Source: Streptomyces sp. NRRL WC-3742
Lineage (GTDB): Bacteria > Actinomycetota > Actinomycetes > Streptomycetales > Streptomycetaceae
Assembly (NCBI RefSeq): GCF_000720635.1
Contig: NZ_JOCF01000092.1
Coordinates: 1-50,400, forward strand
DNA length: 50,400 nt
Direction of reading: 5' to 3'
A model generated the notes under the pieces. The model ran no database searches. It worked only from the letters and a program-made list of their open reading frames with translations, and was not told the origin of the DNA. Positions 1-50,400 of the stretch are shown piece after piece (position 1 is the first letter of the stretch; the number at the start of each line of letters is the position of its first letter). The translations under genes were made by a program, and so were the position numbers.

Positions 1-617
1 TGAACGAAGTTCGGGCGCTTGGACACCAGGCCCGTCGTGACGGCCTCGAACCGGGCACCCGCCGGGCCCTCGGGGAGGGCGGGCAGCTCACGCGGACCGG
101 CCTCGACCGCCGGACGCAGCGCGGCAGCGACCGGAGCGACCGGAACCGCCGGGACGACCGGCGCAGCGGCGGGGGTGGCCTGCTCGGCGACGGCGGCCTG
201 GTCCTCGACCTCGGTAGGCGCCTCGACGGCCGGGGCCTGCTGCTCGAGTACGGGAGCCGGGCGGGTCAGCGCCGGGGCGACCGCGACGGCGGGCTCGGCG
301 GCCGGCTCGGCCTTCGGCGCCTCGACGGGTGCGGGCGCGGCCTGGTCGTCGGTCTTGGCGGCCCGGACGGCAGCCGGGGTCGGGTCCAGCAGCGGGGCGA
401 TCCGCACGACGTCACCGACCGACAGGCCGGATGCCTTCGCGATGGCCGGCGCCTGGGCGCCCTCGTACCCCGCGAGCCCGGCCACCCTGCGCGCACGCTG
501 GGCGGTGAGCTTGTCCAGCTCCTTCTGCGCGGCCGCGACCTGCTTCTCGGCGGCCGTGATCTCGATACGCAGCTCGCGCAGACCGGCGAGCTCGGCGGTG
601 TACGACTTCCGGTCCAT
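1..617 (-). CDS. Plasmid protein with N-terminal coiled coil and Ala/Pro-rich linker (partial, runs off the left edge)
   Basis: An open frame starts at the ATG at 615-617 and runs leftward out of the window with no stop, so only about 205 N-terminal residues are visible. Residues 1-45 are charged and helical with coiled-coil spacing (MDRKSYTAELAGLRELRIE). A short segment with a possible helix-turn-helix look follows (AIAKASGLSVGDVVRI). About 110 residues of Ala/Pro/Val/Glu linker come next, before a structured segment at the edge. The start is 8 bp after the stop of the upstream excisionase-like gene, so the two are probably co-transcribed. I do not recognise the family. The missing C-terminal part probably holds the functional domain. 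Confidence 0.6.
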   Translation of the reverse strand, partial: MDRKSYTAELAGLRELRIEITAAEKQVAAAQKELDKLTAQRARRVAGLAGYEGAQAPAIAKASGLSVGDVVRIAPLLDPTPAAVRAAKTDDQAAPAPVEAPKAEPAAEPAVAVAPALTRPAPVLEQQAPAVEAPTEVEDQAAVAEQATPAAAPVVPAVPVAPVAAALRPAVEAGPRELPALPEGPAGARFEAVTTGLVSKRPNFV

Positions 618-624
618 CAGAGCG

Positions 625-1263
625 TCACTCCCCCTCGGTGGCGGTGGCGGGCTGGTCGGCGGTGGTCGGGCGGGTGGGGACGTAGGCGATCGGACCGCCG
701 GAGACGGACGGCAGGCGGGTGCCGAGCAGCTGGCCCGCCAGGCGGGCGTCCTCGGGGTCGGCCGGGGCGGCGGCGTTCGCGGGGGCGGTGAGGTCCCTCA
801 GGTAGCCGGCGAGGCGCGCCTTCGGGAAACGGAACCGGCCCGCGGTGCCGGCGGTGCCATCCGACTCCCACTCGGCCAGGCCGGTCAGCACCGCGACGAC
901 GAACCCGGCCACCGTCACCGGCAGCACTCCGCCAGCCGCAACCCGGGCCGGGTCGCACCGCCACCAGCCGGACAACGCGGCCAGCAACTGCGCCTCGTTC
1001 AATGCGGCGCCGAAGCCGATCCAGTCGCGGTCCGGCTCCTCGACCCGGGTCGGGGCGTCCGAGCGCAGCACCGCCACCTCGGCCATGCCGAGCACAGTCA
1101 GTTCGGCGACGGGCCGGGCCTGCAACTGCTGGAGCGCCGCCAGCGGGAACACCTGCCGGCCCTGCTCGCGCACACCGGGGACCACGCCGGTGGCCATCAG
1201 CTTCTTCACCGTCGGGATCGAACACCCCAGTACCGTCCCGGCCTGACCGGTCGTCACGAACAC
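625..1263 (-). CDS. MerR/excisionase-type HTH DNA-binding protein
   Basis: The N-terminus (VTTGQAGTVLGCSIPTVKKL) fits the HTH_17/excisionase winged-helix pattern, with a wing-like stretch just after it (VREQGRQVFPLAALQQL). The rest, about 140 residues, has no domain I recognise. The frame opens at a GTG at 1278. A GGAGG motif ends 8 nt before the in-frame GTG at 1263, so I prefer the shorter start (212 residues). The gene lies 8 bp upstream of the truncated edge gene. An inverted repeat at 1300-1328 sits where an operator would be, so autoregulation is plausible. The role, perhaps control of plasmid maintenance genes, is inference. Confidence 0.65.
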   Translation of the reverse strand: MFVTTGQAGTVLGCSIPTVKKLMATGVVPGVREQGRQVFPLAALQQLQARPVAELTVLGMAEVAVLRSDAPTRVEEPDRDWIGFGAALNEAQLLAALSGWWRCDPARVAAGGVLPVTVAGFVVAVLTGLAEWESDGTAGTAGRFRFPKARLAGYLRDLTAPANAAAPADPEDARLAGQLLGTRLPSVSGGPIAYVPTRPTTADQPATATEGE

Positions 1264-1299
1264 ACCCACAACCTCCACGCCTATTCATCTAACTTGAAA

Positions 1300-1328
1300 C
1301 GCTAGGGAGACCCTACGCCTACCTAGCG
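1300..1328. promoter_or_regulatory. Inverted repeat upstream of the excisionase-like gene (candidate operator)
   Basis: CGCTAGG at 1300-1306 and CCTAGCG at 1322-1328 are perfect inverted arms separated by 15 bp. They start 37 bp upstream of the preferred start of the HTH gene. TCCACGCCT also occurs twice nearby (1274-1282 and 1335-1343). The symmetry is visible directly; the operator role is inferred. Confidence 0.4.
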
Positions 1329-1490
1329 GCACCGTCCACGCCTTTTTAGTAAGTCGCATAAGCATGACGGTAGGGCTGACTGCCGGGACTCACCCTCAAG
1401 CGATCGGGTCGGCGAAATCCCGGTGCCGGGGAATCCAGTGGTCTGCCAAGCTCCTTCACACTGACCAGGCGCGGACGAACGGCACACCTG

Positions 1491-3587
1491 ATGAAGATTC
1501 ACTCGATAGCGGCCCAGGACTTCCTCTCCTTCGCTTCCCTCGGCCTCTCCCTGAAGCCCGGAACGACGGTCGTGACCGGGCCCAACGGCGCCGGGAAGTC
1601 GAACCTCAGCGCTGCTATCGCGCTCCCCCTCCTCGTCCTCGAACGGGGACTCGGCGGCCCCGGCGACGACTCCGACCCGTTGGAGGTCTACGGCCAGGCG
1701 GGCCGGCTCGGCTCCGATGCCTACACCGTCAGCCTCGACATCGAACTGGACCGGCCCCAGGAGCAGGAGCTGGTGCGGCTGTTCATGGAGGCCGCAGTGG
1801 TCGCCAACGCCGCCAACATCCGCGACGAAGGGGGCTCTGCGGCGGCGGCGTCAAGCAAGGCCGTGTTCGCCCTGTTCACCGAGCTCGGCGTCGCGGCGGA
1901 CTCCGTTCAATCGCTATTCCGAGGCACTCTGCAGGTCGCGTACGCAGCACGTCACCGGTCCCGCTGGTGGGCGGCCTGGAACTTCAACCACGGCGAGCAG
2001 CAGATGCAGCTCATTCTCTGCGGCCCTCGTGCCGGCCAGCTTGTTCAAGGGCAGCTTCCGCCCTGGTTTGAAGGCGCGGTGGCCTCATTTCGGACCGCCT
2101 CGCCGCTGCTGAGAAACGTGCGGCTGCCCATCGGTAAGCAGACATCCGAGGAAACAGTGCTTCGCTCCTTCCTACGGACGGACAAGTCACCGCACTCTGG
2201 AAAGGCCGAGCCGACGGCGATCGACTTCGGGCGCATCCTGAACAACCTCGACGCCGCAAGAGCCCTGGTCGTCGATGTACCGCCCCTCACGAACGACACC
2301 GGCACCGAACCGTACGCCCTGGCGGCGCTCGCCGACGCCCTGGGCCGCGAGCACGGCAGAAACACCCGATACGACTTCCGCTTCGTCCTCGCCAAGGTGC
2401 TGCGCCAGGGCATGGTCTTCACCGACAACCGCCGGCTCCCCCTCGCGCGGCACTTCCCGCTTGCCGAAGTGGGCAGCCCCGTCGACCTGCGCGACGGCAG
2501 CGCGGTGGCCGCCGAGCTGCACCGGCTCAAGAACGGCAGTATCGAGGAACAGCAGCGCTTCGCACAGGTCCGGAAGGTCTTCCACGACATCACGCGACTC
2601 GACCTGCACCTGCGCAGCGTTCCCTCACCCAACGCGGGGCTCACGATCGACATCCTCGTCGGCCCGGCCGAAGGCAACCAGGTCGCCCAGTTCGCTGGCG
2701 CGGGCGTCCAGGAAGCCCTCCTACTCGCCACCCTGCTGGCAGGCGAGCCGGGACGCGTCGTCGTACTCGACGAACCGGCCGTCAACCTGCACCCCACGGT
2801 GCAGCGACGCCTGTCCCGCCACCTCGTCGACGTGCAGGGGATCGTCATCACGCACAGCCCCGACCTGATCCCCTGCTCCGACATCGCGGACCTGGACCGC
2901 GTCGTACGCCTCACCCAGCGAACCGACGGAACCCACGTCAGCTCCCTGACAGACAAGCACCGGGAGCAGCTCGGCGCATGGATGCAGCGCCTGCTCCTCG
3001 CCGACGTGCGGGCCCTGCTGTTCGCCTCGGCCGTCATCCTGTGCGAAGGGGCCACCGAACTCGGCGCCCTGAGCCAGTGGTGGAACCAGGACCCGGCTGG
3101 CCTTGGCGACCCGGGAAGCGCGAACATCGCCATGGTCGACGTGGGCGGCGAGGCCAGCTTCGGCGGATACATCAACTACCTGGAAGCCTTCGGGATCCCT
3201 TGGGCGGTCGTCGCCGACGGCCCGGCCTTCGCCCCCACAGCCAAACTCGGCAAGCAGCTCATGAAGCTCGGCCTAGCCCCATCTGATCGTCCGGCCCTGG
3301 AGAACGGGTTCACCACCTGGCGGGACTACTGGAACCGCGCTGGCATCTTCACCTTGGCCGACACCTTCGGCAACGACGGAACGAAGGCCGGTGAGATTGA
3401 GGCATACCTTGAGCGGCTGGACAAGCTGTTGCTGGAGAAGGTCCAGGCCGAGCACCGCTCCAGCAAGCCCCGCATCGGCGCCGCGTTCGCAGCCGCCCAC
3501 CCCGAAATGCCAGCCGAGGTCCTGAACCTGTACAGGCAGATCCACACTCACCTCAACACCCGTACAAACCGATCACCCGGTCGGTGA
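1491..3587 (+). CDS. OLD-family ATP-dependent nuclease (ABC ATPase plus TOPRIM), class-1-like
   Basis: This 698-residue protein has an SMC/RecF-like ATPase split across its N-terminal two thirds. Walker A is GPNGAGKS at 30-37, Walker B is VVVLDEPAVNLHP at about 422-434, and a switch histidine follows in VITHSPDL. A TOPRIM domain follows, with the acidic motif ILCEGATELGAL at about 515-527, then DVGGEASF near 549 and VVADGP near 573. This is the OLD architecture, whose members include the phage P2 Old nuclease and defence nucleases. No UvrD-like helicase partner is adjacent, so it looks like class 1 (stand-alone) rather than Gabija-like. The ATG at 1491 has a weak ribosome site. An anti-phage or plasmid-exclusion role is inferred. 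Confidence 0.85.
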   Translation: MKIHSIAAQDFLSFASLGLSLKPGTTVVTGPNGAGKSNLSAAIALPLLVLERGLGGPGDDSDPLEVYGQAGRLGSDAYTVSLDIELDRPQEQELVRLFMEAAVVANAANIRDEGGSAAAASSKAVFALFTELGVAADSVQSLFRGTLQVAYAARHRSRWWAAWNFNHGEQQMQLILCGPRAGQLVQGQLPPWFEGAVASFRTASPLLRNVRLPIGKQTSEETVLRSFLRTDKSPHSGKAEPTAIDFGRILNNLDAARALVVDVPPLTNDTGTEPYALAALADALGREHGRNTRYDFRFVLAKVLRQGMVFTDNRRLPLARHFPLAEVGSPVDLRDGSAVAAELHRLKNGSIEEQQRFAQVRKVFHDITRLDLHLRSVPSPNAGLTIDILVGPAEGNQVAQFAGAGVQEALLLATLLAGEPGRVVVLDEPAVNLHPTVQRRLSRHLVDVQGIVITHSPDLIPCSDIADLDRVVRLTQRTDGTHVSSLTDKHREQLGAWMQRLLLADVRALLFASAVILCEGATELGALSQWWNQDPAGLGDPGSANIAMVDVGGEASFGGYINYLEAFGIPWAVVADGPAFAPTAKLGKQLMKLGLAPSDRPALENGFTTWRDYWNRAGIFTLADTFGNDGTKAGEIEAYLERLDKLLLEKVQAEHRSSKPRIGAAFAAAHPEMPAEVLNLYRQIHTHLNTRTNRSPGR

Positions 3588-3612
3588 TGACTGCCCGCCT
3601 CAATGCCGTGAA

Positions 3613-3653
3613 ACCGGTCCGCCGCCCGCTCGGGGGTTCGGACGCGGACCGGT
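3613..3653 (+). terminator. Hairpin after the OLD gene
   Basis: ACCGGTCCGC at 3613-3622 pairs perfectly with GCGGACCGGT at 3644-3653 across a 21-nt loop, 25 bp after the OLD stop codon. It lies between two convergent genes and could stop transcription from either side. There is no U-tract, as is usual in high-GC actinobacteria. Confidence 0.5.
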
Positions 3654-3711
3654 CTCCTTCCAGTCTGGGCGGGCGGGCGCCGCACTGCTGCCGGGGTTAG
3701 TCCCGGTGGTG

Positions 3712-4035
3712 TCAGGGGGTGTCGCCGGACCAGTCCCAGCGGGAGGGATCCGCGGGGCGGGGTTCGTAGTGGGCGCGGCCGCCTGCGCCGTACCGGCCGA
3801 TCTCAGTGATCAGCGCGGCGCCGTCGGCCAGCTGCTCCGGCGCCCAGCCGGTGACGTCCAGGAGCAGTCCGTCGAGCGGGCCTGCGACCAACTCGCGGTA
3901 CTCGTGCCCGGGACGTGGGCCGGGGTCGGGGTCGTCGTGGTCGGCTCCGTAGACCCGGCCTCGTAGCAGCGCCTCGTCGTCCATACCGGCCAGCATCCCA
4001 GCCGGGGCCGACAGCGTGGCCGCGAAAGCGGACAT
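3712..4035 (-). CDS. Hypothetical protein, 107 residues, acidic
   Basis: The frame encodes a hydrophilic, Asp/Gly/Pro-rich protein with a structured C-terminal half (ELVAGPLDGLLLDVTGWAPE, then a WDWSGDTP tail). I do not recognise the family. The ATG at 4035 is the farthest upstream start. An internal ATG at 3984 (MDDEALLRG) is also possible, and neither has a strong ribosome site. The ISL3-type element begins only about 26 bp upstream, so the native promoter or N-terminus may have been lost. Confidence 0.45.
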   Translation of the reverse strand: MSAFAATLSAPAGMLAGMDDEALLRGRVYGADHDDPDPGPRPGHEYRELVAGPLDGLLLDVTGWAPEQLADGAALITEIGRYGAGGRAHYEPRPADPSRWDWSGDTP

Positions 4036-4115
4036 CAGGGGAGTGGCTTTAGACGCGAGTTGTGGTTCTGGCTCAACTTCCGTGGAGGGCTAACTGAGTG
4101 TGATGTCAGCGGTGT

Positions 4116-4442
4116 GTGGTGGGATGGCCGGACTCTGCTGCCGTGACCTTCTGGGGGCCCACCTTGATACCCGTGTACTCGTCTCTGGCCCAAGCCCTGG
4201 CCGAGGCCCTGGTGGACGTCCTGTGGTTCGTCGAGGGCAGTGAAGACGAGCAGGTGGATCCGGACGAGGCCGTCAAGGTCTTGGAGGGTGTGGCCCATGT
4301 GGTCAGCAAGCTGTCGAGCGGCCAGCGGAGCGAATTGATCGATCTGCTGGGGACTATGGCCGAAGCGGACTCCGACCCCGCCCGGCGGGTGTTCCTGGAA
4401 GGGTTTCCAGATGGCTTCGGGCTCCTTGATGACGCGGTCTGA
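4116..4442 (+). CDS. Passenger protein inside the ISL3 element, 108 residues, function unknown
   Basis: The frame lies wholly inside the IS, convergent with the transposase and ending 9 bp before the transposase stop. The protein is acidic and helical (LAQALAEALVDVLWFVEG, VAHVVSKLSSGQRSELIDLL, ARRVFLEGFPDGFGLLDD) with ordinary amino-acid composition, unlike a shadow frame. The ATG at 4116 is one option; the segment from about 4150 looks more protein-like, so the true start could be downstream. I do not recognise a domain. IS elements usually carry only the transposase, so it may regulate transposition or be cargo, but that is speculation. Confidence 0.5.
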   Translation: MVGWPDSAAVTFWGPTLIPVYSSLAQALAEALVDVLWFVEGSEDEQVDPDEAVKVLEGVAHVVSKLSSGQRSELIDLLGTMAEADSDPARRVFLEGFPDGFGLLDDAV

Positions 4443-4450
4443 CCTGTCCT

Positions 4451-6124
4451 TCACGAGTAGAGCAAGACACGCTTGCGCAGGAGCGCGAAGCCGGCCCGGC
4501 CGAACATCTGGCGCTTGCGCATCTTGATCCGGTTGACGTGTCCTTCGACGACGCCGGAGTTCCAGGGGAGGGTGAGTCCTGCGATGACGGCGGCGCGGTC
4601 GCGGTCGATGCCGGCGGCGAGGGTGTGGAGGCTGGGAAGGTCGTCTTGGCGAACCGCGTCGAGCCATTCCGGGAGTCGCTGGCCCTGGCGCTCGGTGAGC
4701 ATTTCGGCGAAGGAGCGGACGTGCCGGGTCAGGGCGTCGAGCTCGGGGCAGTGGGCCAGGACGGTCTTGAGCTGGAGTTGCTCGGCCTCCGACAGCGCTG
4801 TGGGCCGCCGGAGAATCCAGCCAGCGACGGTGCGAGGCGACGGCGGTTGCGCGGTCACCGGCCGGGGCGAGGTCCGCTTCCGCCGCAGGTAGGCGCCGAC
4901 GCGCTGGTAGCTGCCCTGGTAGCCGAGAGGGACGATCTCCTCCCAGAGCTTCCAGGCGTTGGTGCAGCCCTCGTTCCAGCGGTCGTCGAGGTAGGGCTTG
5001 TACTCGTCCAGGACGGACGGGCGGTCCTGCCACTGGCCCCGGAAAAGCTCCTCCGGGTTCGCGGCGTCGGCCAGGGCCTTGACCGTGCGCCAGGTCATGC
5101 CGAGCTGCCGCTGGACGGCGCGCTTGCTATGCCCCGCGGACAGCAGCGCGTGCACCTCGGCGTGCCGGGCCCGGGTGCGGTCGGCGAACCGGAAGCCCGT
5201 CGGCCAAGGCTGGTCCACGTTCTCCGCTTGGCCCGTGGGCTCGACGGTAACGGCTCGACTGGGCACCGGAGTTGCGGCACGCAGGCACTGCCGGTGGCGG
5301 GCGACGGCACGCTCGGCCGCTTCGCTGAGGTTGTGCCACAGGTGCCAGCGATCCGCGACCTGGACCGCCTGCGGTGCACCGGCGGTGGCGCCCTCGGCGA
5401 AGAACGGCGCGCGGTCGCGGCAGACGACCTCGACGCCCGGCCGCTCGGCCAGCCAGGCCGCCAGGCTCGACGACTCCCGGTCGGGCAGCAGGTCGACCGG
5501 CCGGCGGGTCTCGGCATCGACCAGCACCGTCCCGTACGCGCGGCCCTTGCGCGTCGCGTACTCGTCGACGCCCACCACCCGCGGGACCCGCGGCTGCGGA
5601 TCGGGAAGCTCCTCCACCAACCGCAACACCGTGCTCCGGCTCACCAACACCCCGAACACCCCGGCCAGCCGAGCACCGGCCCGCCCCGCCAGCGCCAGAC
5701 CGACCGAAGCGAGCGTCGCCCGCAACTGCTCGGTCCACCGGCCGTGGCGCCGCGTCAGCCCCTCGATCTGCTCGACGAAGGTCCGCCGTCCGCACAACGG
5801 GTCGCCGCACACGAAGCGCCGCACCCGCAGGCTCAGCCGGACCCGCCTTCCCCCGACCGGTCCGTCGACAGGAAACCGCAGGTAGGAGCTGTGCACCCGG
5901 GTCGACCATCCCCCGCACCCTGGGCAGCTGTGCCCCGCCGCCGAAGACTTGACCCTCACGTTCACCGACTCGACGTCCACGTCGACCGACAGCACCGCGA
6001 CACCCGCGACCGACGGAAACAGCAGCCCCTCCAGCCGGGGCACCAGATCATCCACCACGGCCTGGCCGCTGACGAATTCCGGGCAACTTCTCGACGCCGA
6101 CCGCACCGCCGCATCGTCACTCAC
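4451..6124 (-). CDS. ISL3-family transposase
   Basis: This 557-residue DDE transposase has an N-terminal zinc-ribbon region (CPGCGGWSTRVHSSYLR and FVCGDPLCGRRTF), then the core motifs VVGVDEYATRKG (first Asp), VQVADRWHLWHNL, and near the C-terminus NSGVVEGHVNRIKMRKRQMF carrying the catalytic Glu. That C-terminal block is diagnostic of ISL3/Tnp_ISL3. The frame is open past the inverted repeat, but the GTG at 6124 lies just inside the element and gives a normal N-terminus (VSDDAAVRSA), so I chose it. The gene appears intact, so the element may still be active. Confidence 0.85.
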   Translation of the reverse strand: MSDDAAVRSASRSCPEFVSGQAVVDDLVPRLEGLLFPSVAGVAVLSVDVDVESVNVRVKSSAAGHSCPGCGGWSTRVHSSYLRFPVDGPVGGRRVRLSLRVRRFVCGDPLCGRRTFVEQIEGLTRRHGRWTEQLRATLASVGLALAGRAGARLAGVFGVLVSRSTVLRLVEELPDPQPRVPRVVGVDEYATRKGRAYGTVLVDAETRRPVDLLPDRESSSLAAWLAERPGVEVVCRDRAPFFAEGATAGAPQAVQVADRWHLWHNLSEAAERAVARHRQCLRAATPVPSRAVTVEPTGQAENVDQPWPTGFRFADRTRARHAEVHALLSAGHSKRAVQRQLGMTWRTVKALADAANPEELFRGQWQDRPSVLDEYKPYLDDRWNEGCTNAWKLWEEIVPLGYQGSYQRVGAYLRRKRTSPRPVTAQPPSPRTVAGWILRRPTALSEAEQLQLKTVLAHCPELDALTRHVRSFAEMLTERQGQRLPEWLDAVRQDDLPSLHTLAAGIDRDRAAVIAGLTLPWNSGVVEGHVNRIKMRKRQMFGRAGFALLRKRVLLYS

Positions 6125-6165
6125 TGTGCGCACACCACGGAAGTTGAGCCAGAACCACTTCACGT

Positions 6166-6299
6166 GAACGAAGCCAACCCTGGGTAGTTCCGCTGCCCCG
6201 CCAGGACGGAAACGGCCGAACCGGCTGCCCATCCTCGAACTTCACCCCAGCCGCATCAGACCAGAGCCACCCGATGCCCGCACCCGTCACCATCGACAT
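6166..6299 (-). pseudogene. N-terminal remnant of a TnsA-like transposase endonuclease, frameshifted
   Basis: From the ATG at 6299 (GAGG six nt upstream) the minus strand reads MSMVTGAGIGWLWSDAAG and then KFEDGQPVRPFPSWRG. As I recall, actinobacterial TnsA-like proteins continue here with GQRNYPGL-type sequence. The bases do encode QRNYPGL, but in a different frame, so a single-base frameshift at about 6195 is visible. The frame stops beside the ISL3 inverted repeat, so the rest was lost or displaced by that insertion. It is evidence of a former heteromeric Tn7-like transposon. The family call rests on a short motif. Confidence 0.5.
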
Positions 6300-6413
6300 A
6301 CGCGACCTCAAAACCCCGGATCGACGCTGGCGCACCGCCGGCAACACCTCGCAGAACAGCCGTCATACCACCACAGTGATCAAGCGCGACTCCGCCTGCC
6401 CGCCACTTTCGAT

Positions 6414-6430
6414 AACTTCACCGAGACGAG
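6414..6430 (+). repeat. Copy 1 of an ACTTCACCGAGAC repeat
   Basis: AACTTCACCGAGACGAG occurs here, about 115 bp upstream of the TnsA-like remnant start. Three more copies cluster at 7321-7390 in the same orientation, beyond the methyltransferase. Repeats near a tnsA start would fit TnsB-binding sites of a transposon end, but this is only a suggestion. Confidence 0.45.
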
Positions 6431-6474
6431 TGGCGCAATTGCTGTCCTCGCAATTGATCTTCCGATGCCACAGA

Positions 6475-7212
6475 TCAGCACCGGCGTGCGATGACGAGGA
6501 ACTCCCCATCTCCCGTTCCGACGGGCTCGCGGTTCCATCCCCCGTAGATAGCCTCCACGGCGAAGCCCGCTCCCCGCAGCGAAGACCGGATCAGCTCCTC
6601 GGACCGGAAACGGAGGGTCGCAGTGCTCACGAGGCGTTCGCCGTCCGGGAATGTGTAGTGATGGGTGAAGCTGACAGCGCCGCCCTGGACCGCGGTCACT
6701 TCAGTCCACGCCGAAACGGTACGACCGTCGGGCAACACGATCCGACGTCGGGAGTCGACCGGGTTCCACCGCTCCCACCTGCGCGCCTGGGGATCACGAC
6801 TGTCGAAGACCAGCCGGCCGCCAGACACAAGAGAGCGCCTGAGGTCGGAAAGGGTTCCCGCCCACTCCTCGTCCCCCACGAAGAACTGTGCGACGTGGCT
6901 GGTCATGACCGCCATATCGAACGATCCAGCAGGAAGGATCGACGAAGTGCCCTCGATCCAGGTCACCCGCTCGGCGTTCGACTTGGCACGAGCCGCCTCC
7001 AACGACGCCCGCGCCGGATCGACCCCCGTCACGGCATGGCCAACAGCGACCATGCCAAGCGCGAGCCGACCCGTCCCGCAGCCCAGATCCAACACCCGGG
7101 AACTGGGGGCCTCATTGACGACGGAGAGGAAGAAATCGTCCTCGCGCGACCACGGGCACTCAGCGTCGTACACCAAGACCAGGCGAGGATCGCAGAACTC
7201 AGCGTGTCGCAT
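6475..7212 (-). CDS. Class I SAM-dependent methyltransferase
   Basis: This is a 245-residue Rossmann-fold methyltransferase. Motif I is VLDLGCGTGRL at about 40-50, the acidic end of strand 2 is GVDPARASLEAAR, and a post-I motif reads FDMAVMTSHVAQFF. A C-terminal beta region follows (FTHHYTFPDGERL, TATLRFRSEEL). The frame opens at 7248, but the family typically begins MRHAEF...DPRLVxVYDAECPW, so I place the start at 7212. The substrate is unknown. It is flanked on both sides by ACTTCACCGAGAC repeats and preceded by two palindromes, so it may be cargo of a former mobile element. Confidence 0.8.
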   Translation of the reverse strand: MRHAEFCDPRLVLVYDAECPWSREDDFFLSVVNEAPSSRVLDLGCGTGRLALGMVAVGHAVTGVDPARASLEAARAKSNAERVTWIEGTSSILPAGSFDMAVMTSHVAQFFVGDEEWAGTLSDLRRSLVSGGRLVFDSRDPQARRWERWNPVDSRRRIVLPDGRTVSAWTEVTAVQGGAVSFTHHYTFPDGERLVSTATLRFRSEELIRSSLRGAGFAVEAIYGGWNREPVGTGDGEFLVIARRC

Positions 7213-7320
7213 CCGCGGAGCGTAGCGAAGACGGACGCAGTGGGCCATCCGTTACTGCACCGGTGAGTCATGGTCCGCAGCCCACCCGCCGCCTACGGCA
7301 GCACGGCCGCCACCTTCGCC

Positions 7321-7390
7321 AACTTCACCGAGACGAACAAGGCCGAACTCGCCACGTTCGCCGAGACTCCGCCACTTTCACCGAGACAGG
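7321..7390 (+). repeat. Three further copies of the TTC(A/G)CCGAGAC repeat
   Basis: Copies lie at 7321-7337 (AACTTCACCGAGACGAA), 7354-7370 (ACGTTCGCCGAGACTCC) and 7374-7390 (ACTTTCACCGAGACAGG). The spacings are 33 and 20 bp and all point the same way as the copy at 6414. Clustered imperfect repeats of this size resemble transposase-binding arrays at Tn7-like ends or iterons. Which applies cannot be decided from sequence alone. Confidence 0.5.
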
Positions 7391-7429
7391 ACACCGCCCG
7401 GCGTCTCGGCGACCGGCGAGCAGGCCCGG

Positions 7430-7499
7430 GGTTCGTTCAGGGGTGAACGGACCATCGGCGTCCTGCGTCACCGACGGTTCGTTCAGGGTGAACGAACCG
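7430..7499. promoter_or_regulatory. Two tandem palindromes (candidate operators or iterons)
   Basis: At 7430-7453, GGTTCGTTCA and TGAACGGACC face each other across 4 bp. At 7475-7499, CGGTTCGTTCA and TGAACGAACCG are perfect arms across 3 bp. The two sites start 45 bp apart, about four helical turns, and a related half-site (GGTACGTTCA) follows near 7522. They sit 220-290 bp upstream of the methyltransferase. A dimeric repressor or a plasmid replication protein could bind them. Confidence 0.5.
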
Positions 7500-7640
7500 C
7501 TGTGGGGTCGAGGGGACGAAGGTACGTTCACCTCCCGACGGGTACCGCCGCTGGCGCCGCAGGGCCGGACCGTCCGCAGGCCCCGACGCCAACCCGAGGA
7601 GGGCATCGACCCTGGCCGCGGCCTCCGGCCTGCTTCACCG

Positions 7641-7666
7641 GCGGCCGGGCCAGGTTGCCCGGCCGC
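7641..7666 (-). terminator. GC-rich hairpin downstream of the 157-residue gene
   Basis: GCGGCCGGGC at 7641-7650 and GCCCGGCCGC at 7657-7666 are perfect arms with a 6-nt loop, about 85 bp past the stop of the minus-strand gene at 7752. It is probably a terminator. Confidence 0.5.
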
Positions 7667-7751
7667 CGAATGATCGTCGACCAGAAGGGCGCCCGAGGGC
7701 CTCCAGGCGGGCTGAGACGGCCGGGTCCGACGTGAGCCCCGGAGCTGTAGG

Positions 7752-8225
7752 TCAGGCTTCGGGAGTCCGGATGCCTTCGAATTCAGCCAGAGCGATCGCC
7801 GCAGAGACCTGTGAGGCGCGGTCGGAGCGTTCCTTGGCCAGGTCGATGAACCGGGCGACGGCCACGAACTCGTCCTCGTTGAGCTGGTCCCAGACCTCCC
7901 CTGCGGCCTCGCGAACCGCCTCGGCCCGCAGGAACGCCTTCCTTGCTTCGGCGAACTCCGGTGCCACGACGTCGATGTACCCGGCGTCGGCCAGGCGCCG
8001 GAGTCCGGCGCGGGTCTCGTCCTCGGGCATGTCGAGCTCCCGGATGAACCAGTCCACGTCGCCCAGGTCGCCGCACACGTCGGACAACCAGAGGCACCGC
8101 ACGTACAGGCCCAGGTCGGCGAGCGACAGTCGACGGTCGGTGATGGGGTCGTGCGACACGGACAAGGCGTAGCCGGGTCGGCCGGTCTTCGCGTTGATGT
8201 GGGTGATCGGGGCAACCGATTCCAT
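7752..8225 (-). CDS. Plasmid/phage-type winged-helix protein, 157 residues
   Basis: The protein begins MESVAPITHINAKTGRPGYAL. It has a winged-helix-like region (LSLADLGLYVRCLWLSD, then WFIRELDMPEDETRAGLRRL, ADAGYIDVVAP) that recalls replisome-organiser or DnaD-type N-terminal domains of plasmids and phages. The C-terminal third is helical and Glu/Ala-rich. The frame is open to 8366, but residues before MESV are Arg/Pro-rich shadow sequence, so I start at 8225. It follows the remnant at 8255 by 29 bp on the same strand, so both probably belonged to one replication operon. The specific role is unknown. Confidence 0.55.
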   Translation of the reverse strand: MESVAPITHINAKTGRPGYALSVSHDPITDRRLSLADLGLYVRCLWLSDVCGDLGDVDWFIRELDMPEDETRAGLRRLADAGYIDVVAPEFAEARKAFLRAEAVREAAGEVWDQLNEDEFVAVARFIDLAKERSDRASQVSAAIALAEFEGIRTPEA

Positions 8226-8254
8226 GGCGGAGTCCAATCTCGGGAGTGGGCAGG

Positions 8255-8782
8255 TCAGTGCGCGACGTCGGGGTGGAAGCCCGCCGCCGCGAAGGCGCGG
8301 GCCGCTTCCGCGAGTTCGGCTGGGTCGATCGGATCGGCCTCCATCTCGGTACGGCAGTCGTGGCACAGGCCGTCAGCCGGCCCCGCGCCGTACGCGGTGA
8401 ACCCGCAGCCATCCGTGACGCACCACCACTTCGCCTTCGGCGCCGCCGGATGTTGCTGCGGGACGCCTGCACCGCTGCCGGTACGCCGGTCAGCCTTGCG
8501 CATCTCGCAGGCCCTGCACGGCAGCCCGAGCCGATGATCACCCCGTCCTCACAGGACAGGTCCGGGCAATCCGGGGAGGGCTTGACGAGCTCGACCGCCA
8601 GGCCGACGCCGGTCTTGGCCGTCTCCAGCGGGTCCAAGCCGGAAAGCTTCGCCAGGTAGCCGCGGGTGACCCAGCGCCGCCGGATGCGCTCGGCGAGCTG
8701 TTCCGGGGTGCGGTGCTTGAGCTGCTCGCGGATGAGGTTGCCGAGCGGGTTGGCCGGGATGCGGGTGGGCAGTGGCCTGGTC
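8255..8782 (-). pseudogene. C-terminal remnant of an actinobacterial plasmid replication-type protein, frameshifted and headless
   Basis: Reading leftward, one frame gives PANPLGNLIREQLKHRTPEQL, RRRWVTRGYLA and CPDLSCEDGVIIGSG. A second frame takes over at about 8530-8545 and gives LPCRACEMRKADRRTG, then KWWCVTDGCGFTAYG and LCHDCRTEM, ending at 8255. Together these look like the C-terminal half of a helix-turn-helix replication protein with paired CxxC zinc knuckles. One frame switch breaks it, and its N-terminus is missing because the sequence jumps into parA at about 8782. The 82-residue segment from 8503 could still be translated as a small zinc-ribbon protein. Confidence 0.55.
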
Positions 8783-9475
8783 CCGCAAGGCCACCTCACC
8801 TCGCAGCTCGGCGTCAAGCAGACGCCGCCAGGCGAGGAGAGTCTGGTGACCCACATGGTCGACCGCGACCGCGTCGCCAGTAACCTCCTCGACCAGGTCG
8901 TGGCGATCGAGCCCGACCACTTCGAAGGACGCCTCAGCCTGCTGCCTTCCAGCTTCGACGCCTTCCTGCTCGACTCCCAGCTCGGATCAATCCGCGGCCC
9001 CCGTGAGGCCAGCCTCCAACGTGCCCTCGCCCCACTCGAGGAACATTTCGACGTCATCGTGATCGACGCTCCCCCGAACTTGGGCCTCGCGATGGACGCC
9101 GGCCTCTACTACGGCCACCGCCGCAAGAACGAACCGGTAGGCGCCTCCGGAGTCCTCATCCCTGTGGAAGCCGAGGACTCCTCCGCCGACGCCTACGCCA
9201 TGCTCGACAGCCAGATCCGCACCGTCAGTCTCGACTACGAGGTCGACATCGACCGACTCGGCCTCGTCGTCAACAAGTTCGACAAGCGCAAGGGCTACGT
9301 CGCCACCCACTCCCTCAACGAGTGGCAGTCCCTCGGCACCCCGCCCGTCGTCTCCGTCGTTCCCGACCTCAAGGAGCAACGGGAAGCAGTCCACGTCAAG
9401 CAGCCGCTGCTCATGTACGCGCCCACATCCACCCAGGCGCAGCGCATGCGTGAGATCCGACGGAGGCTCGCATGA
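8783..9475 (+). pseudogene. parA: ParA-type ATPase lacking its N-terminus (no Walker A)
   Basis: From PQGHLTSQLGVK onward this is a ParA/MinD-family ATPase: FDVIVIDAPPNLGLAM is the Walker B/switch region, LVVNKFDKR follows, and the C-terminus is normal. ParA proteins carry KGGVGKT about 40-50 residues before DPQG. Here everything before PQG is replaced by unrelated sequence from the opposite-strand replication remnant, so the ATP-binding P-loop is gone. Upstream in-frame starts would only add non-homologous residues. The stop overlaps the parB start (ATGA). It is likely non-functional, and a second intact parA lies at 43933-44694. Confidence 0.8.
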
Positions 9476-10596
9476 GCATCGCCAAGAAGCTGAAGGGCGG
9501 CGGAGGCTCGTTCGGGGCCATCGCCCAGGGGGCCGTGCGTGAGGATGAAGTAGTGGCGCGCAGTGAGGCCCTGGACGCCACGGGACGGGTTCGACGTGCC
9601 TCGTCCGCTCCGGTGTCCTCGATCGTCTTCAACCCGCTCAACCCGCGCAAGAGCCTTGACGACGAGTCGATCGACGAACTCGCGGGGAGCCTGAGCAGGC
9701 AGCAGATCGTCCCCATCACCGTGGTCAGCCGGGCGGCGTTCCTTGACGCGCACTCCGAGCAGGCGGAAGCGATCGGCGATGCCGACTTCGTCGCTCTCGA
9801 TGGGAACCGGCGGCTGCTGGCAGCGCAGAGGAGAGGTCTCCAGACACTCCGCGTGGACCTGAACGACGACCTGGTCTCCAGCGCCGCCGACATGGTCGAA
9901 GCCGCCTTGATCGCCAACGCTCACCGTGAGGACGTCTCGCCGTTCGAGGAAGCCCAGGCGATCCAGCAACTCCTCGAGACGATGTACGACGGAAACCAGG
10001 CCGCAGTGGCCCGGAAGCTCGGCAAGTCCCGCGCATGGGTAGGCCAGCGACTGGCCCTGCTGCATCTGGCCCCTGAGCTTCAGGAGCAGGCAGGGGCTGG
10101 TGAACTGGCCATCGAGGACGCACGCAGGATTGGCGCGGAGGCGCGGGCCGGGAAACTCACCGCAGAGGCTCAGGTCGAACGTGCCGAGGCCGCGAAGAAG
10201 GCGGCCGCCGACAAGCAGGCGGTGAGGGTGGCGGGGAAAACCGGGCGAGCTCGCCCGGCGGCACGTGAGGCGGATACTGCTCCAGCACAGGCCGCCCCTG
10301 CCGTCGATCCTGCGCTCGACGTAAACGCCGTTTACACGCCGACGCACGTTGAGCCGGCAGTCGGCAACGAGCAAGGACGCCCCACGGATGTAAACGCCGT
10401 TTACGCCGCTGCTGTGCCAGACCAGCGAGACGCCGGCACAGACGGGACGCCGGTGGTCACGGTCCGCCTGCTGCCGTCTGACCCCCACGCGACCGCACGG
10501 CTGCTCCTCGACGCGCTGGATCACCGACAGGCGGTCCAGGTCGCATCCGAGTTGCTTGAGCTCCTGCGGCGTGAGGCTGAGCCCCAGGCTCGATGA
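9472..10596 (+). CDS. parB: ParB-family partition protein (locus 1)
   Basis: This 374-residue protein has the ParB N-terminal fold (NPLNPRKSLDDESIDELAGSL near 55-75, and GNRRLLAAQ at 111-119, the CTP-binding GERR-like motif) and a KorB/ParB helix-turn-helix (QAAVARKLGKSRAWVGQRL near 176-195). A long Ala/Lys/Pro linker and a C-terminal dimerisation segment follow. It is coupled to the truncated parA by an ATGA overlap. The linker contains DVNAVY twice (about residues 283 and 306). Both copies are encoded by an identical 15-bp palindrome, so the gene may carry its own binding sites. Without its ParA it cannot drive normal segregation but may still bind DNA. Confidence 0.85.
   Translation: MSIAKKLKGGGGSFGAIAQGAVREDEVVARSEALDATGRVRRASSAPVSSIVFNPLNPRKSLDDESIDELAGSLSRQQIVPITVVSRAAFLDAHSEQAEAIGDADFVALDGNRRLLAAQRRGLQTLRVDLNDDLVSSAADMVEAALIANAHREDVSPFEEAQAIQQLLETMYDGNQAAVARKLGKSRAWVGQRLALLHLAPELQEQAGAGELAIEDARRIGAEARAGKLTAEAQVERAEAAKKAAADKQAVRVAGKTGRARPAAREADTAPAQAAPAVDPALDVNAVYTPTHVEPAVGNEQGRPTDVNAVYAAAVPDQRDAGTDGTPVVTVRLLPSDPHATARLLLDALDHRQAVQVASELLELLRREAEPQAR
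10321..10404. promoter_or_regulatory. Two identical palindromes inside parB-1 (candidate parS)
   Basis: GTAAACGCCGTTTAC occurs at 10321-10335 and again at 10390-10404, 69 bp apart, with perfect 7-bp arms around one central base. Both are read in the same frame as V-N-A-V-Y. I saw no other copy in the window. Exact repetition in an otherwise unrelated linker suggests selection on the DNA; a parS role is inferred. Confidence 0.55.
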
Positions 10597-10743
10597 ACGC
10601 CAAGGCACCTGGTCTGTGCGGCACCGTTCTGGGTCCGCCACCACGAGCAGCCGCCCGCCGCCGTCCTCGGCCTCGATGCGCTACCCGGCGCTGCGTACGG
10701 AGCCGTGGGGCTGAAACCGGGTTCTCCTACCCGACCGCCGCCG

Positions 10744-11691
10744 TCACCGCTGCCCCCAGTCCCACGGGGCCGGCCGGGCGCCGCGCAGGCACGCCACTTG
10801 GTGGACCGCCAGGTCGTGGGTCCGGGAGTCGAGGCGGGCACGGCGCACGGTGTCCATCACGACGGTGAGCACGACGAGGTCCCGCACGACCTGGTAGCCC
10901 GACCACGCGCCGATGCGGTCGCAGGGCATCGCGGCGTCGGTCCGGCCGTGCGCGGTGTAGGTGCGGTGGTATGCCTGCAAGTCGTCGCGGCGGCCGCGCA
11001 GCAGCTCGTTGCTCCAGCGCGCGGCGACCAGGTCCCACTCCCGGTGGCCGCGCCACAGCGGTCTGCGCAGCGCCAGCTGCGGGTGCGTCCCGCCGTCGTG
11101 GCAGCGAGCAAGTCGTCGGGCGCCGAGGATGACGGTGGGCGGGGTCGGCCAGTCGATGCCTGCCCACTCCGCGCGCAGCCAGGCGGTGCACTCGAACAGG
11201 AACCGGCGGGCGGACCCGCTCAGCGGGGCGTCGTCCAGGCCGTCCAGCAGGCCGGCGAACGGGTCGTGCTCCTCCAGCCACAGTGCGGACCCGGGATGGA
11301 TCCGGTGCACCGCGGCGGTCACCCGGGCGCTCAGCGACTCGTCCCGGCGCCGTTCCCCAGGGTCGTGCCAGAAGGTGACGGCCCGGCCGGCAGCCGTGCG
11401 CACGCCGCCGTAGTACGGGGCGACGACGGCCACCCGGTGCTGTTCCAGCAGCTCCGCGCCCCGCACCAGCGCCCATGCCTCGTCCTGACCCGTGTGTACC
11501 AGGGCGATCGCGCGCGAAGCGGGCAGCGACCAGACGTCGTGAGGGTGGTCGCTGACCAGCTCGGCGTGCCGGGCGTCGTCGCCGGTGGCCGCGCATGCCT
11601 GGGCCAGGGCCACGTAGGACGCTGTGACGTCCTGTCTGCGGGTGCGGCCGGTGGTCTCGAGCAGCGCGCTGGTGCTCGGTCCGATGCTCAT
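10744..11691 (-). CDS. Aminoglycoside-phosphotransferase-fold protein lacking catalytic motifs (pseudokinase)
   Basis: This 315-residue protein follows the layout of APH/choline-kinase family phosphotransferases: GRAVTFWHDPGERR, VTAAVHRIHPG, HDPFAGLLDGL, LRAEWAGIDWPTPPTVI and then GHREWDLV at 215-222. The Brenner loop that should read HGDxxxxN is LGARRLARC (189-197), and the DFD metal site is replaced near LALRR (206-210), so catalysis is very unlikely. The ATG at 11691 overlaps the stop of the IstA-like gene (ATGA) and has a GAGGA ribosome site within that gene, so the two are translationally coupled. A sensing or scaffolding role is inferred. Confidence 0.65.
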   Translation of the reverse strand: MSIGPSTSALLETTGRTRRQDVTASYVALAQACAATGDDARHAELVSDHPHDVWSLPASRAIALVHTGQDEAWALVRGAELLEQHRVAVVAPYYGGVRTAAGRAVTFWHDPGERRRDESLSARVTAAVHRIHPGSALWLEEHDPFAGLLDGLDDAPLSGSARRFLFECTAWLRAEWAGIDWPTPPTVILGARRLARCHDGGTHPQLALRRPLWRGHREWDLVAARWSNELLRGRRDDLQAYHRTYTAHGRTDAAMPCDRIGAWSGYQVVRDLVVLTVVMDTVRRARLDSRTHDLAVHQVACLRGARPAPWDWGQR

Positions 11692-12866
11692 GGAGCAGTC
11701 CTCGGGTGCAGAGTCGAAGGACACGGTGTCCTGCGGGCTCGCGCCCCGGCGCCGGACGTCCGGCCGGGCCGTTCCAGGGCGATCGGGCCGTTGTGCTCGG
11801 AGACCGTCCGGCCCGCCCCCCTCGGCGCCCTCCGGAAGCAGGCGATGACCGCCCCGCGGGTGGTGGTGATCGATAGGTGGGGTTCGTCCAGCCGTCGGCG
11901 GATCCTCACCTCGTTGCCGACGAGACCTGCCGGGAGTAGGTAGAAGTTGCCCTCGAACGGCACGAGTCCGCGGGGGTCGACCCTGCGCTGGACGCAGATG
12001 CGCGCCGGGAATGGTTTCGAGGGCAGGGGCAGCAGGGCTCGGGTGTGGCAGCCCGACTGCCGGTTCCGGCTGCCCGAGCGCTCGGTCAGGCGGTCGAGGC
12101 TGTCCTGGGCCGCTTGAACGTCGGGTTCGCCGGCTGCGGTGTCCCACCAGTGGAGGACGACGGAGCGGCGGGCGCGGACGACGGGGTTGGGCGCTCCCGT
12201 CCTGGGGCGGATCGCGATGGAGGCGCCGTAGTGGATCGCGATCTCGTGGAAGACGGCGGTCACCTTGCCGGCCGTCGAGCAGACCGGCGCAGTCCGGTCG
12301 AATAACCAGCGCTCGCCGGTGCCGCCGAGGCGGCGCAGCACCTGGTCCAGGGCTTCCACGCAGTGCGGGAGGTCGCTGGTGCCGGCCAGGGCGGCCCGCC
12401 AGTGGCCGGATCGCGTGAGCGAGCCCATGAGCAGGTACATCTCTTGCCCGTAGTCCCATTCGACCGGTGGGGCCGGGAGCTGTACCCAGTCGAACTGCAC
12501 GTCTTCCAGGGGGCCTCGGCCGGGGCTGGCCCTCCTGCGGTGGCGCGGTCCGCGACGCGGCCACATCAGATGCCTGCGCAGGGCGCGGGTGAAGGTCGAG
12601 TAGGCGCGGTTGTAGCCCAGCTCGACGATCTCGCTGTGGAGCATTCTCGCCTGCAGGTGCGGATCGTCGTCGAGGCGCTGCTGGCAGTACGGGACGAACT
12701 GCAGGAACTCGTCACGGGTCTCCGCCCGGACCCCTATGGTCCGCTCCCCGTTGAGGTAGGCCCTGACCGTCTTGCGGTCACGGCCCATGCACCGGGCGAT
12801 CGCCGAGATGGACCAGCCCTGGTGGCGCATGGCGCAAATCTCTCGGTATTCCTCTGCACTCAGCAT
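11688..12866 (-). CDS. IS21 IstA-like protein with degraded catalytic triad (copy 1)
   Basis: The 392-residue protein starts MLSAEEYREICAMRHQGWSI with a helix-turn-helix (SAIARCMGRDRKTVRAYL, about 21-38), as in IS21 IstA. The RNase H-like core is recognisable: VQFDWVQL (Asp126), LTRSGHWRAAL, WLFDRTAPVC (Asp190), then FHEIAIHYGASIAIRPRTGAP. In active IstA the next block carries the catalytic Glu (GLVER-type); here it reads NPVVRARRS, so the Glu is absent. No istB and no terminal repeats are visible, and a non-transposon gene is coupled downstream. It looks domesticated, probably a DNA-binding regulator. A paralogue lies at 28540-29988. Confidence 0.7.
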   Translation of the reverse strand: MLSAEEYREICAMRHQGWSISAIARCMGRDRKTVRAYLNGERTIGVRAETRDEFLQFVPYCQQRLDDDPHLQARMLHSEIVELGYNRAYSTFTRALRRHLMWPRRGPRHRRRASPGRGPLEDVQFDWVQLPAPPVEWDYGQEMYLLMGSLTRSGHWRAALAGTSDLPHCVEALDQVLRRLGGTGERWLFDRTAPVCSTAGKVTAVFHEIAIHYGASIAIRPRTGAPNPVVRARRSVVLHWWDTAAGEPDVQAAQDSLDRLTERSGSRNRQSGCHTRALLPLPSKPFPARICVQRRVDPRGLVPFEGNFYLLPAGLVGNEVRIRRRLDEPHLSITTTRGAVIACFRRAPRGAGRTVSEHNGPIALERPGRTSGAGARARRTPCPSTLHPRTAP

Positions 12867-13211
12867 CCAGACCCCCAGCTATCGGAATTTCGCCGTCGCA
12901 AAGCGCCTTGAATTAGCGGCGGCCGCCAAGCATAGTCGAAAAAATACAGCATGCGACCGAACCGCTCAAGGAGCGGAAACGTTTCTTTCCGGATATTCCG
13001 TGGGCAATTTCAGGGAGCGGGTTTACCGCTGTCCCGACCGGGAATTCCACCCCGGCTCCGCAATATCATCTCGTACACTTCTTGGGGAATTCTGCCGAGC
13101 GGCGCGGGAATTGCATATTGAAGGACGCTCGAATCGCGCGCGCCGTGAGGACCGGTGCCGAACCGTTTGTGCGGCGGGCACGGCCGGCGGGGTCCGGGAC
13201 GGCGCACAGCC
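12867..13211. promoter_or_regulatory. AT-richer intergenic region upstream of the IstA-like/pseudokinase operon
   Basis: These 345 bp carry no convincing gene. They are markedly AT-richer than the surroundings (for example aaaaaatac near 12943 and gaaacgtttctttcc near 12976) and lie directly upstream of the minus-strand IstA-like gene, so its promoter should be here. I could not fix a -10/-35 pair. Its left part contains small symmetric motifs but no strong hairpin. Confidence 0.35.
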
Positions 13212-13634
13212 TCACAGCGGCAGTCGGCAGGAAACCGTCTTGGTTCCGTCGAGGTGGAAACGGTACCCCCATGAGCCGGCGATGCTCTCCACCAGGAGCA
13301 GCCCGCGCCCGCCTTCTTGGGAGGCGGTTGCCCGGTGCGCCCGGGGAGCAATCGCGGAGCGGTCCCGGACCCCGATCGACAGCCACCGCTGGTCGAGCGC
13401 GATGGTCACCCTGATCCGGTGCTCGCTATCGGTGTACCGGATTGCGTTCGTCAGGAGCTCAGAGGCCAGGAGTTCGGCGTCGTCGGTGAGGTGTGCTACA
13501 TCCCAGTGGCTGAGAATGGCGTTCACAGCATGGCGCACGGGTCCCACGCAGTGGGCCTCCGGCAGGACGAACATGGTGACGCGCCGTCCCTGCGTGTCGT
13601 GCGGGTCCGAGCGTGGCGAGTCTGCGGAGGTCAT
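13212..13634 (-). CDS. RsbW-like ATP-binding protein (HATPase_c), copy 1
   Basis: This 140-residue protein has the GHKL/anti-sigma ATPase fold: the N-box is ELLTNAIRY, the G1 position is degenerate (GVRDRSAIAP), and the G2 box is GGRGLLLVESIAG followed by WGYRFHLDGTKTVSCRL. Such stand-alone modules in streptomycetes usually act as serine kinases or anti-sigma factors. The chosen ATG at 13634 follows GGGGA-type ribosome sites. A longer start at 13728 overlaps the PKS stop (ATGA) and would add a low-complexity leader. It is the last gene of the ketosynthase-PKS operon. Confidence 0.75.
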   Translation of the reverse strand: MTSADSPRSDPHDTQGRRVTMFVLPEAHCVGPVRHAVNAILSHWDVAHLTDDAELLASELLTNAIRYTDSEHRIRVTIALDQRWLSIGVRDRSAIAPRAHRATASQEGGRGLLLVESIAGSWGYRFHLDGTKTVSCRLPL

Positions 13635-13723
13635 GGCGGTCCCCTGACTCCCTCCCCCGGCAAGGCCGGGATCCCGTGCTTCGCGGTCCGGCAGTGGCTT
13701 GGCGCTGGCGGCCCGGAGTGAGC

Positions 13724-16700
13724 TCATGGGTTCTTCCTCGGCGGTTCGGTGGCGGCGGTCGGCGGCCGGGCCGACCGCGGCGAGCGGGGAGCGATGAGGT
13801 CCGCCGCCCGGGGCGTGGTCTGGCCGGGGGGATCCGGTGGAGCGTCGGCGGTCAGGCTGATGCCGATGTGCTGCGCGAGGCCGTCGGCGAGAGCTGCCAG
13901 TGTGGGGTGGCCCGCGACGAAGTCGCCGGCGAGCCTGACGCCGAGGGATGCCTCCAAGCGGGTGCGCAGTTCGATGCGGAGCAGGGAGTCGAACCCGAGC
14001 GCGTTCAGCGGGGTCTGCGGGTCCAGGGTGCTGGCCCCCAGCCGGAGCACGGTGCGGATGTGTCCGGCCAGGTAGTCCTCGAGGACCGTGCGGCGGGCGA
14101 GGCCGGGTTCCGCGGTCCGCAGCTCGCCCCGGATGTCGCGCGCCGCATCCTGCCCGGACGCCTGTACGGGGGTGCCGGGCGCCTCGGGCGTGAGGAGGGC
14201 GAACAGCGAGGACGCCCGCCCGGCCGGGGGGATCCAGGTGTCCGGCGGGCCCGGAATCACGCCGGTGCGTACACGGCCGTGGGTCAGGAGCGCCGCCAGG
14301 GCCTCGAGTCCTTCTGCGGTGGGAATGGTCTGGTAGCCGCGGGCCGCAAAGCCGGTGGCGACCCCGGTTTCGCCCCAGGGCCCCCAGTTCACGGCCAACG
14401 CGGGCAGGTTCAGGGCGGTGCGCCAGGTGGCGAACGCGTCGAGCCACGCGTTGGCGGCCGAGTAGGCGCCCTGGCCCGGGTTGCCGAACAGGGAGGCCAT
14501 GGAGGAGTACAGGACGAACCAGTCGAGCGGCAATCCGGTGGTGGCCTCGTGGAGGCGCCAGGCGCCGGTGACCTTGGGATGCCAGACGCGTTCGAGCTGG
14601 TCGTCGGTGATGTTGGACACTGCGGCGTCGTCGAGGACCATCGCGGCGTGGATCACGCCGCGCAGTGTCCCGCCGCCCGCGGTGGCCTCGGCCACCAGCT
14701 GCTCGGCGATGCCGGGCTGCGCGATGTCTCCGAGCACGACGCTGACGTGGGTCCCCTGTTCGCGCAGTCCGGCAAGGACCCGTTCGGTCTCGGCCGAGGG
14801 GGACGTGCGTCCGTTGAGGACGAGGTGGGCGGCGCCTCGGCCCGCCAGCCAGAGGGCCGTGGCGAGGCCGACGCCGCGCAGGCCGCCGGTTACGACGTAG
14901 GCGCCGTCCGCCCGTACCGGCGAGGGCGGGTCGCGCAGTACGGCGGTGGCGTGGCCTTCGTCGGGCACCGTCAGGACCAGTTTGCCGATGTGCCCGGCGC
15001 CGGCCATGAGGCGGAAGGCGTCGGATGCCTGCGCGAGCGGATAGGTCCGGCACGGCAGCGGGGCGAGGGTGCCCTGGCGGAGTTCGGCCAGGACCTCGCC
15101 CAGCAGCTCGGCGAAGGTGTCCGGGCGGGTGTCCTGGAGCTCGACGAGGTCGACCGCGCTCATGGTGATGTTGTGCCGTAGCGGTGCGAGACCCAGCGGG
15201 GTGTCGGCGAGGATGTCGCGCACACCCAGCTCGACGAACCTGCCGAAGGGGCGCAGTGTTTCCAGTCCGGCCCTGATGGCGGGCCCGGGGAGGGAGTTGA
15301 GGACCACGTCGACACCCTCTCCGGCTGTGGCGTCGCGGGTCTGCTCAGCGAAGTCCAGCGAGCGGGAGTCCATGACGTGCCGGATACCCATCGCGCGCAG
15401 GTACTGGCGCTTGTCCTCGCTGCCGGCGGTGGCGAGCACGTCGGCGCCCAGGCGCCGCGCGACCGCGATCGCGGCCAGTCCGGTCCCGCCTGTGGCGCTG
15501 TGGATCAGGACGCGCTCGCCGCCGGCGAGCCTGGCGAGGCGGCGCAGTGCGTACCAGGCGGTGAGGTAGGCGACGGGCACCCCGGCGGCCGTCTCCGCGG
15601 ACAGGCCCGCCGGGGCGGGGGCGACAGCGGCGGCGGGCAGGGTGGCGAAGGTCGTGAAGAGTCCGCCTCGTACGTCGGCGGCGAGGACGCTGTCGCCGAC
15701 GCACACGTGTCTGACGCCCGGTCCGACTGCGGTGACCACGCCGGTGGCTTCGAAGCCGATGCGGTAGCCCGCCTCGTCGTCGGTCGCCAGCATGCCCATG
15801 GCGGTGAGCACGTCGCGGAAGTTCACGCCCGCGGCGTGGAGGCGCAGTTCGACCTCACGGGGGCCGGGGGCACGCCGTGGTGAGGTGGTCAGGCGCAGGG
15901 CGTCTAGGTCGCCGAGCCGCCCCGCGTGGAGCTGGAAGCGGTCGGCGCCGTAGCGCACGGTGCGGGTGACGGCAGTGGCGCGTTCGGTCTCCGACAGGGG
16001 GGTGTAGGACAGCCGGGCGATGTGCCGGGTGTCACCGCGCAGGGCGATCTCGTCCTCAGGGGGGTCGGCGAGGAGTTCGGCCGCGAGCCGGTGCAGGCCG
16101 GTGTCGGCGCGGTCGGCGTCGATGAGGGTCGCCCGCAGCTCCGGGTGTTCGTGCGTCAGAACGCGCACGAGTCCGCGCAGGGCGCTCTGGGCGGGGTCGG
16201 CGGGCTGCCCCGGCTCCGGAGCGTGGGCGGACCGGGTGACGGCGAACAGGCGTGCGGGCGTGCCGCGCGCGATCGCGCTCTGTGCGGCGGCGAGCAGGCG
16301 GCGGGTGCGGCGCAGTGCGATCGCGGCCGCGTCGTCCTCGGGCGCGGCCGGCGCGGACAGGAGGACCACGGCGCACGGTGCGGGTGCGGAGTCCCAGTGC
16401 CGGGCGATGCTCTGCTTGAGCGGCTGGAGGGCGGCGCTGTCGACGGGGACGTCGAGGACGTCGGTGCGGGCTCCGGCGAGCTTGAGGGCGTCCGCCAGTG
16501 CCCGGGCGGATCCGTCCGCCTCTCCGATGACGAGCCAGGGGCCCGGGGCGGGCGGTTCGAGGCCCTCCCGGCGCGGCACCGGCTGCCAGCGGGTCTCGAT
16601 GAACCACCGGTCGACGGTTTCGTCGGCCCCCGCGCCGCGGCGTACGAAGCGCAGCGCGTCGATCTCGACGAGGGGGTTTCCCGCCTCGTCCAGCAGTCGC

Positions 16701-19700
16701 ACGTCCCCGACGATGCTGTCCGCGGCGGTGCGGGTGAGCCGGGCGTGTGCGTAGCAGGCGTCCTCGGGGGCTGCAAGGATCCGCACGGCGCGCATCCCGA
16801 CGGGCAGTACCAGGCCGTGGCCCGGTTCGTCGATCAGGCCGGCGACGACGAGCTGGGCGCACAGGTCCAGGAGGACCGGGTGGATACGCAGACCGTGGCG
16901 GGCGGTGCGTGCCGGGTCCGGCAGCGTCACGCGGGCCCAGAAGCTGTCGCCTTGGGCGCAGGCGCGCAGCTCGGTGATGCCGCTGAAGGCGGGTCCGTGC
17001 TCCAGGCCCCGTGCGCGCAGGCTCGCGTAGAGGGCGTGTGGATCCAGGACGACGGGGTGGTCGGCGGCCAGTGCGGCCGCGGGGAGTACCGGTATCCGGA
17101 GGGAGGCGTCGATGCGGCGCAGGACCGCGGTGGCCTGCCGTACCCAGGTCCCGTCCTTGTCGCGGCCGAACACTTCGCAGTCGGCGCGGTCGGCGCCGGT
17201 CAGGGTGACGGTCGTGCCGACGGGCGTGCGGGCGTCGAGGTGCAGCAGCTCGCGGAAGCAGATGTCGGTCACTTCGACATCGTGCGTGGCGCTGCGGAAC
17301 ACCTCGCCGGCCGCGGTCAGGGCCAGGGCGCAGTAGGCGGCGCCGGGCAGGACCGGCCGGCCGTGGATGCGGTGGTCGGCCATCCAGGGCAGGACGTCGG
17401 TGCCGGTGTCGGCGTGCCAGGTGTGGCGGGGCTGGTCGCCGGGCACCTCTGTGTGTGCTCCCGGCAGGGCGGCGGGGGTGCTCTCGGTGTGCGGGGAGGC
17501 CGCTGCGGGCGGGGTGGTGTCGGTCCAGTGGGGTCGGCGGTCGAAGGTCAGCGCGGGTACGTCGGCCAGGCGGCCGCCTGCGTAGAGGCGGGACCAGTCG
17601 ACGCCGACTCCCGCGCAGTGCAGGGCGGCGAGCTGGGTGCGGAAGGTGGTGGGGTCGTCTTCCCCCTTGCGCAGTGTCGGCAGGATCACGGGCTCGTGGA
17701 GCAGGCCGGTCAGGCTCTGGGCGAGGGGACGGGTGACGACGGCGTGCGGCGAGATCTCGAGGTACACCTGGTGGCGGTCGGCGGCGGCCGCGGCCACGGC
17801 GGCGCCGAAGCGTACGGGTCGGCGTAGGTTGGCGCACCAGTAGGCGGCGTCGAAGACCGGGGTGTCGCGGGGGTCGTCCAGGACGGTGGTGTAGAAGGGG
17901 ACGGTCGGCCGGCTGGGGGTGAGCTCGGTGAGCTCGGCGGCGAGGTCCGCGAGCAGCGGGTCGACCTGAGGGCAGTGCGAGGCGACGTCGACGTCGATCA
18001 GACGTGCCACGAGTCCGCGGGCCTGCCAGGCGGTGGTCAGGTGCCGGACGGCGGCCGCGGTGCCGGCGACGACGGTCGAGTCGGGGGCGGCGACGACGGC
18101 CACCGACACCGTGCCGTCGCCGATGGCGGCGAGGTCGTTCTCGACGGTCGCGCTGTCGAGGCCGACGCTCGCCATGGCGCCGGCTCCGGCGATGCGGGTG
18201 AGGAGGGCGGACCGCCGGCAGATGACGCGGACGCCGTCGGCCAGGGTGAGCGCTCCGGCGGTGACGGCGGCCGCGACCTCGCCCATGGAATGGCCGATGA
18301 CGGCAGCCGGTTCGACCCCGTGGTCGCGCCAGGCGGCGGCCAGGGCGATCTGCAGGGCGAACAGTGCGGGCTGCACGCGGCCGCAGCCGCTGACGTGTTC
18401 GCGGTCGCGGACGGCCCGTAGGACGGAGAACCCGGTCTCGGCGCCGATCAGCGCATCGGCTTCGGCCAGGGTTTCGGCGAAGGCCGGCTCGTGCTGGAGC
18501 AGGCCGTGCCCCATGCCCTGCCACTGCGAGCCCTGGCCGGAGAACACCCAGACGGGACGGCGGGTGACGCCCGCGCCCACGTGGCCGAGTACGACGCCGG
18601 GGTGGGCCCGGCCGGCTTCGAAGGAGTGCAGGGCGTGCGCCAGGTCGCGGTGGGAGTCGGCCACCACGCCGAGCCGGCCGCGCCCGGGGGAGCGGCGCAG
18701 GGCGAGGGTGTGGGCGATGTCGCGCAAGGGAGTGGCGGCTCCCTCGGCCTCCAGCCAGTGGGCCAGGCGCGAGGCGGCGGCGGGCAGTGCGTCCGGGGAG
18801 CCGGCGGCGAGGAGGAAGACGTGGGGTGGGGCGGCCTGCGATCGCGCCGGCGGGGCGCCGGCGGGGACGGCGGCCGCGTGTGCGGCGGTGCCGGCGGTCG
18901 GAGTGCCGGGGAGGACGACGGCGCGGCGGCGGACCGGGGCCTGTTCTAGGACCACGTGGGCGTTGGTCCCGGAGAAGCCGAAGGAGGACACCGCGGCCAG
19001 TCGCGATGCCGTCCGGGTGGGCCAGGCGGACAGGCCGGTGGGGACGAACAGGCGGGTGCCCTCGGCGCTGATGGCCGGGTTCCACCGGGTGAAGTGCAGG
19101 TTGGGCGGGACTAGCCCGCGCCGGAGGCAGAGCACCGCCTTGATCAGGCCAATGACGCCGGCCGCCGGTTCCAGGTGGCCCACGTTCGTCTTCACCGAAC
19201 CCAGCGCGCAGCGCCCCTGTCCGGTGCCGTAGACCGCGGCCAGGCTGGAGAACTCGACGGGGTCGCCGACGGGTGTGCCGGTGCCGTGCGTCTCCACCAG
19301 GCCCACGTCGCGCGGGTCGGTTCCGGCTCGGGCGAGGGCCTGGCGGTAGAGGGCCTGCTGGGCCTCGGCGGAGGGCGAGGCCAGGACGTCGGAACGGCCG
19401 TCCTGGTTGACGGCCGAGCCGCGGACCAGGGCCAGGACGCGGTCGTCGTCCCGTAGCGCGTCCTCGAGGCGCTTGAGGACGACGACGCCGCAGCCTTCGC
19501 CGCGGACGAAGCCGTCCGCGGCCGCGTCGAAGGTCCGGCACCGGCCGGTGGGCGAGAGCATCCCCATACGGGCGAAGGACATCGTCGTCCTGGCGCCGAG
19601 TATGAGGGTGACGCCGCCGGCCAGCGCGAGATCGCACTCGCCGTCGCGCAGGGCCTGGCAGGCCAGGTGGACCGCCACGAGCGAGGACGAGCACGCGGTG

Positions 19701-20230
19701 TCCAGCGCCACGCAGGGGCCCTGCAGGCCCAGCAGGTAGGAGATGCGCCCCGGGGCGACGCAGTGCCCGTTAGTCAGGACCGCGCCCTCGAGTTCCCGGG
19801 GCTGGCCGGCGAGGGACTCCATGTAGTCGGTGTAGCTCAGGCCCGAGAACAGTCCCGTGGAGGTCCCTGCCAGCTGCTCCGGGGGGAGTCCGGCATGTTC
19901 GAGTGCCTCCCACGTCACTTCCAGGAGCAGCCGGTGCTGGGGGTCCAGGACGTCGGCCTCCTTGCCTGAGACCCCGAAGAAGTCGGCGTCGAAGCCGGCG
20001 ACGTCGCCGAGGTATCCGCCCCACGGCGGCATCGGCCCGGCGGCGTGGGCCGGGGCCGCAGCCACGTGCCCCGCGCGGCCGATCGGCGGTTGGCCGACCG
20101 CGTCCCGGCCGGCTTCGAGCAGCCGCCACAGCGCGGCGGGCGAGTCGATGTCGCGGGGAAGCCGGCATCCCATGCCGACGACAGCGATGTGCGCGTCAGC
20201 GGCTCTCAGGTTCTCTGTGTGGCCCATCAC
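13724..20230 (-). CDS. Highly reducing type I polyketide synthase, one full module (KS-AT-DH-ER-KR-ACP)
   Basis: The 2168-residue protein contains, in order: KS (Cys180 in DTACSSS, His315 in HGTGT, His352 in NVGHLE); AT (Ser648 in GHSMGE, specificity motif VASH at 749-752, seen in methylmalonyl- and Mas-like AT domains); DH (His954 in HRIHGRPVLP, and HPVLLDLCAQ); ER (NADPH site LIHSATGGTGLAAIAVAR); KR (VVTGGLRGVGLA, and SSMASLFGNPGQGAYSAAN); and ACP (LGFDSLLRIEL). All catalytic residues I checked are present. There is no loading module or thioesterase, which fits an iterative, Mas-like enzyme making a fully reduced, possibly methyl-branched chain. The start follows the ketosynthase gene by 75 bp. 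Confidence 0.92.
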   Translation of the reverse strand: MMGHTENLRAADAHIAVVGMGCRLPRDIDSPAALWRLLEAGRDAVGQPPIGRAGHVAAAPAHAAGPMPPWGGYLGDVAGFDADFFGVSGKEADVLDPQHRLLLEVTWEALEHAGLPPEQLAGTSTGLFSGLSYTDYMESLAGQPRELEGAVLTNGHCVAPGRISYLLGLQGPCVALDTACSSSLVAVHLACQALRDGECDLALAGGVTLILGARTTMSFARMGMLSPTGRCRTFDAAADGFVRGEGCGVVVLKRLEDALRDDDRVLALVRGSAVNQDGRSDVLASPSAEAQQALYRQALARAGTDPRDVGLVETHGTGTPVGDPVEFSSLAAVYGTGQGRCALGSVKTNVGHLEPAAGVIGLIKAVLCLRRGLVPPNLHFTRWNPAISAEGTRLFVPTGLSAWPTRTASRLAAVSSFGFSGTNAHVVLEQAPVRRRAVVLPGTPTAGTAAHAAAVPAGAPPARSQAAPPHVFLLAAGSPDALPAAASRLAHWLEAEGAATPLRDIAHTLALRRSPGRGRLGVVADSHRDLAHALHSFEAGRAHPGVVLGHVGAGVTRRPVWVFSGQGSQWQGMGHGLLQHEPAFAETLAEADALIGAETGFSVLRAVRDREHVSGCGRVQPALFALQIALAAAWRDHGVEPAAVIGHSMGEVAAAVTAGALTLADGVRVICRRSALLTRIAGAGAMASVGLDSATVENDLAAIGDGTVSVAVVAAPDSTVVAGTAAAVRHLTTAWQARGLVARLIDVDVASHCPQVDPLLADLAAELTELTPSRPTVPFYTTVLDDPRDTPVFDAAYWCANLRRPVRFGAAVAAAAADRHQVYLEISPHAVVTRPLAQSLTGLLHEPVILPTLRKGEDDPTTFRTQLAALHCAGVGVDWSRLYAGGRLADVPALTFDRRPHWTDTTPPAAASPHTESTPAALPGAHTEVPGDQPRHTWHADTGTDVLPWMADHRIHGRPVLPGAAYCALALTAAGEVFRSATHDVEVTDICFRELLHLDARTPVGTTVTLTGADRADCEVFGRDKDGTWVRQATAVLRRIDASLRIPVLPAAALAADHPVVLDPHALYASLRARGLEHGPAFSGITELRACAQGDSFWARVTLPDPARTARHGLRIHPVLLDLCAQLVVAGLIDEPGHGLVLPVGMRAVRILAAPEDACYAHARLTRTAADSIVGDVRLLDEAGNPLVEIDALRFVRRGAGADETVDRWFIETRWQPVPRREGLEPPAPGPWLVIGEADGSARALADALKLAGARTDVLDVPVDSAALQPLKQSIARHWDSAPAPCAVVLLSAPAAPEDDAAAIALRRTRRLLAAAQSAIARGTPARLFAVTRSAHAPEPGQPADPAQSALRGLVRVLTHEHPELRATLIDADRADTGLHRLAAELLADPPEDEIALRGDTRHIARLSYTPLSETERATAVTRTVRYGADRFQLHAGRLGDLDALRLTTSPRRAPGPREVELRLHAAGVNFRDVLTAMGMLATDDEAGYRIGFEATGVVTAVGPGVRHVCVGDSVLAADVRGGLFTTFATLPAAAVAPAPAGLSAETAAGVPVAYLTAWYALRRLARLAGGERVLIHSATGGTGLAAIAVARRLGADVLATAGSEDKRQYLRAMGIRHVMDSRSLDFAEQTRDATAGEGVDVVLNSLPGPAIRAGLETLRPFGRFVELGVRDILADTPLGLAPLRHNITMSAVDLVELQDTRPDTFAELLGEVLAELRQGTLAPLPCRTYPLAQASDAFRLMAGAGHIGKLVLTVPDEGHATAVLRDPPSPVRADGAYVVTGGLRGVGLATALWLAGRGAAHLVLNGRTSPSAETERVLAGLREQGTHVSVVLGDIAQPGIAEQLVAEATAGGGTLRGVIHAAMVLDDAAVSNITDDQLERVWHPKVTGAWRLHEATTGLPLDWFVLYSSMASLFGNPGQGAYSAANAWLDAFATWRTALNLPALAVNWGPWGETGVATGFAARGYQTIPTAEGLEALAALLTHGRVRTGVIPGPPDTWIPPAGRASSLFALLTPEAPGTPVQASGQDAARDIRGELRTAEPGLARRTVLEDYLAGHIRTVLRLGASTLDPQTPLNALGFDSLLRIELRTRLEASLGVRLAGDFVAGHPTLAALADGLAQHIGISLTADAPPDPPGQTTPRAADLIAPRSPRSARPPTAATEPPRKNP

Positions 20231-20305
20231 ATGCTCTCCTACGCGCTTGCGCAGACGGGGTGGGGAGTGCTCGCCGTCCGGCGGTGCGGTCGGCGGATGC
20301 CGGGG

Positions 20306-21718
20306 TCAGTCGACGTCCGATCTGCCCAGCAGGATCGCGCTCTTGACGCCACCGATCTGGTAGTTGCAGGTGAGCGCGTAGTCGAACTCCAGGTGCCGGG
20401 TGCGCAGCCCGGGGACGGGGTCGAAGCAGATGTTGTCGGCCGGCTCCTCGCAGTTCGCGGTGGGGCACACCTCCCCCTGCCCCAGCATCAGGAGGGTCAG
20501 GGCGACGCCCAGGGCTCCTGCCGGGGCGCCGTTGTGGCCGAAGCAGGCTTCCTGGGAGGTCATCAGGAGGTCTTCGACGGCGTTGCCGTAGAGCTGTCGG
20601 GCGGCGTTCGCCTCGAAAGCGGTCACGACGACGTCGCCGTCGCTTCCGCCGTGGATGTAGGGGATCTGACCGATGTCCCACCGGTCGCCGAGGCACTTGC
20701 GGATGGCGGCGACCAGCGAGGCGCCGTTCTCGTCGCTTGCGAGCGGGTTGGAAAGGCCGTCGCGGGTCATGCCGTGCGACAGGACCTGGCCGTAGGTGAA
20801 CGCCCCGCGCTGCCGGGCGTGGTCGCGGCTCTCCAGCACCAGGGTCACCGACCCCTCCCCGTGGTTCACGCAGTCGGCCCGCCGGTCGTAGGGCCTCATG
20901 ACCCGGTCGAAGGCCGGGAGGAGTTCGGGCATGCCGTCGACGCGGATGGTGTCGTAGGCGCGCTGGGCGCCGTGCAGCAGACGCTGGACATTCTGGATCA
21001 CGTCCACGCTGAACACGTCCACGCCGGTGACGACGGCGAGATCGGTGTCGCCGTCCGCGATCATGCGGCGGGCGTTGCCGATCTGGACGGCGGAGGACGC
21101 GCAGCCGCACGACACGGTGAAGCAGGGACCGCTCGTGCGCATCAGCGCCCCTTGGACCAGCGCCACGTCGGAAGGGGTGAGTCCCTGCTGCGCCCTGACG
21201 AACAGCTCCATCGCCTGGTGCGGCGCGATGGCGCCCGCGTCGGCGTGCAGGACCTCGAGGTAGCTGGAGACGTTGGCGTCGATGCCCCCACGCCCGACCA
21301 GGACGGCGGCGTCGGTGAGGTCGCCGTCCCGGATGCTCAGTTGGGCGTCCGAGCAGGCTTCCACGAGGGATACCAGCCCGTAGCGGTGCGCGTTGGTGTA
21401 GTGCTGGGAGAAGATGCCCGGCAGTCCGGGCAGGCGCTCCGCGAACGCCGCGTCCGGCAGATCGACGGAGCCGTAGTAGACACCGTGGTGCTTGAGGCAC
21501 GAGCGGCCGTTGGAGGCCACGTCCCAGACCTCGCCCGCGGTGAACAGTGGCTGCTTCTCGCCCGGCAGGCAGAACCCCATGCCGGTGACCACGGTGTCCC
21601 GAGCGCCGCTGCCGCCTCGCGGGCGCGAGCTGGAGGACCCGCTCACGACGCGCCCCCACGGGTGCGGGGCTGACGCTCTGTCCGTACTCGTACGGGACGG
21701 TCGCTGGTCATTGCTCAC
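20306..21718 (-). CDS. Stand-alone beta-ketoacyl synthase-like protein with altered active-site surroundings
   Basis: The 470-residue protein has the FabF/thiolase fold. The nucleophile Cys206 lies in FTVSCGCASSAVQIG, His356 in IPYIHGGSDGD (in place of HGTGT) and His395 in EACFGHNGAPAGALG. Its end, CNYQIGGVKSAILLG, matches the usual FGGxN segment. The lysine that normally precedes the second histidine (KSxxGH) is Gln389, and the first 40 residues are a disordered Ser/Arg-rich leader. It is the first gene of an operon with the PKS. It may prime the PKS, act as a condensing or acyl-transferring enzyme, or control chain length. The ATG at 21718 follows GAGGTGA. Confidence 0.8.
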   Translation of the reverse strand: MSNDQRPSRTSTDRASAPHPWGRVVSGSSSSRPRGGSGARDTVVTGMGFCLPGEKQPLFTAGEVWDVASNGRSCLKHHGVYYGSVDLPDAAFAERLPGLPGIFSQHYTNAHRYGLVSLVEACSDAQLSIRDGDLTDAAVLVGRGGIDANVSSYLEVLHADAGAIAPHQAMELFVRAQQGLTPSDVALVQGALMRTSGPCFTVSCGCASSAVQIGNARRMIADGDTDLAVVTGVDVFSVDVIQNVQRLLHGAQRAYDTIRVDGMPELLPAFDRVMRPYDRRADCVNHGEGSVTLVLESRDHARQRGAFTYGQVLSHGMTRDGLSNPLASDENGASLVAAIRKCLGDRWDIGQIPYIHGGSDGDVVVTAFEANAARQLYGNAVEDLLMTSQEACFGHNGAPAGALGVALTLLMLGQGEVCPTANCEEPADNICFDPVPGLRTRHLEFDYALTCNYQIGGVKSAILLGRSDVD

Positions 21719-21812
21719 CTCGGAAAGTGGGGTGGGGTGGTGCCGCGTCGGTGTGCGGCTCCCGGGGTCAGGCGCCGGTGTCGGATGCCGGGCAGGCGGG
21801 TGGCGGGCGCAC

Positions 21813-22022
21813 CTACTCGGCGATTGCGGTCCGGTACGACCACTGGTAAACGGGCATCAGTACGCCCCCGACGTCCTTGAAGTCCTGCGTGATCTCGAAG
21901 TGCTCATAGCCGTTCCCGCGGGGGATCCTCAACCGGCTCTCGGCGCCTCCGGATTTCACTTCCCGAATCTCAGGAATGTCGCCAGGGCCGTCCTTGAGGA
22001 AGACGAGCAGACCGTTTGGCAC
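21813..22022 (-). CDS. DUF5988-type small protein
   Basis: About 69 residues: GLLVFLKDGPGDIPEI near the start, RIPRGNGYEHFEITQDF in the middle, and a VYQWSYRTAIAE end. As I recall, DUF5988 proteins of streptomycetes share the GGPxDLP, GYEHF and TxIAE signatures and are about this long. The frame is open to 22172, but the GTG at 22022 has AAGG eight nt upstream and gives the normal family length, so I chose it. It lies about 95 bp upstream of the ketosynthase on the same strand, so it is probably the first gene of that operon. Molecular function is unknown. Confidence 0.6.
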   Translation of the reverse strand: MPNGLLVFLKDGPGDIPEIREVKSGGAESRLRIPRGNGYEHFEITQDFKDVGGVLMPVYQWSYRTAIAE

Positions 22023-22654
22023 GACACTCGCCTTCCCATTCGGAAACGCAGAAGAATTCTTCGAGACGATCAGCAAGCCGGTTGACGGCGTACATCCGGA
22101 GTACCCCCATGGAAAGCCGTTCAACCCAGGAACACCAACAGCGCATGAAGTGATCCAGGGGCGCACTCGCACCGCAGCACCAGATCACGCGGACGCCCCG
22201 GAAGTCGTGATGTCACTCGAACAAAGCCCCGATCTCGAATCACTGGAAAGAATAAATATGAAAACTGCGACACGCTCCCCGAGGTTCGCCGTGCTATGGG
22301 CATAGCAGCAGGTCAGAGGGCTAGATTTGCCGACTTATGAATACGATCTCCCCAGTTTGACGGCGCTCCCGCCGTGGTTCCATCCCGGATTCTCGACAAC
22401 TCTTCGACGGGCGTCCGAGAAGGCCCTTGCCAGTGCTCACATAAAATACCCAGTGGCAAGCCTTCGGTCGCTTCAGACTCCGCTTGGCGAGGCGTCGAAA
22501 AAGTTGTGCGCCCCCGATCCAGCCTCATGCTCCAACCCTTATCGAATTCCCTATTGCCACCCGATGGAACCCGAACCTACCGTGAGGAAAACGCCTCCCC
22601 GACTCGGCTGCAACGGCCTTGTCAGGCGTTCGAAAGACGGAAATGAGGAATCCT
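22023..22654. other. Intergenic region between divergent DUF5988 and IPT genes
   Basis: About 630 bp without a convincing gene, AT-richer than the genes around it. Promoters for the minus-strand KS/PKS operon and the plus-strand IPT gene should both lie here. A 15-codon frame at 22258-22305 (MKTATRSPRFAVLWA) has a GGAAAG-like site upstream but is too short to support. No strong inverted repeat was found. Confidence 0.4.
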
Positions 22655-23155
22655 ATGTCCCCGATTCTCCTCGCACTCGTCCCCTCGCAGGGTCCGGCGA
22701 CCGGGGGTAGCCCCGTGCTCCTCGTCGGCACCGGACTGACCGGGGCCACGGCGGTCCTGTTCGGCGGCACCCCCGCGCTCAGCTACACCGTCCAGTTCGA
22801 CGGCGCCATCACGGCCGTCGCCCCGCCCGGGACCGGGACCGTCCCGGTTACGGTGGTCACGCCCTCCGGCACCAGCAACAACCTCAGCTACACCTACCAG
22901 CCGCCGACCCCGCCGACCATCCTCGCGCTCGTGCCGCCGTTCGGCCTGGCCACGGGCGGTCTGCCCGTCCTCATCGTGGGCCACGGCCTGTCCGGCGCGA
23001 CGTCGGTCCTGTTCGGCGCCACCCCGGCCTCGAACTTCACCGTGCTGGGCGACGGGGCCATCCTGGCCGTCTCGCCGGCCGGAAGCGGAACCGTCCCCGT
23101 CACGGTGACCACGCCCGCCGGCACCAGCAGCGGCGCCTCCTACACCTACCTGTAG
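22655..23155 (+). CDS. IPT/TIG-repeat protein 1 (two repeats)
   Basis: The 166-residue protein is two IPT/TIG Ig-like repeats. Each runs LALVP...G..TGG.PVL.VG.GL.GAT.VLFG, then a strand ending in GTVPVTV.TP.GTS and .YTY. Repeat 1 covers about residues 5-82 and repeat 2 about 87-166. The ATG at 22655 follows GAGGA by 5 nt. No signal peptide or membrane segment is present, so the protein is either cytoplasmic or exported by an unusual route. It is followed by a strong terminator. Two more IPT genes (one broken) lie within 5 kb on the opposite strand. A binding or structural role is likely; the partner is unknown. Confidence 0.8.
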   Translation: MSPILLALVPSQGPATGGSPVLLVGTGLTGATAVLFGGTPALSYTVQFDGAITAVAPPGTGTVPVTVVTPSGTSNNLSYTYQPPTPPTILALVPPFGLATGGLPVLIVGHGLSGATSVLFGATPASNFTVLGDGAILAVSPAGSGTVPVTVTTPAGTSSGASYTYL

Positions 23156-23205
23156 GACGGCGGCCGAACCGCCGGTCCGCGTGCGACACGATCCGGCGGG
23201 ATGAG

Positions 23206-23247
23206 AACAGTGAGCTCCGACAGCAGGCGCTGTCGGAGCTCACTGTT
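23206..23247 (+). terminator. Strong 18-bp hairpin after IPT gene 1
   Basis: AACAGTGAGCTCCGACAG at 23206-23223 and its exact complement at 23230-23247 form an 18-bp stem with a 6-nt loop, 50 bp after the IPT stop. The truncated end of the IS630-like remnant overlaps its right arm, so the hairpin may also mark a deletion endpoint. Confidence 0.75.
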
Positions 23248-23930
23248 CGTCAGGGATGATTTCGCCGGTCGCCACGTCGAGTGCGGCGAACAGCGTGGTG
23301 ACGCCGTTGAGCAGGTAGTCGCGGGTGCGGCGTTTCGGCATGCCCGGCATCATCGGCAGGACCGGGGCCGAGCGGTCCAGCGCCTGGATCTGGCTCTTCT
23401 CGTCCACGTAAGAGGACCAGGGCCCGCTCCGGCGGGTCCAGGTACAGCCCGACCACGTCGCGGACCTTGTCGATGAACCGCGGGTCCTTGCTGGGCTTGA
23501 AGGTGTCCACCAGATGCGGCTTGAGACCGAACGCCTTCCAGACCCGACCGACCGTGGACTTCGAGAGCCTGCTCTCGGCGGCCATCGATGCACGCGACCA
23601 GTGGGTGGCGTCCCGGGGCGTGCGCTCCAAGGTGGCGACGACCAGGTCCTCGACCTGGTCGTCGCTGATCTTCCGTGGGGCGCCGGGGCGTTGCTCGTCT
23701 GCCAGACCCTCCAGCCAGCCCTCCAGGAACCGTCGCCGCCACTTGCCGACCGTCTGCGGCCAGATTCCCAGCTCGGCGGCCACGACCTGATTGGACTTCC
23801 CGTCCGCACAGCCGAGGACGATCCGGCATCGTTGCGCCAGCACCTGCGAGGACTTGGCCTGCCGCGACTAGCGGACCAGCGTCTCGCGTTCCTCGTCCGT
23901 CAAGGTCAGCTCGTCCATCGGCCGTCCCAT
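23240..23930 (-). pseudogene. IS630-family transposase remnant
   Basis: The minus strand from 23930 reads [20 protein letters not shown], then an in-frame TAG, then [18 protein letters not shown] and the HTH region ([22 protein letters not shown]). The first catalytic block is out of frame: after [10 protein letters not shown] the reading shifts so that [12 protein letters not shown] (catalytic Asp) appears in another frame. The sequence ends at [21 protein letters not shown], about 200 residues in, where IS630 proteins usually reach about 350. A stop, a frameshift and a 3' truncation make it dead. It lies just after the stop of IPT gene 2. Confidence 0.85.
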
Positions 23931-23982
23931 TCGCACCACGAGGCAGGGCTACACATATACATCGAATTTCAGGCGCAGGACA

Positions 23983-24545
23983 CTAGATCGCCGGTGCGGC
24001 GGTGTAGGTGTAGGCGAGGCCGTTGCTGGTGCCGCCGGGGGTGGTCACGGTCACCTGCACCGTGCCCGAGCCCGCAGGCGCCGTGGCGACCAGGCTGCTG
24101 TCCGACACGGCGGTGAAGGCGGCCGGCGCGGACCCGAAGGCGACCGCGGTGGCAGCGCCCAGCCCGCTGCCCGTCAGCGTCACCGTGTTCCCGCCCGAGG
24201 TCGGTCCCGCCGTGGGAATCACGCTCACCAGCTGGGGAACGGGAACGTAGGTGAACGCGACACCGTTGCTGGTGCCGCCGCGGGGCCTTCGCCGGGGACC
24301 ACAGCGGCGAGCTGGGGGTTGCTCAGGTAGAAGTAGGGCACGGGGAGGCTGGTTCCGCCGGCCGTGGTGACGGTGACGCCGGACGGCCCCGGCCCCCCGG
24401 CCGGCACGGTCGCGGTGATCTGCGTCGCCGACACCACCGTGAACGACGAGGCGTTGACGGCACCGAACCGCACCGCCGTCACCCCCACGAACCCGCTGGA
24501 CGCCGGACTGACCGAACTGATCACCGGTATGTTGTGATAAACCAT
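23983..24545 (-). pseudogene. IPT/TIG-repeat protein 2, broken by an internal deletion or frameshift
   Basis: From the ATG at 24545 the frame encodes MVYHNIPVISSVSP and one complete IPT repeat, then NPQLAAVVPGEGPA. At about 24280 the homologous sequence continues in another frame (GGTSNGVAFTYVPVPQLV, followed by a full repeat ending GLAYTYTAAPAI and a stop at 23983). Roughly the middle of the second repeat, expected between GEGPA and GGTSNG, is missing. This looks like a deletion within the repetitive gene. The C-terminal end resembles that of IPT gene 3 (LAGPGI), so the stop is natural. Confidence 0.75.
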
Positions 24546-24722
24546 GACATACCCCCATAGGGTTGTGCAGTCTCCGAGTTGACGAATGTCGTGCGTGCGC
24601 AAGTGGCTTCAGATAGTCGGTTGTTCGCCCGGGGATGCGCGACGACGGGCGCCGAGGCGGGGAGCCCCGGTCGACGGGGGGAACATCGACCGGGGCTCGT
24701 CAGGGGTGCGTCGCTGTGCGGG

Positions 24723-25097
24723 TCAGGCGGAACAGACCGGCTCGTCCCAGTGGAGGAGCTCGCCGCCGTCCGCCCGGTCGCCGTCGTCGGAAGCCTCCCC
24801 GGGACGGCGAAGACGCCGTCCTCGGCCGATCCGCCCCCGGCGCCGCCGGTGCTTGCCGCGGACGGACTCGGCCGAGCGCATCACAGAGGAGTTCCGTTCG
24901 AAGGCGTGGCCGTCGGCGGCCGCGGTCGCGCTCTCAGGTTGACGGCCCACCAGCACCGTCGGCACGTACCACCCCAGCAGATGACCCCAGCACCACAGTG
25001 CTGAAGTCGTCCGTCTGCGGTCCGGGGGAGGGGAGCTGGCAGACCACCTGTCCGCCGCACGGGCCAGCACGCCTCGGAGCCTTTGGATCGCTTGCAT
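24723..25097 (-). CDS. Hypothetical protein, 124 residues, with a very strong ribosome site
   Basis: The ATG at 25097 has AGGAGG five nt upstream, one of the best ribosome sites in the window, which is the main reason to call it. The protein has an Arg/Ala-rich start, a short hydrophobic aromatic stretch (TSALWCWGHLLGWYVPTVLV) that could be a membrane or amphipathic segment, and a strongly basic then acidic tail ending DEPVCSA. I recognise no family. A three-copy intergenic element lies 150 bp upstream, as it does upstream of IPT gene 3, suggesting shared regulation. Confidence 0.5.
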   Translation of the reverse strand: MQAIQRLRGVLARAADRWSASSPPPDRRRTTSALWCWGHLLGWYVPTVLVGRQPESATAAADGHAFERNSSVMRSAESVRGKHRRRRGRIGRGRRLRRPGEASDDGDRADGGELLHWDEPVCSA

Positions 25098-25246
25098 GAC
25101 GCCTCCTGGCGTATGTAAGCCGCCGCATCCGCCGACACCGCTGAGACGGTGCCGGCAGATGGATCCACGTCCTCCACGGGGGTGCCCATCGCGAGCCGTG
25201 CGTCCCCCCGCCGCCTGAAGCAACAGCGGGCGCCGACTGCGCGCTT

Positions 25247-25295
25247 CCCCCGGGAGGGATGGGCGGCCCGCCGGTTGGATACGGAAAAGTAATCC
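25247..25295. promoter_or_regulatory. Island element, copy A
   Basis: A roughly 49-bp sequence starting CCCCCGGGAGGGATGGGCGG and ending near AGTAATCC. It matches copies at 27748 and 33156. It lies 150 bp upstream of the minus-strand gene starting at 25097. This copy is the most divergent. The shared core contains an inverted repeat, TGGGT/C with G/ACCCA. The role is unknown. Confidence 0.5.
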
Positions 25296-25578
25296 AGAGC
25301 CGTGAAATCGGTGACAAGTCTTCCGACCTGCTTTCACCCGCTTGGCGCAGCGCCCGGCCGTCTCCCGAAATCCGGGAGCGGCCGATTCCGTAGCGCGCGA
25401 CCCGACACCGATCAGCGAAAACGGACCCCCCTTCGGGGAATTTTCACGCTGATTCCCCACCCGATGGGATCGCGACTTCCCGACCCGAGGTTGCGTTCGG
25501 GATCGGTCCGGGCGGGACCTGCGCGAGGACGCTTGAAGGTTGTCGCAGCGGGCCGGGTCGACCGGCCTCACAGCCGTG

Positions 25579-26173
25579 TCATCCCCGACCCGCCCGACAC
25601 CATCCGAGTCGCTGACCTGCGAAATCCCGCTGGCGACCCCGGGGATGCCATGTGACGTTGCGGGTGATGTCGACGAAACGCGAGTAGTTTCCTGGACCGC
25701 GACCGTCGCCGTGAATGTGCCGCCCATGCGGTTCTTGGCCACGATCAGGTCCGCCTCGCCGGCGCGCGGAGAATCTTCGCGTAAGCGTCCTCCCGGTGGA
25801 GCAGGATGACTGCGTTGGCATTGGCCTCGATGCCACCGGATTCCCGCAGGTCGGCCATGGCGGGTTTCTTGTCCGCGCGCTGCTCGACGCACCGGTTGAG
25901 TTGAGCGGCCACGACCACCGGGATGTTGAATGCCTTCGCGAGTATCTTGAGGCCGCGGGCGAGTTCGTCCACTTCGGTCGTGCGACTGGTGGCCCGGCCG
26001 GTCTCGGGGGTCATCAACTGCAGGTAGTCGACCAGGAGGACAGCCGGGAGCCGTCCCTGGGACTGCAGGCGGCGCAGCCGGGGGACGCTGAGATGACGCA
26101 TACGCAGGTGTTCCAGCGCATGGTCGCTGCCGGGATCTTGTCTTCGCGACCACAGCCATCCCGAAAGGATCAA
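25579..26173 (-). pseudogene. dnaB: Replicative DNA helicase (DnaB) C-terminal remnant
   Basis: The RecA-fold motifs are clear: LLVDYLQLMTP (Walker B), RTTEVDELARGLKILAKAFN, IPVVVAAQLNRCVEQR, ADLRESGGIEANANAVILLHRED. After that the homologous sequence hops frames: GEADLIVAKNRMGGTFTATV lies in a second frame and NYSRFVDITR in a third, so at least two frameshifts are present. The N-terminal domain, linker and Walker A are missing upstream of about 26100. It is a degraded phage- or plasmid-derived fragment, not the host dnaB. Confidence 0.85.
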
Positions 26174-26704
26174 CTAGTGGCCGCTGCACGCGGACGCCAC
26201 TCACCGAATCGCGATCAACCCCTCGGAACGGGGCCGGAATCCCCTGGTCACGCGACTCGCGCCCGATGTCCCCCGGCAGGCAGAACCCCTTCTGGGTCGG
26301 GCAGTCGGCTCCGGAGTTGGAGGCCGCCCGCCGACGTGCCAGAAGAATATGCGTAACGCATCGTTGCAGGTCAAATGCGATCGTGGCTAGGCGTACGGCG
26401 GCGCTCTTCACCTCCACGGCGCTTCAGCGTGCCGGGTAAGGTGCCCGACGCGGCCTCGACGCGGGCGGCTCCGTCCTGCGCGCGGCGGCGGTGGACTCGG
26501 TACTCGGCCTGCGCCCGATTGCGGCGCCCACGGCCGCCGGCCCTTGCGCGATCGGGCGGCCGACTCCATTCCCCCGGGGCTGGCGGGGAACCGGGCGGCG
26601 GGTCCGGCGGAACGAGACTGCCCGGGCGTGGCCGATGACGGTCCCGCCCGGGCAGACGGCCTCGTCGGCCGTGCGGTCCGGTGGCCAGTGGCCTGACTTC
26701 CGGC
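26174..26704. other. Gene-free stretch between the dnaB remnant and IPT gene 3
   Basis: About 530 bp with no frame showing normal protein composition on either strand. Reading frames here are Arg/Pro-rich shadows. No strong hairpin or repeat seen. Confidence 0.4.
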
Positions 26705-27448
26705 TCAGATCCCCGGGCCGGCGAGGTACGTGAACGCGCCCGCGGCGGTCGCGCTGCCCCCCGCGGTGGTGACAGTGACGTCGACGGCCCCGGCGGTGCC
26801 GGGCGGCGTGACGGCGGTGACGGCGGTGTCGCTGACGACGACGAACGGGGCCGGCGTGCCGCCGAAGGTGACCGACTGGGTGCTGCTCAGGGAGGTGCCG
26901 GTGATGGTCACCGGGGTGCCGCCGGAGGTCGGGCCCACGCCGGGAACGACAGTGGCCACGGTGGGCGCGTTCACGTAGGTGTAGGTGAAGCCGTTGTTGG
27001 TTCCGCCCGCAGTGGTCACGCTCACCCCGACCGATCCGGCGGCCGTGCCTGCGGGCACGGTGACGGTGATGAGGCCGTCGCTGACGACGGTCGGCGTCGC
27101 GGTGTTGGCCCCGAAGTTCACGGCGGTGGCGGTCGACAACCCCGTGCCGGAGATGGTGACGGTGTTGCCGCCGGCCAGCGGCCCGGAGGTGTCGCTGAGC
27201 GCGGCCTTGAACGGCGCGCCGACGTAGTAGAAGCTGAGCGGGTTGCTGGTGCCGCCCGGGGTGGTCACGGTCACCTGGGCCGTCCCGCTGCCCGACGGCG
27301 CGATGACGGTGACCGAGGTGGCGGTGTTGGCGGTGATGGTGGCCAGCTTGGAGCCGAAGTGTACGGCCGTGGCCCCGGCGAGGTTGACGCCGGTGATGGT
27401 GACGATGGTTCCGCCGCCGGTCGATCCCTGGTTGGGGGAGATAGGCAC
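26705..27448 (-). CDS. IPT/TIG-repeat protein 3 (three repeats)
   Basis: The 247-residue protein has three IPT/TIG repeats, each with a core like GGTIVTITGVNLAGATAVHFG and a closing strand like TVTTPGGTSNPLSFYY. The frame is open to 27808, but the GTG at 27448 has AAGGAGG five nt upstream and yields MPISPNQGSTGGG, matching the compact N-terminus of IPT gene 1, so I chose it. There is no signal peptide. It probably has the same kind of role as IPT genes 1 and 2: a modular beta-sandwich binding or structural protein. Copy B of the island element lies 300 bp upstream. Confidence 0.8.
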   Translation of the reverse strand: MPISPNQGSTGGGTIVTITGVNLAGATAVHFGSKLATITANTATSVTVIAPSGSGTAQVTVTTPGGTSNPLSFYYVGAPFKAALSDTSGPLAGGNTVTISGTGLSTATAVNFGANTATPTVVSDGLITVTVPAGTAAGSVGVSVTTAGGTNNGFTYTYVNAPTVATVVPGVGPTSGGTPVTITGTSLSSTQSVTFGGTPAPFVVVSDTAVTAVTPPGTAGAVDVTVTTAGGSATAAGAFTYLAGPGI

Positions 27449-28539
27449 GACTGCCTCCTTGGACGAGGTGGGTGAATGCCGCGACGGCGGGCCCAGGAGG
27501 AAACGCGGGTTACGCACGGTGCGGGTCGGACCAGCCCCGGCGGGGACGAAACGGACGGCCGAGGCGGTGAACCGGGCGCCGGCGGGCCGGTCCACGGGTG
27601 TGGCCGGGCCGCTTTCCGGGCGTGAGGACGAGACTGTCCTGGATGGATGTCGCCGGTCGCGGTGGCGGGCGGATCGTTCACGTCCCTGCCAGGAGAGCCC
27701 ATGGCGCCACGGTAGTGACCGGCCGTACGGCAGGCCGACGCCCCGCTCCCCCGGAGAGGATGGGCGACCCACCGGATTGGAGCTTCCAGTAACCCATTGA
27801 GGTGACAAGCAGGCAAGGCACTTGACGTCGCATCACCCGATTGGCGGCACGTTGCGGTGAGGAGCTCGGCCCGCCCCTGCGCGAACGCCCGGCCGCACTG
27901 GGCGCGCGGACCTTCCCGGCCGCACCGGCGGGACCGTCCGTGGGTGGGTCCCCTGGCGGCCGCGTGCGCTTCCGGTGGCGCGCAGGCCCACGACGTGTCA
28001 ACTGCCGTTGATGCCCGGCCCGGTCGACGTCCGGGCACGGTAGCGGACGGGGGGCGCGCGGGTGCACGCGCACATCCGCATATGCCACTGACCGTTTCTC
28101 CGACCGTTTCTCCGAGCGGCGGTGCCGGCTGTGCGACCGTCCGGGATCGCTGCCGTGCGCGCCACGGCACGTCGGGCAGTGGCGCGACGGGCGGCCGGAT
28201 GCGTGCGCGGCCCGGAATTCCGGGGAGACCGCGAGCGCCGTCGCGCCCGCAGAGGTCTATTCCAGTCGACCCTCATTGCGTGCTTGCGAAAATTGTCAAG
28301 CGTCCGACAGTCGAGATCCGGCCACTCTCTGACCGACCTCCGCGTACCACTTGACATGACATGCGTGAGGCATTTGCCAATTGATTACATCGCGATTCGC
28401 TCACTCAAATTGCACAGAAATCGTCGATGTCTTGAAAAATCCTTTCTGCTCCCGCCTCTGGGTTTCGTGTATATTTCCTGGCTTCCAATGGGTCCCACAA
28501 GGGAGCCGTAATCCGTATCGGATCCTTACAGGAGCAAAA
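27449..28539. other. Intergenic region between divergent IPT gene 3 and IstA-like copy 2
   Basis: About 1.1 kb with no credible gene. It contains island element copy B at 27748-27795. From about 28230 to 28539 it becomes AT-rich (for example ttgaaaaatcc near 28432 and tgtatatttcc near 28468), which should hold the promoter for the plus-strand IstA-like gene. No long inverted repeats found. Confidence 0.4.
27748..27795. promoter_or_regulatory. Island element, copy B
   Basis: Starts CCCCCGGAGAGGATGGGCGA and ends CCAGTAACCC. The first 28 bp are nearly identical to copy C, and the whole aligns with copy A over 48 bp. It is 300 bp upstream of IPT gene 3 on the minus strand and 745 bp upstream of IstA-like copy 2 on the plus strand. 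Confidence 0.55.
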
Positions 28540-29988
28540 TTGCTGACCGGAGAGGAATACATCAACATCTGTGCCCTGCGATCCCGAGGATTGTCCGTCG
28601 CCGCAATCGCCCGTCTCCTCGGCCGCGACCGCAAGACGGTGAGCTCCTATCTGAGCGGGAAGCGTACGGTCGGGGTCCGCAGCTCCGGCCGGGGCGAGTT
28701 TGAGCGATTCATCCCCTACTGCCGCCAGCGGCTGCAGGACGATGCCCACTTCGAGGCGTCGGCACTGTTCGCCGAACTCGTCGATCTCGGCTACAGCGGC
28801 GGCTACTCGACCTTCACCCGCGCCCTGCGAACCCATCAGCTGCGTCCCAGGTGCCCGCTGTGCCAGCGTCCGCCCCGCACCCGCCCCGCTCGGCAGGACG
28901 ACGCGGAGGAAGTGCACTTCCGCTGGTTCGTCTTCTGCGACCCCCCTGCGGACTGGGGTAGCACCCACGCCTGCGTCCTGGTGGGACGCCTGACCCGCTC
29001 CCAGCGCTGGAGCGCGGCGCTCGCGGAGCAGATCGATTTCGGCCACCTGGTCGGCTCCGTCGACCAGATCCTGCGCCAGTTCGGCGGGACCGGCTGGCGC
29101 TGGCGCTTCGACCGGACGCAGCCGATCCACTGCCCGGGAGGCGGAAAGCTGACCACGGCGCTGGGCAGGGTCGCGAAGCACTACGGCGTCGTCGCGGACC
29201 TCGGTCCGGCGCGGCAGGACGCCGACGACGAGGCGATCGGGCAAGCGCTCGCCCTGTGGTGGCGGGCCGGTGGTGCGGACACCGGCCCGCTGGAGGCGCA
29301 GGCGAGCCTCGACAGGCTGGCCAGGCTCATGCGCACCCGCCATGCCTCGGCACGGGGCCACGACGGAAGCACCGTGCCGCCCGCGCCGGTCCTGCTCGAC
29401 CTCCCCCACGACCCGTACCCCGCGAGGATCAGCGTGACCCGCACGGTGTCGGCCAACAGCATGGTGTCGTACCGGGGCAATCTCTACGCGGTTCCGCGGC
29501 ATCTGCACGGCCACGCCGTGGAGGTGCGCCGAAGGCTCGGTGACCCCCTCCTGGCGATCGCGACCCCTCGTGGACGGGTGATCGCCCAGCATTCACTGGC
29601 GCCCGACGGTGCCAGCCTGTCGGTCATCGGCCACCGGCACGGGATCGGTCTCGAGCGTCCACTCCCGGTACCGAGGCCGGCCTGCAACAGCAGGATGTAC
29701 AGTCCGCCGTCCGCCGAAGCGCTCGCGGCGGCCGACGCGCTCCGACAGGACACCCGCCAGGAGGACGGATTAGAGCCCGGTCGACAGGCCGACGGTTCGT
29801 CGGCGCGCTCCGGCCGGTCCTGGCGGTGGACGGGCGTTCTCGACCGGATCCGGAAGGAGCCCACCGAGGACGAGGAGCACGTCTGTTCCGAAGCCGTGAT
29901 CCACCTCGCCGCGCATCGGCAGCACGACCCGACGCCGTACCGGCGAAGCCACACCGGCTCGGCGAGGCACCCGGACCGGACGAGATAG
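28540..29988 (+). CDS. IS21 IstA-like protein with degraded catalytic triad (copy 2)
   Basis: The TTG at 28540 has AGGAG five nt upstream and gives MLTGEEYINICALRSRGLSV, aligning with the N-terminus of the IstA-like protein at 11688-12866. The helix-turn-helix is AAIARLLGRDRKTVSSYL. In the core the first catalytic Asp is replaced by Arg128 (VHFRWF where copy 1 has VQFDWV), Asp191 (WRFDRTQPIH) remains, and no catalytic Glu can be placed with confidence. The 482-residue protein has a longer tail than copy 1. There is no istB and no transposon ends. Most likely a domesticated DNA-binding protein related to copy 1. Confidence 0.7.
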   Translation: MLTGEEYINICALRSRGLSVAAIARLLGRDRKTVSSYLSGKRTVGVRSSGRGEFERFIPYCRQRLQDDAHFEASALFAELVDLGYSGGYSTFTRALRTHQLRPRCPLCQRPPRTRPARQDDAEEVHFRWFVFCDPPADWGSTHACVLVGRLTRSQRWSAALAEQIDFGHLVGSVDQILRQFGGTGWRWRFDRTQPIHCPGGGKLTTALGRVAKHYGVVADLGPARQDADDEAIGQALALWWRAGGADTGPLEAQASLDRLARLMRTRHASARGHDGSTVPPAPVLLDLPHDPYPARISVTRTVSANSMVSYRGNLYAVPRHLHGHAVEVRRRLGDPLLAIATPRGRVIAQHSLAPDGASLSVIGHRHGIGLERPLPVPRPACNSRMYSPPSAEALAAADALRQDTRQEDGLEPGRQADGSSARSGRSWRWTGVLDRIRKEPTEDEEHVCSEAVIHLAAHRQHDPTPYRRSHTGSARHPDRTR

Positions 29989-30004
29989 CGCGTACGACGG
30001 CCTT

Positions 30005-30042
30005 CGGCCTGCCGGACCCTGCACCGGAGGTCCGGCAGGCCG
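30005..30042 (+). terminator. Hairpin after IstA-like copy 2
   Basis: CGGCCTGCCGGACC at 30005-30018 pairs perfectly with GGTCCGGCAGGCCG at 30029-30042 across a 10-nt loop, 17 bp after the stop codon. A typical actinobacterial terminator. Confidence 0.8.
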
Positions 30043-30382
30043 CGCCCGAGGACGCGTACGGTCGGGGCCCCGTCCTGCGCGCGGCTGGCCGGAGCCGGGT
30101 AATTTCACAGACCGGCGGCAAGTAAAACGCCGGGAATTGCTAACCGAATTCCCCATTCTGCCCCTCCGGGCCCCAGATGCCGGTCTTCCCGATAGTGACC
30201 CGGATGGAGTAGCGCAACTTTTGTATGAAGACTACTGAATTCGCCTTCGATTGCCGGAACATCAATTCTTCGCACCACTCTGCCCGTCCACGCGCCCTGT
30301 CATCCACGTTCGGCGGTGCATTACGTTCCGTCCATGCCGGCGCCCCGCCGGCATGAAACGCTTCTTTTCGGAGGGGATTCGG

Positions 30383-30811
30383 ATGACCCGTTCTCGTCTC
30401 GCCGCCGGCGTCGTCGCCGTCGCCATCGCCATCGCAACCGGCGCTGCCATCGCCATCGCCCCCGCGGCCCAGGCCGCGGAAGCCCCCGTGCCCCAGGAGT
30501 CGGCGTGTGCCGCCGATCTCGCGGCCGCGCTCGACAGCAACGCGGCGGCCATCGACGCCGACATCGCCGGTGACACCGTCGGCGCCGGCGCCTACAACCT
30601 CCACACCCTCGTCATCCTGGCCGGAGCGAGGCACGACTGCTCCTGCCAGCACGCCCAAGTCCGCGCGGACATCATCGCTGCGGCGACCGACAGCGTCCGC
30701 GCGGCGGTGTCCAACTCGGTCGGCGACTCCGCTGCTGCACTGGACAGCGAGGACGCCGTGGCGGCCGAGTTGACGGAGGCCCTGGAGATCGTCGGGTACT
30801 CCGAGGTGTGA
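30383..30811 (+). CDS. Small secreted protein
   Basis: The 142-residue product begins MTRSRLAAGVVAVAIAIATG and continues hydrophobic to APAAQA|AEAP, a clear Sec signal peptide with a plausible cleavage site near residue 31. The mature part, about 111 residues, is helical, Ala/Asp-rich and contains three cysteines (SACAADL, HDCSCQH). The ATG at 30383 has GGAGGGG six nt upstream. I recognise no family. It is preceded by an AT-richer promoter region (30120-30350) and lies alone on the plus strand. Confidence 0.7.
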   Translation: MTRSRLAAGVVAVAIAIATGAAIAIAPAAQAAEAPVPQESACAADLAAALDSNAAAIDADIAGDTVGAGAYNLHTLVILAGARHDCSCQHAQVRADIIAAATDSVRAAVSNSVGDSAAALDSEDAVAAELTEALEIVGYSEV

Positions 30812-31347
30812 GGTCTCGCGGCGTACGGGTGCCCGTTGTCGACCTGCTCAGGTGTGGGCCCCGGCAGTCGGGCCGCGTCGTGGAGCCGTCCGCTTCACAG
30901 GCGCGGCACGACGGCGACGGCGCCGGTCGACAATGCCTTGGCCTTCGAGGCGGCCGCCGAATTCGGCCCGCCCTTCGGAGACCGCCGTTGCCCGCATGGT
31001 CCGCGAAGGCCCGCCGGCGACCGGCGAGGTGGGTGCGGTTCCCACCTCGCCGCACGGCCTCACAGCACCGGGCGGGCGTGAGGAGTCCCCGGTGAAACGG
31101 GACCGGCCCGTCCACCAAGTGCGCGGTCGTGGAGCCGCGCCACTGCGGGCGTGACCTGGTGCTCGGAACGCCGAGGCATCGGCGTCCTGCTCGTCTCCCG
31201 GGCTTCGCACCCTTGAACCGCGCTGCCGCCAGGGCCCCGGCGTTCCGATCCCGGAAGCCCGCCCTCGCGCCCTTGCCCCGGCCGGTCGACCGGTCACGGA
31301 CGTCGGCATCCTCCGACACCCCGGGCACCTGCCTCCGGATGGGCCTG
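30812..31347. other. Gene-free stretch between convergent genes
   Basis: About 535 bp between the secreted-protein gene and the minus-strand gene ending at 31348. Frames on both strands are Arg/Pro/Gly-rich and lack usable starts. I see no clear terminator or remnant. Confidence 0.4.
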
Positions 31348-31659
31348 TTACTGCTGGGGCTGGCGGAACAGGCCCTGCTGCGTGACGCCGTCCGCGAACA
31401 TGACGTTCTCACTCAAGCCCGCGAGCAGGTCGAGGACAGCGGCGAGCGGTTGGTATTCCGTGCGGATGGCCGGGCGCTCACCGCACTCCTTCAAGTGGTC
31501 CCAGAGCGCGTGGAAGTAGTCCTCGAGCTCCAGACGCGCGTTGAACTGCGCGCTGAGCCCTTCGGAATCGAGGCGACGCAGGCCGTCGCGGTCGAGCCGG
31601 GCCACCGAGTTGATGACGCTGTTGACGATCTCACGGCTCTCGATGCCTGAGCTGGACAT
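31348..31659 (-). CDS. Hypothetical protein, 103 residues
   Basis: The product is a soluble, helical, acidic protein (IVNSVINSVARLDRDGLRRL, then LELEDYFHALWDHLKECGE, AAVLDLLAGLSENVMF). The ATG at 31659 has GAGGAG about 5 nt upstream. It follows the RsbW-like gene at 31745 by 85 bp on the same strand, so the two may be co-transcribed and functionally linked, for example as a partner of the anti-sigma-like protein. No family recognised. Confidence 0.6.
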   Translation of the reverse strand: MSSSGIESREIVNSVINSVARLDRDGLRRLDSEGLSAQFNARLELEDYFHALWDHLKECGERPAIRTEYQPLAAVLDLLAGLSENVMFADGVTQQGLFRQPQQ

Positions 31660-31744
31660 GGGTTCTCCTCACGATGTGAGCGGTGGAAGACCGGGGCTGA
31701 CGCTCGATGCGCCGCACGGCTGGATCGTGACCGTCCCACAACGG

Positions 31745-32326
31745 TCAGCACGCCGTGGCGCTCCGACCGGACAGCGGGACGGCGGCCCACACCGAGCAGC
31801 TGCCGTCCGTACCGAGCCGCACCCCCCAGTCCTGCGAGTAGTCCGCGACGAGCGCCAGACCCCTGCCGTGGTCCTCGTCCGGCGTGGCTCGGTGCAGCTG
31901 CGGCACCGCGGAGGTCTTTCCCTGATCACGGACCTCCAACAGGATCCGGTCCGCGGTCCGGCGCAACCAGGCGGTGATGTGCGCGCTGTTGGAGTGATCG
32001 AGGGCATTGGTGACCAGTTCGGAGATCACCAGCAGGACGGCGTCCCGGGTATGGCCAGCCCGAACGCCCTCGGCGTCCAGCCACAGCCCTGCCAGCCGCC
32101 GGGAGATCGGTACCGCGCGGACCAGGGAAGGCAGCCTAAAGAACAGCGGACGGCCCCTGACCAAGTGGCACAGGACATCTTCGGCGAGAGCTCCTGTCGG
32201 CCGTCCATCGATCTCTGCGGTGGTCAGTGGAATCTCCTCCTCGGTGAACGGCGGGACCGCTTCTCGGCTCACGGGCCGAATACGGCTGCCGGTGCGACTG
32301 CTCGTGGCTTTCGCGTCCCGGTCCAC
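31745..32326 (-). CDS. RsbW-like ATP-binding protein (HATPase_c), copy 2
   Basis: The 193-residue frame holds a GHKL ATPase module: N-box VLLVISELVTNALDHSNS, G1-like EVRDQGKTSAVP, G2 HGRGLALVADYSQDWGVRL. It is the same class as the protein at 13212-13634 but not closely similar outside the motifs. The GTG at 32326 lacks a strong ribosome site. The first 45 residues look disordered, and a GGAGGAG upstream of a CTG near 32235 hints at a shorter protein. Likely an anti-sigma or signalling ATPase. Confidence 0.7.
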   Translation of the reverse strand: MDRDAKATSSRTGSRIRPVSREAVPPFTEEEIPLTTAEIDGRPTGALAEDVLCHLVRGRPLFFRLPSLVRAVPISRRLAGLWLDAEGVRAGHTRDAVLLVISELVTNALDHSNSAHITAWLRRTADRILLEVRDQGKTSAVPQLHRATPDEDHGRGLALVADYSQDWGVRLGTDGSCSVWAAVPLSGRSATAC

Positions 32327-33031
32327 GCCCGGCGCCTGGGGATCATTCCCTTCGGCGCGCAGCCGGTCGAGCGGGCGCCGGGCTGGTGGAAGTAAATCAG
32401 AAATAGATTATTCGCGGGAGCTATCCGCCGCAAGAAAAGGGGGCGCATTTATGCAATGCAGCGCCTAGTGTGAAGGTAGGAATAGTTTACGCCGTCGATG
32501 ATCCGGCGGAATGAAACGGCTTGCTTCGTCCACTCGAGTCCGGATTTGACGGCGAATGGCAGACATCCGGGGCCATTGGCCCGGCAATCAGTGGAGCCTT
32601 TTGGGACAAACTTCCCTCGGTCGCACACAAGGGCGGCTGGCGACTTGCTCACGGAATTCCGCACCGACCTGGCCGAAATCAGCCGTTCCGCCTGTGCGCG
32701 TCGCGGCCGGGGAAAACGTCCTGGTGGGGATGCGTTGCCGGACCGGCCGACCTCGGCCGGAGGACCGGCGCGCCGACGTATGGGCGACGTCACGAGGCGA
32801 AGCCCGTCCCGGCCGTGCGCCGGCTAGTCGGACGCCGCACCGGCGTCGGAGGCACTGTCGACGAGGGGCGGCCACCAACAGCACCGTCACCGCGAAGGGC
32901 TGCGCCGCAGGCGCATCCCCGAGAACGATCTCGGCGTAGGGCCTCTGATCGACGGTGTGATCCCAAAGGCCCGTGCATGCCTGGAAGGAGTGCTTCTGCC
33001 GGCTCTTGCGGAGATGGCCCTGCAAGCCGAC

Positions 33032-33065
33032 GCGGGCCGGTGCGATGAGAGTCGCACCGGCCCGC
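33032..33065. terminator. Perfect 14-bp hairpin
   Basis: Arms 33032-33045 and 33052-33065 with a TGAGAG loop. No obvious gene ends directly upstream on either strand, so the transcript it would stop is unknown. Confidence 0.45.
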
Positions 33066-33155
33066 GGATCCAATTTCCTCGACCGGGGTACGGCAACGCG
33101 CCATTTCAGCGATTAGGCGCAAGCCGGAAGCGCCGGCAGACGCCGCAGCTGCTTA

Positions 33156-33205
33156 CCCCCGGAGAGGATGGGTGACCCACCCGGTTCGGATGTGCCCAGT
33201 TACTC
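33156..33205. promoter_or_regulatory. Island element, copy C
   Basis: Starts CCCCCGGAGAGGATGGGTGA, continues CCCACCCGGTT and ends CCCAGTTACTC. It matches copy B almost base for base in the first 28 bp. Here the core palindrome is perfect (TGGGT-G-ACCCA). No gene starts within 300 bp on the minus strand, unlike copies A and B. Confidence 0.55.
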
Positions 33206-33319
33206 ATCGGACCGAAATAGCCGCAATCCCCCGACCGGTCGATTCACCCGTACGGCCGAGCGGGCCGGAGATGAAAGCCGCTTGTACGACCGGACCGAAA
33301 GCCCTTCCGTAGGAAATTT

Positions 33320-35467
33320 TCATATACCGGTCCGTTCGCTCGGGAAATTGGACATCATATCCGGGGGCGACTTCCCGTTGATCGCGGAATACCGCGCGCG
33401 GGAACCGGCCGGGACCCGACGGCGGTGATCACGGCACACTGACCCCAGGCTCGATCGGAATGGCAGGAGCCGGACCCGGGGTGAGGATCGATCCCGGCGG
33501 GCTGTCCCCGCACCCGCGTCGGCCTCTGGCGCCGGCGGGTAACCGGCGGACCATCGGAGAGGTGGACCCGGCGGGAGGTTCCGCCGTGGCGTCTCGCAGG
33601 CCCCGGCCGCGCTGCGGCGGGCGTGCCGGTCTTCCCCCGCATTGGGTCGGCCGTCCCGCCGCGGAGCGGGATCGGACGCCGCTACGGCTTCCGGGGGCGC
33701 GTCACGGGGCCCGGTCCCGTGTCCGGGTACCTGGCCGGCGCTTGCCCGATCGGCGGCCTCCTGACGGGATGCCTCGGTGGCGCCCCGCCGGTGCCGAGCG
33801 GTGTCGGCGGGGCGGGCCGTCGGCAGAGCCTCGCCACTCCGGGCACAGATCCGCTCCCGCTCGAGCCGGCGAGCAGCAAGCCGCCGGCGAAGGATTGTTC
33901 CTTCCGACTCGTCACCTCCTGCCGCCGACCGGTCGGCGGGTTCGCTCGCACCGGGCGCGACCCGCATTGTGAGCGGGTCTGTCGGGGGTGGCGCGTGCGG
34001 CGCGTGGCCGGACGGCTCCCACTGTTCCCGAAGCAGACGGCAGGCGGCAGCGGCGGCGGCGGGACCGCAGGAACGGCAGGTTTCCGGATCGTCGGCGTCG
34101 CGGACGACCAGGGGCCCGCGGCAGAGCGCGCACTCGGGGCTCCGGACCGGCCTGCTCCCGGTGACCGTCTCGCTCGCCCGGTCGACGACCTTGATCAGCC
34201 AGGGCAGCGGGGAGACCACCGAGGACCATGGCACGGCGCCGACCGGCTCCCTGCGGCGCGCGAACTCCCACGCCGACTCAAGGGCTTCGAGGACCACCGC
34301 ACCGTGGACATCGGGGGATGTGCCGTAGTCGGCGAATGTTGCGACGATGTGCTGAGCGAGGAGGTCGAGCTGTCGCTCGGTCAGCCGGTCCGCCAGCTGC
34401 CTCGGCAGGCGGCTCAGGGCCGACGACGCGGCTTGCCAGCCCCATCGCTTCTGCTCGTCGGTCACCGACCGGATCGTCTTCCGGACGGTCTGCCGTCTGT
34501 CGCGCCCTGCCGGGCCTGCTGCGTCCCCATCGGTTCCCGCCGCGCGGCCTCGCGCGCGGGTGCGCACGGTTTCCGATTCGCGGGACGGACAACCGCCCAC
34601 GACCGCAGGCGTGTTCAGCAGGTCATGTTGGGAGGATCGTGTTTCTGCCACCGAATCGGGGGTGGCCAGTGTCACCGGATCGGGGGGATCGGCTGTCACC
34701 GAACCGGCGGCCTCCCGGTACAGGCCGAGCGAGTCGCCGTGACGGGAACCCGGTCCGGTGTCGCGGACCCCAACACCGTCGCCCGCGGGCCCGTCCGCGG
34801 ACCGTGGCGCGGGGACGGGCCCGCTCGGGAGGGACTCCGGCTGCCCGTTCGGTACGCGGACGGGCACGGGATGGACGACGTATCTGTACGCCCTCCTCTC
34901 GCCGGCTCCTCGGCTCACCCACCCCTGGGCCAGGAGTTCACCCACCGCTATACGGGCCGTTGCCTCCTTCATCCCGCACTCGCGCGCGATCCGCGCGACG
35001 GGAGTCGGTTCGGGGAAGTGCTGCCGCAGGGAGAGCAGGGCATAGACCTTGAACCGGGTACCGGCCAGACGCGCCCGGGCGTACGAGCCGACGCACACGG
35101 TCAGCTCGTCGTCGGCGGGCGGACGGACGCGTCGGTTCATAGTTCCGGTGGCAGGATTCGGAGTCGCTCGAACCAGGCCCTTGGCCTTCGCTCTGGCGAG
35201 CAGACGGTTGACACCGCCCCGTGACAGCCCGAGCTGCCGCCCGATGGTCTCGTCGGCGGCGAAGCAGAATCCCGACTTCCAGCCGTAGTCCTGCACCAGC
35301 GTCACGACCCGGATCAGGTCGCCGGTCAAGTCCCTGTCACTGAGCCACACCGCCGGGAACCGGGTGGCGGGCAGGGCGGCCCGCCCGGTGGCACGGGCCT
35401 CCCCGCGAGCAGGCCCGGGGCCCTGGGCCTGCTCCGTGCACGCGGTGCCCGAGTGCGGCGGGCTCAT
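33320..35467 (-). CDS. Plasmid replication initiator-like protein with winged-helix domains and a zinc ribbon
   Basis: The 715-residue protein has two N-terminal winged-helix segments. The first is TGDLIRVVTLVQDYGWKSGF...ADETIGRQLGLSRGGVNRLLARA; the second is KVYALLSLRQHF...VARIARECGMKEATARIAVGEL. A linker leads to a conserved-looking helical region (RQLADRLTERQLDLLAQHIVAT, GAVPWSSVVSPLPWLIKVVD) and a zinc ribbon, CALCRGPL...ETCRSC. The last 250 residues are low-complexity. This layout fits replication proteins of actinobacterial linear plasmids, but an exact family is not certain. Three 24-bp direct repeats lie within the gene. The long upstream region probably contains its promoter. Confidence 0.65.
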   Translation of the reverse strand: MSPPHSGTACTEQAQGPGPARGEARATGRAALPATRFPAVWLSDRDLTGDLIRVVTLVQDYGWKSGFCFAADETIGRQLGLSRGGVNRLLARAKAKGLVRATPNPATGTMNRRVRPPADDELTVCVGSYARARLAGTRFKVYALLSLRQHFPEPTPVARIARECGMKEATARIAVGELLAQGWVSRGAGERRAYRYVVHPVPVRVPNGQPESLPSGPVPAPRSADGPAGDGVGVRDTGPGSRHGDSLGLYREAAGSVTADPPDPVTLATPDSVAETRSSQHDLLNTPAVVGGCPSRESETVRTRARGRAAGTDGDAAGPAGRDRRQTVRKTIRSVTDEQKRWGWQAASSALSRLPRQLADRLTERQLDLLAQHIVATFADYGTSPDVHGAVVLEALESAWEFARRREPVGAVPWSSVVSPLPWLIKVVDRASETVTGSRPVRSPECALCRGPLVVRDADDPETCRSCGPAAAAAACRLLREQWEPSGHAPHAPPPTDPLTMRVAPGASEPADRSAAGGDESEGTILRRRLAARRLERERICARSGEALPTARPADTARHRRGATEASRQEAADRASAGQVPGHGTGPRDAPPEAVAASDPAPRRDGRPNAGEDRHARRSAAGACETPRRNLPPGPPLRWSAGYPPAPEADAGAGTARRDRSSPRVRLLPFRSSLGSVCRDHRRRVPAGSRARYSAINGKSPPDMMSNFPSERTGI
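34649..34720. repeat. Three 24-bp direct repeats inside the replication gene (candidate iterons)
   Basis: Units begin at 34649, 34673 and 34697, exactly 24 bp apart, each starting CACCG(A/G)(A/A)(T/C)CGG. The second and third diverge more at their ends. They encode the imperfect peptide repeat VTADPPDP/VTLATPDS/VAET. Replication origins of some Streptomyces linear plasmids carry iterons within rep genes, so an origin role is plausible. Confidence 0.5.
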
Positions 35468-36760
35468 GGCGCACCGCCGAAAGCCCGACGCCCGCCCGGC
35501 CGCCCGTCGACGCCCGGATCGGTCGACGGGCGATACGCCGGCCGTCCCGAAGTCGCCGAGGCAACCCTTTCCCTGGCCGGCTCCAATCGAGCGGCGGTCA
35601 CTCGCGCTCGAGAGCCCGTTTGGGGAGGTCCTTTGAGGTTTCGCTCATTCAGATGCCTGCGCCCTCCCCAGGGAAGGACGGAACGGCGGATCACGACATG
35701 GGCGGGGAGCGGCTGGTAGATTCTGATTCGGTGATGCAAAATGGCAGTGCCTACTTACGGACGTGTGAGAAGGCAACAGCCCGTCAGGACACAGGTTCTC
35801 GCCTGATCCCGAGTGTGCGGACGGGCCGAGGCAGCGGTGAAATTCCGCCGTCGACTCAGGCATGTGGTCGGCGACGACGGATACAGGGCGTTCAGACACC
35901 GAGGCATGTGGTTGTGCGCAGACGGTGAAGGTCCGGTGGTGCGGACCAAGCCGTCTTCATGCTGCTAGGTCACGTCAAAACCTCCCCGCAGGGGGCACGG
36001 CGATTGAAGAGGGTCGAACGAGGAGAAGCGATCACGAGTGGCCGCTTCTGCCTCACGCGGTTTCGAGTCCAGGCGCCCAAGGGGTGATCTGGAACAGCGA
36101 TGTCGCACCGACTGCACCCCCGCAGCCGTCCGGACTCCGGTGAGTCCGGACGGCTGATCCACGACTGAACCAAGTCTCGACCAAGAGTACTCCTCCCATC
36201 ACAGAGTGTGAATACCTCTCGTGTGCGATTCATCGCAGGGGCTCATCCGGCCATAGGCAGTAGTTCGTTCGAGTCAGCAAGAACGGACAGCTCGAACGCT
36301 GGGCAGTGGGGTTTGATCGTCCGCCCGGAGCGTTCCGCGTGATGGCGACGGCAGGATGTCAACGGCCATGATGCGGCATGCAGCGGTCCTGCCACCAGTC
36401 ACCCGAAACGGGAAACGTGCAACCGGCCATTTCACGCACGCAACCCGAGCGTCTGTTAATCGGATGACCGAAGGCCGGCTACCGAGCGGCTCCGCGCGCG
36501 GGCGCGCCCCGCTGGGGAGAATTGCAAAGCATCCGGCACCGTTCGGGGCCGTCCCGCTGTGGGAGAGGGGAAGCCGAACGAGCGGACAGGGGGCGCGCTC
36601 GCTTCGACCGTCCCCATCCGAGGCCAGCCGCAAGAACGCCGCACACTCGACAAGGAGCTCGGCGGCCTGGGTAAAAGCTCCGAGCGTCGGCAGCCTGAGC
36701 ATATTTCAGGACACCCGGATGCCGTACATTTCCCGGCGATTAGCCCATCGTTGTCGGGGC
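35468..36760. other. 1.3-kb intergenic region upstream of the replication gene
   Basis: No credible long gene. A 43-codon frame at 35837-35968 (start VKFRRRLRHVVGDDG, GAGG five nt upstream) is the only small candidate and I do not call it. Perfect hairpin arms occur at 36124-36136 and 36143-36155. A wider inverted repeat, CGTTCGAG/CTCGAACG, spans 36266-36298. The region is less GC-rich than the genes around it and is a reasonable place for an origin or promoter. Confidence 0.4.
36124..36155. terminator. Perfect 13-bp hairpin
   Basis: AGCCGTCCGGACT at 36124-36136 and AGTCCGGACGGCT at 36143-36155 around a 6-nt loop. It is shaped like a terminator, but no confident gene ends just before it. Confidence 0.5.
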
Positions 36761-37012
36761 ATGAGTCCAACAGCAGTCAAGCCGCCTCCTCCATTGCCGC
36801 TAGATCGGGACCGGATCTGCAGTGCCGGTGACAACTGGCTATTCGTTCCGGACCGGACGAATCCTGCGGGCGACCTGGAAATCGGTTATCTCGTGAAGAA
36901 CGGCGAACGCGTGGTGCTGGCGCATTGCTCACGCCAGCTGGCCGAACTCTTCCGCATCCTGCTCCGGCTCGAGTTCGAGTTCTCGACGCGGCTGCAACGA
37001 TCAGAGGAATAA
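36761..37012 (+). CDS. Hypothetical protein, 83 residues
   Basis: The compact product reads MSPTAVKPPPPLPLDRDRIC, then GDNWLFVPDRTNPAGDLEIG and a helical end (SRQLAELFRILLRLEFEF). The frame is open to 36356, but upstream residues are Arg/Ser-rich and look non-coding, so I start at the ATG at 36761 (GGGG upstream). It lies 57 bp before the DUF2637-like gene on the same strand. I do not recognise it. Confidence 0.55.
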   Translation: MSPTAVKPPPPLPLDRDRICSAGDNWLFVPDRTNPAGDLEIGYLVKNGERVVLAHCSRQLAELFRILLRLEFEFSTRLQRSEE

Positions 37013-37069
37013 ACGGGCTGATTGAGGGCGTCGGCCGCGATCCACGATGACGCAAACAGGAGGACTGCT

Positions 37070-37780
37070 TTGTACGAGTCGACGGACATCGATTTCAGCC
37101 CCTACTGCACACCTGGATTCAACCCCGACGACGGGGTCATACACAACCGCTCTCTCTGGCCGTCCGCCGGGCAGTTGTCCGCCGACCTGTCCTATCCGGT
37201 CGTCAACGGCTGGGTCGATCCGGGGATGCTTCCGCATTCTTTGAACGCGGAAGCGGTCGAGGAGGAGGCCGGCCTGCCAGCCATGGGGTTCCATCCCCAG
37301 TTGATCGCCGACCGCCGGGAGCACCGCGCCCGCCCGGCGCGCCGCCGGCCCGACATCCTCGGATCCGTCATCGGATTCCTGACGCTGACGATCGTCACGA
37401 CGGTCTGCATCCTTGGTTGGATGATCTCCTACCATCCGCTGCGGGACGTGGCCCTGTCGCAGCTGCCGAGGGGTCTGTCCCAGTACTGGCCGGTCGTCGT
37501 CTACGGGCCGTGGATGGTCGCCTCCCTCTCTGTTCTGCGTGCCGCGCTGGGAGGGCGCAGGATGGCGAACTCCTGGACGGTCATCCTGGTATTCGCGGGC
37601 ATCGCCAGCCTCCTGTGCATCATCAACACACCCTGCACGATGCCCGAGGCCGTCGTCGCGGGCCTTCCGCCGGTGACGGCTGTGGTGTCCTTGCAGCAGA
37701 TGGTGCGCCAGCTGCTCGTCGCCCGACAGGAGCCCCAAGAGGACCGTAGGCAGAAACCCTCGCACCGGGCATCTCGGTAG
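37070..37780 (+). CDS. DUF2637-like membrane protein
   Basis: The TTG at 37070 has AGGAGG six nt upstream and gives a 236-residue product. Residues 1-95 are soluble. Four hydrophobic segments follow: near 103-124 (GFLTLTIVTTVCILGWMI), 145-165 (YWPVVVYGPWMVASLSVL), 178-200 (TVILVFAGIASLLCIINTPCTM) and about 205-220. The arrangement GWMISYHPLRDVA...YWPVVVYGPWMVASLSVLRAA matches the DUF2637 pattern found in many actinobacterial plasmids beside transfer or spread genes. Location is the membrane; a role in plasmid spread is inferred from that association. Confidence 0.65.
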   Translation: MYESTDIDFSPYCTPGFNPDDGVIHNRSLWPSAGQLSADLSYPVVNGWVDPGMLPHSLNAEAVEEEAGLPAMGFHPQLIADRREHRARPARRRPDILGSVIGFLTLTIVTTVCILGWMISYHPLRDVALSQLPRGLSQYWPVVVYGPWMVASLSVLRAALGGRRMANSWTVILVFAGIASLLCIINTPCTMPEAVVAGLPPVTAVVSLQQMVRQLLVARQEPQEDRRQKPSHRASR

Positions 37781-38437
37781 CACATGAACACACGGCGCAT
37801 GCATTCTCCGCCCGTCCGTGCGGGAACCCGAAGATTCTCTTTCAGGGTCATCGCCGCGCGCATGGCGATGATCGGCAGGAAGCGGCCGCGACCGATCCGG
37901 GCATCGCCGGCGTCCCCACCCCGACCGGCAGCCCGACCGCGAGTGATTGACGCGCGCTGGCACTCCCCTTCTCTGCCAGGAGGGGCGCCGCACTGTTCCG
38001 GGTCGGCACGCCACTGGATGCGGGCGGCGTCCGGCCGTTGCTTCGGATCGAGCACTGTCCCGGCTGAACCGTTCCCGATGTCGGTCCGGCAGCGACCATG
38101 GTTCACATGCCAGGTCCACCGAGCACGCTCTCACATCAACCTGCCGCCGATCCGCTGCCCACGCGGGACCCCACGATCGCTGCGCCCTCCTTCCTCCCCC
38201 GCCCACGTTGCTGCCCGTGGGCAACGGATCGGGCGGGCCGAACTGAGCAGCGCCCATGGCGAGGCGGGTCACATCAGGTTGGCCCAATAGGGTGAATCAT
38301 CCATCTTTCGGGTGACCTCACGTTTGGCGCGGGTAGCTACGGAGTGCGTGCGAGGGCTGCAGACCGTAGCCGCACCCCGGCGCTGAACTCATATGGCCGG
38401 TAACCATGCTCCGACGGAATTGAAAGGAACGAGACTC
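37781..38437. other. Gene-free stretch before the micro-ORF
   Basis: About 650 bp with only Arg/Pro/Ser-rich shadow frames. The last 150 bp before 38438 should carry the promoter of the micro-ORF. Nothing else seen. Confidence 0.35.
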
Positions 38438-38491
38438 ATGCTCCTCACTCTGCTCGGTAACATCGTGGCCTTCCTCGGCTGGCTGCTCTAG
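38438..38491 (+). CDS. 17-residue hydrophobic peptide (possible small membrane peptide)
   Basis: ATG at 38438 with AAAGGAA about 8 nt upstream, encoding MLLTLLGNIVAFLGWLL and a stop at 38489-38491. The whole peptide is one hydrophobic helix, long enough to lie in or across a membrane. A perfect GC hairpin 27 bp after the stop (38518-38551) supports an independent transcript. No coding sequence overlaps it. It could be a small membrane regulator or a type I toxin-like peptide, but size alone makes this uncertain. Confidence 0.4.
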   Translation: MLLTLLGNIVAFLGWLL

Positions 38492-38517
38492 CGGTTGTCG
38501 ACCCACCCGGCGGCGAG

Positions 38518-38551
38518 CCGGCCCCGCCCACGCGTTCGGTGACGGGGCCGG
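38518..38551 (+). terminator. Hairpin after the micro-ORF
   Basis: CCGGCCCCG at 38518-38526 and CGGGGCCGG at 38543-38551, perfect 9-bp arms with a 16-nt loop. Confidence 0.5.
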
Positions 38552-38836
38552 ACTCACCAAGAGCCTGCCGCGACTTCGAGATGTCCTCCGACTGACGCCA
38601 TCCCATGCCGCACGCCGGCCGGGCCTCCCCAACCGGGGCAAGCCGGCGCTGGTCGCGCAACGGCACCCTGACGGCCTCTCCGGGCGAGCGCGACGCCTCG
38701 GCCGAACAGGCCCTCGACAGCCCGGGACCGGCCTTCACCTCCACTGGCAGCGGGAACAGCTCCACAAGCCGGAATCCCGCCGCGGTGATCACGATCCCCG
38801 CCGCCGCGGCGGCCGGCACCTGCACAGGTACCGTGA

Positions 38837-38983
38837 CAGGCCGAAATCGAGGAGATCCTCGAAGGCGAGATCGTCATCGAGCCGACGACCGCCCAGGAAC
38901 TGGGCCAGGCACTCACCCGCCGCGCGGTCGACCTTGCCAACGACCTCGGCCGGCGCCGTCTCACCCCTGGCGAACCGGATTGA
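38837..38983 (+). pseudogene. C-terminal protein fragment
   Basis: From just after an in-frame stop the plus strand encodes QAEIEEILEGEIVIEPTTAQ, then ELGQALTRRAVDLANDLGRR and a stop at 38981. It has normal protein composition but no usable start codon and no ribosome site, so it looks like the 3' end of a gene whose beginning was lost. Family not recognised. Confidence 0.35.
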
Positions 38984-39017
38984 CCACCGCGGAATACGCA
39001 GTGGGGACGACGACTCC

Positions 39018-40007
39018 GTGTGGGAACCCATCGCCCCGCCCGCCCCCGCACCCGATGACCGGCCGGCCCCAGACACACCCGCCGACGCCCTGGCCGAACT
39101 CCTGACCGCGATCAGCCGACGCCAGCACGAACACCGCGACCGCACCGCCCGCCGCCTGACCGCCGTCCTCGACGGCGGCCTGCTCACCGAGGAACTCACC
39201 GAGCTCGCCCTCTACTACCGAGCCAAGGCCGACAAGGACCTCGGCCGCACCGCCGCGTCCCTCGAAGGGATGCGCCGCGTCGCCGGCGGCGGCGGCCGCC
39301 TCGCCGGGCAGGCCCAGCGCGGCATCGCCAACCTGGCCCGCATCCACGGCGACTTCCCCGCCGCACTCGCCGCCTCCTCCACCCTGACCTGGAAGAGCCG
39401 CCGCCACCGCGTGCGCGGAGACATCCTGTGGCCGCAGGGCACCTTCACCGCTGCCGCCCAGGCCCTGCGCGACGGCCGCGCCGAAGCCGAGCAGCACGAC
39501 GCCCCCGGCGAGCGCGCCATCGCCCAGACCCGCCTCGCGCTCGTCACCGCCTTCACCGACCCCGACCGGGCCGGGGAGGAGATCGACCTCGCCCGCCAGT
39601 ACCTCGAGCCGCTCGACCAGCGCGCCACCGTCCTGCACCTCCAGGTCGCCAGCCTCGTCCGCGACGCCGGCACCGACGACCGCGACATCACCGACCGCGC
39701 CACCGTCCTGCGCGCCCAGATCGACGTCGCCGGCCTGCCCTGGCTCATCCCGCTACTCGAGACCGCCCTCGCCTTCCACCACACCGTCCGCGACGACCAG
39801 GACGACCTGGCCGCCACCCTCGACCGGCTGCGCGAGGCCACCGCCAGCGGCGACTTCTCCTACTATGCGGACATCGCCCACTACATGGCCGGCCTCCCAC
39901 TCCCGCACCCCTCGACCACACGGTGGCTCGACGACGAGAACGAGGTGCGCGCCCGCTGGCGCACCCTGGTCACCACGCGCCAAGACCGCCTGAACGCCAG
40001 GCGCTGA
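39018..40007 (+). CDS. TPR-like helical-repeat protein (possibly the C-terminal part of a larger NTPase)
   Basis: The 329-residue product is almost entirely helical with TPR-like pairs (LTEELTELALYYRAKADKDL, LAGQAQRGIANLARIHGDFP, GTFTAAAQALRDGRAEAEQH, ERAIAQTRLALVTAFTDPDR). It resembles C-terminal halves of streptomycete ATP/GTP-binding proteins that normally carry an N-terminal P-loop domain; none is visible upstream. The frame opens at a TTG at 38934. The GTG at 39018 gives MWEPIAPPAP with GGGGA about 10 nt upstream and is my choice. It may be a truncated derivative that still folds, or a stand-alone protein. A strong terminator follows. Confidence 0.5.
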   Translation: MWEPIAPPAPAPDDRPAPDTPADALAELLTAISRRQHEHRDRTARRLTAVLDGGLLTEELTELALYYRAKADKDLGRTAASLEGMRRVAGGGGRLAGQAQRGIANLARIHGDFPAALAASSTLTWKSRRHRVRGDILWPQGTFTAAAQALRDGRAEAEQHDAPGERAIAQTRLALVTAFTDPDRAGEEIDLARQYLEPLDQRATVLHLQVASLVRDAGTDDRDITDRATVLRAQIDVAGLPWLIPLLETALAFHHTVRDDQDDLAATLDRLREATASGDFSYYADIAHYMAGLPLPHPSTTRWLDDENEVRARWRTLVTTRQDRLNARR

Positions 40008-40014
40008 AACCCGA

Positions 40015-40042
40015 GAGGCCGGCCCCATCCGGGGCCGGCCTC
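40015..40042 (+). terminator. Strong hairpin after the helical-repeat gene
   Basis: GAGGCCGGCCCC at 40015-40026 and GGGGCCGGCCTC at 40031-40042, a perfect 12-bp stem with a 4-nt loop, 8 bp after the stop. Confidence 0.85.
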
Positions 40043-40129
40043 CGTACGAAACGCCCGCTGCTTCTGCCCTCCCCCGAGGCGGCGCAGCTCCTCCAGGATC
40101 GCCGCCTGCCCGGCGGGCAGATCACGTGA

Positions 40130-40426
40130 TCAGTCCACCCGCAGGACGCGGGAGACGTAGACCTGCGGCGGGTCCGTGTCCTCGGCCACCGCGTACTCCA
40201 CCAGGCCCAGGTCCCTGCGCAGCGGCGCGGAGTACATGCCCGGCCGACCGGGGACCGGCATGCTCAGGTGGGGTAGCGGGTTCTCGCGCAGGTCAACGAG
40301 GAAGGCCACGAAGGCGGAGAACACGTCGGCCGGTGTGGCCGGGTCGGCGAGGAACTCCTCGACGGCCGGGGAGAGCGTGATCGGGTCGTCCTCGTCGTCC
40401 GGGTACTCGGCGAAGTCGTCGCTCAC
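40130..40426 (-). CDS. Putative RelE/ParE-like toxin
   Basis: The 98-residue product has an acidic N-terminus and a C-terminal half of the RelE-like type (FLVDLRENPLPHLSMPVPG, then GMYSAPLRRDLGLVEYAVAE and PQVYVSRVLRVD). The alternating basic strands fit the RelE/ParE fold, but no catalytic residue can be assigned with confidence. It begins at a GTG that overlaps the stop of the upstream small gene (GTGA), the usual arrangement of a toxin-antitoxin pair. It is coupled to the partner at 40423. Confidence 0.5.
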   Translation of the reverse strand: MSDDFAEYPDDEDDPITLSPAVEEFLADPATPADVFSAFVAFLVDLRENPLPHLSMPVPGRPGMYSAPLRRDLGLVEYAVAEDTDPPQVYVSRVLRVD

Positions 40427-40704
40427 AGGGCCCCGAGACGGCGCAGGACCGCAGAGGCCGAGGTGCCCGGGGCGGTGCCGGTCTGGACGGCGGCGTGGAT
40501 GCGGTCACCCTCCGGATCGCGGTACAGCTCGGCACGCAGCCACCACCGCTTCAGCACCCCGCCGATCGTCTCGATGTCGGCCTCGCCCATCTCCCGGTAG
40601 AACTCCATCCGCTGCGCGGGCGGCAGCGCCGCGGCGACGGCGTCCTGGGTTCGTGGAATGGGCTGGTGGCCGTCGTGGTGGCCGTGCAGGGGCGCTGCGC
40701 TCAC
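40423..40704 (-). CDS. Putative antitoxin or partner of the RelE-like protein
   Basis: About 93 residues: a His-rich start (APLHGHHDGHQPIPRTQDAV) and a helical middle (PPAQRMEFYREMGEADIETI, GGVLKRWWLRAELYRDPEGD). The GTG at 40704 lies 5 nt after GGAGG; an ATG one codon earlier (40707) is too close to that site. Its stop overlaps the start of the RelE-like gene. Such helical small proteins commonly precede RelE-type genes in streptomycetes. Neutralising activity is inferred from position only. Confidence 0.45.
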   Translation of the reverse strand: MSAAPLHGHHDGHQPIPRTQDAVAAALPPAQRMEFYREMGEADIETIGGVLKRWWLRAELYRDPEGDRIHAAVQTGTAPGTSASAVLRRLGAL

Positions 40705-40817
40705 CATGTCCTCCGGGAGTCTCGTACGGGCGGGACCGATACCAGTGTCCCCTCTCCGGGACACCGTCCGGTACCCGGGGCCGGACCCCGGCAGGCCCCG
40801 GGCGCGAAGGCCGCCGG

Positions 40818-41252
40818 TCAGCCCCTGCCCGGCCCGCCGAGCGTCCACCCGCCGACCGCCGCAACCGGGCCGCGCCAGGTCGGCAGGGCGTAGGCACTCT
40901 GTCCGGACCTGACGGTGACGTCCCGCAGGTGCAGGAAACGGCGGTCCGGCCCGCGCCGACGCCGGCCCTGTTCGACGGCGTCGTCCAGGTGGGCGAGCGC
41001 TTCCTTCGCGACCCGGCGCAGGTCGTAGTCCTGCTCGCCGAGCCGGGCGAGGTGAAGCCGCTCCCATGCCTCGGTGGAGATCACGGTCCCCGTCACGAGC
41101 GCGCCGTCCAGAACCAGGGTGACGGTGATGTCCTCCGCCGCGACGTCCGGGTGCTCCGCTCCAAGACGCAACAGCTCCAGATGCGGGTCCACATGCTCAT
41201 CCCGCTGCAGCAGCATCCTCAGGGCCGCCGGAACCGCATCCCTCCACGACAC
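40818..41252 (-). CDS. GvpU-like protein
   Basis: The 144-residue product contains ITVTLVLDGALVTGTVIST, a helical charged middle (YDLRRVAKEALAHLDDAVEQ) and RRFLHLRDVTVRSG...TWRGPVAAVGGWTLG. These two blocks resemble GvpU gas-vesicle accessory proteins (VGG.LVSG.LIS and FIHL..A....G...P..RG.L..V.GF.LG). No other gvp genes are present, so it is more likely a relative with another role. The frame is open well upstream; the GTG at 41252 follows AGGGGA, while an ATG at 41318 is also possible. Confidence 0.5.
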   Translation of the reverse strand: MSWRDAVPAALRMLLQRDEHVDPHLELLRLGAEHPDVAAEDITVTLVLDGALVTGTVISTEAWERLHLARLGEQDYDLRRVAKEALAHLDDAVEQGRRRRGPDRRFLHLRDVTVRSGQSAYALPTWRGPVAAVGGWTLGGPGRG

Positions 41253-41370
41253 CGCGCTGCTCTCCCCTCGCCCTGGGTGGGTCCGAGTTGAACTATGCCC
41301 TGCCAGAGGCCGGCTCATCCGGGGGATTCGTAGGCCGTGCTGGGGTTCGGCGGAGCCGTGGGGCAGGCCG

Positions 41371-42490
41371 TCAGATGTTGTGCAGGTAGGCGAGCTGGAT
41401 GGTGCGGGCGGCCTGTTCTGCGGTGTCGTGCAGCATCGCCTCCTGGGTGACCGGGTCGCCGAGGAAGCACTGCTCGTACACCGCGACCCACGAGGAGCAC
41501 GTCCGGGTTGACGGTCCATCCGGCAAGCGCCCAGAAGTCGCCGAAGATCCGGTTGTCCAGTGCCGTGGTGACATCCGTGTCCGGCAGCCGGCGCAGCATC
41601 GGGTCCGCCGGAACGGCGACCACGGCCGGCAGCGCGGGTGCCGCTGCGGCCGGGAGCGAGGATGCCTGTTGCGCCAGGCGGCGGTCCACCAGCTCTCGCA
41701 GCCCGCCGCGGCCGGGCTGCGCGGCCGATGAGGTTTCCCCTCGGGGTGCAACGGGCTCCGGGGCGGCGTCTGTGACGGCCGACGGGGTTTCTCCCCGGGG
41801 GGCTTCGACGTGTTCTGGGCCCGTCGTGGAGGTCGTCGCGGTCGGAGCCTCGGGTACCGGGGCTTCTCCCCGGGGCGCGGGGGCGAGCGGCTCGGGATCG
41901 GCCGCTCCCGCCAAACCTGCGGGCGGGGCTTCGCGATCTCCCCCGGCAGCGTTCGGGACGACCACCTCGCGGGGCCGCGTTTCGCCTCGGGGTGAAACTC
42001 CGGGTATCGGGAGGGTTTGGTCAGGCTCGGGCCGCCGAGTGGGGTGTGTGGCCAGCAACTGCTCCGCGAGCTCACGGTGGCGGGCGGTCAGGGCGCGGGC
42101 GGCGTGGAGGATATCGGCCAGGGCCTGGCTGGCCAGAGCAGGGTCGCCTTGGCGGGCGGCGCGGTCGAGCCGGAGCAGGAACGCGGTGTCCTGGCGGCGC
42201 AGGTTTTCGCTGAGGGCCAGTAGCTCGACCGCTTCGGGGCTGGTCGCCAGCCCGGCGGGAAGCGGGGTTTCGCCCCGGGGGGATTGAGCGGAGGCGGCGA
42301 GCGTCTGTACCTGCCGTTCCTTGTCCCGCTGGCGGTCTGCCCGGGAGGAGCACGCCTTCGAGCAGTACTTCCGCGGGCGCCCGCCCCTGCCGCTGCCGCC
42401 CTGTCCGAGCTCCGCGCCGCACACGGTGCAGGTCGGCACACCGAACAGCATCGGCTCGACCGGAACGTTTATCCCCGGGGAGAAACTCAT
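41371..42490 (-). pseudogene. Zinc-ribbon protein gene studded with palindromes; one-base frameshift near its end
   Basis: The ATG at 42490 begins MSFSPGINVPVEPMLFGVPT and a zinc ribbon (CTVCGAEL...RKYCSKACSSRADRQRDKER). A helical region follows (ALASQALADILHAARALTARH). A long Pro/Ala linker has five [AS]PRGE motifs, and the C-terminal domain contains TALDNRIFGDFWALAGWTVN. At about 41495 the homologous ending shifts frame: VAVYEQCFLGDPVTQEAMLH, ending LAYLHNI at 41371, lies in another frame. Either this is a real one-base loss or a sequencing error. The gene follows the parA-parB-small gene run on the same strand, so a role in segregation is inferred. Confidence 0.6.
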
Positions 42491-42540
42491 GCCGGGATGC
42501 TATCCGCACGCCAGTGCGAGGTTTCACCCCGAGGGGAAAT
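41733..42540. repeat. Seven copies of a 20-bp palindrome, consensus GTTTCnCCCCGGGGnGAAAC
   Basis: Copies at 41733-41752, 41787-41806, 41861-41880, 41979-41998, 42267-42286, 42467-42486 (across the first codons of the gene) and 42521-42540 (upstream of it). The copy at 41979 is nearly perfect, and the one at 42467 differs at one arm base. Five copies are translated in one frame as [AS]PRGE[TA]. This is the strongest repeated DNA signal in the window. Confidence 0.8.
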
Positions 42541-42576
42541 GGGGGCGCCGGCTGACACCGGGGCGGACCTGCAGGA

Positions 42577-42810
42577 TTACTCGCCGACGACAACACCGGT
42601 GGCGTAGGAGAAACCTCCGGAACCGAGGCGGCGACGGGTTCCGGTTTCAGGGATCGCGGCGGGAGCGACAGGCTCAGCTGCGGGCAGCGGAGCAAGGAGT
42701 CGCCGAACCGGAAGCAGCCGCTCGGCGGTCGCCCCGGCGCCAGGGACGCCCTGGTGTGTGGCAGGCAGAGCCAACGAGCGTCGGACGAGACGGTCAAGAT
42801 CGTCACTCAT
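42577..42810 (-). CDS. Small protein following parB-2, 77 residues
   Basis: The product begins MSDDLDRLVRRSLALPATHQ, continues Ala/Pro/Arg-rich and ends FSYATGVVVGE. Its ATG lies 12 bp after the parB-2 stop on the same strand, so it is probably the third gene of the partition operon. It is followed by a palindrome and the zinc-ribbon gene. No family recognised. Confidence 0.5.
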   Translation of the reverse strand: MSDDLDRLVRRSLALPATHQGVPGAGATAERLLPVRRLLAPLPAAEPVAPAAIPETGTRRRLGSGGFSYATGVVVGE

Positions 42811-42822
42811 GCCGACAACCTG

Positions 42823-43932
42823 TCACACTGGGACACGGGCCCGGCCGCGGCAGGGGCACCTCGCAGCGCGATATGCACAAATCGGCGGCATCTTGTCGAA
42901 TTCGTCGGTCGGCATTGTGTCGATCAGGTAGCGCGCCGCGGCAACACCGTCGCTGTGAGGAAACGGCTTGGGCTGCTGTTCTCCCGTCGTTTCAGGCGGG
43001 CCGGCCTGTCCGGGAACAACGGGCATGCCCTCCACCTCTGCGTTGGCGGGGGGGCCGGACTCCGCCGGAGTGGGTTCTGTCAGCGCCGAGTTGGCCCGGT
43101 CTGTTTTACGGCCGTAAAACGGGTCTGCCGTGGGCTGCTCAGGACCGGAACCTGGCTCGCCTGTCGGCGCCGCGGGAGCATCGACCTTCTTGGCGGCCTT
43201 CCGGGCAGCCTTCTTGGCAGCCGACCGTTCAGCAGATGCGGCGACCCTCTGCTTCTGCTCGTCCTGCCACCACGCCAGTTGCTTCGTGGAGTCCCACTCG
43301 TTGTCCCGGGCCAGCTTGCCCAGCAACCGGGCCGCCTCGAGCGGCATGGTCTTCTTCCGTACCAGGTCCTGCACGTCCGGCGTCAGGTAGGTGAGGAGGA
43401 TGCGCTGGGTGACCCACCCATCGACCCGCTCAAAGTGCTGGGCGACGGCGCGGTTCGAGCCGAACTCCGCGACGAGGGCTTGTACGGCGTATGCCTCTTC
43501 GACGGGGTTGAAGCTTTGCCGGTCGACGTTCTCGGAGACCACGACCTCCATGAACGTCCTGCGGTCCTGAGCCAGGCCGTCGTCAACCACGCAGTTCAGG
43601 GTGGGGTTGCCGGTGGCCGTGGCGCCCCAGTACCGCCGCTCGCCAGCGACGAGAACGTAGTCGACGTCGCCGATCTCCTTCGCGTGGTCGGGCCACAGTT
43701 TCAGGTAAGCACCGCGACTGACGGCAGGGCATGCCTGGATCTGCCGGCGTCGCAGGCTCTTACCAAGGTCGACCAGCTCGGCTTCTGTGCCAAAGTCGAT
43801 ACGTGGATTGACCTCATTGGGAGCGAGTCGGCTGAGGGGAACGCGGAGCAGGCGGCCATCGGCTCGGGTGTCGGTGACTGGGGCGTCATTGTCATCGCCG
43901 AAGAAGTCATCGAACTCGTCGTGCGCGGACAT
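42823..43932 (-). CDS. parB: ParB-family partition protein (locus 2)
   Basis: The 369-residue protein has PLSRLAPNEVNPRIDFG and VLVAGERRYWGAT (the GERR CTP-binding motif), ENVDRQSFNPVEEAYAVQAL and a helix-turn-helix near NRAVAQHFERVDGWVTQRIL. Next come a Lys/Ala-rich linker (AKKAARKAAKKVDAPAAP) and a C-terminal segment. The start codon directly abuts the parA stop. The linker sequence FYGRKT, near residue 271, is encoded by an 18-bp palindrome also found upstream of parA. With an intact ParA it should form the working segregation system of the replicon. Confidence 0.85.
   Translation of the reverse strand: MSAHDEFDDFFGDDNDAPVTDTRADGRLLRVPLSRLAPNEVNPRIDFGTEAELVDLGKSLRRRQIQACPAVSRGAYLKLWPDHAKEIGDVDYVLVAGERRYWGATATGNPTLNCVVDDGLAQDRRTFMEVVVSENVDRQSFNPVEEAYAVQALVAEFGSNRAVAQHFERVDGWVTQRILLTYLTPDVQDLVRKKTMPLEAARLLGKLARDNEWDSTKQLAWWQDEQKQRVAASAERSAAKKAARKAAKKVDAPAAPTGEPGSGPEQPTADPFYGRKTDRANSALTEPTPAESGPPANAEVEGMPVVPGQAGPPETTGEQQPKPFPHSDGVAAARYLIDTMPTDEFDKMPPICAYRAARCPCRGRARVPV
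43103..43120. promoter_or_regulatory. Palindrome inside parB-2 (candidate parS)
   Basis: GTTTTACGGCCGTAAAAC, a perfect 18-bp palindrome read as F-Y-G-R-K-T in the parB linker. An identical copy lies at 44799-44816, upstream of parA. Identity over all 18 bp in two unrelated contexts argues for a binding site. Confidence 0.65.
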
Positions 43933-44694
43933 CTATCGGCCCCCCGCGTACTTCTGGCGGCGGAGCTGGTGCTCCAAGGCCAGGGACACGAAGTCCTGCT
44001 TGGCCTTGGTGGCGATGTGGTTGGACTCGTACTGGGTACAGAACCGTCCGTTGGTGATACCGCGGGTGTGCGGCTTGTAGTGACGCACGGTGGCGTTGTA
44101 GAGCTCCCAGCCTCTGCGTTGGACGAGGCTGATGGTGCGGTCGCGGTCTGCGGTCCCGTCTCGCGGGTCCCAGTTGTTGACGACGACGCCGTAGGGAATC
44201 TGGCGGGGGATGAGGACCCGCTCGACGGTGACCCTGGTCGGGGTGAAGGCGGAGCCTTCTGCTTCGAGGGGGACGATCACGTCGTCGGCGACGTCGAGAA
44301 CGGCTCGCAGCGCGTCCCCCGTGGTTCCGTCACCAAGAGGGTCGATGGACTCGTCTTCGTCGTCTTCGGCCTTCAACGGCATGAAGCCGGGAGTGTCGAC
44401 GATGATGATGTCGGCCTTGGCACTCCGCAGACGGCGCAGCTTGTCGACGCTCTGGCTCGCGTCAACCACTCGGAAGGGGACGGGCCTGCCGGCCTTCCTG
44501 ACCTTCTCGGTGTGTTCGATGCTGGTGCCCTGCGGATCTATTGAGACGACCGCGACGGACGGACCGCCACCTGCGGTCTCGGCTTCGACGGCATCGCAGC
44601 CGAGGAATTCGGCGTAGACCGCCGCGAGGTTGACGGACAAGAGGGACTTGCCGACCCCGCCCTTACGGTTCAAGAGCACGGTGATGTAGGGCAT
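43933..44694 (-). CDS. parA: ParA-family partition ATPase (locus 2)
   Basis: The 253-residue protein starts MPYITVLLNRKGGVGKSLLS with the deviant Walker A KGGVGKS at residues 11-17. It then has VAVVSIDPQGTS, ADIIIVDTPGFMPL (Walker B) and VIVPLEAEGSAFTP. It lacks an N-terminal DNA-binding domain, so it is of the small type Ib-like class. It is the first gene of the parA-parB operon. A candidate parS palindrome lies about 105 bp upstream, where ParB could also repress the promoter. It appears complete, in contrast to the headless parA at 8783. Confidence 0.88.
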   Translation of the reverse strand: MPYITVLLNRKGGVGKSLLSVNLAAVYAEFLGCDAVEAETAGGGPSVAVVSIDPQGTSIEHTEKVRKAGRPVPFRVVDASQSVDKLRRLRSAKADIIIVDTPGFMPLKAEDDEDESIDPLGDGTTGDALRAVLDVADDVIVPLEAEGSAFTPTRVTVERVLIPRQIPYGVVVNNWDPRDGTADRDRTISLVQRRGWELYNATVRHYKPHTRGITNGRFCTQYESNHIATKAKQDFVSLALEHQLRRQKYAGGR

Positions 44695-44798
44695 GTACTG
44701 CTCTCCGACTACTTCCCGGGAACCCGGTACTTCGGATGGATAGAAAGCATCCTCTCAGATGATCAGAGGGGTCCCGGCGAGGCATGCGAAGCGTGGCG

Positions 44799-44816
44799 GT
44801 TTTACGGCCGTAAAAC
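44799..44816. promoter_or_regulatory. Palindrome upstream of parA-2 (candidate parS/operator)
   Basis: Second copy of GTTTTACGGCCGTAAAAC. The symmetry extends outward to GGCG/TGCC with one mismatch, giving about 26 bp. Position upstream of the parAB operon fits a centromere and/or autoregulatory site. Confidence 0.65.
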
Positions 44817-44854
44817 TGCCACGGAGTTAGCTGCCCTTGAAACATAGAAAGCGC

Positions 44855-44890
44855 TCCCTGCTGTCCGAGGTGGAGCCCGGACAGCAGGGA
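44855..44890 (-). terminator. Hairpin after the HAD-ASCH gene
   Basis: TCCCTGCTGTCCG at 44855-44867 and CGGACAGCAGGGA at 44878-44890, perfect 13-bp arms with a 10-nt loop, 15 bp past the stop at 44906. It separates the backbone gene run from the parAB promoter. Confidence 0.85.
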
Positions 44891-44905
44891 CCGCTCGTTG
44901 GCGGG

Positions 44906-45769
44906 TCAGAGGTCGGCGAGGGCGGTCCGGGCGGTGGCCCGGTGGCGGTGGAGCAGGGCATGCTGGCCGGGGTCGAGTCGCCAGAGACCGAGGCGGCCGG
45001 CGGCGGGAATCGGGTCGGCGAGGGCATGGACCTCCTCGATGGTCCAGTGCCACAGGCCGGGCAGGCCCCAGGGTCGGCAGCAGCCGGTGTCGCGGTGGCA
45101 GTCGGTGATGCTGGCGGTGGCGACGATGGCGCCGGTCGTCAGTGCCGGGGCGCCGGGGCGGGCGAGGGCGGCGCGGACGAGCGGGTCGGCCTGGCCGTCG
45201 CGGGCGAGGGCGCGGGCGGCGTGGAGCACGACCAGGCCGCGGTGCTTCGTCGGCCAGGACCGGTTCTCGACGCGCTTGTCTCCGGCGAGGATCGCGGCCA
45301 GCCAGGGCTGGCGGATCGTCAGGGCGGGAGCGGCGGTGCCGAGGGCCGACGGGTCGGGCGGTTCGCCGATGCGGCGCAGCGCCTCGGCGAGGGCAGTATC
45401 CCAGTCGCCGGTGAAGGTGAGGCTGCGGTCGTCGACGTAGAGTGCGGCACCCAGCTTCTTGTTCGTCACGAGCAGGTGGTGGCGCTCCAGCCAGTACGCC
45501 CGGTCCGGGTCGGTGTCGACGCTGGTGCGGCAGCCGACGTGGTGCTCCAGCCAGCGGGCGACGTCGTGGTGCGTGCGCGGGTGGCGGGCCGTAAAGACGA
45601 AGACCGCGCGCTTGTCCAGCAGGGTGCGCAGTGCGGCGATGGCGCCAGGCAGGGGCTGTCCGTAGACCTGGCCGCCGCGCCACTCGGGGTGGTCAGCGAG
45701 GGTCTGGTCGTAGTCGACGCCGACGGCGTGGGAGGCGGGGGAGTCGGGGTTGAGGGCAATGACGGTCAC
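44906..45769 (-). CDS. HAD-phosphatase / ASCH-domain fusion protein
   Basis: The 287-residue protein starts at a GTG (45769; AGGAG upstream). Residues 15-125 form a HAD-like domain: nucleophile motif DYDQT (Asp19, Asp21), VFVFTARHP with the motif II Thr, and ALYVDDRSLTF with the motif IV acidic pair, resembling polynucleotide phosphatase-type HADs. Residues 147-287 form an ASCH domain with the signature GDKRVENR (163-170), a fold that binds RNA or modified nucleotides. The pairing suggests nucleic-acid or nucleotide repair or editing. The product ends just before a strong terminator. Confidence 0.75.
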   Translation of the reverse strand: MTVIALNPDSPASHAVGVDYDQTLADHPEWRGGQVYGQPLPGAIAALRTLLDKRAVFVFTARHPRTHHDVARWLEHHVGCRTSVDTDPDRAYWLERHHLLVTNKKLGAALYVDDRSLTFTGDWDTALAEALRRIGEPPDPSALGTAAPALTIRQPWLAAILAGDKRVENRSWPTKHRGLVVLHAARALARDGQADPLVRAALARPGAPALTTGAIVATASITDCHRDTGCCRPWGLPGLWHWTIEEVHALADPIPAAGRLGLWRLDPGQHALLHRHRATARTALADL

Positions 45770-45818
45770 GCGGGTTAGGTCTCCTCGCTGGGGTCGTGGC
45801 CTGTTCAGGGCAGGGGTG

Positions 45819-45850
45819 GTCCGGCCGCGCCGGGAGCGGCGCGGCCGGAC
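45819..45850 (-). terminator. Hairpin after the OB-fold gene
   Basis: GTCCGGCCGCGCC at 45819-45831 and GGCGCGGCCGGAC at 45838-45850, perfect 13-bp stem with a 6-nt loop, just past the stop at 45861. Confidence 0.85.
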
Positions 45851-45860
45851 GGGGTGGTTG

Positions 45861-46595
45861 TCAGCAGCCGTACGGGCCGTACGCGGCGCAGTTCTCCAGG
45901 TGTCCGCCGGCGGTCGTGATGGCGTGGTGGAGGTGGTCGAGGGCGGCCTGGTCGCGGTTGTTGCCGAGGTGGCGCTCGCGGAGGGTGCCGGCGTGGAGGG
46001 TCCAGTCGGTCCAGGTTCCGATGGCGGCGGCGGCCTGGTGGGCGGCGGCGGGGGTACGGAACGCGGCGAGGAGATTGCCGGAGTGGTGGCCGAGACGCCA
46101 GCGGCACGGGCCACCGCGGTCGACGTCGGCCGGCAGCTCGTACATGTAGAGGCCGGGGGCGTTCTTCAGGAGTTCGGCCTGGACGATTCGGCGGCCCTCG
46201 GCGTAGCGGATCTCGTGCGGGACGGTGGCCGTCGCGACGGCGTGTGCGGTGGGGTCCGGTGCGAGGCCGGTGCAGTAGACCTCCACCTGGCAGGCGACGG
46301 CGTTGATCCGGCCGGTGACGGCCACCGGCCGCCCGGCCTCCACGACGGTCTGGTCCAGCGCCGCCCAGACGCGGGGGTGGACATGGACGTCGAGCTGCGC
46401 CCCGGTGGCGTCGGCGAGCGTCACGATGGCCCAGCCGGCACCGGCCCGGGTGGTGTGTCGGCGGACCAGGGTGATGGTGCCGGTCAGCCGGACCTCGCCT
46501 GAGGTCCGACCCGAGGCCAGCAGGGCGGCGATGGCCGAGTGGGACGGCGCCGGGGCGGGGGTCGGGAGTGTGCGGACGGGCTGGGCGGTGGTCAT
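45861..46595 (-). CDS. OB-fold nucleic-acid-binding protein
   Basis: The 244-residue product has an OB-fold at about 35-115: EVRLTGTITLVRRHTTRAGA, WAIVTLADATGAQLDVHVHP, GRPVAVTGRINAVACQVEVY. This resembles the OB domain of DNA polymerase III alpha and related proteins. A C-terminal helical part has His/Ala-rich helices and paired cysteines near the end (ENCAAYGPYGC). The ATG at 46595 follows GGAGG by 5 nt and overlaps the stop of the upstream gene (ATGA). Probably ssDNA or RNA binding in plasmid metabolism; the specific role is unknown. Confidence 0.65.
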   Translation of the reverse strand: MTTAQPVRTLPTPAPAPSHSAIAALLASGRTSGEVRLTGTITLVRRHTTRAGAGWAIVTLADATGAQLDVHVHPRVWAALDQTVVEAGRPVAVTGRINAVACQVEVYCTGLAPDPTAHAVATATVPHEIRYAEGRRIVQAELLKNAPGLYMYELPADVDRGGPCRWRLGHHSGNLLAAFRTPAAAHQAAAAIGTWTDWTLHAGTLRERHLGNNRDQAALDHLHHAITTAGGHLENCAAYGPYGC

Positions 46596-46843
46596 GTGGT
46601 CCTCCAGTTCTCCGTGGCGGTGTCGTGGGTGGGTGTGCAGCGGGCGATTTCGCGCATGCCGTCGATGCGGTGGGCCTGCCGGGCCAGCCTGGTGGCGAGG
46701 GAGGCCAGGCGGTCGGCGTCCTCGGTACGCGCGCCTCGGTTCAGGGCGTCGGCGTAGTACCGGGCGGCGTCGGCGAGCTGTTGCGCGTCCAGGGCGTGGC
46801 CCTGAAACTCGCGGTCGATCGCGGGGGCCGGGTCGTGGGTCAC
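46592..46843 (-). CDS. Small helical protein, 83 residues
   Basis: The product (VTHDPAPAIDREFQGHALDA, then QLADAARYYADALNRGARTE and a basic helical end) is mostly alpha-helical. The frame is open to 46879, but the GTG at 46843 has GGAG about 6 nt upstream and overlaps the stop of the 59-residue gene (GTGA), so I chose it. Its own stop overlaps the OB-fold gene start. Member of a tightly coupled operon; no family recognised. Confidence 0.65.
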   Translation of the reverse strand: MTHDPAPAIDREFQGHALDAQQLADAARYYADALNRGARTEDADRLASLATRLARQAHRIDGMREIARCTPTHDTATENWRTT

Positions 46844-47019
46844 GGGCCGCTCCGGTCGGTGGGCGGTTCGGGGGACCATGCGCCGGTGGGGTCGTCACCC
46901 CAGTCGTCCGGATCCGGGGCCGTCGGGGTGGTCGGCTCCGGTCGGCCGGACCGCCGAGTGAGCAGGTCGCGCAGGGCGGCGAGCAGGCCGCGGCGCGGGT
47001 AGGAGGGTGGGAAGGTCAC
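46840..47019 (-). CDS. Small basic/acidic protein, 59 residues
   Basis: The GTG at 47019 begins MTFPPSYPRRGLLAALRDLL and the protein ends with a Pro/Asp-rich tail (PTAPDPDDWGDDPTGAWSPE). Its stop overlaps the next start (GTGA) and its start lies 5 bp after the upstream gene's stop. The tight spacing on both sides, rather than any homology, supports it as a real gene. Confidence 0.55.
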   Translation of the reverse strand: MTFPPSYPRRGLLAALRDLLTRRSGRPEPTTPTAPDPDDWGDDPTGAWSPEPPTDRSGP

Positions 47020-47025
47020 GGCGGG

Positions 47026-47592
47026 TCAGCTCGCGTCCGGCAGCGGGGGCAGGTACGGGCACTCGGCGGCGTGGTCGGTGACCTGCTGACGGACGGCGTG
47101 GACGTACATGGCGGTGCTCTCGGCGAGTCCCTCGCGGCAGCCGGTGCAGTGCCACCACGCCCTGGTCTCGTCGTGAACGTAGGTGCCGAGCGGCCACGGC
47201 TCGGCGCCGATCAGCTCGACCTGGGCGCCGCCCTGGGTGAGCTGGCGCATCCAGACGTGCCCGGGGCCGCCGCCGGTCGGCGCGTCGCCGATGTGGACCT
47301 CACCGCGGTCGAGGCGGACCAGGCCGTGGTCGGCGGCCCTCTCCAGGAGCGTCATCAGGTGGTCGTGGCCGCCGAGGACCTGGCCGCCCGGGGTGACGCG
47401 CGACCAGGTGTACAGCTCGCCGACGCTGGTGCGGCGGCGGCCGGAGGTCTCGATGTGGGAGAGGAGCCCGAGGAGGACGGTGTAGGCGTCGTCCCTGCGC
47501 AGCAGGCCGTCGTGCAGTTCGGGGGCGTGGCCGGTGAGCAGCTTCGTGAGGGCTTCGCGGGCGGCGTAGGTGCGGGTGTCGGTGATGTCCAC
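47026..47592 (-). CDS. Backbone protein with a winged-helix-like core and a C-terminal zinc motif
   Basis: The 188-residue product starts at a GTG (47592; AAAGG about 9 nt upstream): MDITDTRTYAAREALTKLLT. A helical/winged region follows (DAYTVLLGLLSHIETSGRRR, HDHLMTLLERAADHGLVRLD). Its C-terminus has WWHCTGCREGL and a distant HAAECPYLP, a probable zinc site. It belongs to the minus-strand run of small plasmid genes. No exact family recognised. Confidence 0.6.
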   Translation of the reverse strand: MDITDTRTYAAREALTKLLTGHAPELHDGLLRRDDAYTVLLGLLSHIETSGRRRTSVGELYTWSRVTPGGQVLGGHDHLMTLLERAADHGLVRLDRGEVHIGDAPTGGGPGHVWMRQLTQGGAQVELIGAEPWPLGTYVHDETRAWWHCTGCREGLAESTAMYVHAVRQQVTDHAAECPYLPPLPDAS

Positions 47593-47648
47593 GGGTGCCT
47601 TTCGGGTGAGGTGTACGGGTGGGTGGCCGGACCGGGGGTCGGGTCGGG

Positions 47649-48212
47649 TCAGGTCGTGGCGGGCTGGCGCGGCCTGACCTGGTGGTAGGTGTGGGTGGTG
47701 CCGGTGGAGGTGGTGTCGGTGGTGACGGCCAGCAGGTCGGGGTTGCGGTCGGCGATGCCGGTGAACTGCTGGTAGATCCAGGTGTCGGTGCGCTGGAGGA
47801 GTACGCGGTCCGCGGCGAATTCGGCGATGTGCAGGCTGAACTCGAAGCCGGTCCGGCTGCGGGCGATGCGGTTGGTGAGCATGCCGACGGCGGTCGCGTC
47901 GTCGGGGCGGGCGGGGATCGGGCCCGGCAGCGCGCGGCATGCGGAGGCGTGTTCGGCGGCCCGCTCGTTTCCCTGCTGGAAGTCGAGGTGGCGCGGGTAG
48001 GTGCTGTCGGTCATGGCCCAGGAGCGGGTGCAGCCGAGGCAGTGGACGCCGTGGTCGCTGGATGCCTGCCCGTCGGACAGGGCGCGGGCGTACAGGAGCA
48101 CGTGGGCGCCGACGAGGTTGGCGTAGCGGACCGGGACGAGCAGCCCCTCGGGGGTCCAACGGGTCGGTTCGGGCTGCTGCGGGATGGCGGGGGAGTGGCG
48201 AAAGAAGTTCAC
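47649..48212 (-). CDS. Backbone protein of unknown function with a CxxC motif
   Basis: The 187-residue product starts at a GTG (48212; GGAAGGA upstream): MNFFRHSPAIPQQPEPTRWT. It continues PVRYANLVGAHVLLYARALS, then a CLGC knuckle (HGVHCLGCTRSW) with a later HASACRALPG that could complete a zinc site, and ends Thr-rich (TTDTTSTGTTHTYHQVRPRQ). Same strand and spacing as its neighbours. Family not recognised. Confidence 0.6.
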   Translation of the reverse strand: MNFFRHSPAIPQQPEPTRWTPEGLLVPVRYANLVGAHVLLYARALSDGQASSDHGVHCLGCTRSWAMTDSTYPRHLDFQQGNERAAEHASACRALPGPIPARPDDATAVGMLTNRIARSRTGFEFSLHIAEFAADRVLLQRTDTWIYQQFTGIADRNPDLLAVTTDTTSTGTTHTYHQVRPRQPATT

Positions 48213-48328
48213 AGGGTCCTTCCAATCGGGTTGGGTGGTGCCGGCCGGACGGCCACCGCTGCGTGCAGCGGCCCGTCTAGGCCGGTGGGTCTGGCGGGGA
48301 CGGGCCGGTGGGCGCCGTGGTGGCCCGG

Positions 48329-48721
48329 TCAGGTCCGGGCGAGGGCGGCGAGCTGGTCGCGTTCGTCGTCGGAGAGTTCCGCGCAGGGTGGGCAGGAGCC
48401 GAGGGTTTTGAGCGGAAGGCAGTAGTCGTAGCGGGTGGAGCAGACCGGGCAGGTCTGGCGGGCGGCCATCGCCCGGTCGAGGGCGACGGCCCGGCCCGGG
48501 GTCATCGGCCGGACGGGCAGGGCCTGGTCGATCCGGTAGAGGTAGGCGATCCGCCCGCCGTTTCGGCACACGACCTGCGCGGCGGGTTCCTGGCCGCCGG
48601 GGCGCAGGCCGGCGGCGCGGAGCTGGCGGCGGGTGAGCACGCCGGTGTCGGCGTAGCGCCAGGGCCAGGTCGGCAGGCCGCCGTGGTGTTCTCCGGCGGG
48701 GTCGAGGTCGAGTGCGCGCAT
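48329..48721 (-). CDS. RRQRL-motif zinc-binding protein
   Basis: The 130-residue product contains the family signature TRRQLRAAGLRPGGQEP near the N-terminus, GRIAYLYRIDQALPVRPMTP in the middle, and a zinc ribbon CPVCSTRYDYCLPLKTLGSCPPC near the C-terminus. These match the actinobacterial proteins named RRQRL motif-containing zinc-binding protein, common on plasmids. Molecular role unknown; probably nucleic-acid binding. The ATG at 48721 starts 19 bp after the P-loop gene stop. Confidence 0.85.
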   Translation of the reverse strand: MRALDLDPAGEHHGGLPTWPWRYADTGVLTRRQLRAAGLRPGGQEPAAQVVCRNGGRIAYLYRIDQALPVRPMTPGRAVALDRAMAARQTCPVCSTRYDYCLPLKTLGSCPPCAELSDDERDQLAALART

Positions 48722-48740
48722 GCGCTGGCTCCTGGTCGGC

Positions 48741-49250
48741 TCAGTTGCCGATGCGGGCCGGCGCGAGGATGGCCTTGCGGCCGAGGCCGTCGGCGTAGGT
48801 GACGCGGGCGAAGCCCTCGTCGAGCAGTTGCCTCGCGCTGGGGATCAGGTGTTCCTGGCTGATGAGGACCTGGTCGGGGACCACGCGCGCACGGCCGGTG
48901 TTCTGCCGCCGACGGGCCTCGAGGGATGTGTCGAAGAGGACCGCTTCGCAGGGGCGCTGCCAGTAGCGGCTGCGGGCGAGCAGGCCGGCGCGGACGTGGG
49001 GCAGGAGCGCGGTGGAGTCGATGACGGTGGTGAGGCCGCGGGCGAGGCGGGCGTCCAGCAGCAGGTTCTGGATCTCGGCGGCGACGGGGGTGGCGCTCTG
49101 GTCGGAGGCGTCGTCGGTGGCCATCGCGCGGTAGTCGTCCAGGCACAGGCACCAGGTAGCGGGCCAGCAGCGGGTGGCGAGCGTCGTCTTCCCGGCGCCG
49201 CTCCCGCCGACGAGGACGATGAGGGAGCCGGGGTCGAAGGTGGTGGTCAC
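48741..49250 (-). CDS. P-loop NTPase / polynucleotide kinase-like protein
   Basis: The 169-residue product has Walker A GGSGAGKTTLA near residue 15, then CLCLDDYRAMATDDASDQ, LARGLTTVIDSTAL (Walker B-like) and arginine-rich lid helices (EARRRQNTGRAR). This fits AAA_33/zeta-like kinases that phosphorylate nucleic-acid ends or small molecules. The GTG at 49250 follows GGAAGGA by about 6 nt and is preferred over the longer frame to 49343. It may work with the HAD-ASCH protein of the same gene run, since kinase and phosphatase activities pair in end-repair systems. Confidence 0.75.
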   Translation of the reverse strand: MTTTFDPGSLIVLVGGSGAGKTTLATRCWPATWCLCLDDYRAMATDDASDQSATPVAAEIQNLLLDARLARGLTTVIDSTALLPHVRAGLLARSRYWQRPCEAVLFDTSLEARRRQNTGRARVVPDQVLISQEHLIPSARQLLDEGFARVTYADGLGRKAILAPARIGN

Positions 49251-49370
49251 GGGCGGTCCTTCCTGCGGGGCGGGTTCGGCCGGTCGGCCGGTCCCGTCCC
49301 CGGGGCGTACCACCCGCCGGGCTGGATGCCTGGCGGGCGGCACGTACCAGGGGCGAGGCCGGACGGCGGG

Positions 49371-49647
49371 TCAGGAGGAGGCCCTCTGTTCGCAGCAGGC
49401 GAGGCACCGCCAGGGGTCCGATTCGTCGGCGGAGGCGGCCGGGTCTGCCTCCATGTAGAGGTGCGCCTCACAGAAGTAGCGGCCGCAGCCGTCCTCGGGG
49501 GGTGCCGGGCGTCGACCCGCACAGGTGGGCCTGGCCCCGGTCGATCCTGGTGGTGCAGCCGCCCTGTTCGCAGGTGGCTTCGACGCCGTAGCCGGCTTCG
49601 ATCTCGATGCCGTCGGCGCGGGTGACGGTGTAGTAGGCGTAGCCCAT
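49371..49647 (-). pseudogene. Small cysteine-rich protein gene with a frameshift
   Basis: From the ATG at 49647 (AAGGGA upstream) the frame reads MGYAYYTVTRADGIEIEAGY, then CEQGGCTTRIDRGQAHLCG. After that a different frame continues with typical sequence: EDGCGRYFCEAHLYMEADPA and WRCLACCEQRASS, stop at 49371. Together these give a protein with regularly spaced CxxC/CxxxC pairs, so one base seems lost or gained at about 49505. Without correction the first frame ends at 49468. It may be a sequencing error or a recent mutation. Confidence 0.6.
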
Positions 49648-49780
49648 CTCTGTCCCTTCGGTGGGGTGCTGTCGGCCGGTCGGCCAGTCCCTGTCCCCGG
49701 ACGCGCACCGCCCGCCGGGCTGGGTGCCGGGCGGGCGGTGCGGGCCGGGGCGAGGCCGGTCGTACGGGGCGGGGGAAGAG

Positions 49781-49804
49781 CCCCTGCTCCGGGTGGAGCA
49801 GGGG
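49781..49804 (-). terminator. Hairpin after the membrane-protein gene
   Basis: CCCCTGCTCC at 49781-49790 and GGAGCAGGGG at 49795-49804, a perfect 10-bp stem with a 4-nt loop, 16 bp past the stop. A second perfect hairpin follows at 49706-49740. Confidence 0.8.
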
Positions 49805-49819
49805 TCCTGTGGTGGGCTG

Positions 49820-50200
49820 TCAGGCCGCGGTTTCGACGGCTTCAGCGGTGCTGTCGGTCTCGTGTGTCTTCCGCTTGTCCCACCAGGTCCGCGCGTCCCA
49901 GTCGGTGGCGTAGGTCAGGAGCAGGTAGGACGCCGTGGTGCCGATGGCGAGGATCGCGTGGGCCCATCCCCATTGGGTGGCGTTGAGGCTCGCGCCGATG
50001 GCGCCTCCTGCGCAGGCGGCGTTGAGCAGCGTGGCGATGACGCAGGCGACCAGCAGGGCGAACTCGGCGTTCTCGGTGGTGGGGTCGCTGACGCCGTTGT
50101 GGATGGCGTAGCGGACGTGGAGGGCCAGCATGGTCAGCTGGACGGCCCACAGGGCCAGGACGACGGCGGCCAGGCCGGACAGGGTGACGAGGTGGTGCAT
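49820..50200 (-). CDS. Small integral membrane protein
   Basis: The 126-residue product has an N-terminal hydrophobic helix (VTLSGLAAVVLALWAVQLTM), a second (EFALLVACVIATLLNAACAG) and a third (WAHAILAIGTTASYLLLTYA), then a charged C-terminal tail. The ATG at 50200 follows AAGGGA by 5 nt. It resembles small membrane proteins seen near transfer or maintenance genes on actinobacterial plasmids; function unknown. Two hairpins follow its stop. Confidence 0.65.
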   Translation of the reverse strand: MHHLVTLSGLAAVVLALWAVQLTMLALHVRYAIHNGVSDPTTENAEFALLVACVIATLLNAACAGGAIGASLNATQWGWAHAILAIGTTASYLLLTYATDWDARTWWDKRKTHETDSTAEAVETAA

Positions 50201-50400
50201 CGGGGTCCCTTCGTGAGTTGGTGCGGGTGATTCTCGGCAGTGACACGGCGCCCGGTCCGGGAGTTGGCGGCTTTCGACCGGTCCGGGTGACGGCCCGCCT
50301 CAGTACCTGTTTCCGATGGCATGCGAATCGTCTTCCTGGCCCTGGAATCGAACAGAGCCCGTGTGAAGGTGTGCTCTGAGCTGGGGAGAAGGCTGTTTCG
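50201..50400. other. Right edge of the window, upstream of the membrane-protein gene
   Basis: About 200 bp with no confident gene. It should hold the promoter for the minus-strand gene at 50200. The sequence near 50300-50330 is less GC-rich. Nothing more can be supported at the edge. Confidence 0.3.

Follow-up and report, generated by a model that had tools for sequence, protein, structure and literature searches.

SpdA2/sps of plasmid pIJ101 is the closest known system to the locus described here. SpdA2 is a zinc finger protein, and its own gene carries repeats of the 12-bp palindrome CGTCACGTGACG, which are translated as an SRDD/E peptide (PMC4170104). Binding of SpdA2 to these in-gene palindromes was observed by EMSA (PMC4170104). 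After three sporulation cycles the loss of pIJ303 was 16% when spdA2 was deleted and 21% when sps was silently removed, while copy number and transfer showed no significant change upon removal of spdA2 or sps (PMC4170104). In pSVH1 the sps palindrome overlaps the start codon (PMC4170104).

The gene analyzed here encodes an N-terminal zinc finger (~38 aa) with the same motif as in SpdA2, and also in SpdA of pJV1, pSN22, and pSVH1. As in these systems, repeated palindromes are located within its own coding sequence or where this begins. With 391 aa, the protein encoded by this gene (array protein) has about threefold the size of the SpdA proteins (117–163 aa), and its gene has seven sites compared to 1–3 in SpdA genes. 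The core is nCCCCGGGGn in the array and CGTCACGTGACG in sps; a C at half-site positions 8 and 10 is common to both, as are the arms in part. While SpdA is found on small, mainly rolling-circle plasmids, the array is found on Kitasatospora linear plasmids, and the array gene exceeds SpdA by a helical hairpin, a C-terminal domain, and an upstream palindrome that covers the likely promoter. Since size and core palindrome differ, we did not file the array gene as SpdA proper. A literature search, mostly without subscription journals, retrieved no paper on the present Kitasatospora zinc-ribbon array family. We lean towards reading the locus as an enlarged and diversified SpdA/sps-like module for plasmid stability, the protein of which would bind its own gene and repress its own synthesis.

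Palindromes in and around the array gene

The window, that is the whole stretch of 50,400 nt that was analyzed, contains seven 20-bp palindromes of the type GTTTCnCCCCGGGGnGAAAC within 808 bp (41733–42540). One site lies over the likely −35 region of the promoter, one in codons 2–8, and five in the linker of the gene 41315–42490 on the minus strand. An earlier note on this DNA had counted seven palindromes in ~810 bp, five of them in frame as PRGE, one over the first codons and one upstream, and the coordinates bear this out:

41315..42490, minus strand: array gene; ORF with N-terminal zinc ribbon, helical hairpin, disordered PRGE linker, and C-terminal domain
42317..42436, minus strand: zinc ribbon, CTVCGAEL...GRPRKYCSKACSSRADRQR; hhalign indicates homology to the zinc finger of SpdA2 (pIJ101)
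42497..42502, minus strand: candidate −10 box TAGCAT, 6 nt 5' of the ATG; conserved among loci
42521..42540, minus strand: palindrome 1, 31–50 nt 5' of the ATG; 3' arm TGAAAC at the expected −35; seen in 11 of 11 class-1 loci tabulated
42467..42486, minus strand: palindrome 2, codons 2–8, SFSPGIN frame; 191 or 200 nt ahead of the first linker site and therefore in another frame
42267..42286, minus strand: palindrome 3, linker A, SPRGET; motif match, codon test, conserved spacing
41979..41998, minus strand: palindrome 4, linker B, VSPRGET; the linker copy closest to the consensus, with 1 mismatch
41862..41881, minus strand: palindrome 5, linker C, APRGEA; 5 mismatches
41787..41806, minus strand: palindrome 6, linker D, APRGET; motif match, codon test, conserved spacing
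41733..41752, minus strand: palindrome 7, linker E, VAPRGET; its spacing to palindrome 6 is 54 bp, as between palindromes 1 and 2

The palindrome copies are imperfect, and bases 2–4 of the 5' arm are frequently off. Six of the seven sites (41733, 41787, 41979, 42267, 42467, 42521) matched GTTTCNCCCCGGGGNGAAAC with at most 3 mismatches. Shuffled controls (n = 100, same threshold) gave a mean of 0.03 matches and at most 1. The seventh site (41862–41881) has 5 mismatches to GTTTCNCCCCGGGGNGAAAC, but it stands at a position where relatives carry a site.

The domain layout of the array protein was read from an AlphaFold2 model of the relative P0002, which had a mean pLDDT of 74.2 with residues 158–254 mainly below 50. 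Foldseek retrieved no PDB match at E ≤ 0.001 for this model; residues 72–156 gave generic helical bundles only, and the C-terminal domain was barely covered. Pfam revealed no family in the array protein of the window, and the best E value among 39 family members was 0.0067. Two profile matches to the array protein were found in two frames (41435–42490 and 41377–41496). The window copy thus seems to carry a frameshift near 41480 or a sequencing error, with the last ~40 conserved C-terminal residues out of frame.

Of 11 loci, 10 had TAGCAT at 6–8 nt ahead of the ATG, and the remaining one had TACGAT. In the window, the 3' arm of palindrome 1 stands 18 bp upstream of TAGCAT, at the place of a −35. 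The position of TAGCAT 6 nt before the ATG suggests that the transcript of the array gene is leaderless. A generic promoter scan returned no sigma-70-like site at the start of the array gene; the −10 and −35 were read from conservation. By reasoning alone, we did not favor RNA hairpins as the function of the palindromes: these are loopless, and site 1 would not be part of the apparent transcript, being upstream of it.

Conservation of the array and selection on its DNA

We termed the array-gene family with the window-type palindrome (core nCCCCGGGGn) class 1. At least 38 relatives of the array protein were found, and every named one was from Kitasatospora or Streptomyces; this and the size of class 2 (see below) are lower bounds, since the protein searches scored the ~7991 candidates with most shared words. 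All 39 family members (window included) have at least one PRGE and 35 have at least three. M[ST]FSPG occurs at the start or within the protein in 28 of the 39, and the size is 350–450 aa in 32. One near-copy, P0041, was excluded from one family alignment. In the four plasmid records with a family match, the gene was on linear plasmids of 109–252 kb. Some strains carry two class-1 proteins (e.g., P0003 and P0004), which is awkward for a strict incompatibility centromere.

The earlier note had raised the question of whether the palindrome is limited to this gene, and this is largely the case. In the whole 8.74-Mb assembly, four matches with at most 2 mismatches were at the array gene and one was elsewhere. 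A search of 70 genomes of the genus of the window (taken as Kitasatospora from the named relatives) at the same threshold gave 55 places in 20 genomes, compared to 1 for the reversed control: 45 of them were in or beside a family match, 2 were ~1 kb off one (G063), and 8 were isolated. The five class-1 contigs that were scanned whole showed one cluster apiece and no more than one stray match at up to 4 mismatches. De novo clustering of palindromes showed no excess over controls in L011, L012, L013, and L017, though all of these carry arrays; GC-rich clusters that it returned in L016, L023, L027, L028, and L038 were taken as composition noise.

The spacing of the sites was near-fixed in 11 loci (window included), with successive distances of 54 (55 in one locus), 191 or 200, 288–315, 108–138, 72–75 (75 in the window, 72 otherwise), and 54 bp. 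Among these loci, L061 ends after four sites and L067 is without linker site C. The spacing table and the resampling described below exclude the fragmentary L062 and L066 as well as L006, a near-copy of L058. L066 is off the spacing rule (51, 200, 287, 90), and L062 is without the two front sites and has the last four only, at nearly regular spacings of 128, 72, and 54; it yielded no gene for the codon test and was dropped there. The linker spacings of the tabulated loci are multiples of 3, whereas the start-to-linker spacing is not, and one DNA word is read in two frames, as SFSPG at the start and as SPRGET in the linker. When 14 neighborhoods were compared, the array gene alone was common to all. 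A replication-relaxation-type gene was present in 6 of the 14 at variable distance, and a ~95-aa ORF in 5.

We compared codon usage in 48 PRGE motifs of 12 genes to usage elsewhere. Glu was encoded by GAA in 47 of the 48 motifs but in 70 of 263 cases elsewhere (p 3e-22; the p-values of the codon and resampling tests overstate independence, as the genes are related). Pro was encoded by CCC in 45 of 48 (182 of 479 elsewhere), and Arg by CGG or CGA in 47 of 48 (154 of 364 elsewhere). At the third base of Gly, a free position of the palindrome, GGG was not preferred (9/48 versus 72/385), and GGC was somewhat rarer in the motif (20/48 versus 248/385, p 0.003). In a synonymous resampling with fixed peptides (46 sites, 11 loci), the match to a consensus derived partly from the tested sites was 15.7 of 18 bases compared to 13.1 ± 0.15 (maximum 13.6). 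The number of dyad pairs, which is independent of the consensus, was 7.0 compared to 6.2 ± 0.15. Both observed values were above every one of 2000 resamplings.

Judged from the sequences, selection acts on the DNA of the array, since the codon bias, the resampling, the word read in two frames, and the spacing all point to it. This agrees with the earlier note, which had proposed selection on the DNA and a comparison of synonymous sites, as seen here in the GAA codons and in the resampling. As a case that would speak against its proposal, the note had named homologs that retain PRGE but have lost the DNA symmetry. This applies in part: a drift of symmetry was found at bases 2–4 of the 5' arm, but the PRGE codons are unchanged in relatives. 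Conservation over 73 sites was 0.60, 0.67, and 0.49 at these three bases, 0.89–1.00 in the core, and 0.81–0.99 in the 3' arm. Because the 5' arm of the linker sites is weakly conserved, their full two-fold recognition is not certain.

Related zinc-ribbon proteins and their palindromes

The SpdA2 ORF, which is not annotated in the pIJ101 record, was located at 8377–7973. An hhalign comparison of class 1 to the SpdA2 zinc finger gave a probability of 94.3 (E 1.1e-7, 38 columns, 42% identity). The sites of pIJ101 in a 20-bp frame, ATTCCGTCACGTGACGAAAC and GATACGTCACGTGACGAAAT, have a GAAA arm in common with the array, and partial GTTTC/GAAAC arms are visible in the sps sites taken as 20-mers, both in pIJ101 and pJV1 and in two further plasmids. 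The zinc-ribbon product had been named in the earlier note as a putative binder of the palindromes, and this would fit its homology to SpdA2, which binds palindromes in its own gene (PMC4170104). Among 14 SpdA-like records including pIJ101, four contain the exact sps core (L156, L170, L171, L178), three contain CGTCAAC variants (L173, L174, L177), and seven contain neither, two of these with one stray match. The pairing of SpdA and sps is not universal among SpdA-like records. The repeats in two of the records (L174 1084–1169, L177 1081–1157) use CGTCAACTGACG and not the sps core.

Distant homologs of the array protein (profile match 99.9%, E 6e-35) were termed class 2. This class comprises at least 32 proteins, 30 of the 32 with two or more RV[ED], and hhalign matched it to the SpdA2 zinc finger with 95.4% (E 1.7e-8). 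Where the DNA was read, it carries palindromes of the GTTTCGACGCGCGTCGAAAC type; the clearest are the seven sites of G051:C5 and the three of G040, and those of G030 (L194) are weak. SFDARG at the start is in one frame and SRVE/SRVET in the linker in another. Each of the four class-2 gene starts inspected showed a leaderless ATG preceded by a TAC-type −10, and no palindrome was obvious upstream. At up to 3 mismatches, the class-2 palindrome occurred in 20 of 70 genomes; several matches were single and apparently unrelated.

A homolog on G008:C2 (L082 3647–3892) is a zinc-ribbon gene with DASRDAS repeats. It has GATGCnTCnCGnGAnGCATC five times (at most 1 mismatch), which codes for DASRDAS in one frame and is partly out of frame. 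GATGCnTCnCGnGAnGCATC occurred elsewhere as single matches in five other genomes, and it is possibly a third palindrome type. The joint pattern GTTTCNNCNCGNGNNGAAAC was found 20 times in 15 of 297 genomes of the taxonomic family (reversed control 2), and 13 of these 15 belong to the genus of the window. A tree of the zinc ribbons (73 rows, 39 columns) had few resolved forks; class 1 formed a single clade in it (99/98). Class 2 was not one clade, and P0071 was placed beside class 1.

A motif scan, in which gene starts were guessed and offsets are rough, found a zinc-ribbon ORF in 17 of 35 loci. None was found in L172, L174–L177, and L180, which are SpdA-like, nor in 12 of one set of 18 stretches. 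The palindromes matched 31 times in 20.9 kb in genes and 14 times in 76.6 kb outside, a comparison biased upward by several loci that were chosen for their palindromes. Four zinc-ribbon loci (L181, L182, L199, L037) showed no in-gene palindrome match, and the repeats of L173 are largely non-palindromic. Palindromes of the class-2 type in L185–L189 and L191 were not linked to a zinc-ribbon gene by the ORF scan; L189 holds the G061:C2 homolog. On this 144-kb contig, four CCCGATCCCAGGATCGGA-like palindromes (L029 614–768) lie ~3.7–3.8 kb from the contig end.

A putative stability module and alternative readings

In the SpdA/sps-like module that we prefer, the array gene would encode a DNA-binding protein composed of a zinc ribbon, a helical hairpin, a disordered linker, and a C-terminal domain, and the seven 20-bp palindromes would be the binding sites of this product. 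Protein bound over the −35 and just inside the leaderless start would repress its own promoter. The five sites in frame in the linker may make the gene a platform for a compact nucleoprotein complex, which would support stable inheritance of the linear plasmid. The module is supported at the level of sequence by the selection on the DNA, the conserved geometry, the near-restriction to the family, the zinc-ribbon homology to SpdA2, and the different palindromes in related proteins. From these we infer binding by the own product and autorepression, and the role in stability is carried over from SpdA2 by analogy.

A centromere-like action of the array is possible. More tentatively, this may be a large family that segregates plasmids without an ATPase, each gene serving as its own centromere, with zinc ribbon and linker palindromes co-diversified into at least three specificities (nCCCC|GGGGn, GACGC|GCGTC, GATGCnTCnC|GnGAnGCATC). 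StbA of R388 and Par of pSK1 each consist of one DNA-binding protein with a repeat array at its own promoter and have no dedicated ATPase. The architecture of the locus, with an array at its own promoter and putative binding by the product, fits this likeness; it differs in having a zinc ribbon instead of a helix-turn-helix and in having most sites in the coding sequence.

It appears unlikely that the seven sites serve autoregulation alone, as operators of an autorepressor with promoter sites and in-gene roadblocks or looping partners and without a role in inheritance. Sites 1 and 2, which flank the conserved TAGCAT at a distance of 54 bp (about five helical turns), would suit such operators, as would the finding of a single cluster on each of the five class-1 contigs that were scanned in full length. 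The five downstream sites at near-fixed positions, however, exceed the need of an operator pair, and the relative SpdA2 affects segregation (PMC4170104).

The upstream side of the array gene in the window is occupied by the following genes:

43933–44694: parA, just upstream of the array gene
42823–43932: parB, just upstream of the array gene
~42577–42810: 77-aa ORF, just upstream of the array gene

This confirms the order in the earlier note, which had placed the gene directly downstream of parA, parB, and a small gene. A link of the array to the adjoining parAB was not supported by the relatives. Within 27 loci of 5–20 kb each, 12 of them with a class-1 array, no credible match to ParA or ParB of the window was found. 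The 195-kb array contig G006:C2 had no ParB_N match, and no protein related to ParB of the window was found on it, with the proviso that a highly divergent ParB may escape such searches. Five other array contigs (G003:C2, G007:C2, G036:C17, G041:C3, G043:C631) have a distant ParB relative 16–75 kb from the array, which on G043:C631 matches over residues 273–352 only. On the 121.9-kb plasmid of K. cathayae, parAB lies ~56 kb from the array gene. The parAB of the window has its own palindrome: a perfect 18-bp palindrome, GTTTTACGGCCGTAAAAC, is present at 43103–43120 in parB and at 44799–44816 upstream of parA. Its 16-bp core (at most 1 mismatch) occurs at four places in the 70 genomes, two of them in the window, one 2.6 kb from a ParB match (G003:C2) and one ~0.8 kb from a ParA-like match (G012). 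GTTTTACGGCCGTAAAAC is a good candidate for the true parS or operator of the window parAB.

We therefore give little credence to the array being a ParABS centromere, i.e., a parS array for a ParB, be it the adjoining one or one encoded elsewhere on the replicon. The neighborhood of parAB in the window and the ParB relatives elsewhere on five array contigs would fit this reading. The GTTTC...GAAAC arms of the array, which resemble chromosomal parS of Streptomyces, would fit as well. An inverted-repeat maintenance site near or in the gene of its binder is described for SCP2 ParT and SCP1 ParABS (PMC12260392, PMC13245405), and the parS of SCP2 lies within the parT coding sequence (PMC12260392). 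In contrast to these systems, the array protein of the window showed no ParB-type domain, no nearby parAB is needed, and there are seven sites instead of a short core. Given the lack of linked parAB near relatives, G006:C2 without ParB_N, and the separate GTTTTACGGCCGTAAAAC palindrome, the adjoining ParB is an unlikely binder of the array; some ParB acting at a distance is a possibility. The contig of the window has two parAB systems, as a second ParA-like (AAA_31) gene and a ParB match (9595–10515) are present in the region 8666–10515. Two parAB systems are likewise described for SCP1 (PMC13245405).

We consider it very improbable that the array is a replication origin, with iterons for a Rep protein inside the rep gene. 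In-gene iterons are attributed to pSLA2, and an internal repeat array in a gene on linear plasmids would be in line with this, as would the gene of the replication-relaxation family ~2 kb from the K. cathayae array gene, with relatives in the 6 neighborhoods named above. The iteron Rep origins of pFP11 and pWTY27 have repeats bound by a plasmid protein beside its gene (PMC3583192), like the array. In contrast, the nearest tested relative of the array protein, SpdA2, is dispensable for replication, and its loss left the copy number unchanged (PMC4170104). On the K. cathayae plasmid, moreover, DnaB is encoded ~18 kb from the array gene, and genes of the DciA family are found at distances of ~11 and ~23 kb. 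The GC skew of six contigs showed no clear switch at the array, which is a weak test; two of the six, G014:C41 and G036:C17, are from draft assemblies and may be incomplete.

It is barely credible that the DNA symmetry is a by-product, either of selection for the PRGE peptide or of mobile palindromic insertions: PRGE in every relative, three or more times in most, and a 3' arm (coding for ET) that is better kept than the 5' arm would agree with it, but peptide-only selection was rejected by the codon and resampling tests, with a codon bias confined to the motif, no GGG preference at the free base, and an excess over resampling, and the identical DNA in a non-coding site and in a second frame as well as the near-fixed spacing between loci also argue against it.

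Other genes of the window include an OLD-family AAA/TOPRIM protein (1491–3587). Proteins of this family are often linked with phage defence. Transposase genes of the ISL3 type and the Mu-C type are present at 4451–6232, 11688–12866, and 28639–29988. A ketosynthase gene (20306–21718) adjoins an ORF of 2168 aa (13724–20230), perhaps as part of a polyketide cluster.

With the SpdA/sps-like module as our preferred reading, the single and little-pursued observation of SpdA2/sps on a small plasmid extends to an apparently bigger and more varied family that resides on large linear plasmids. This family provides clean natural controls, as one DNA word is found outside coding DNA as well as in two reading frames, and related proteins have different words. 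Binding specificity, autoregulation, and ParAB-independent inheritance in mycelial bacteria thereby become directly testable. The array illustrates that a coding sequence can be constrained by DNA-binding sites. If the role as a centromere holds true, the family would represent a segregation system without a dedicated ATPase, in which protein-coding sequence is kept as centromere DNA.
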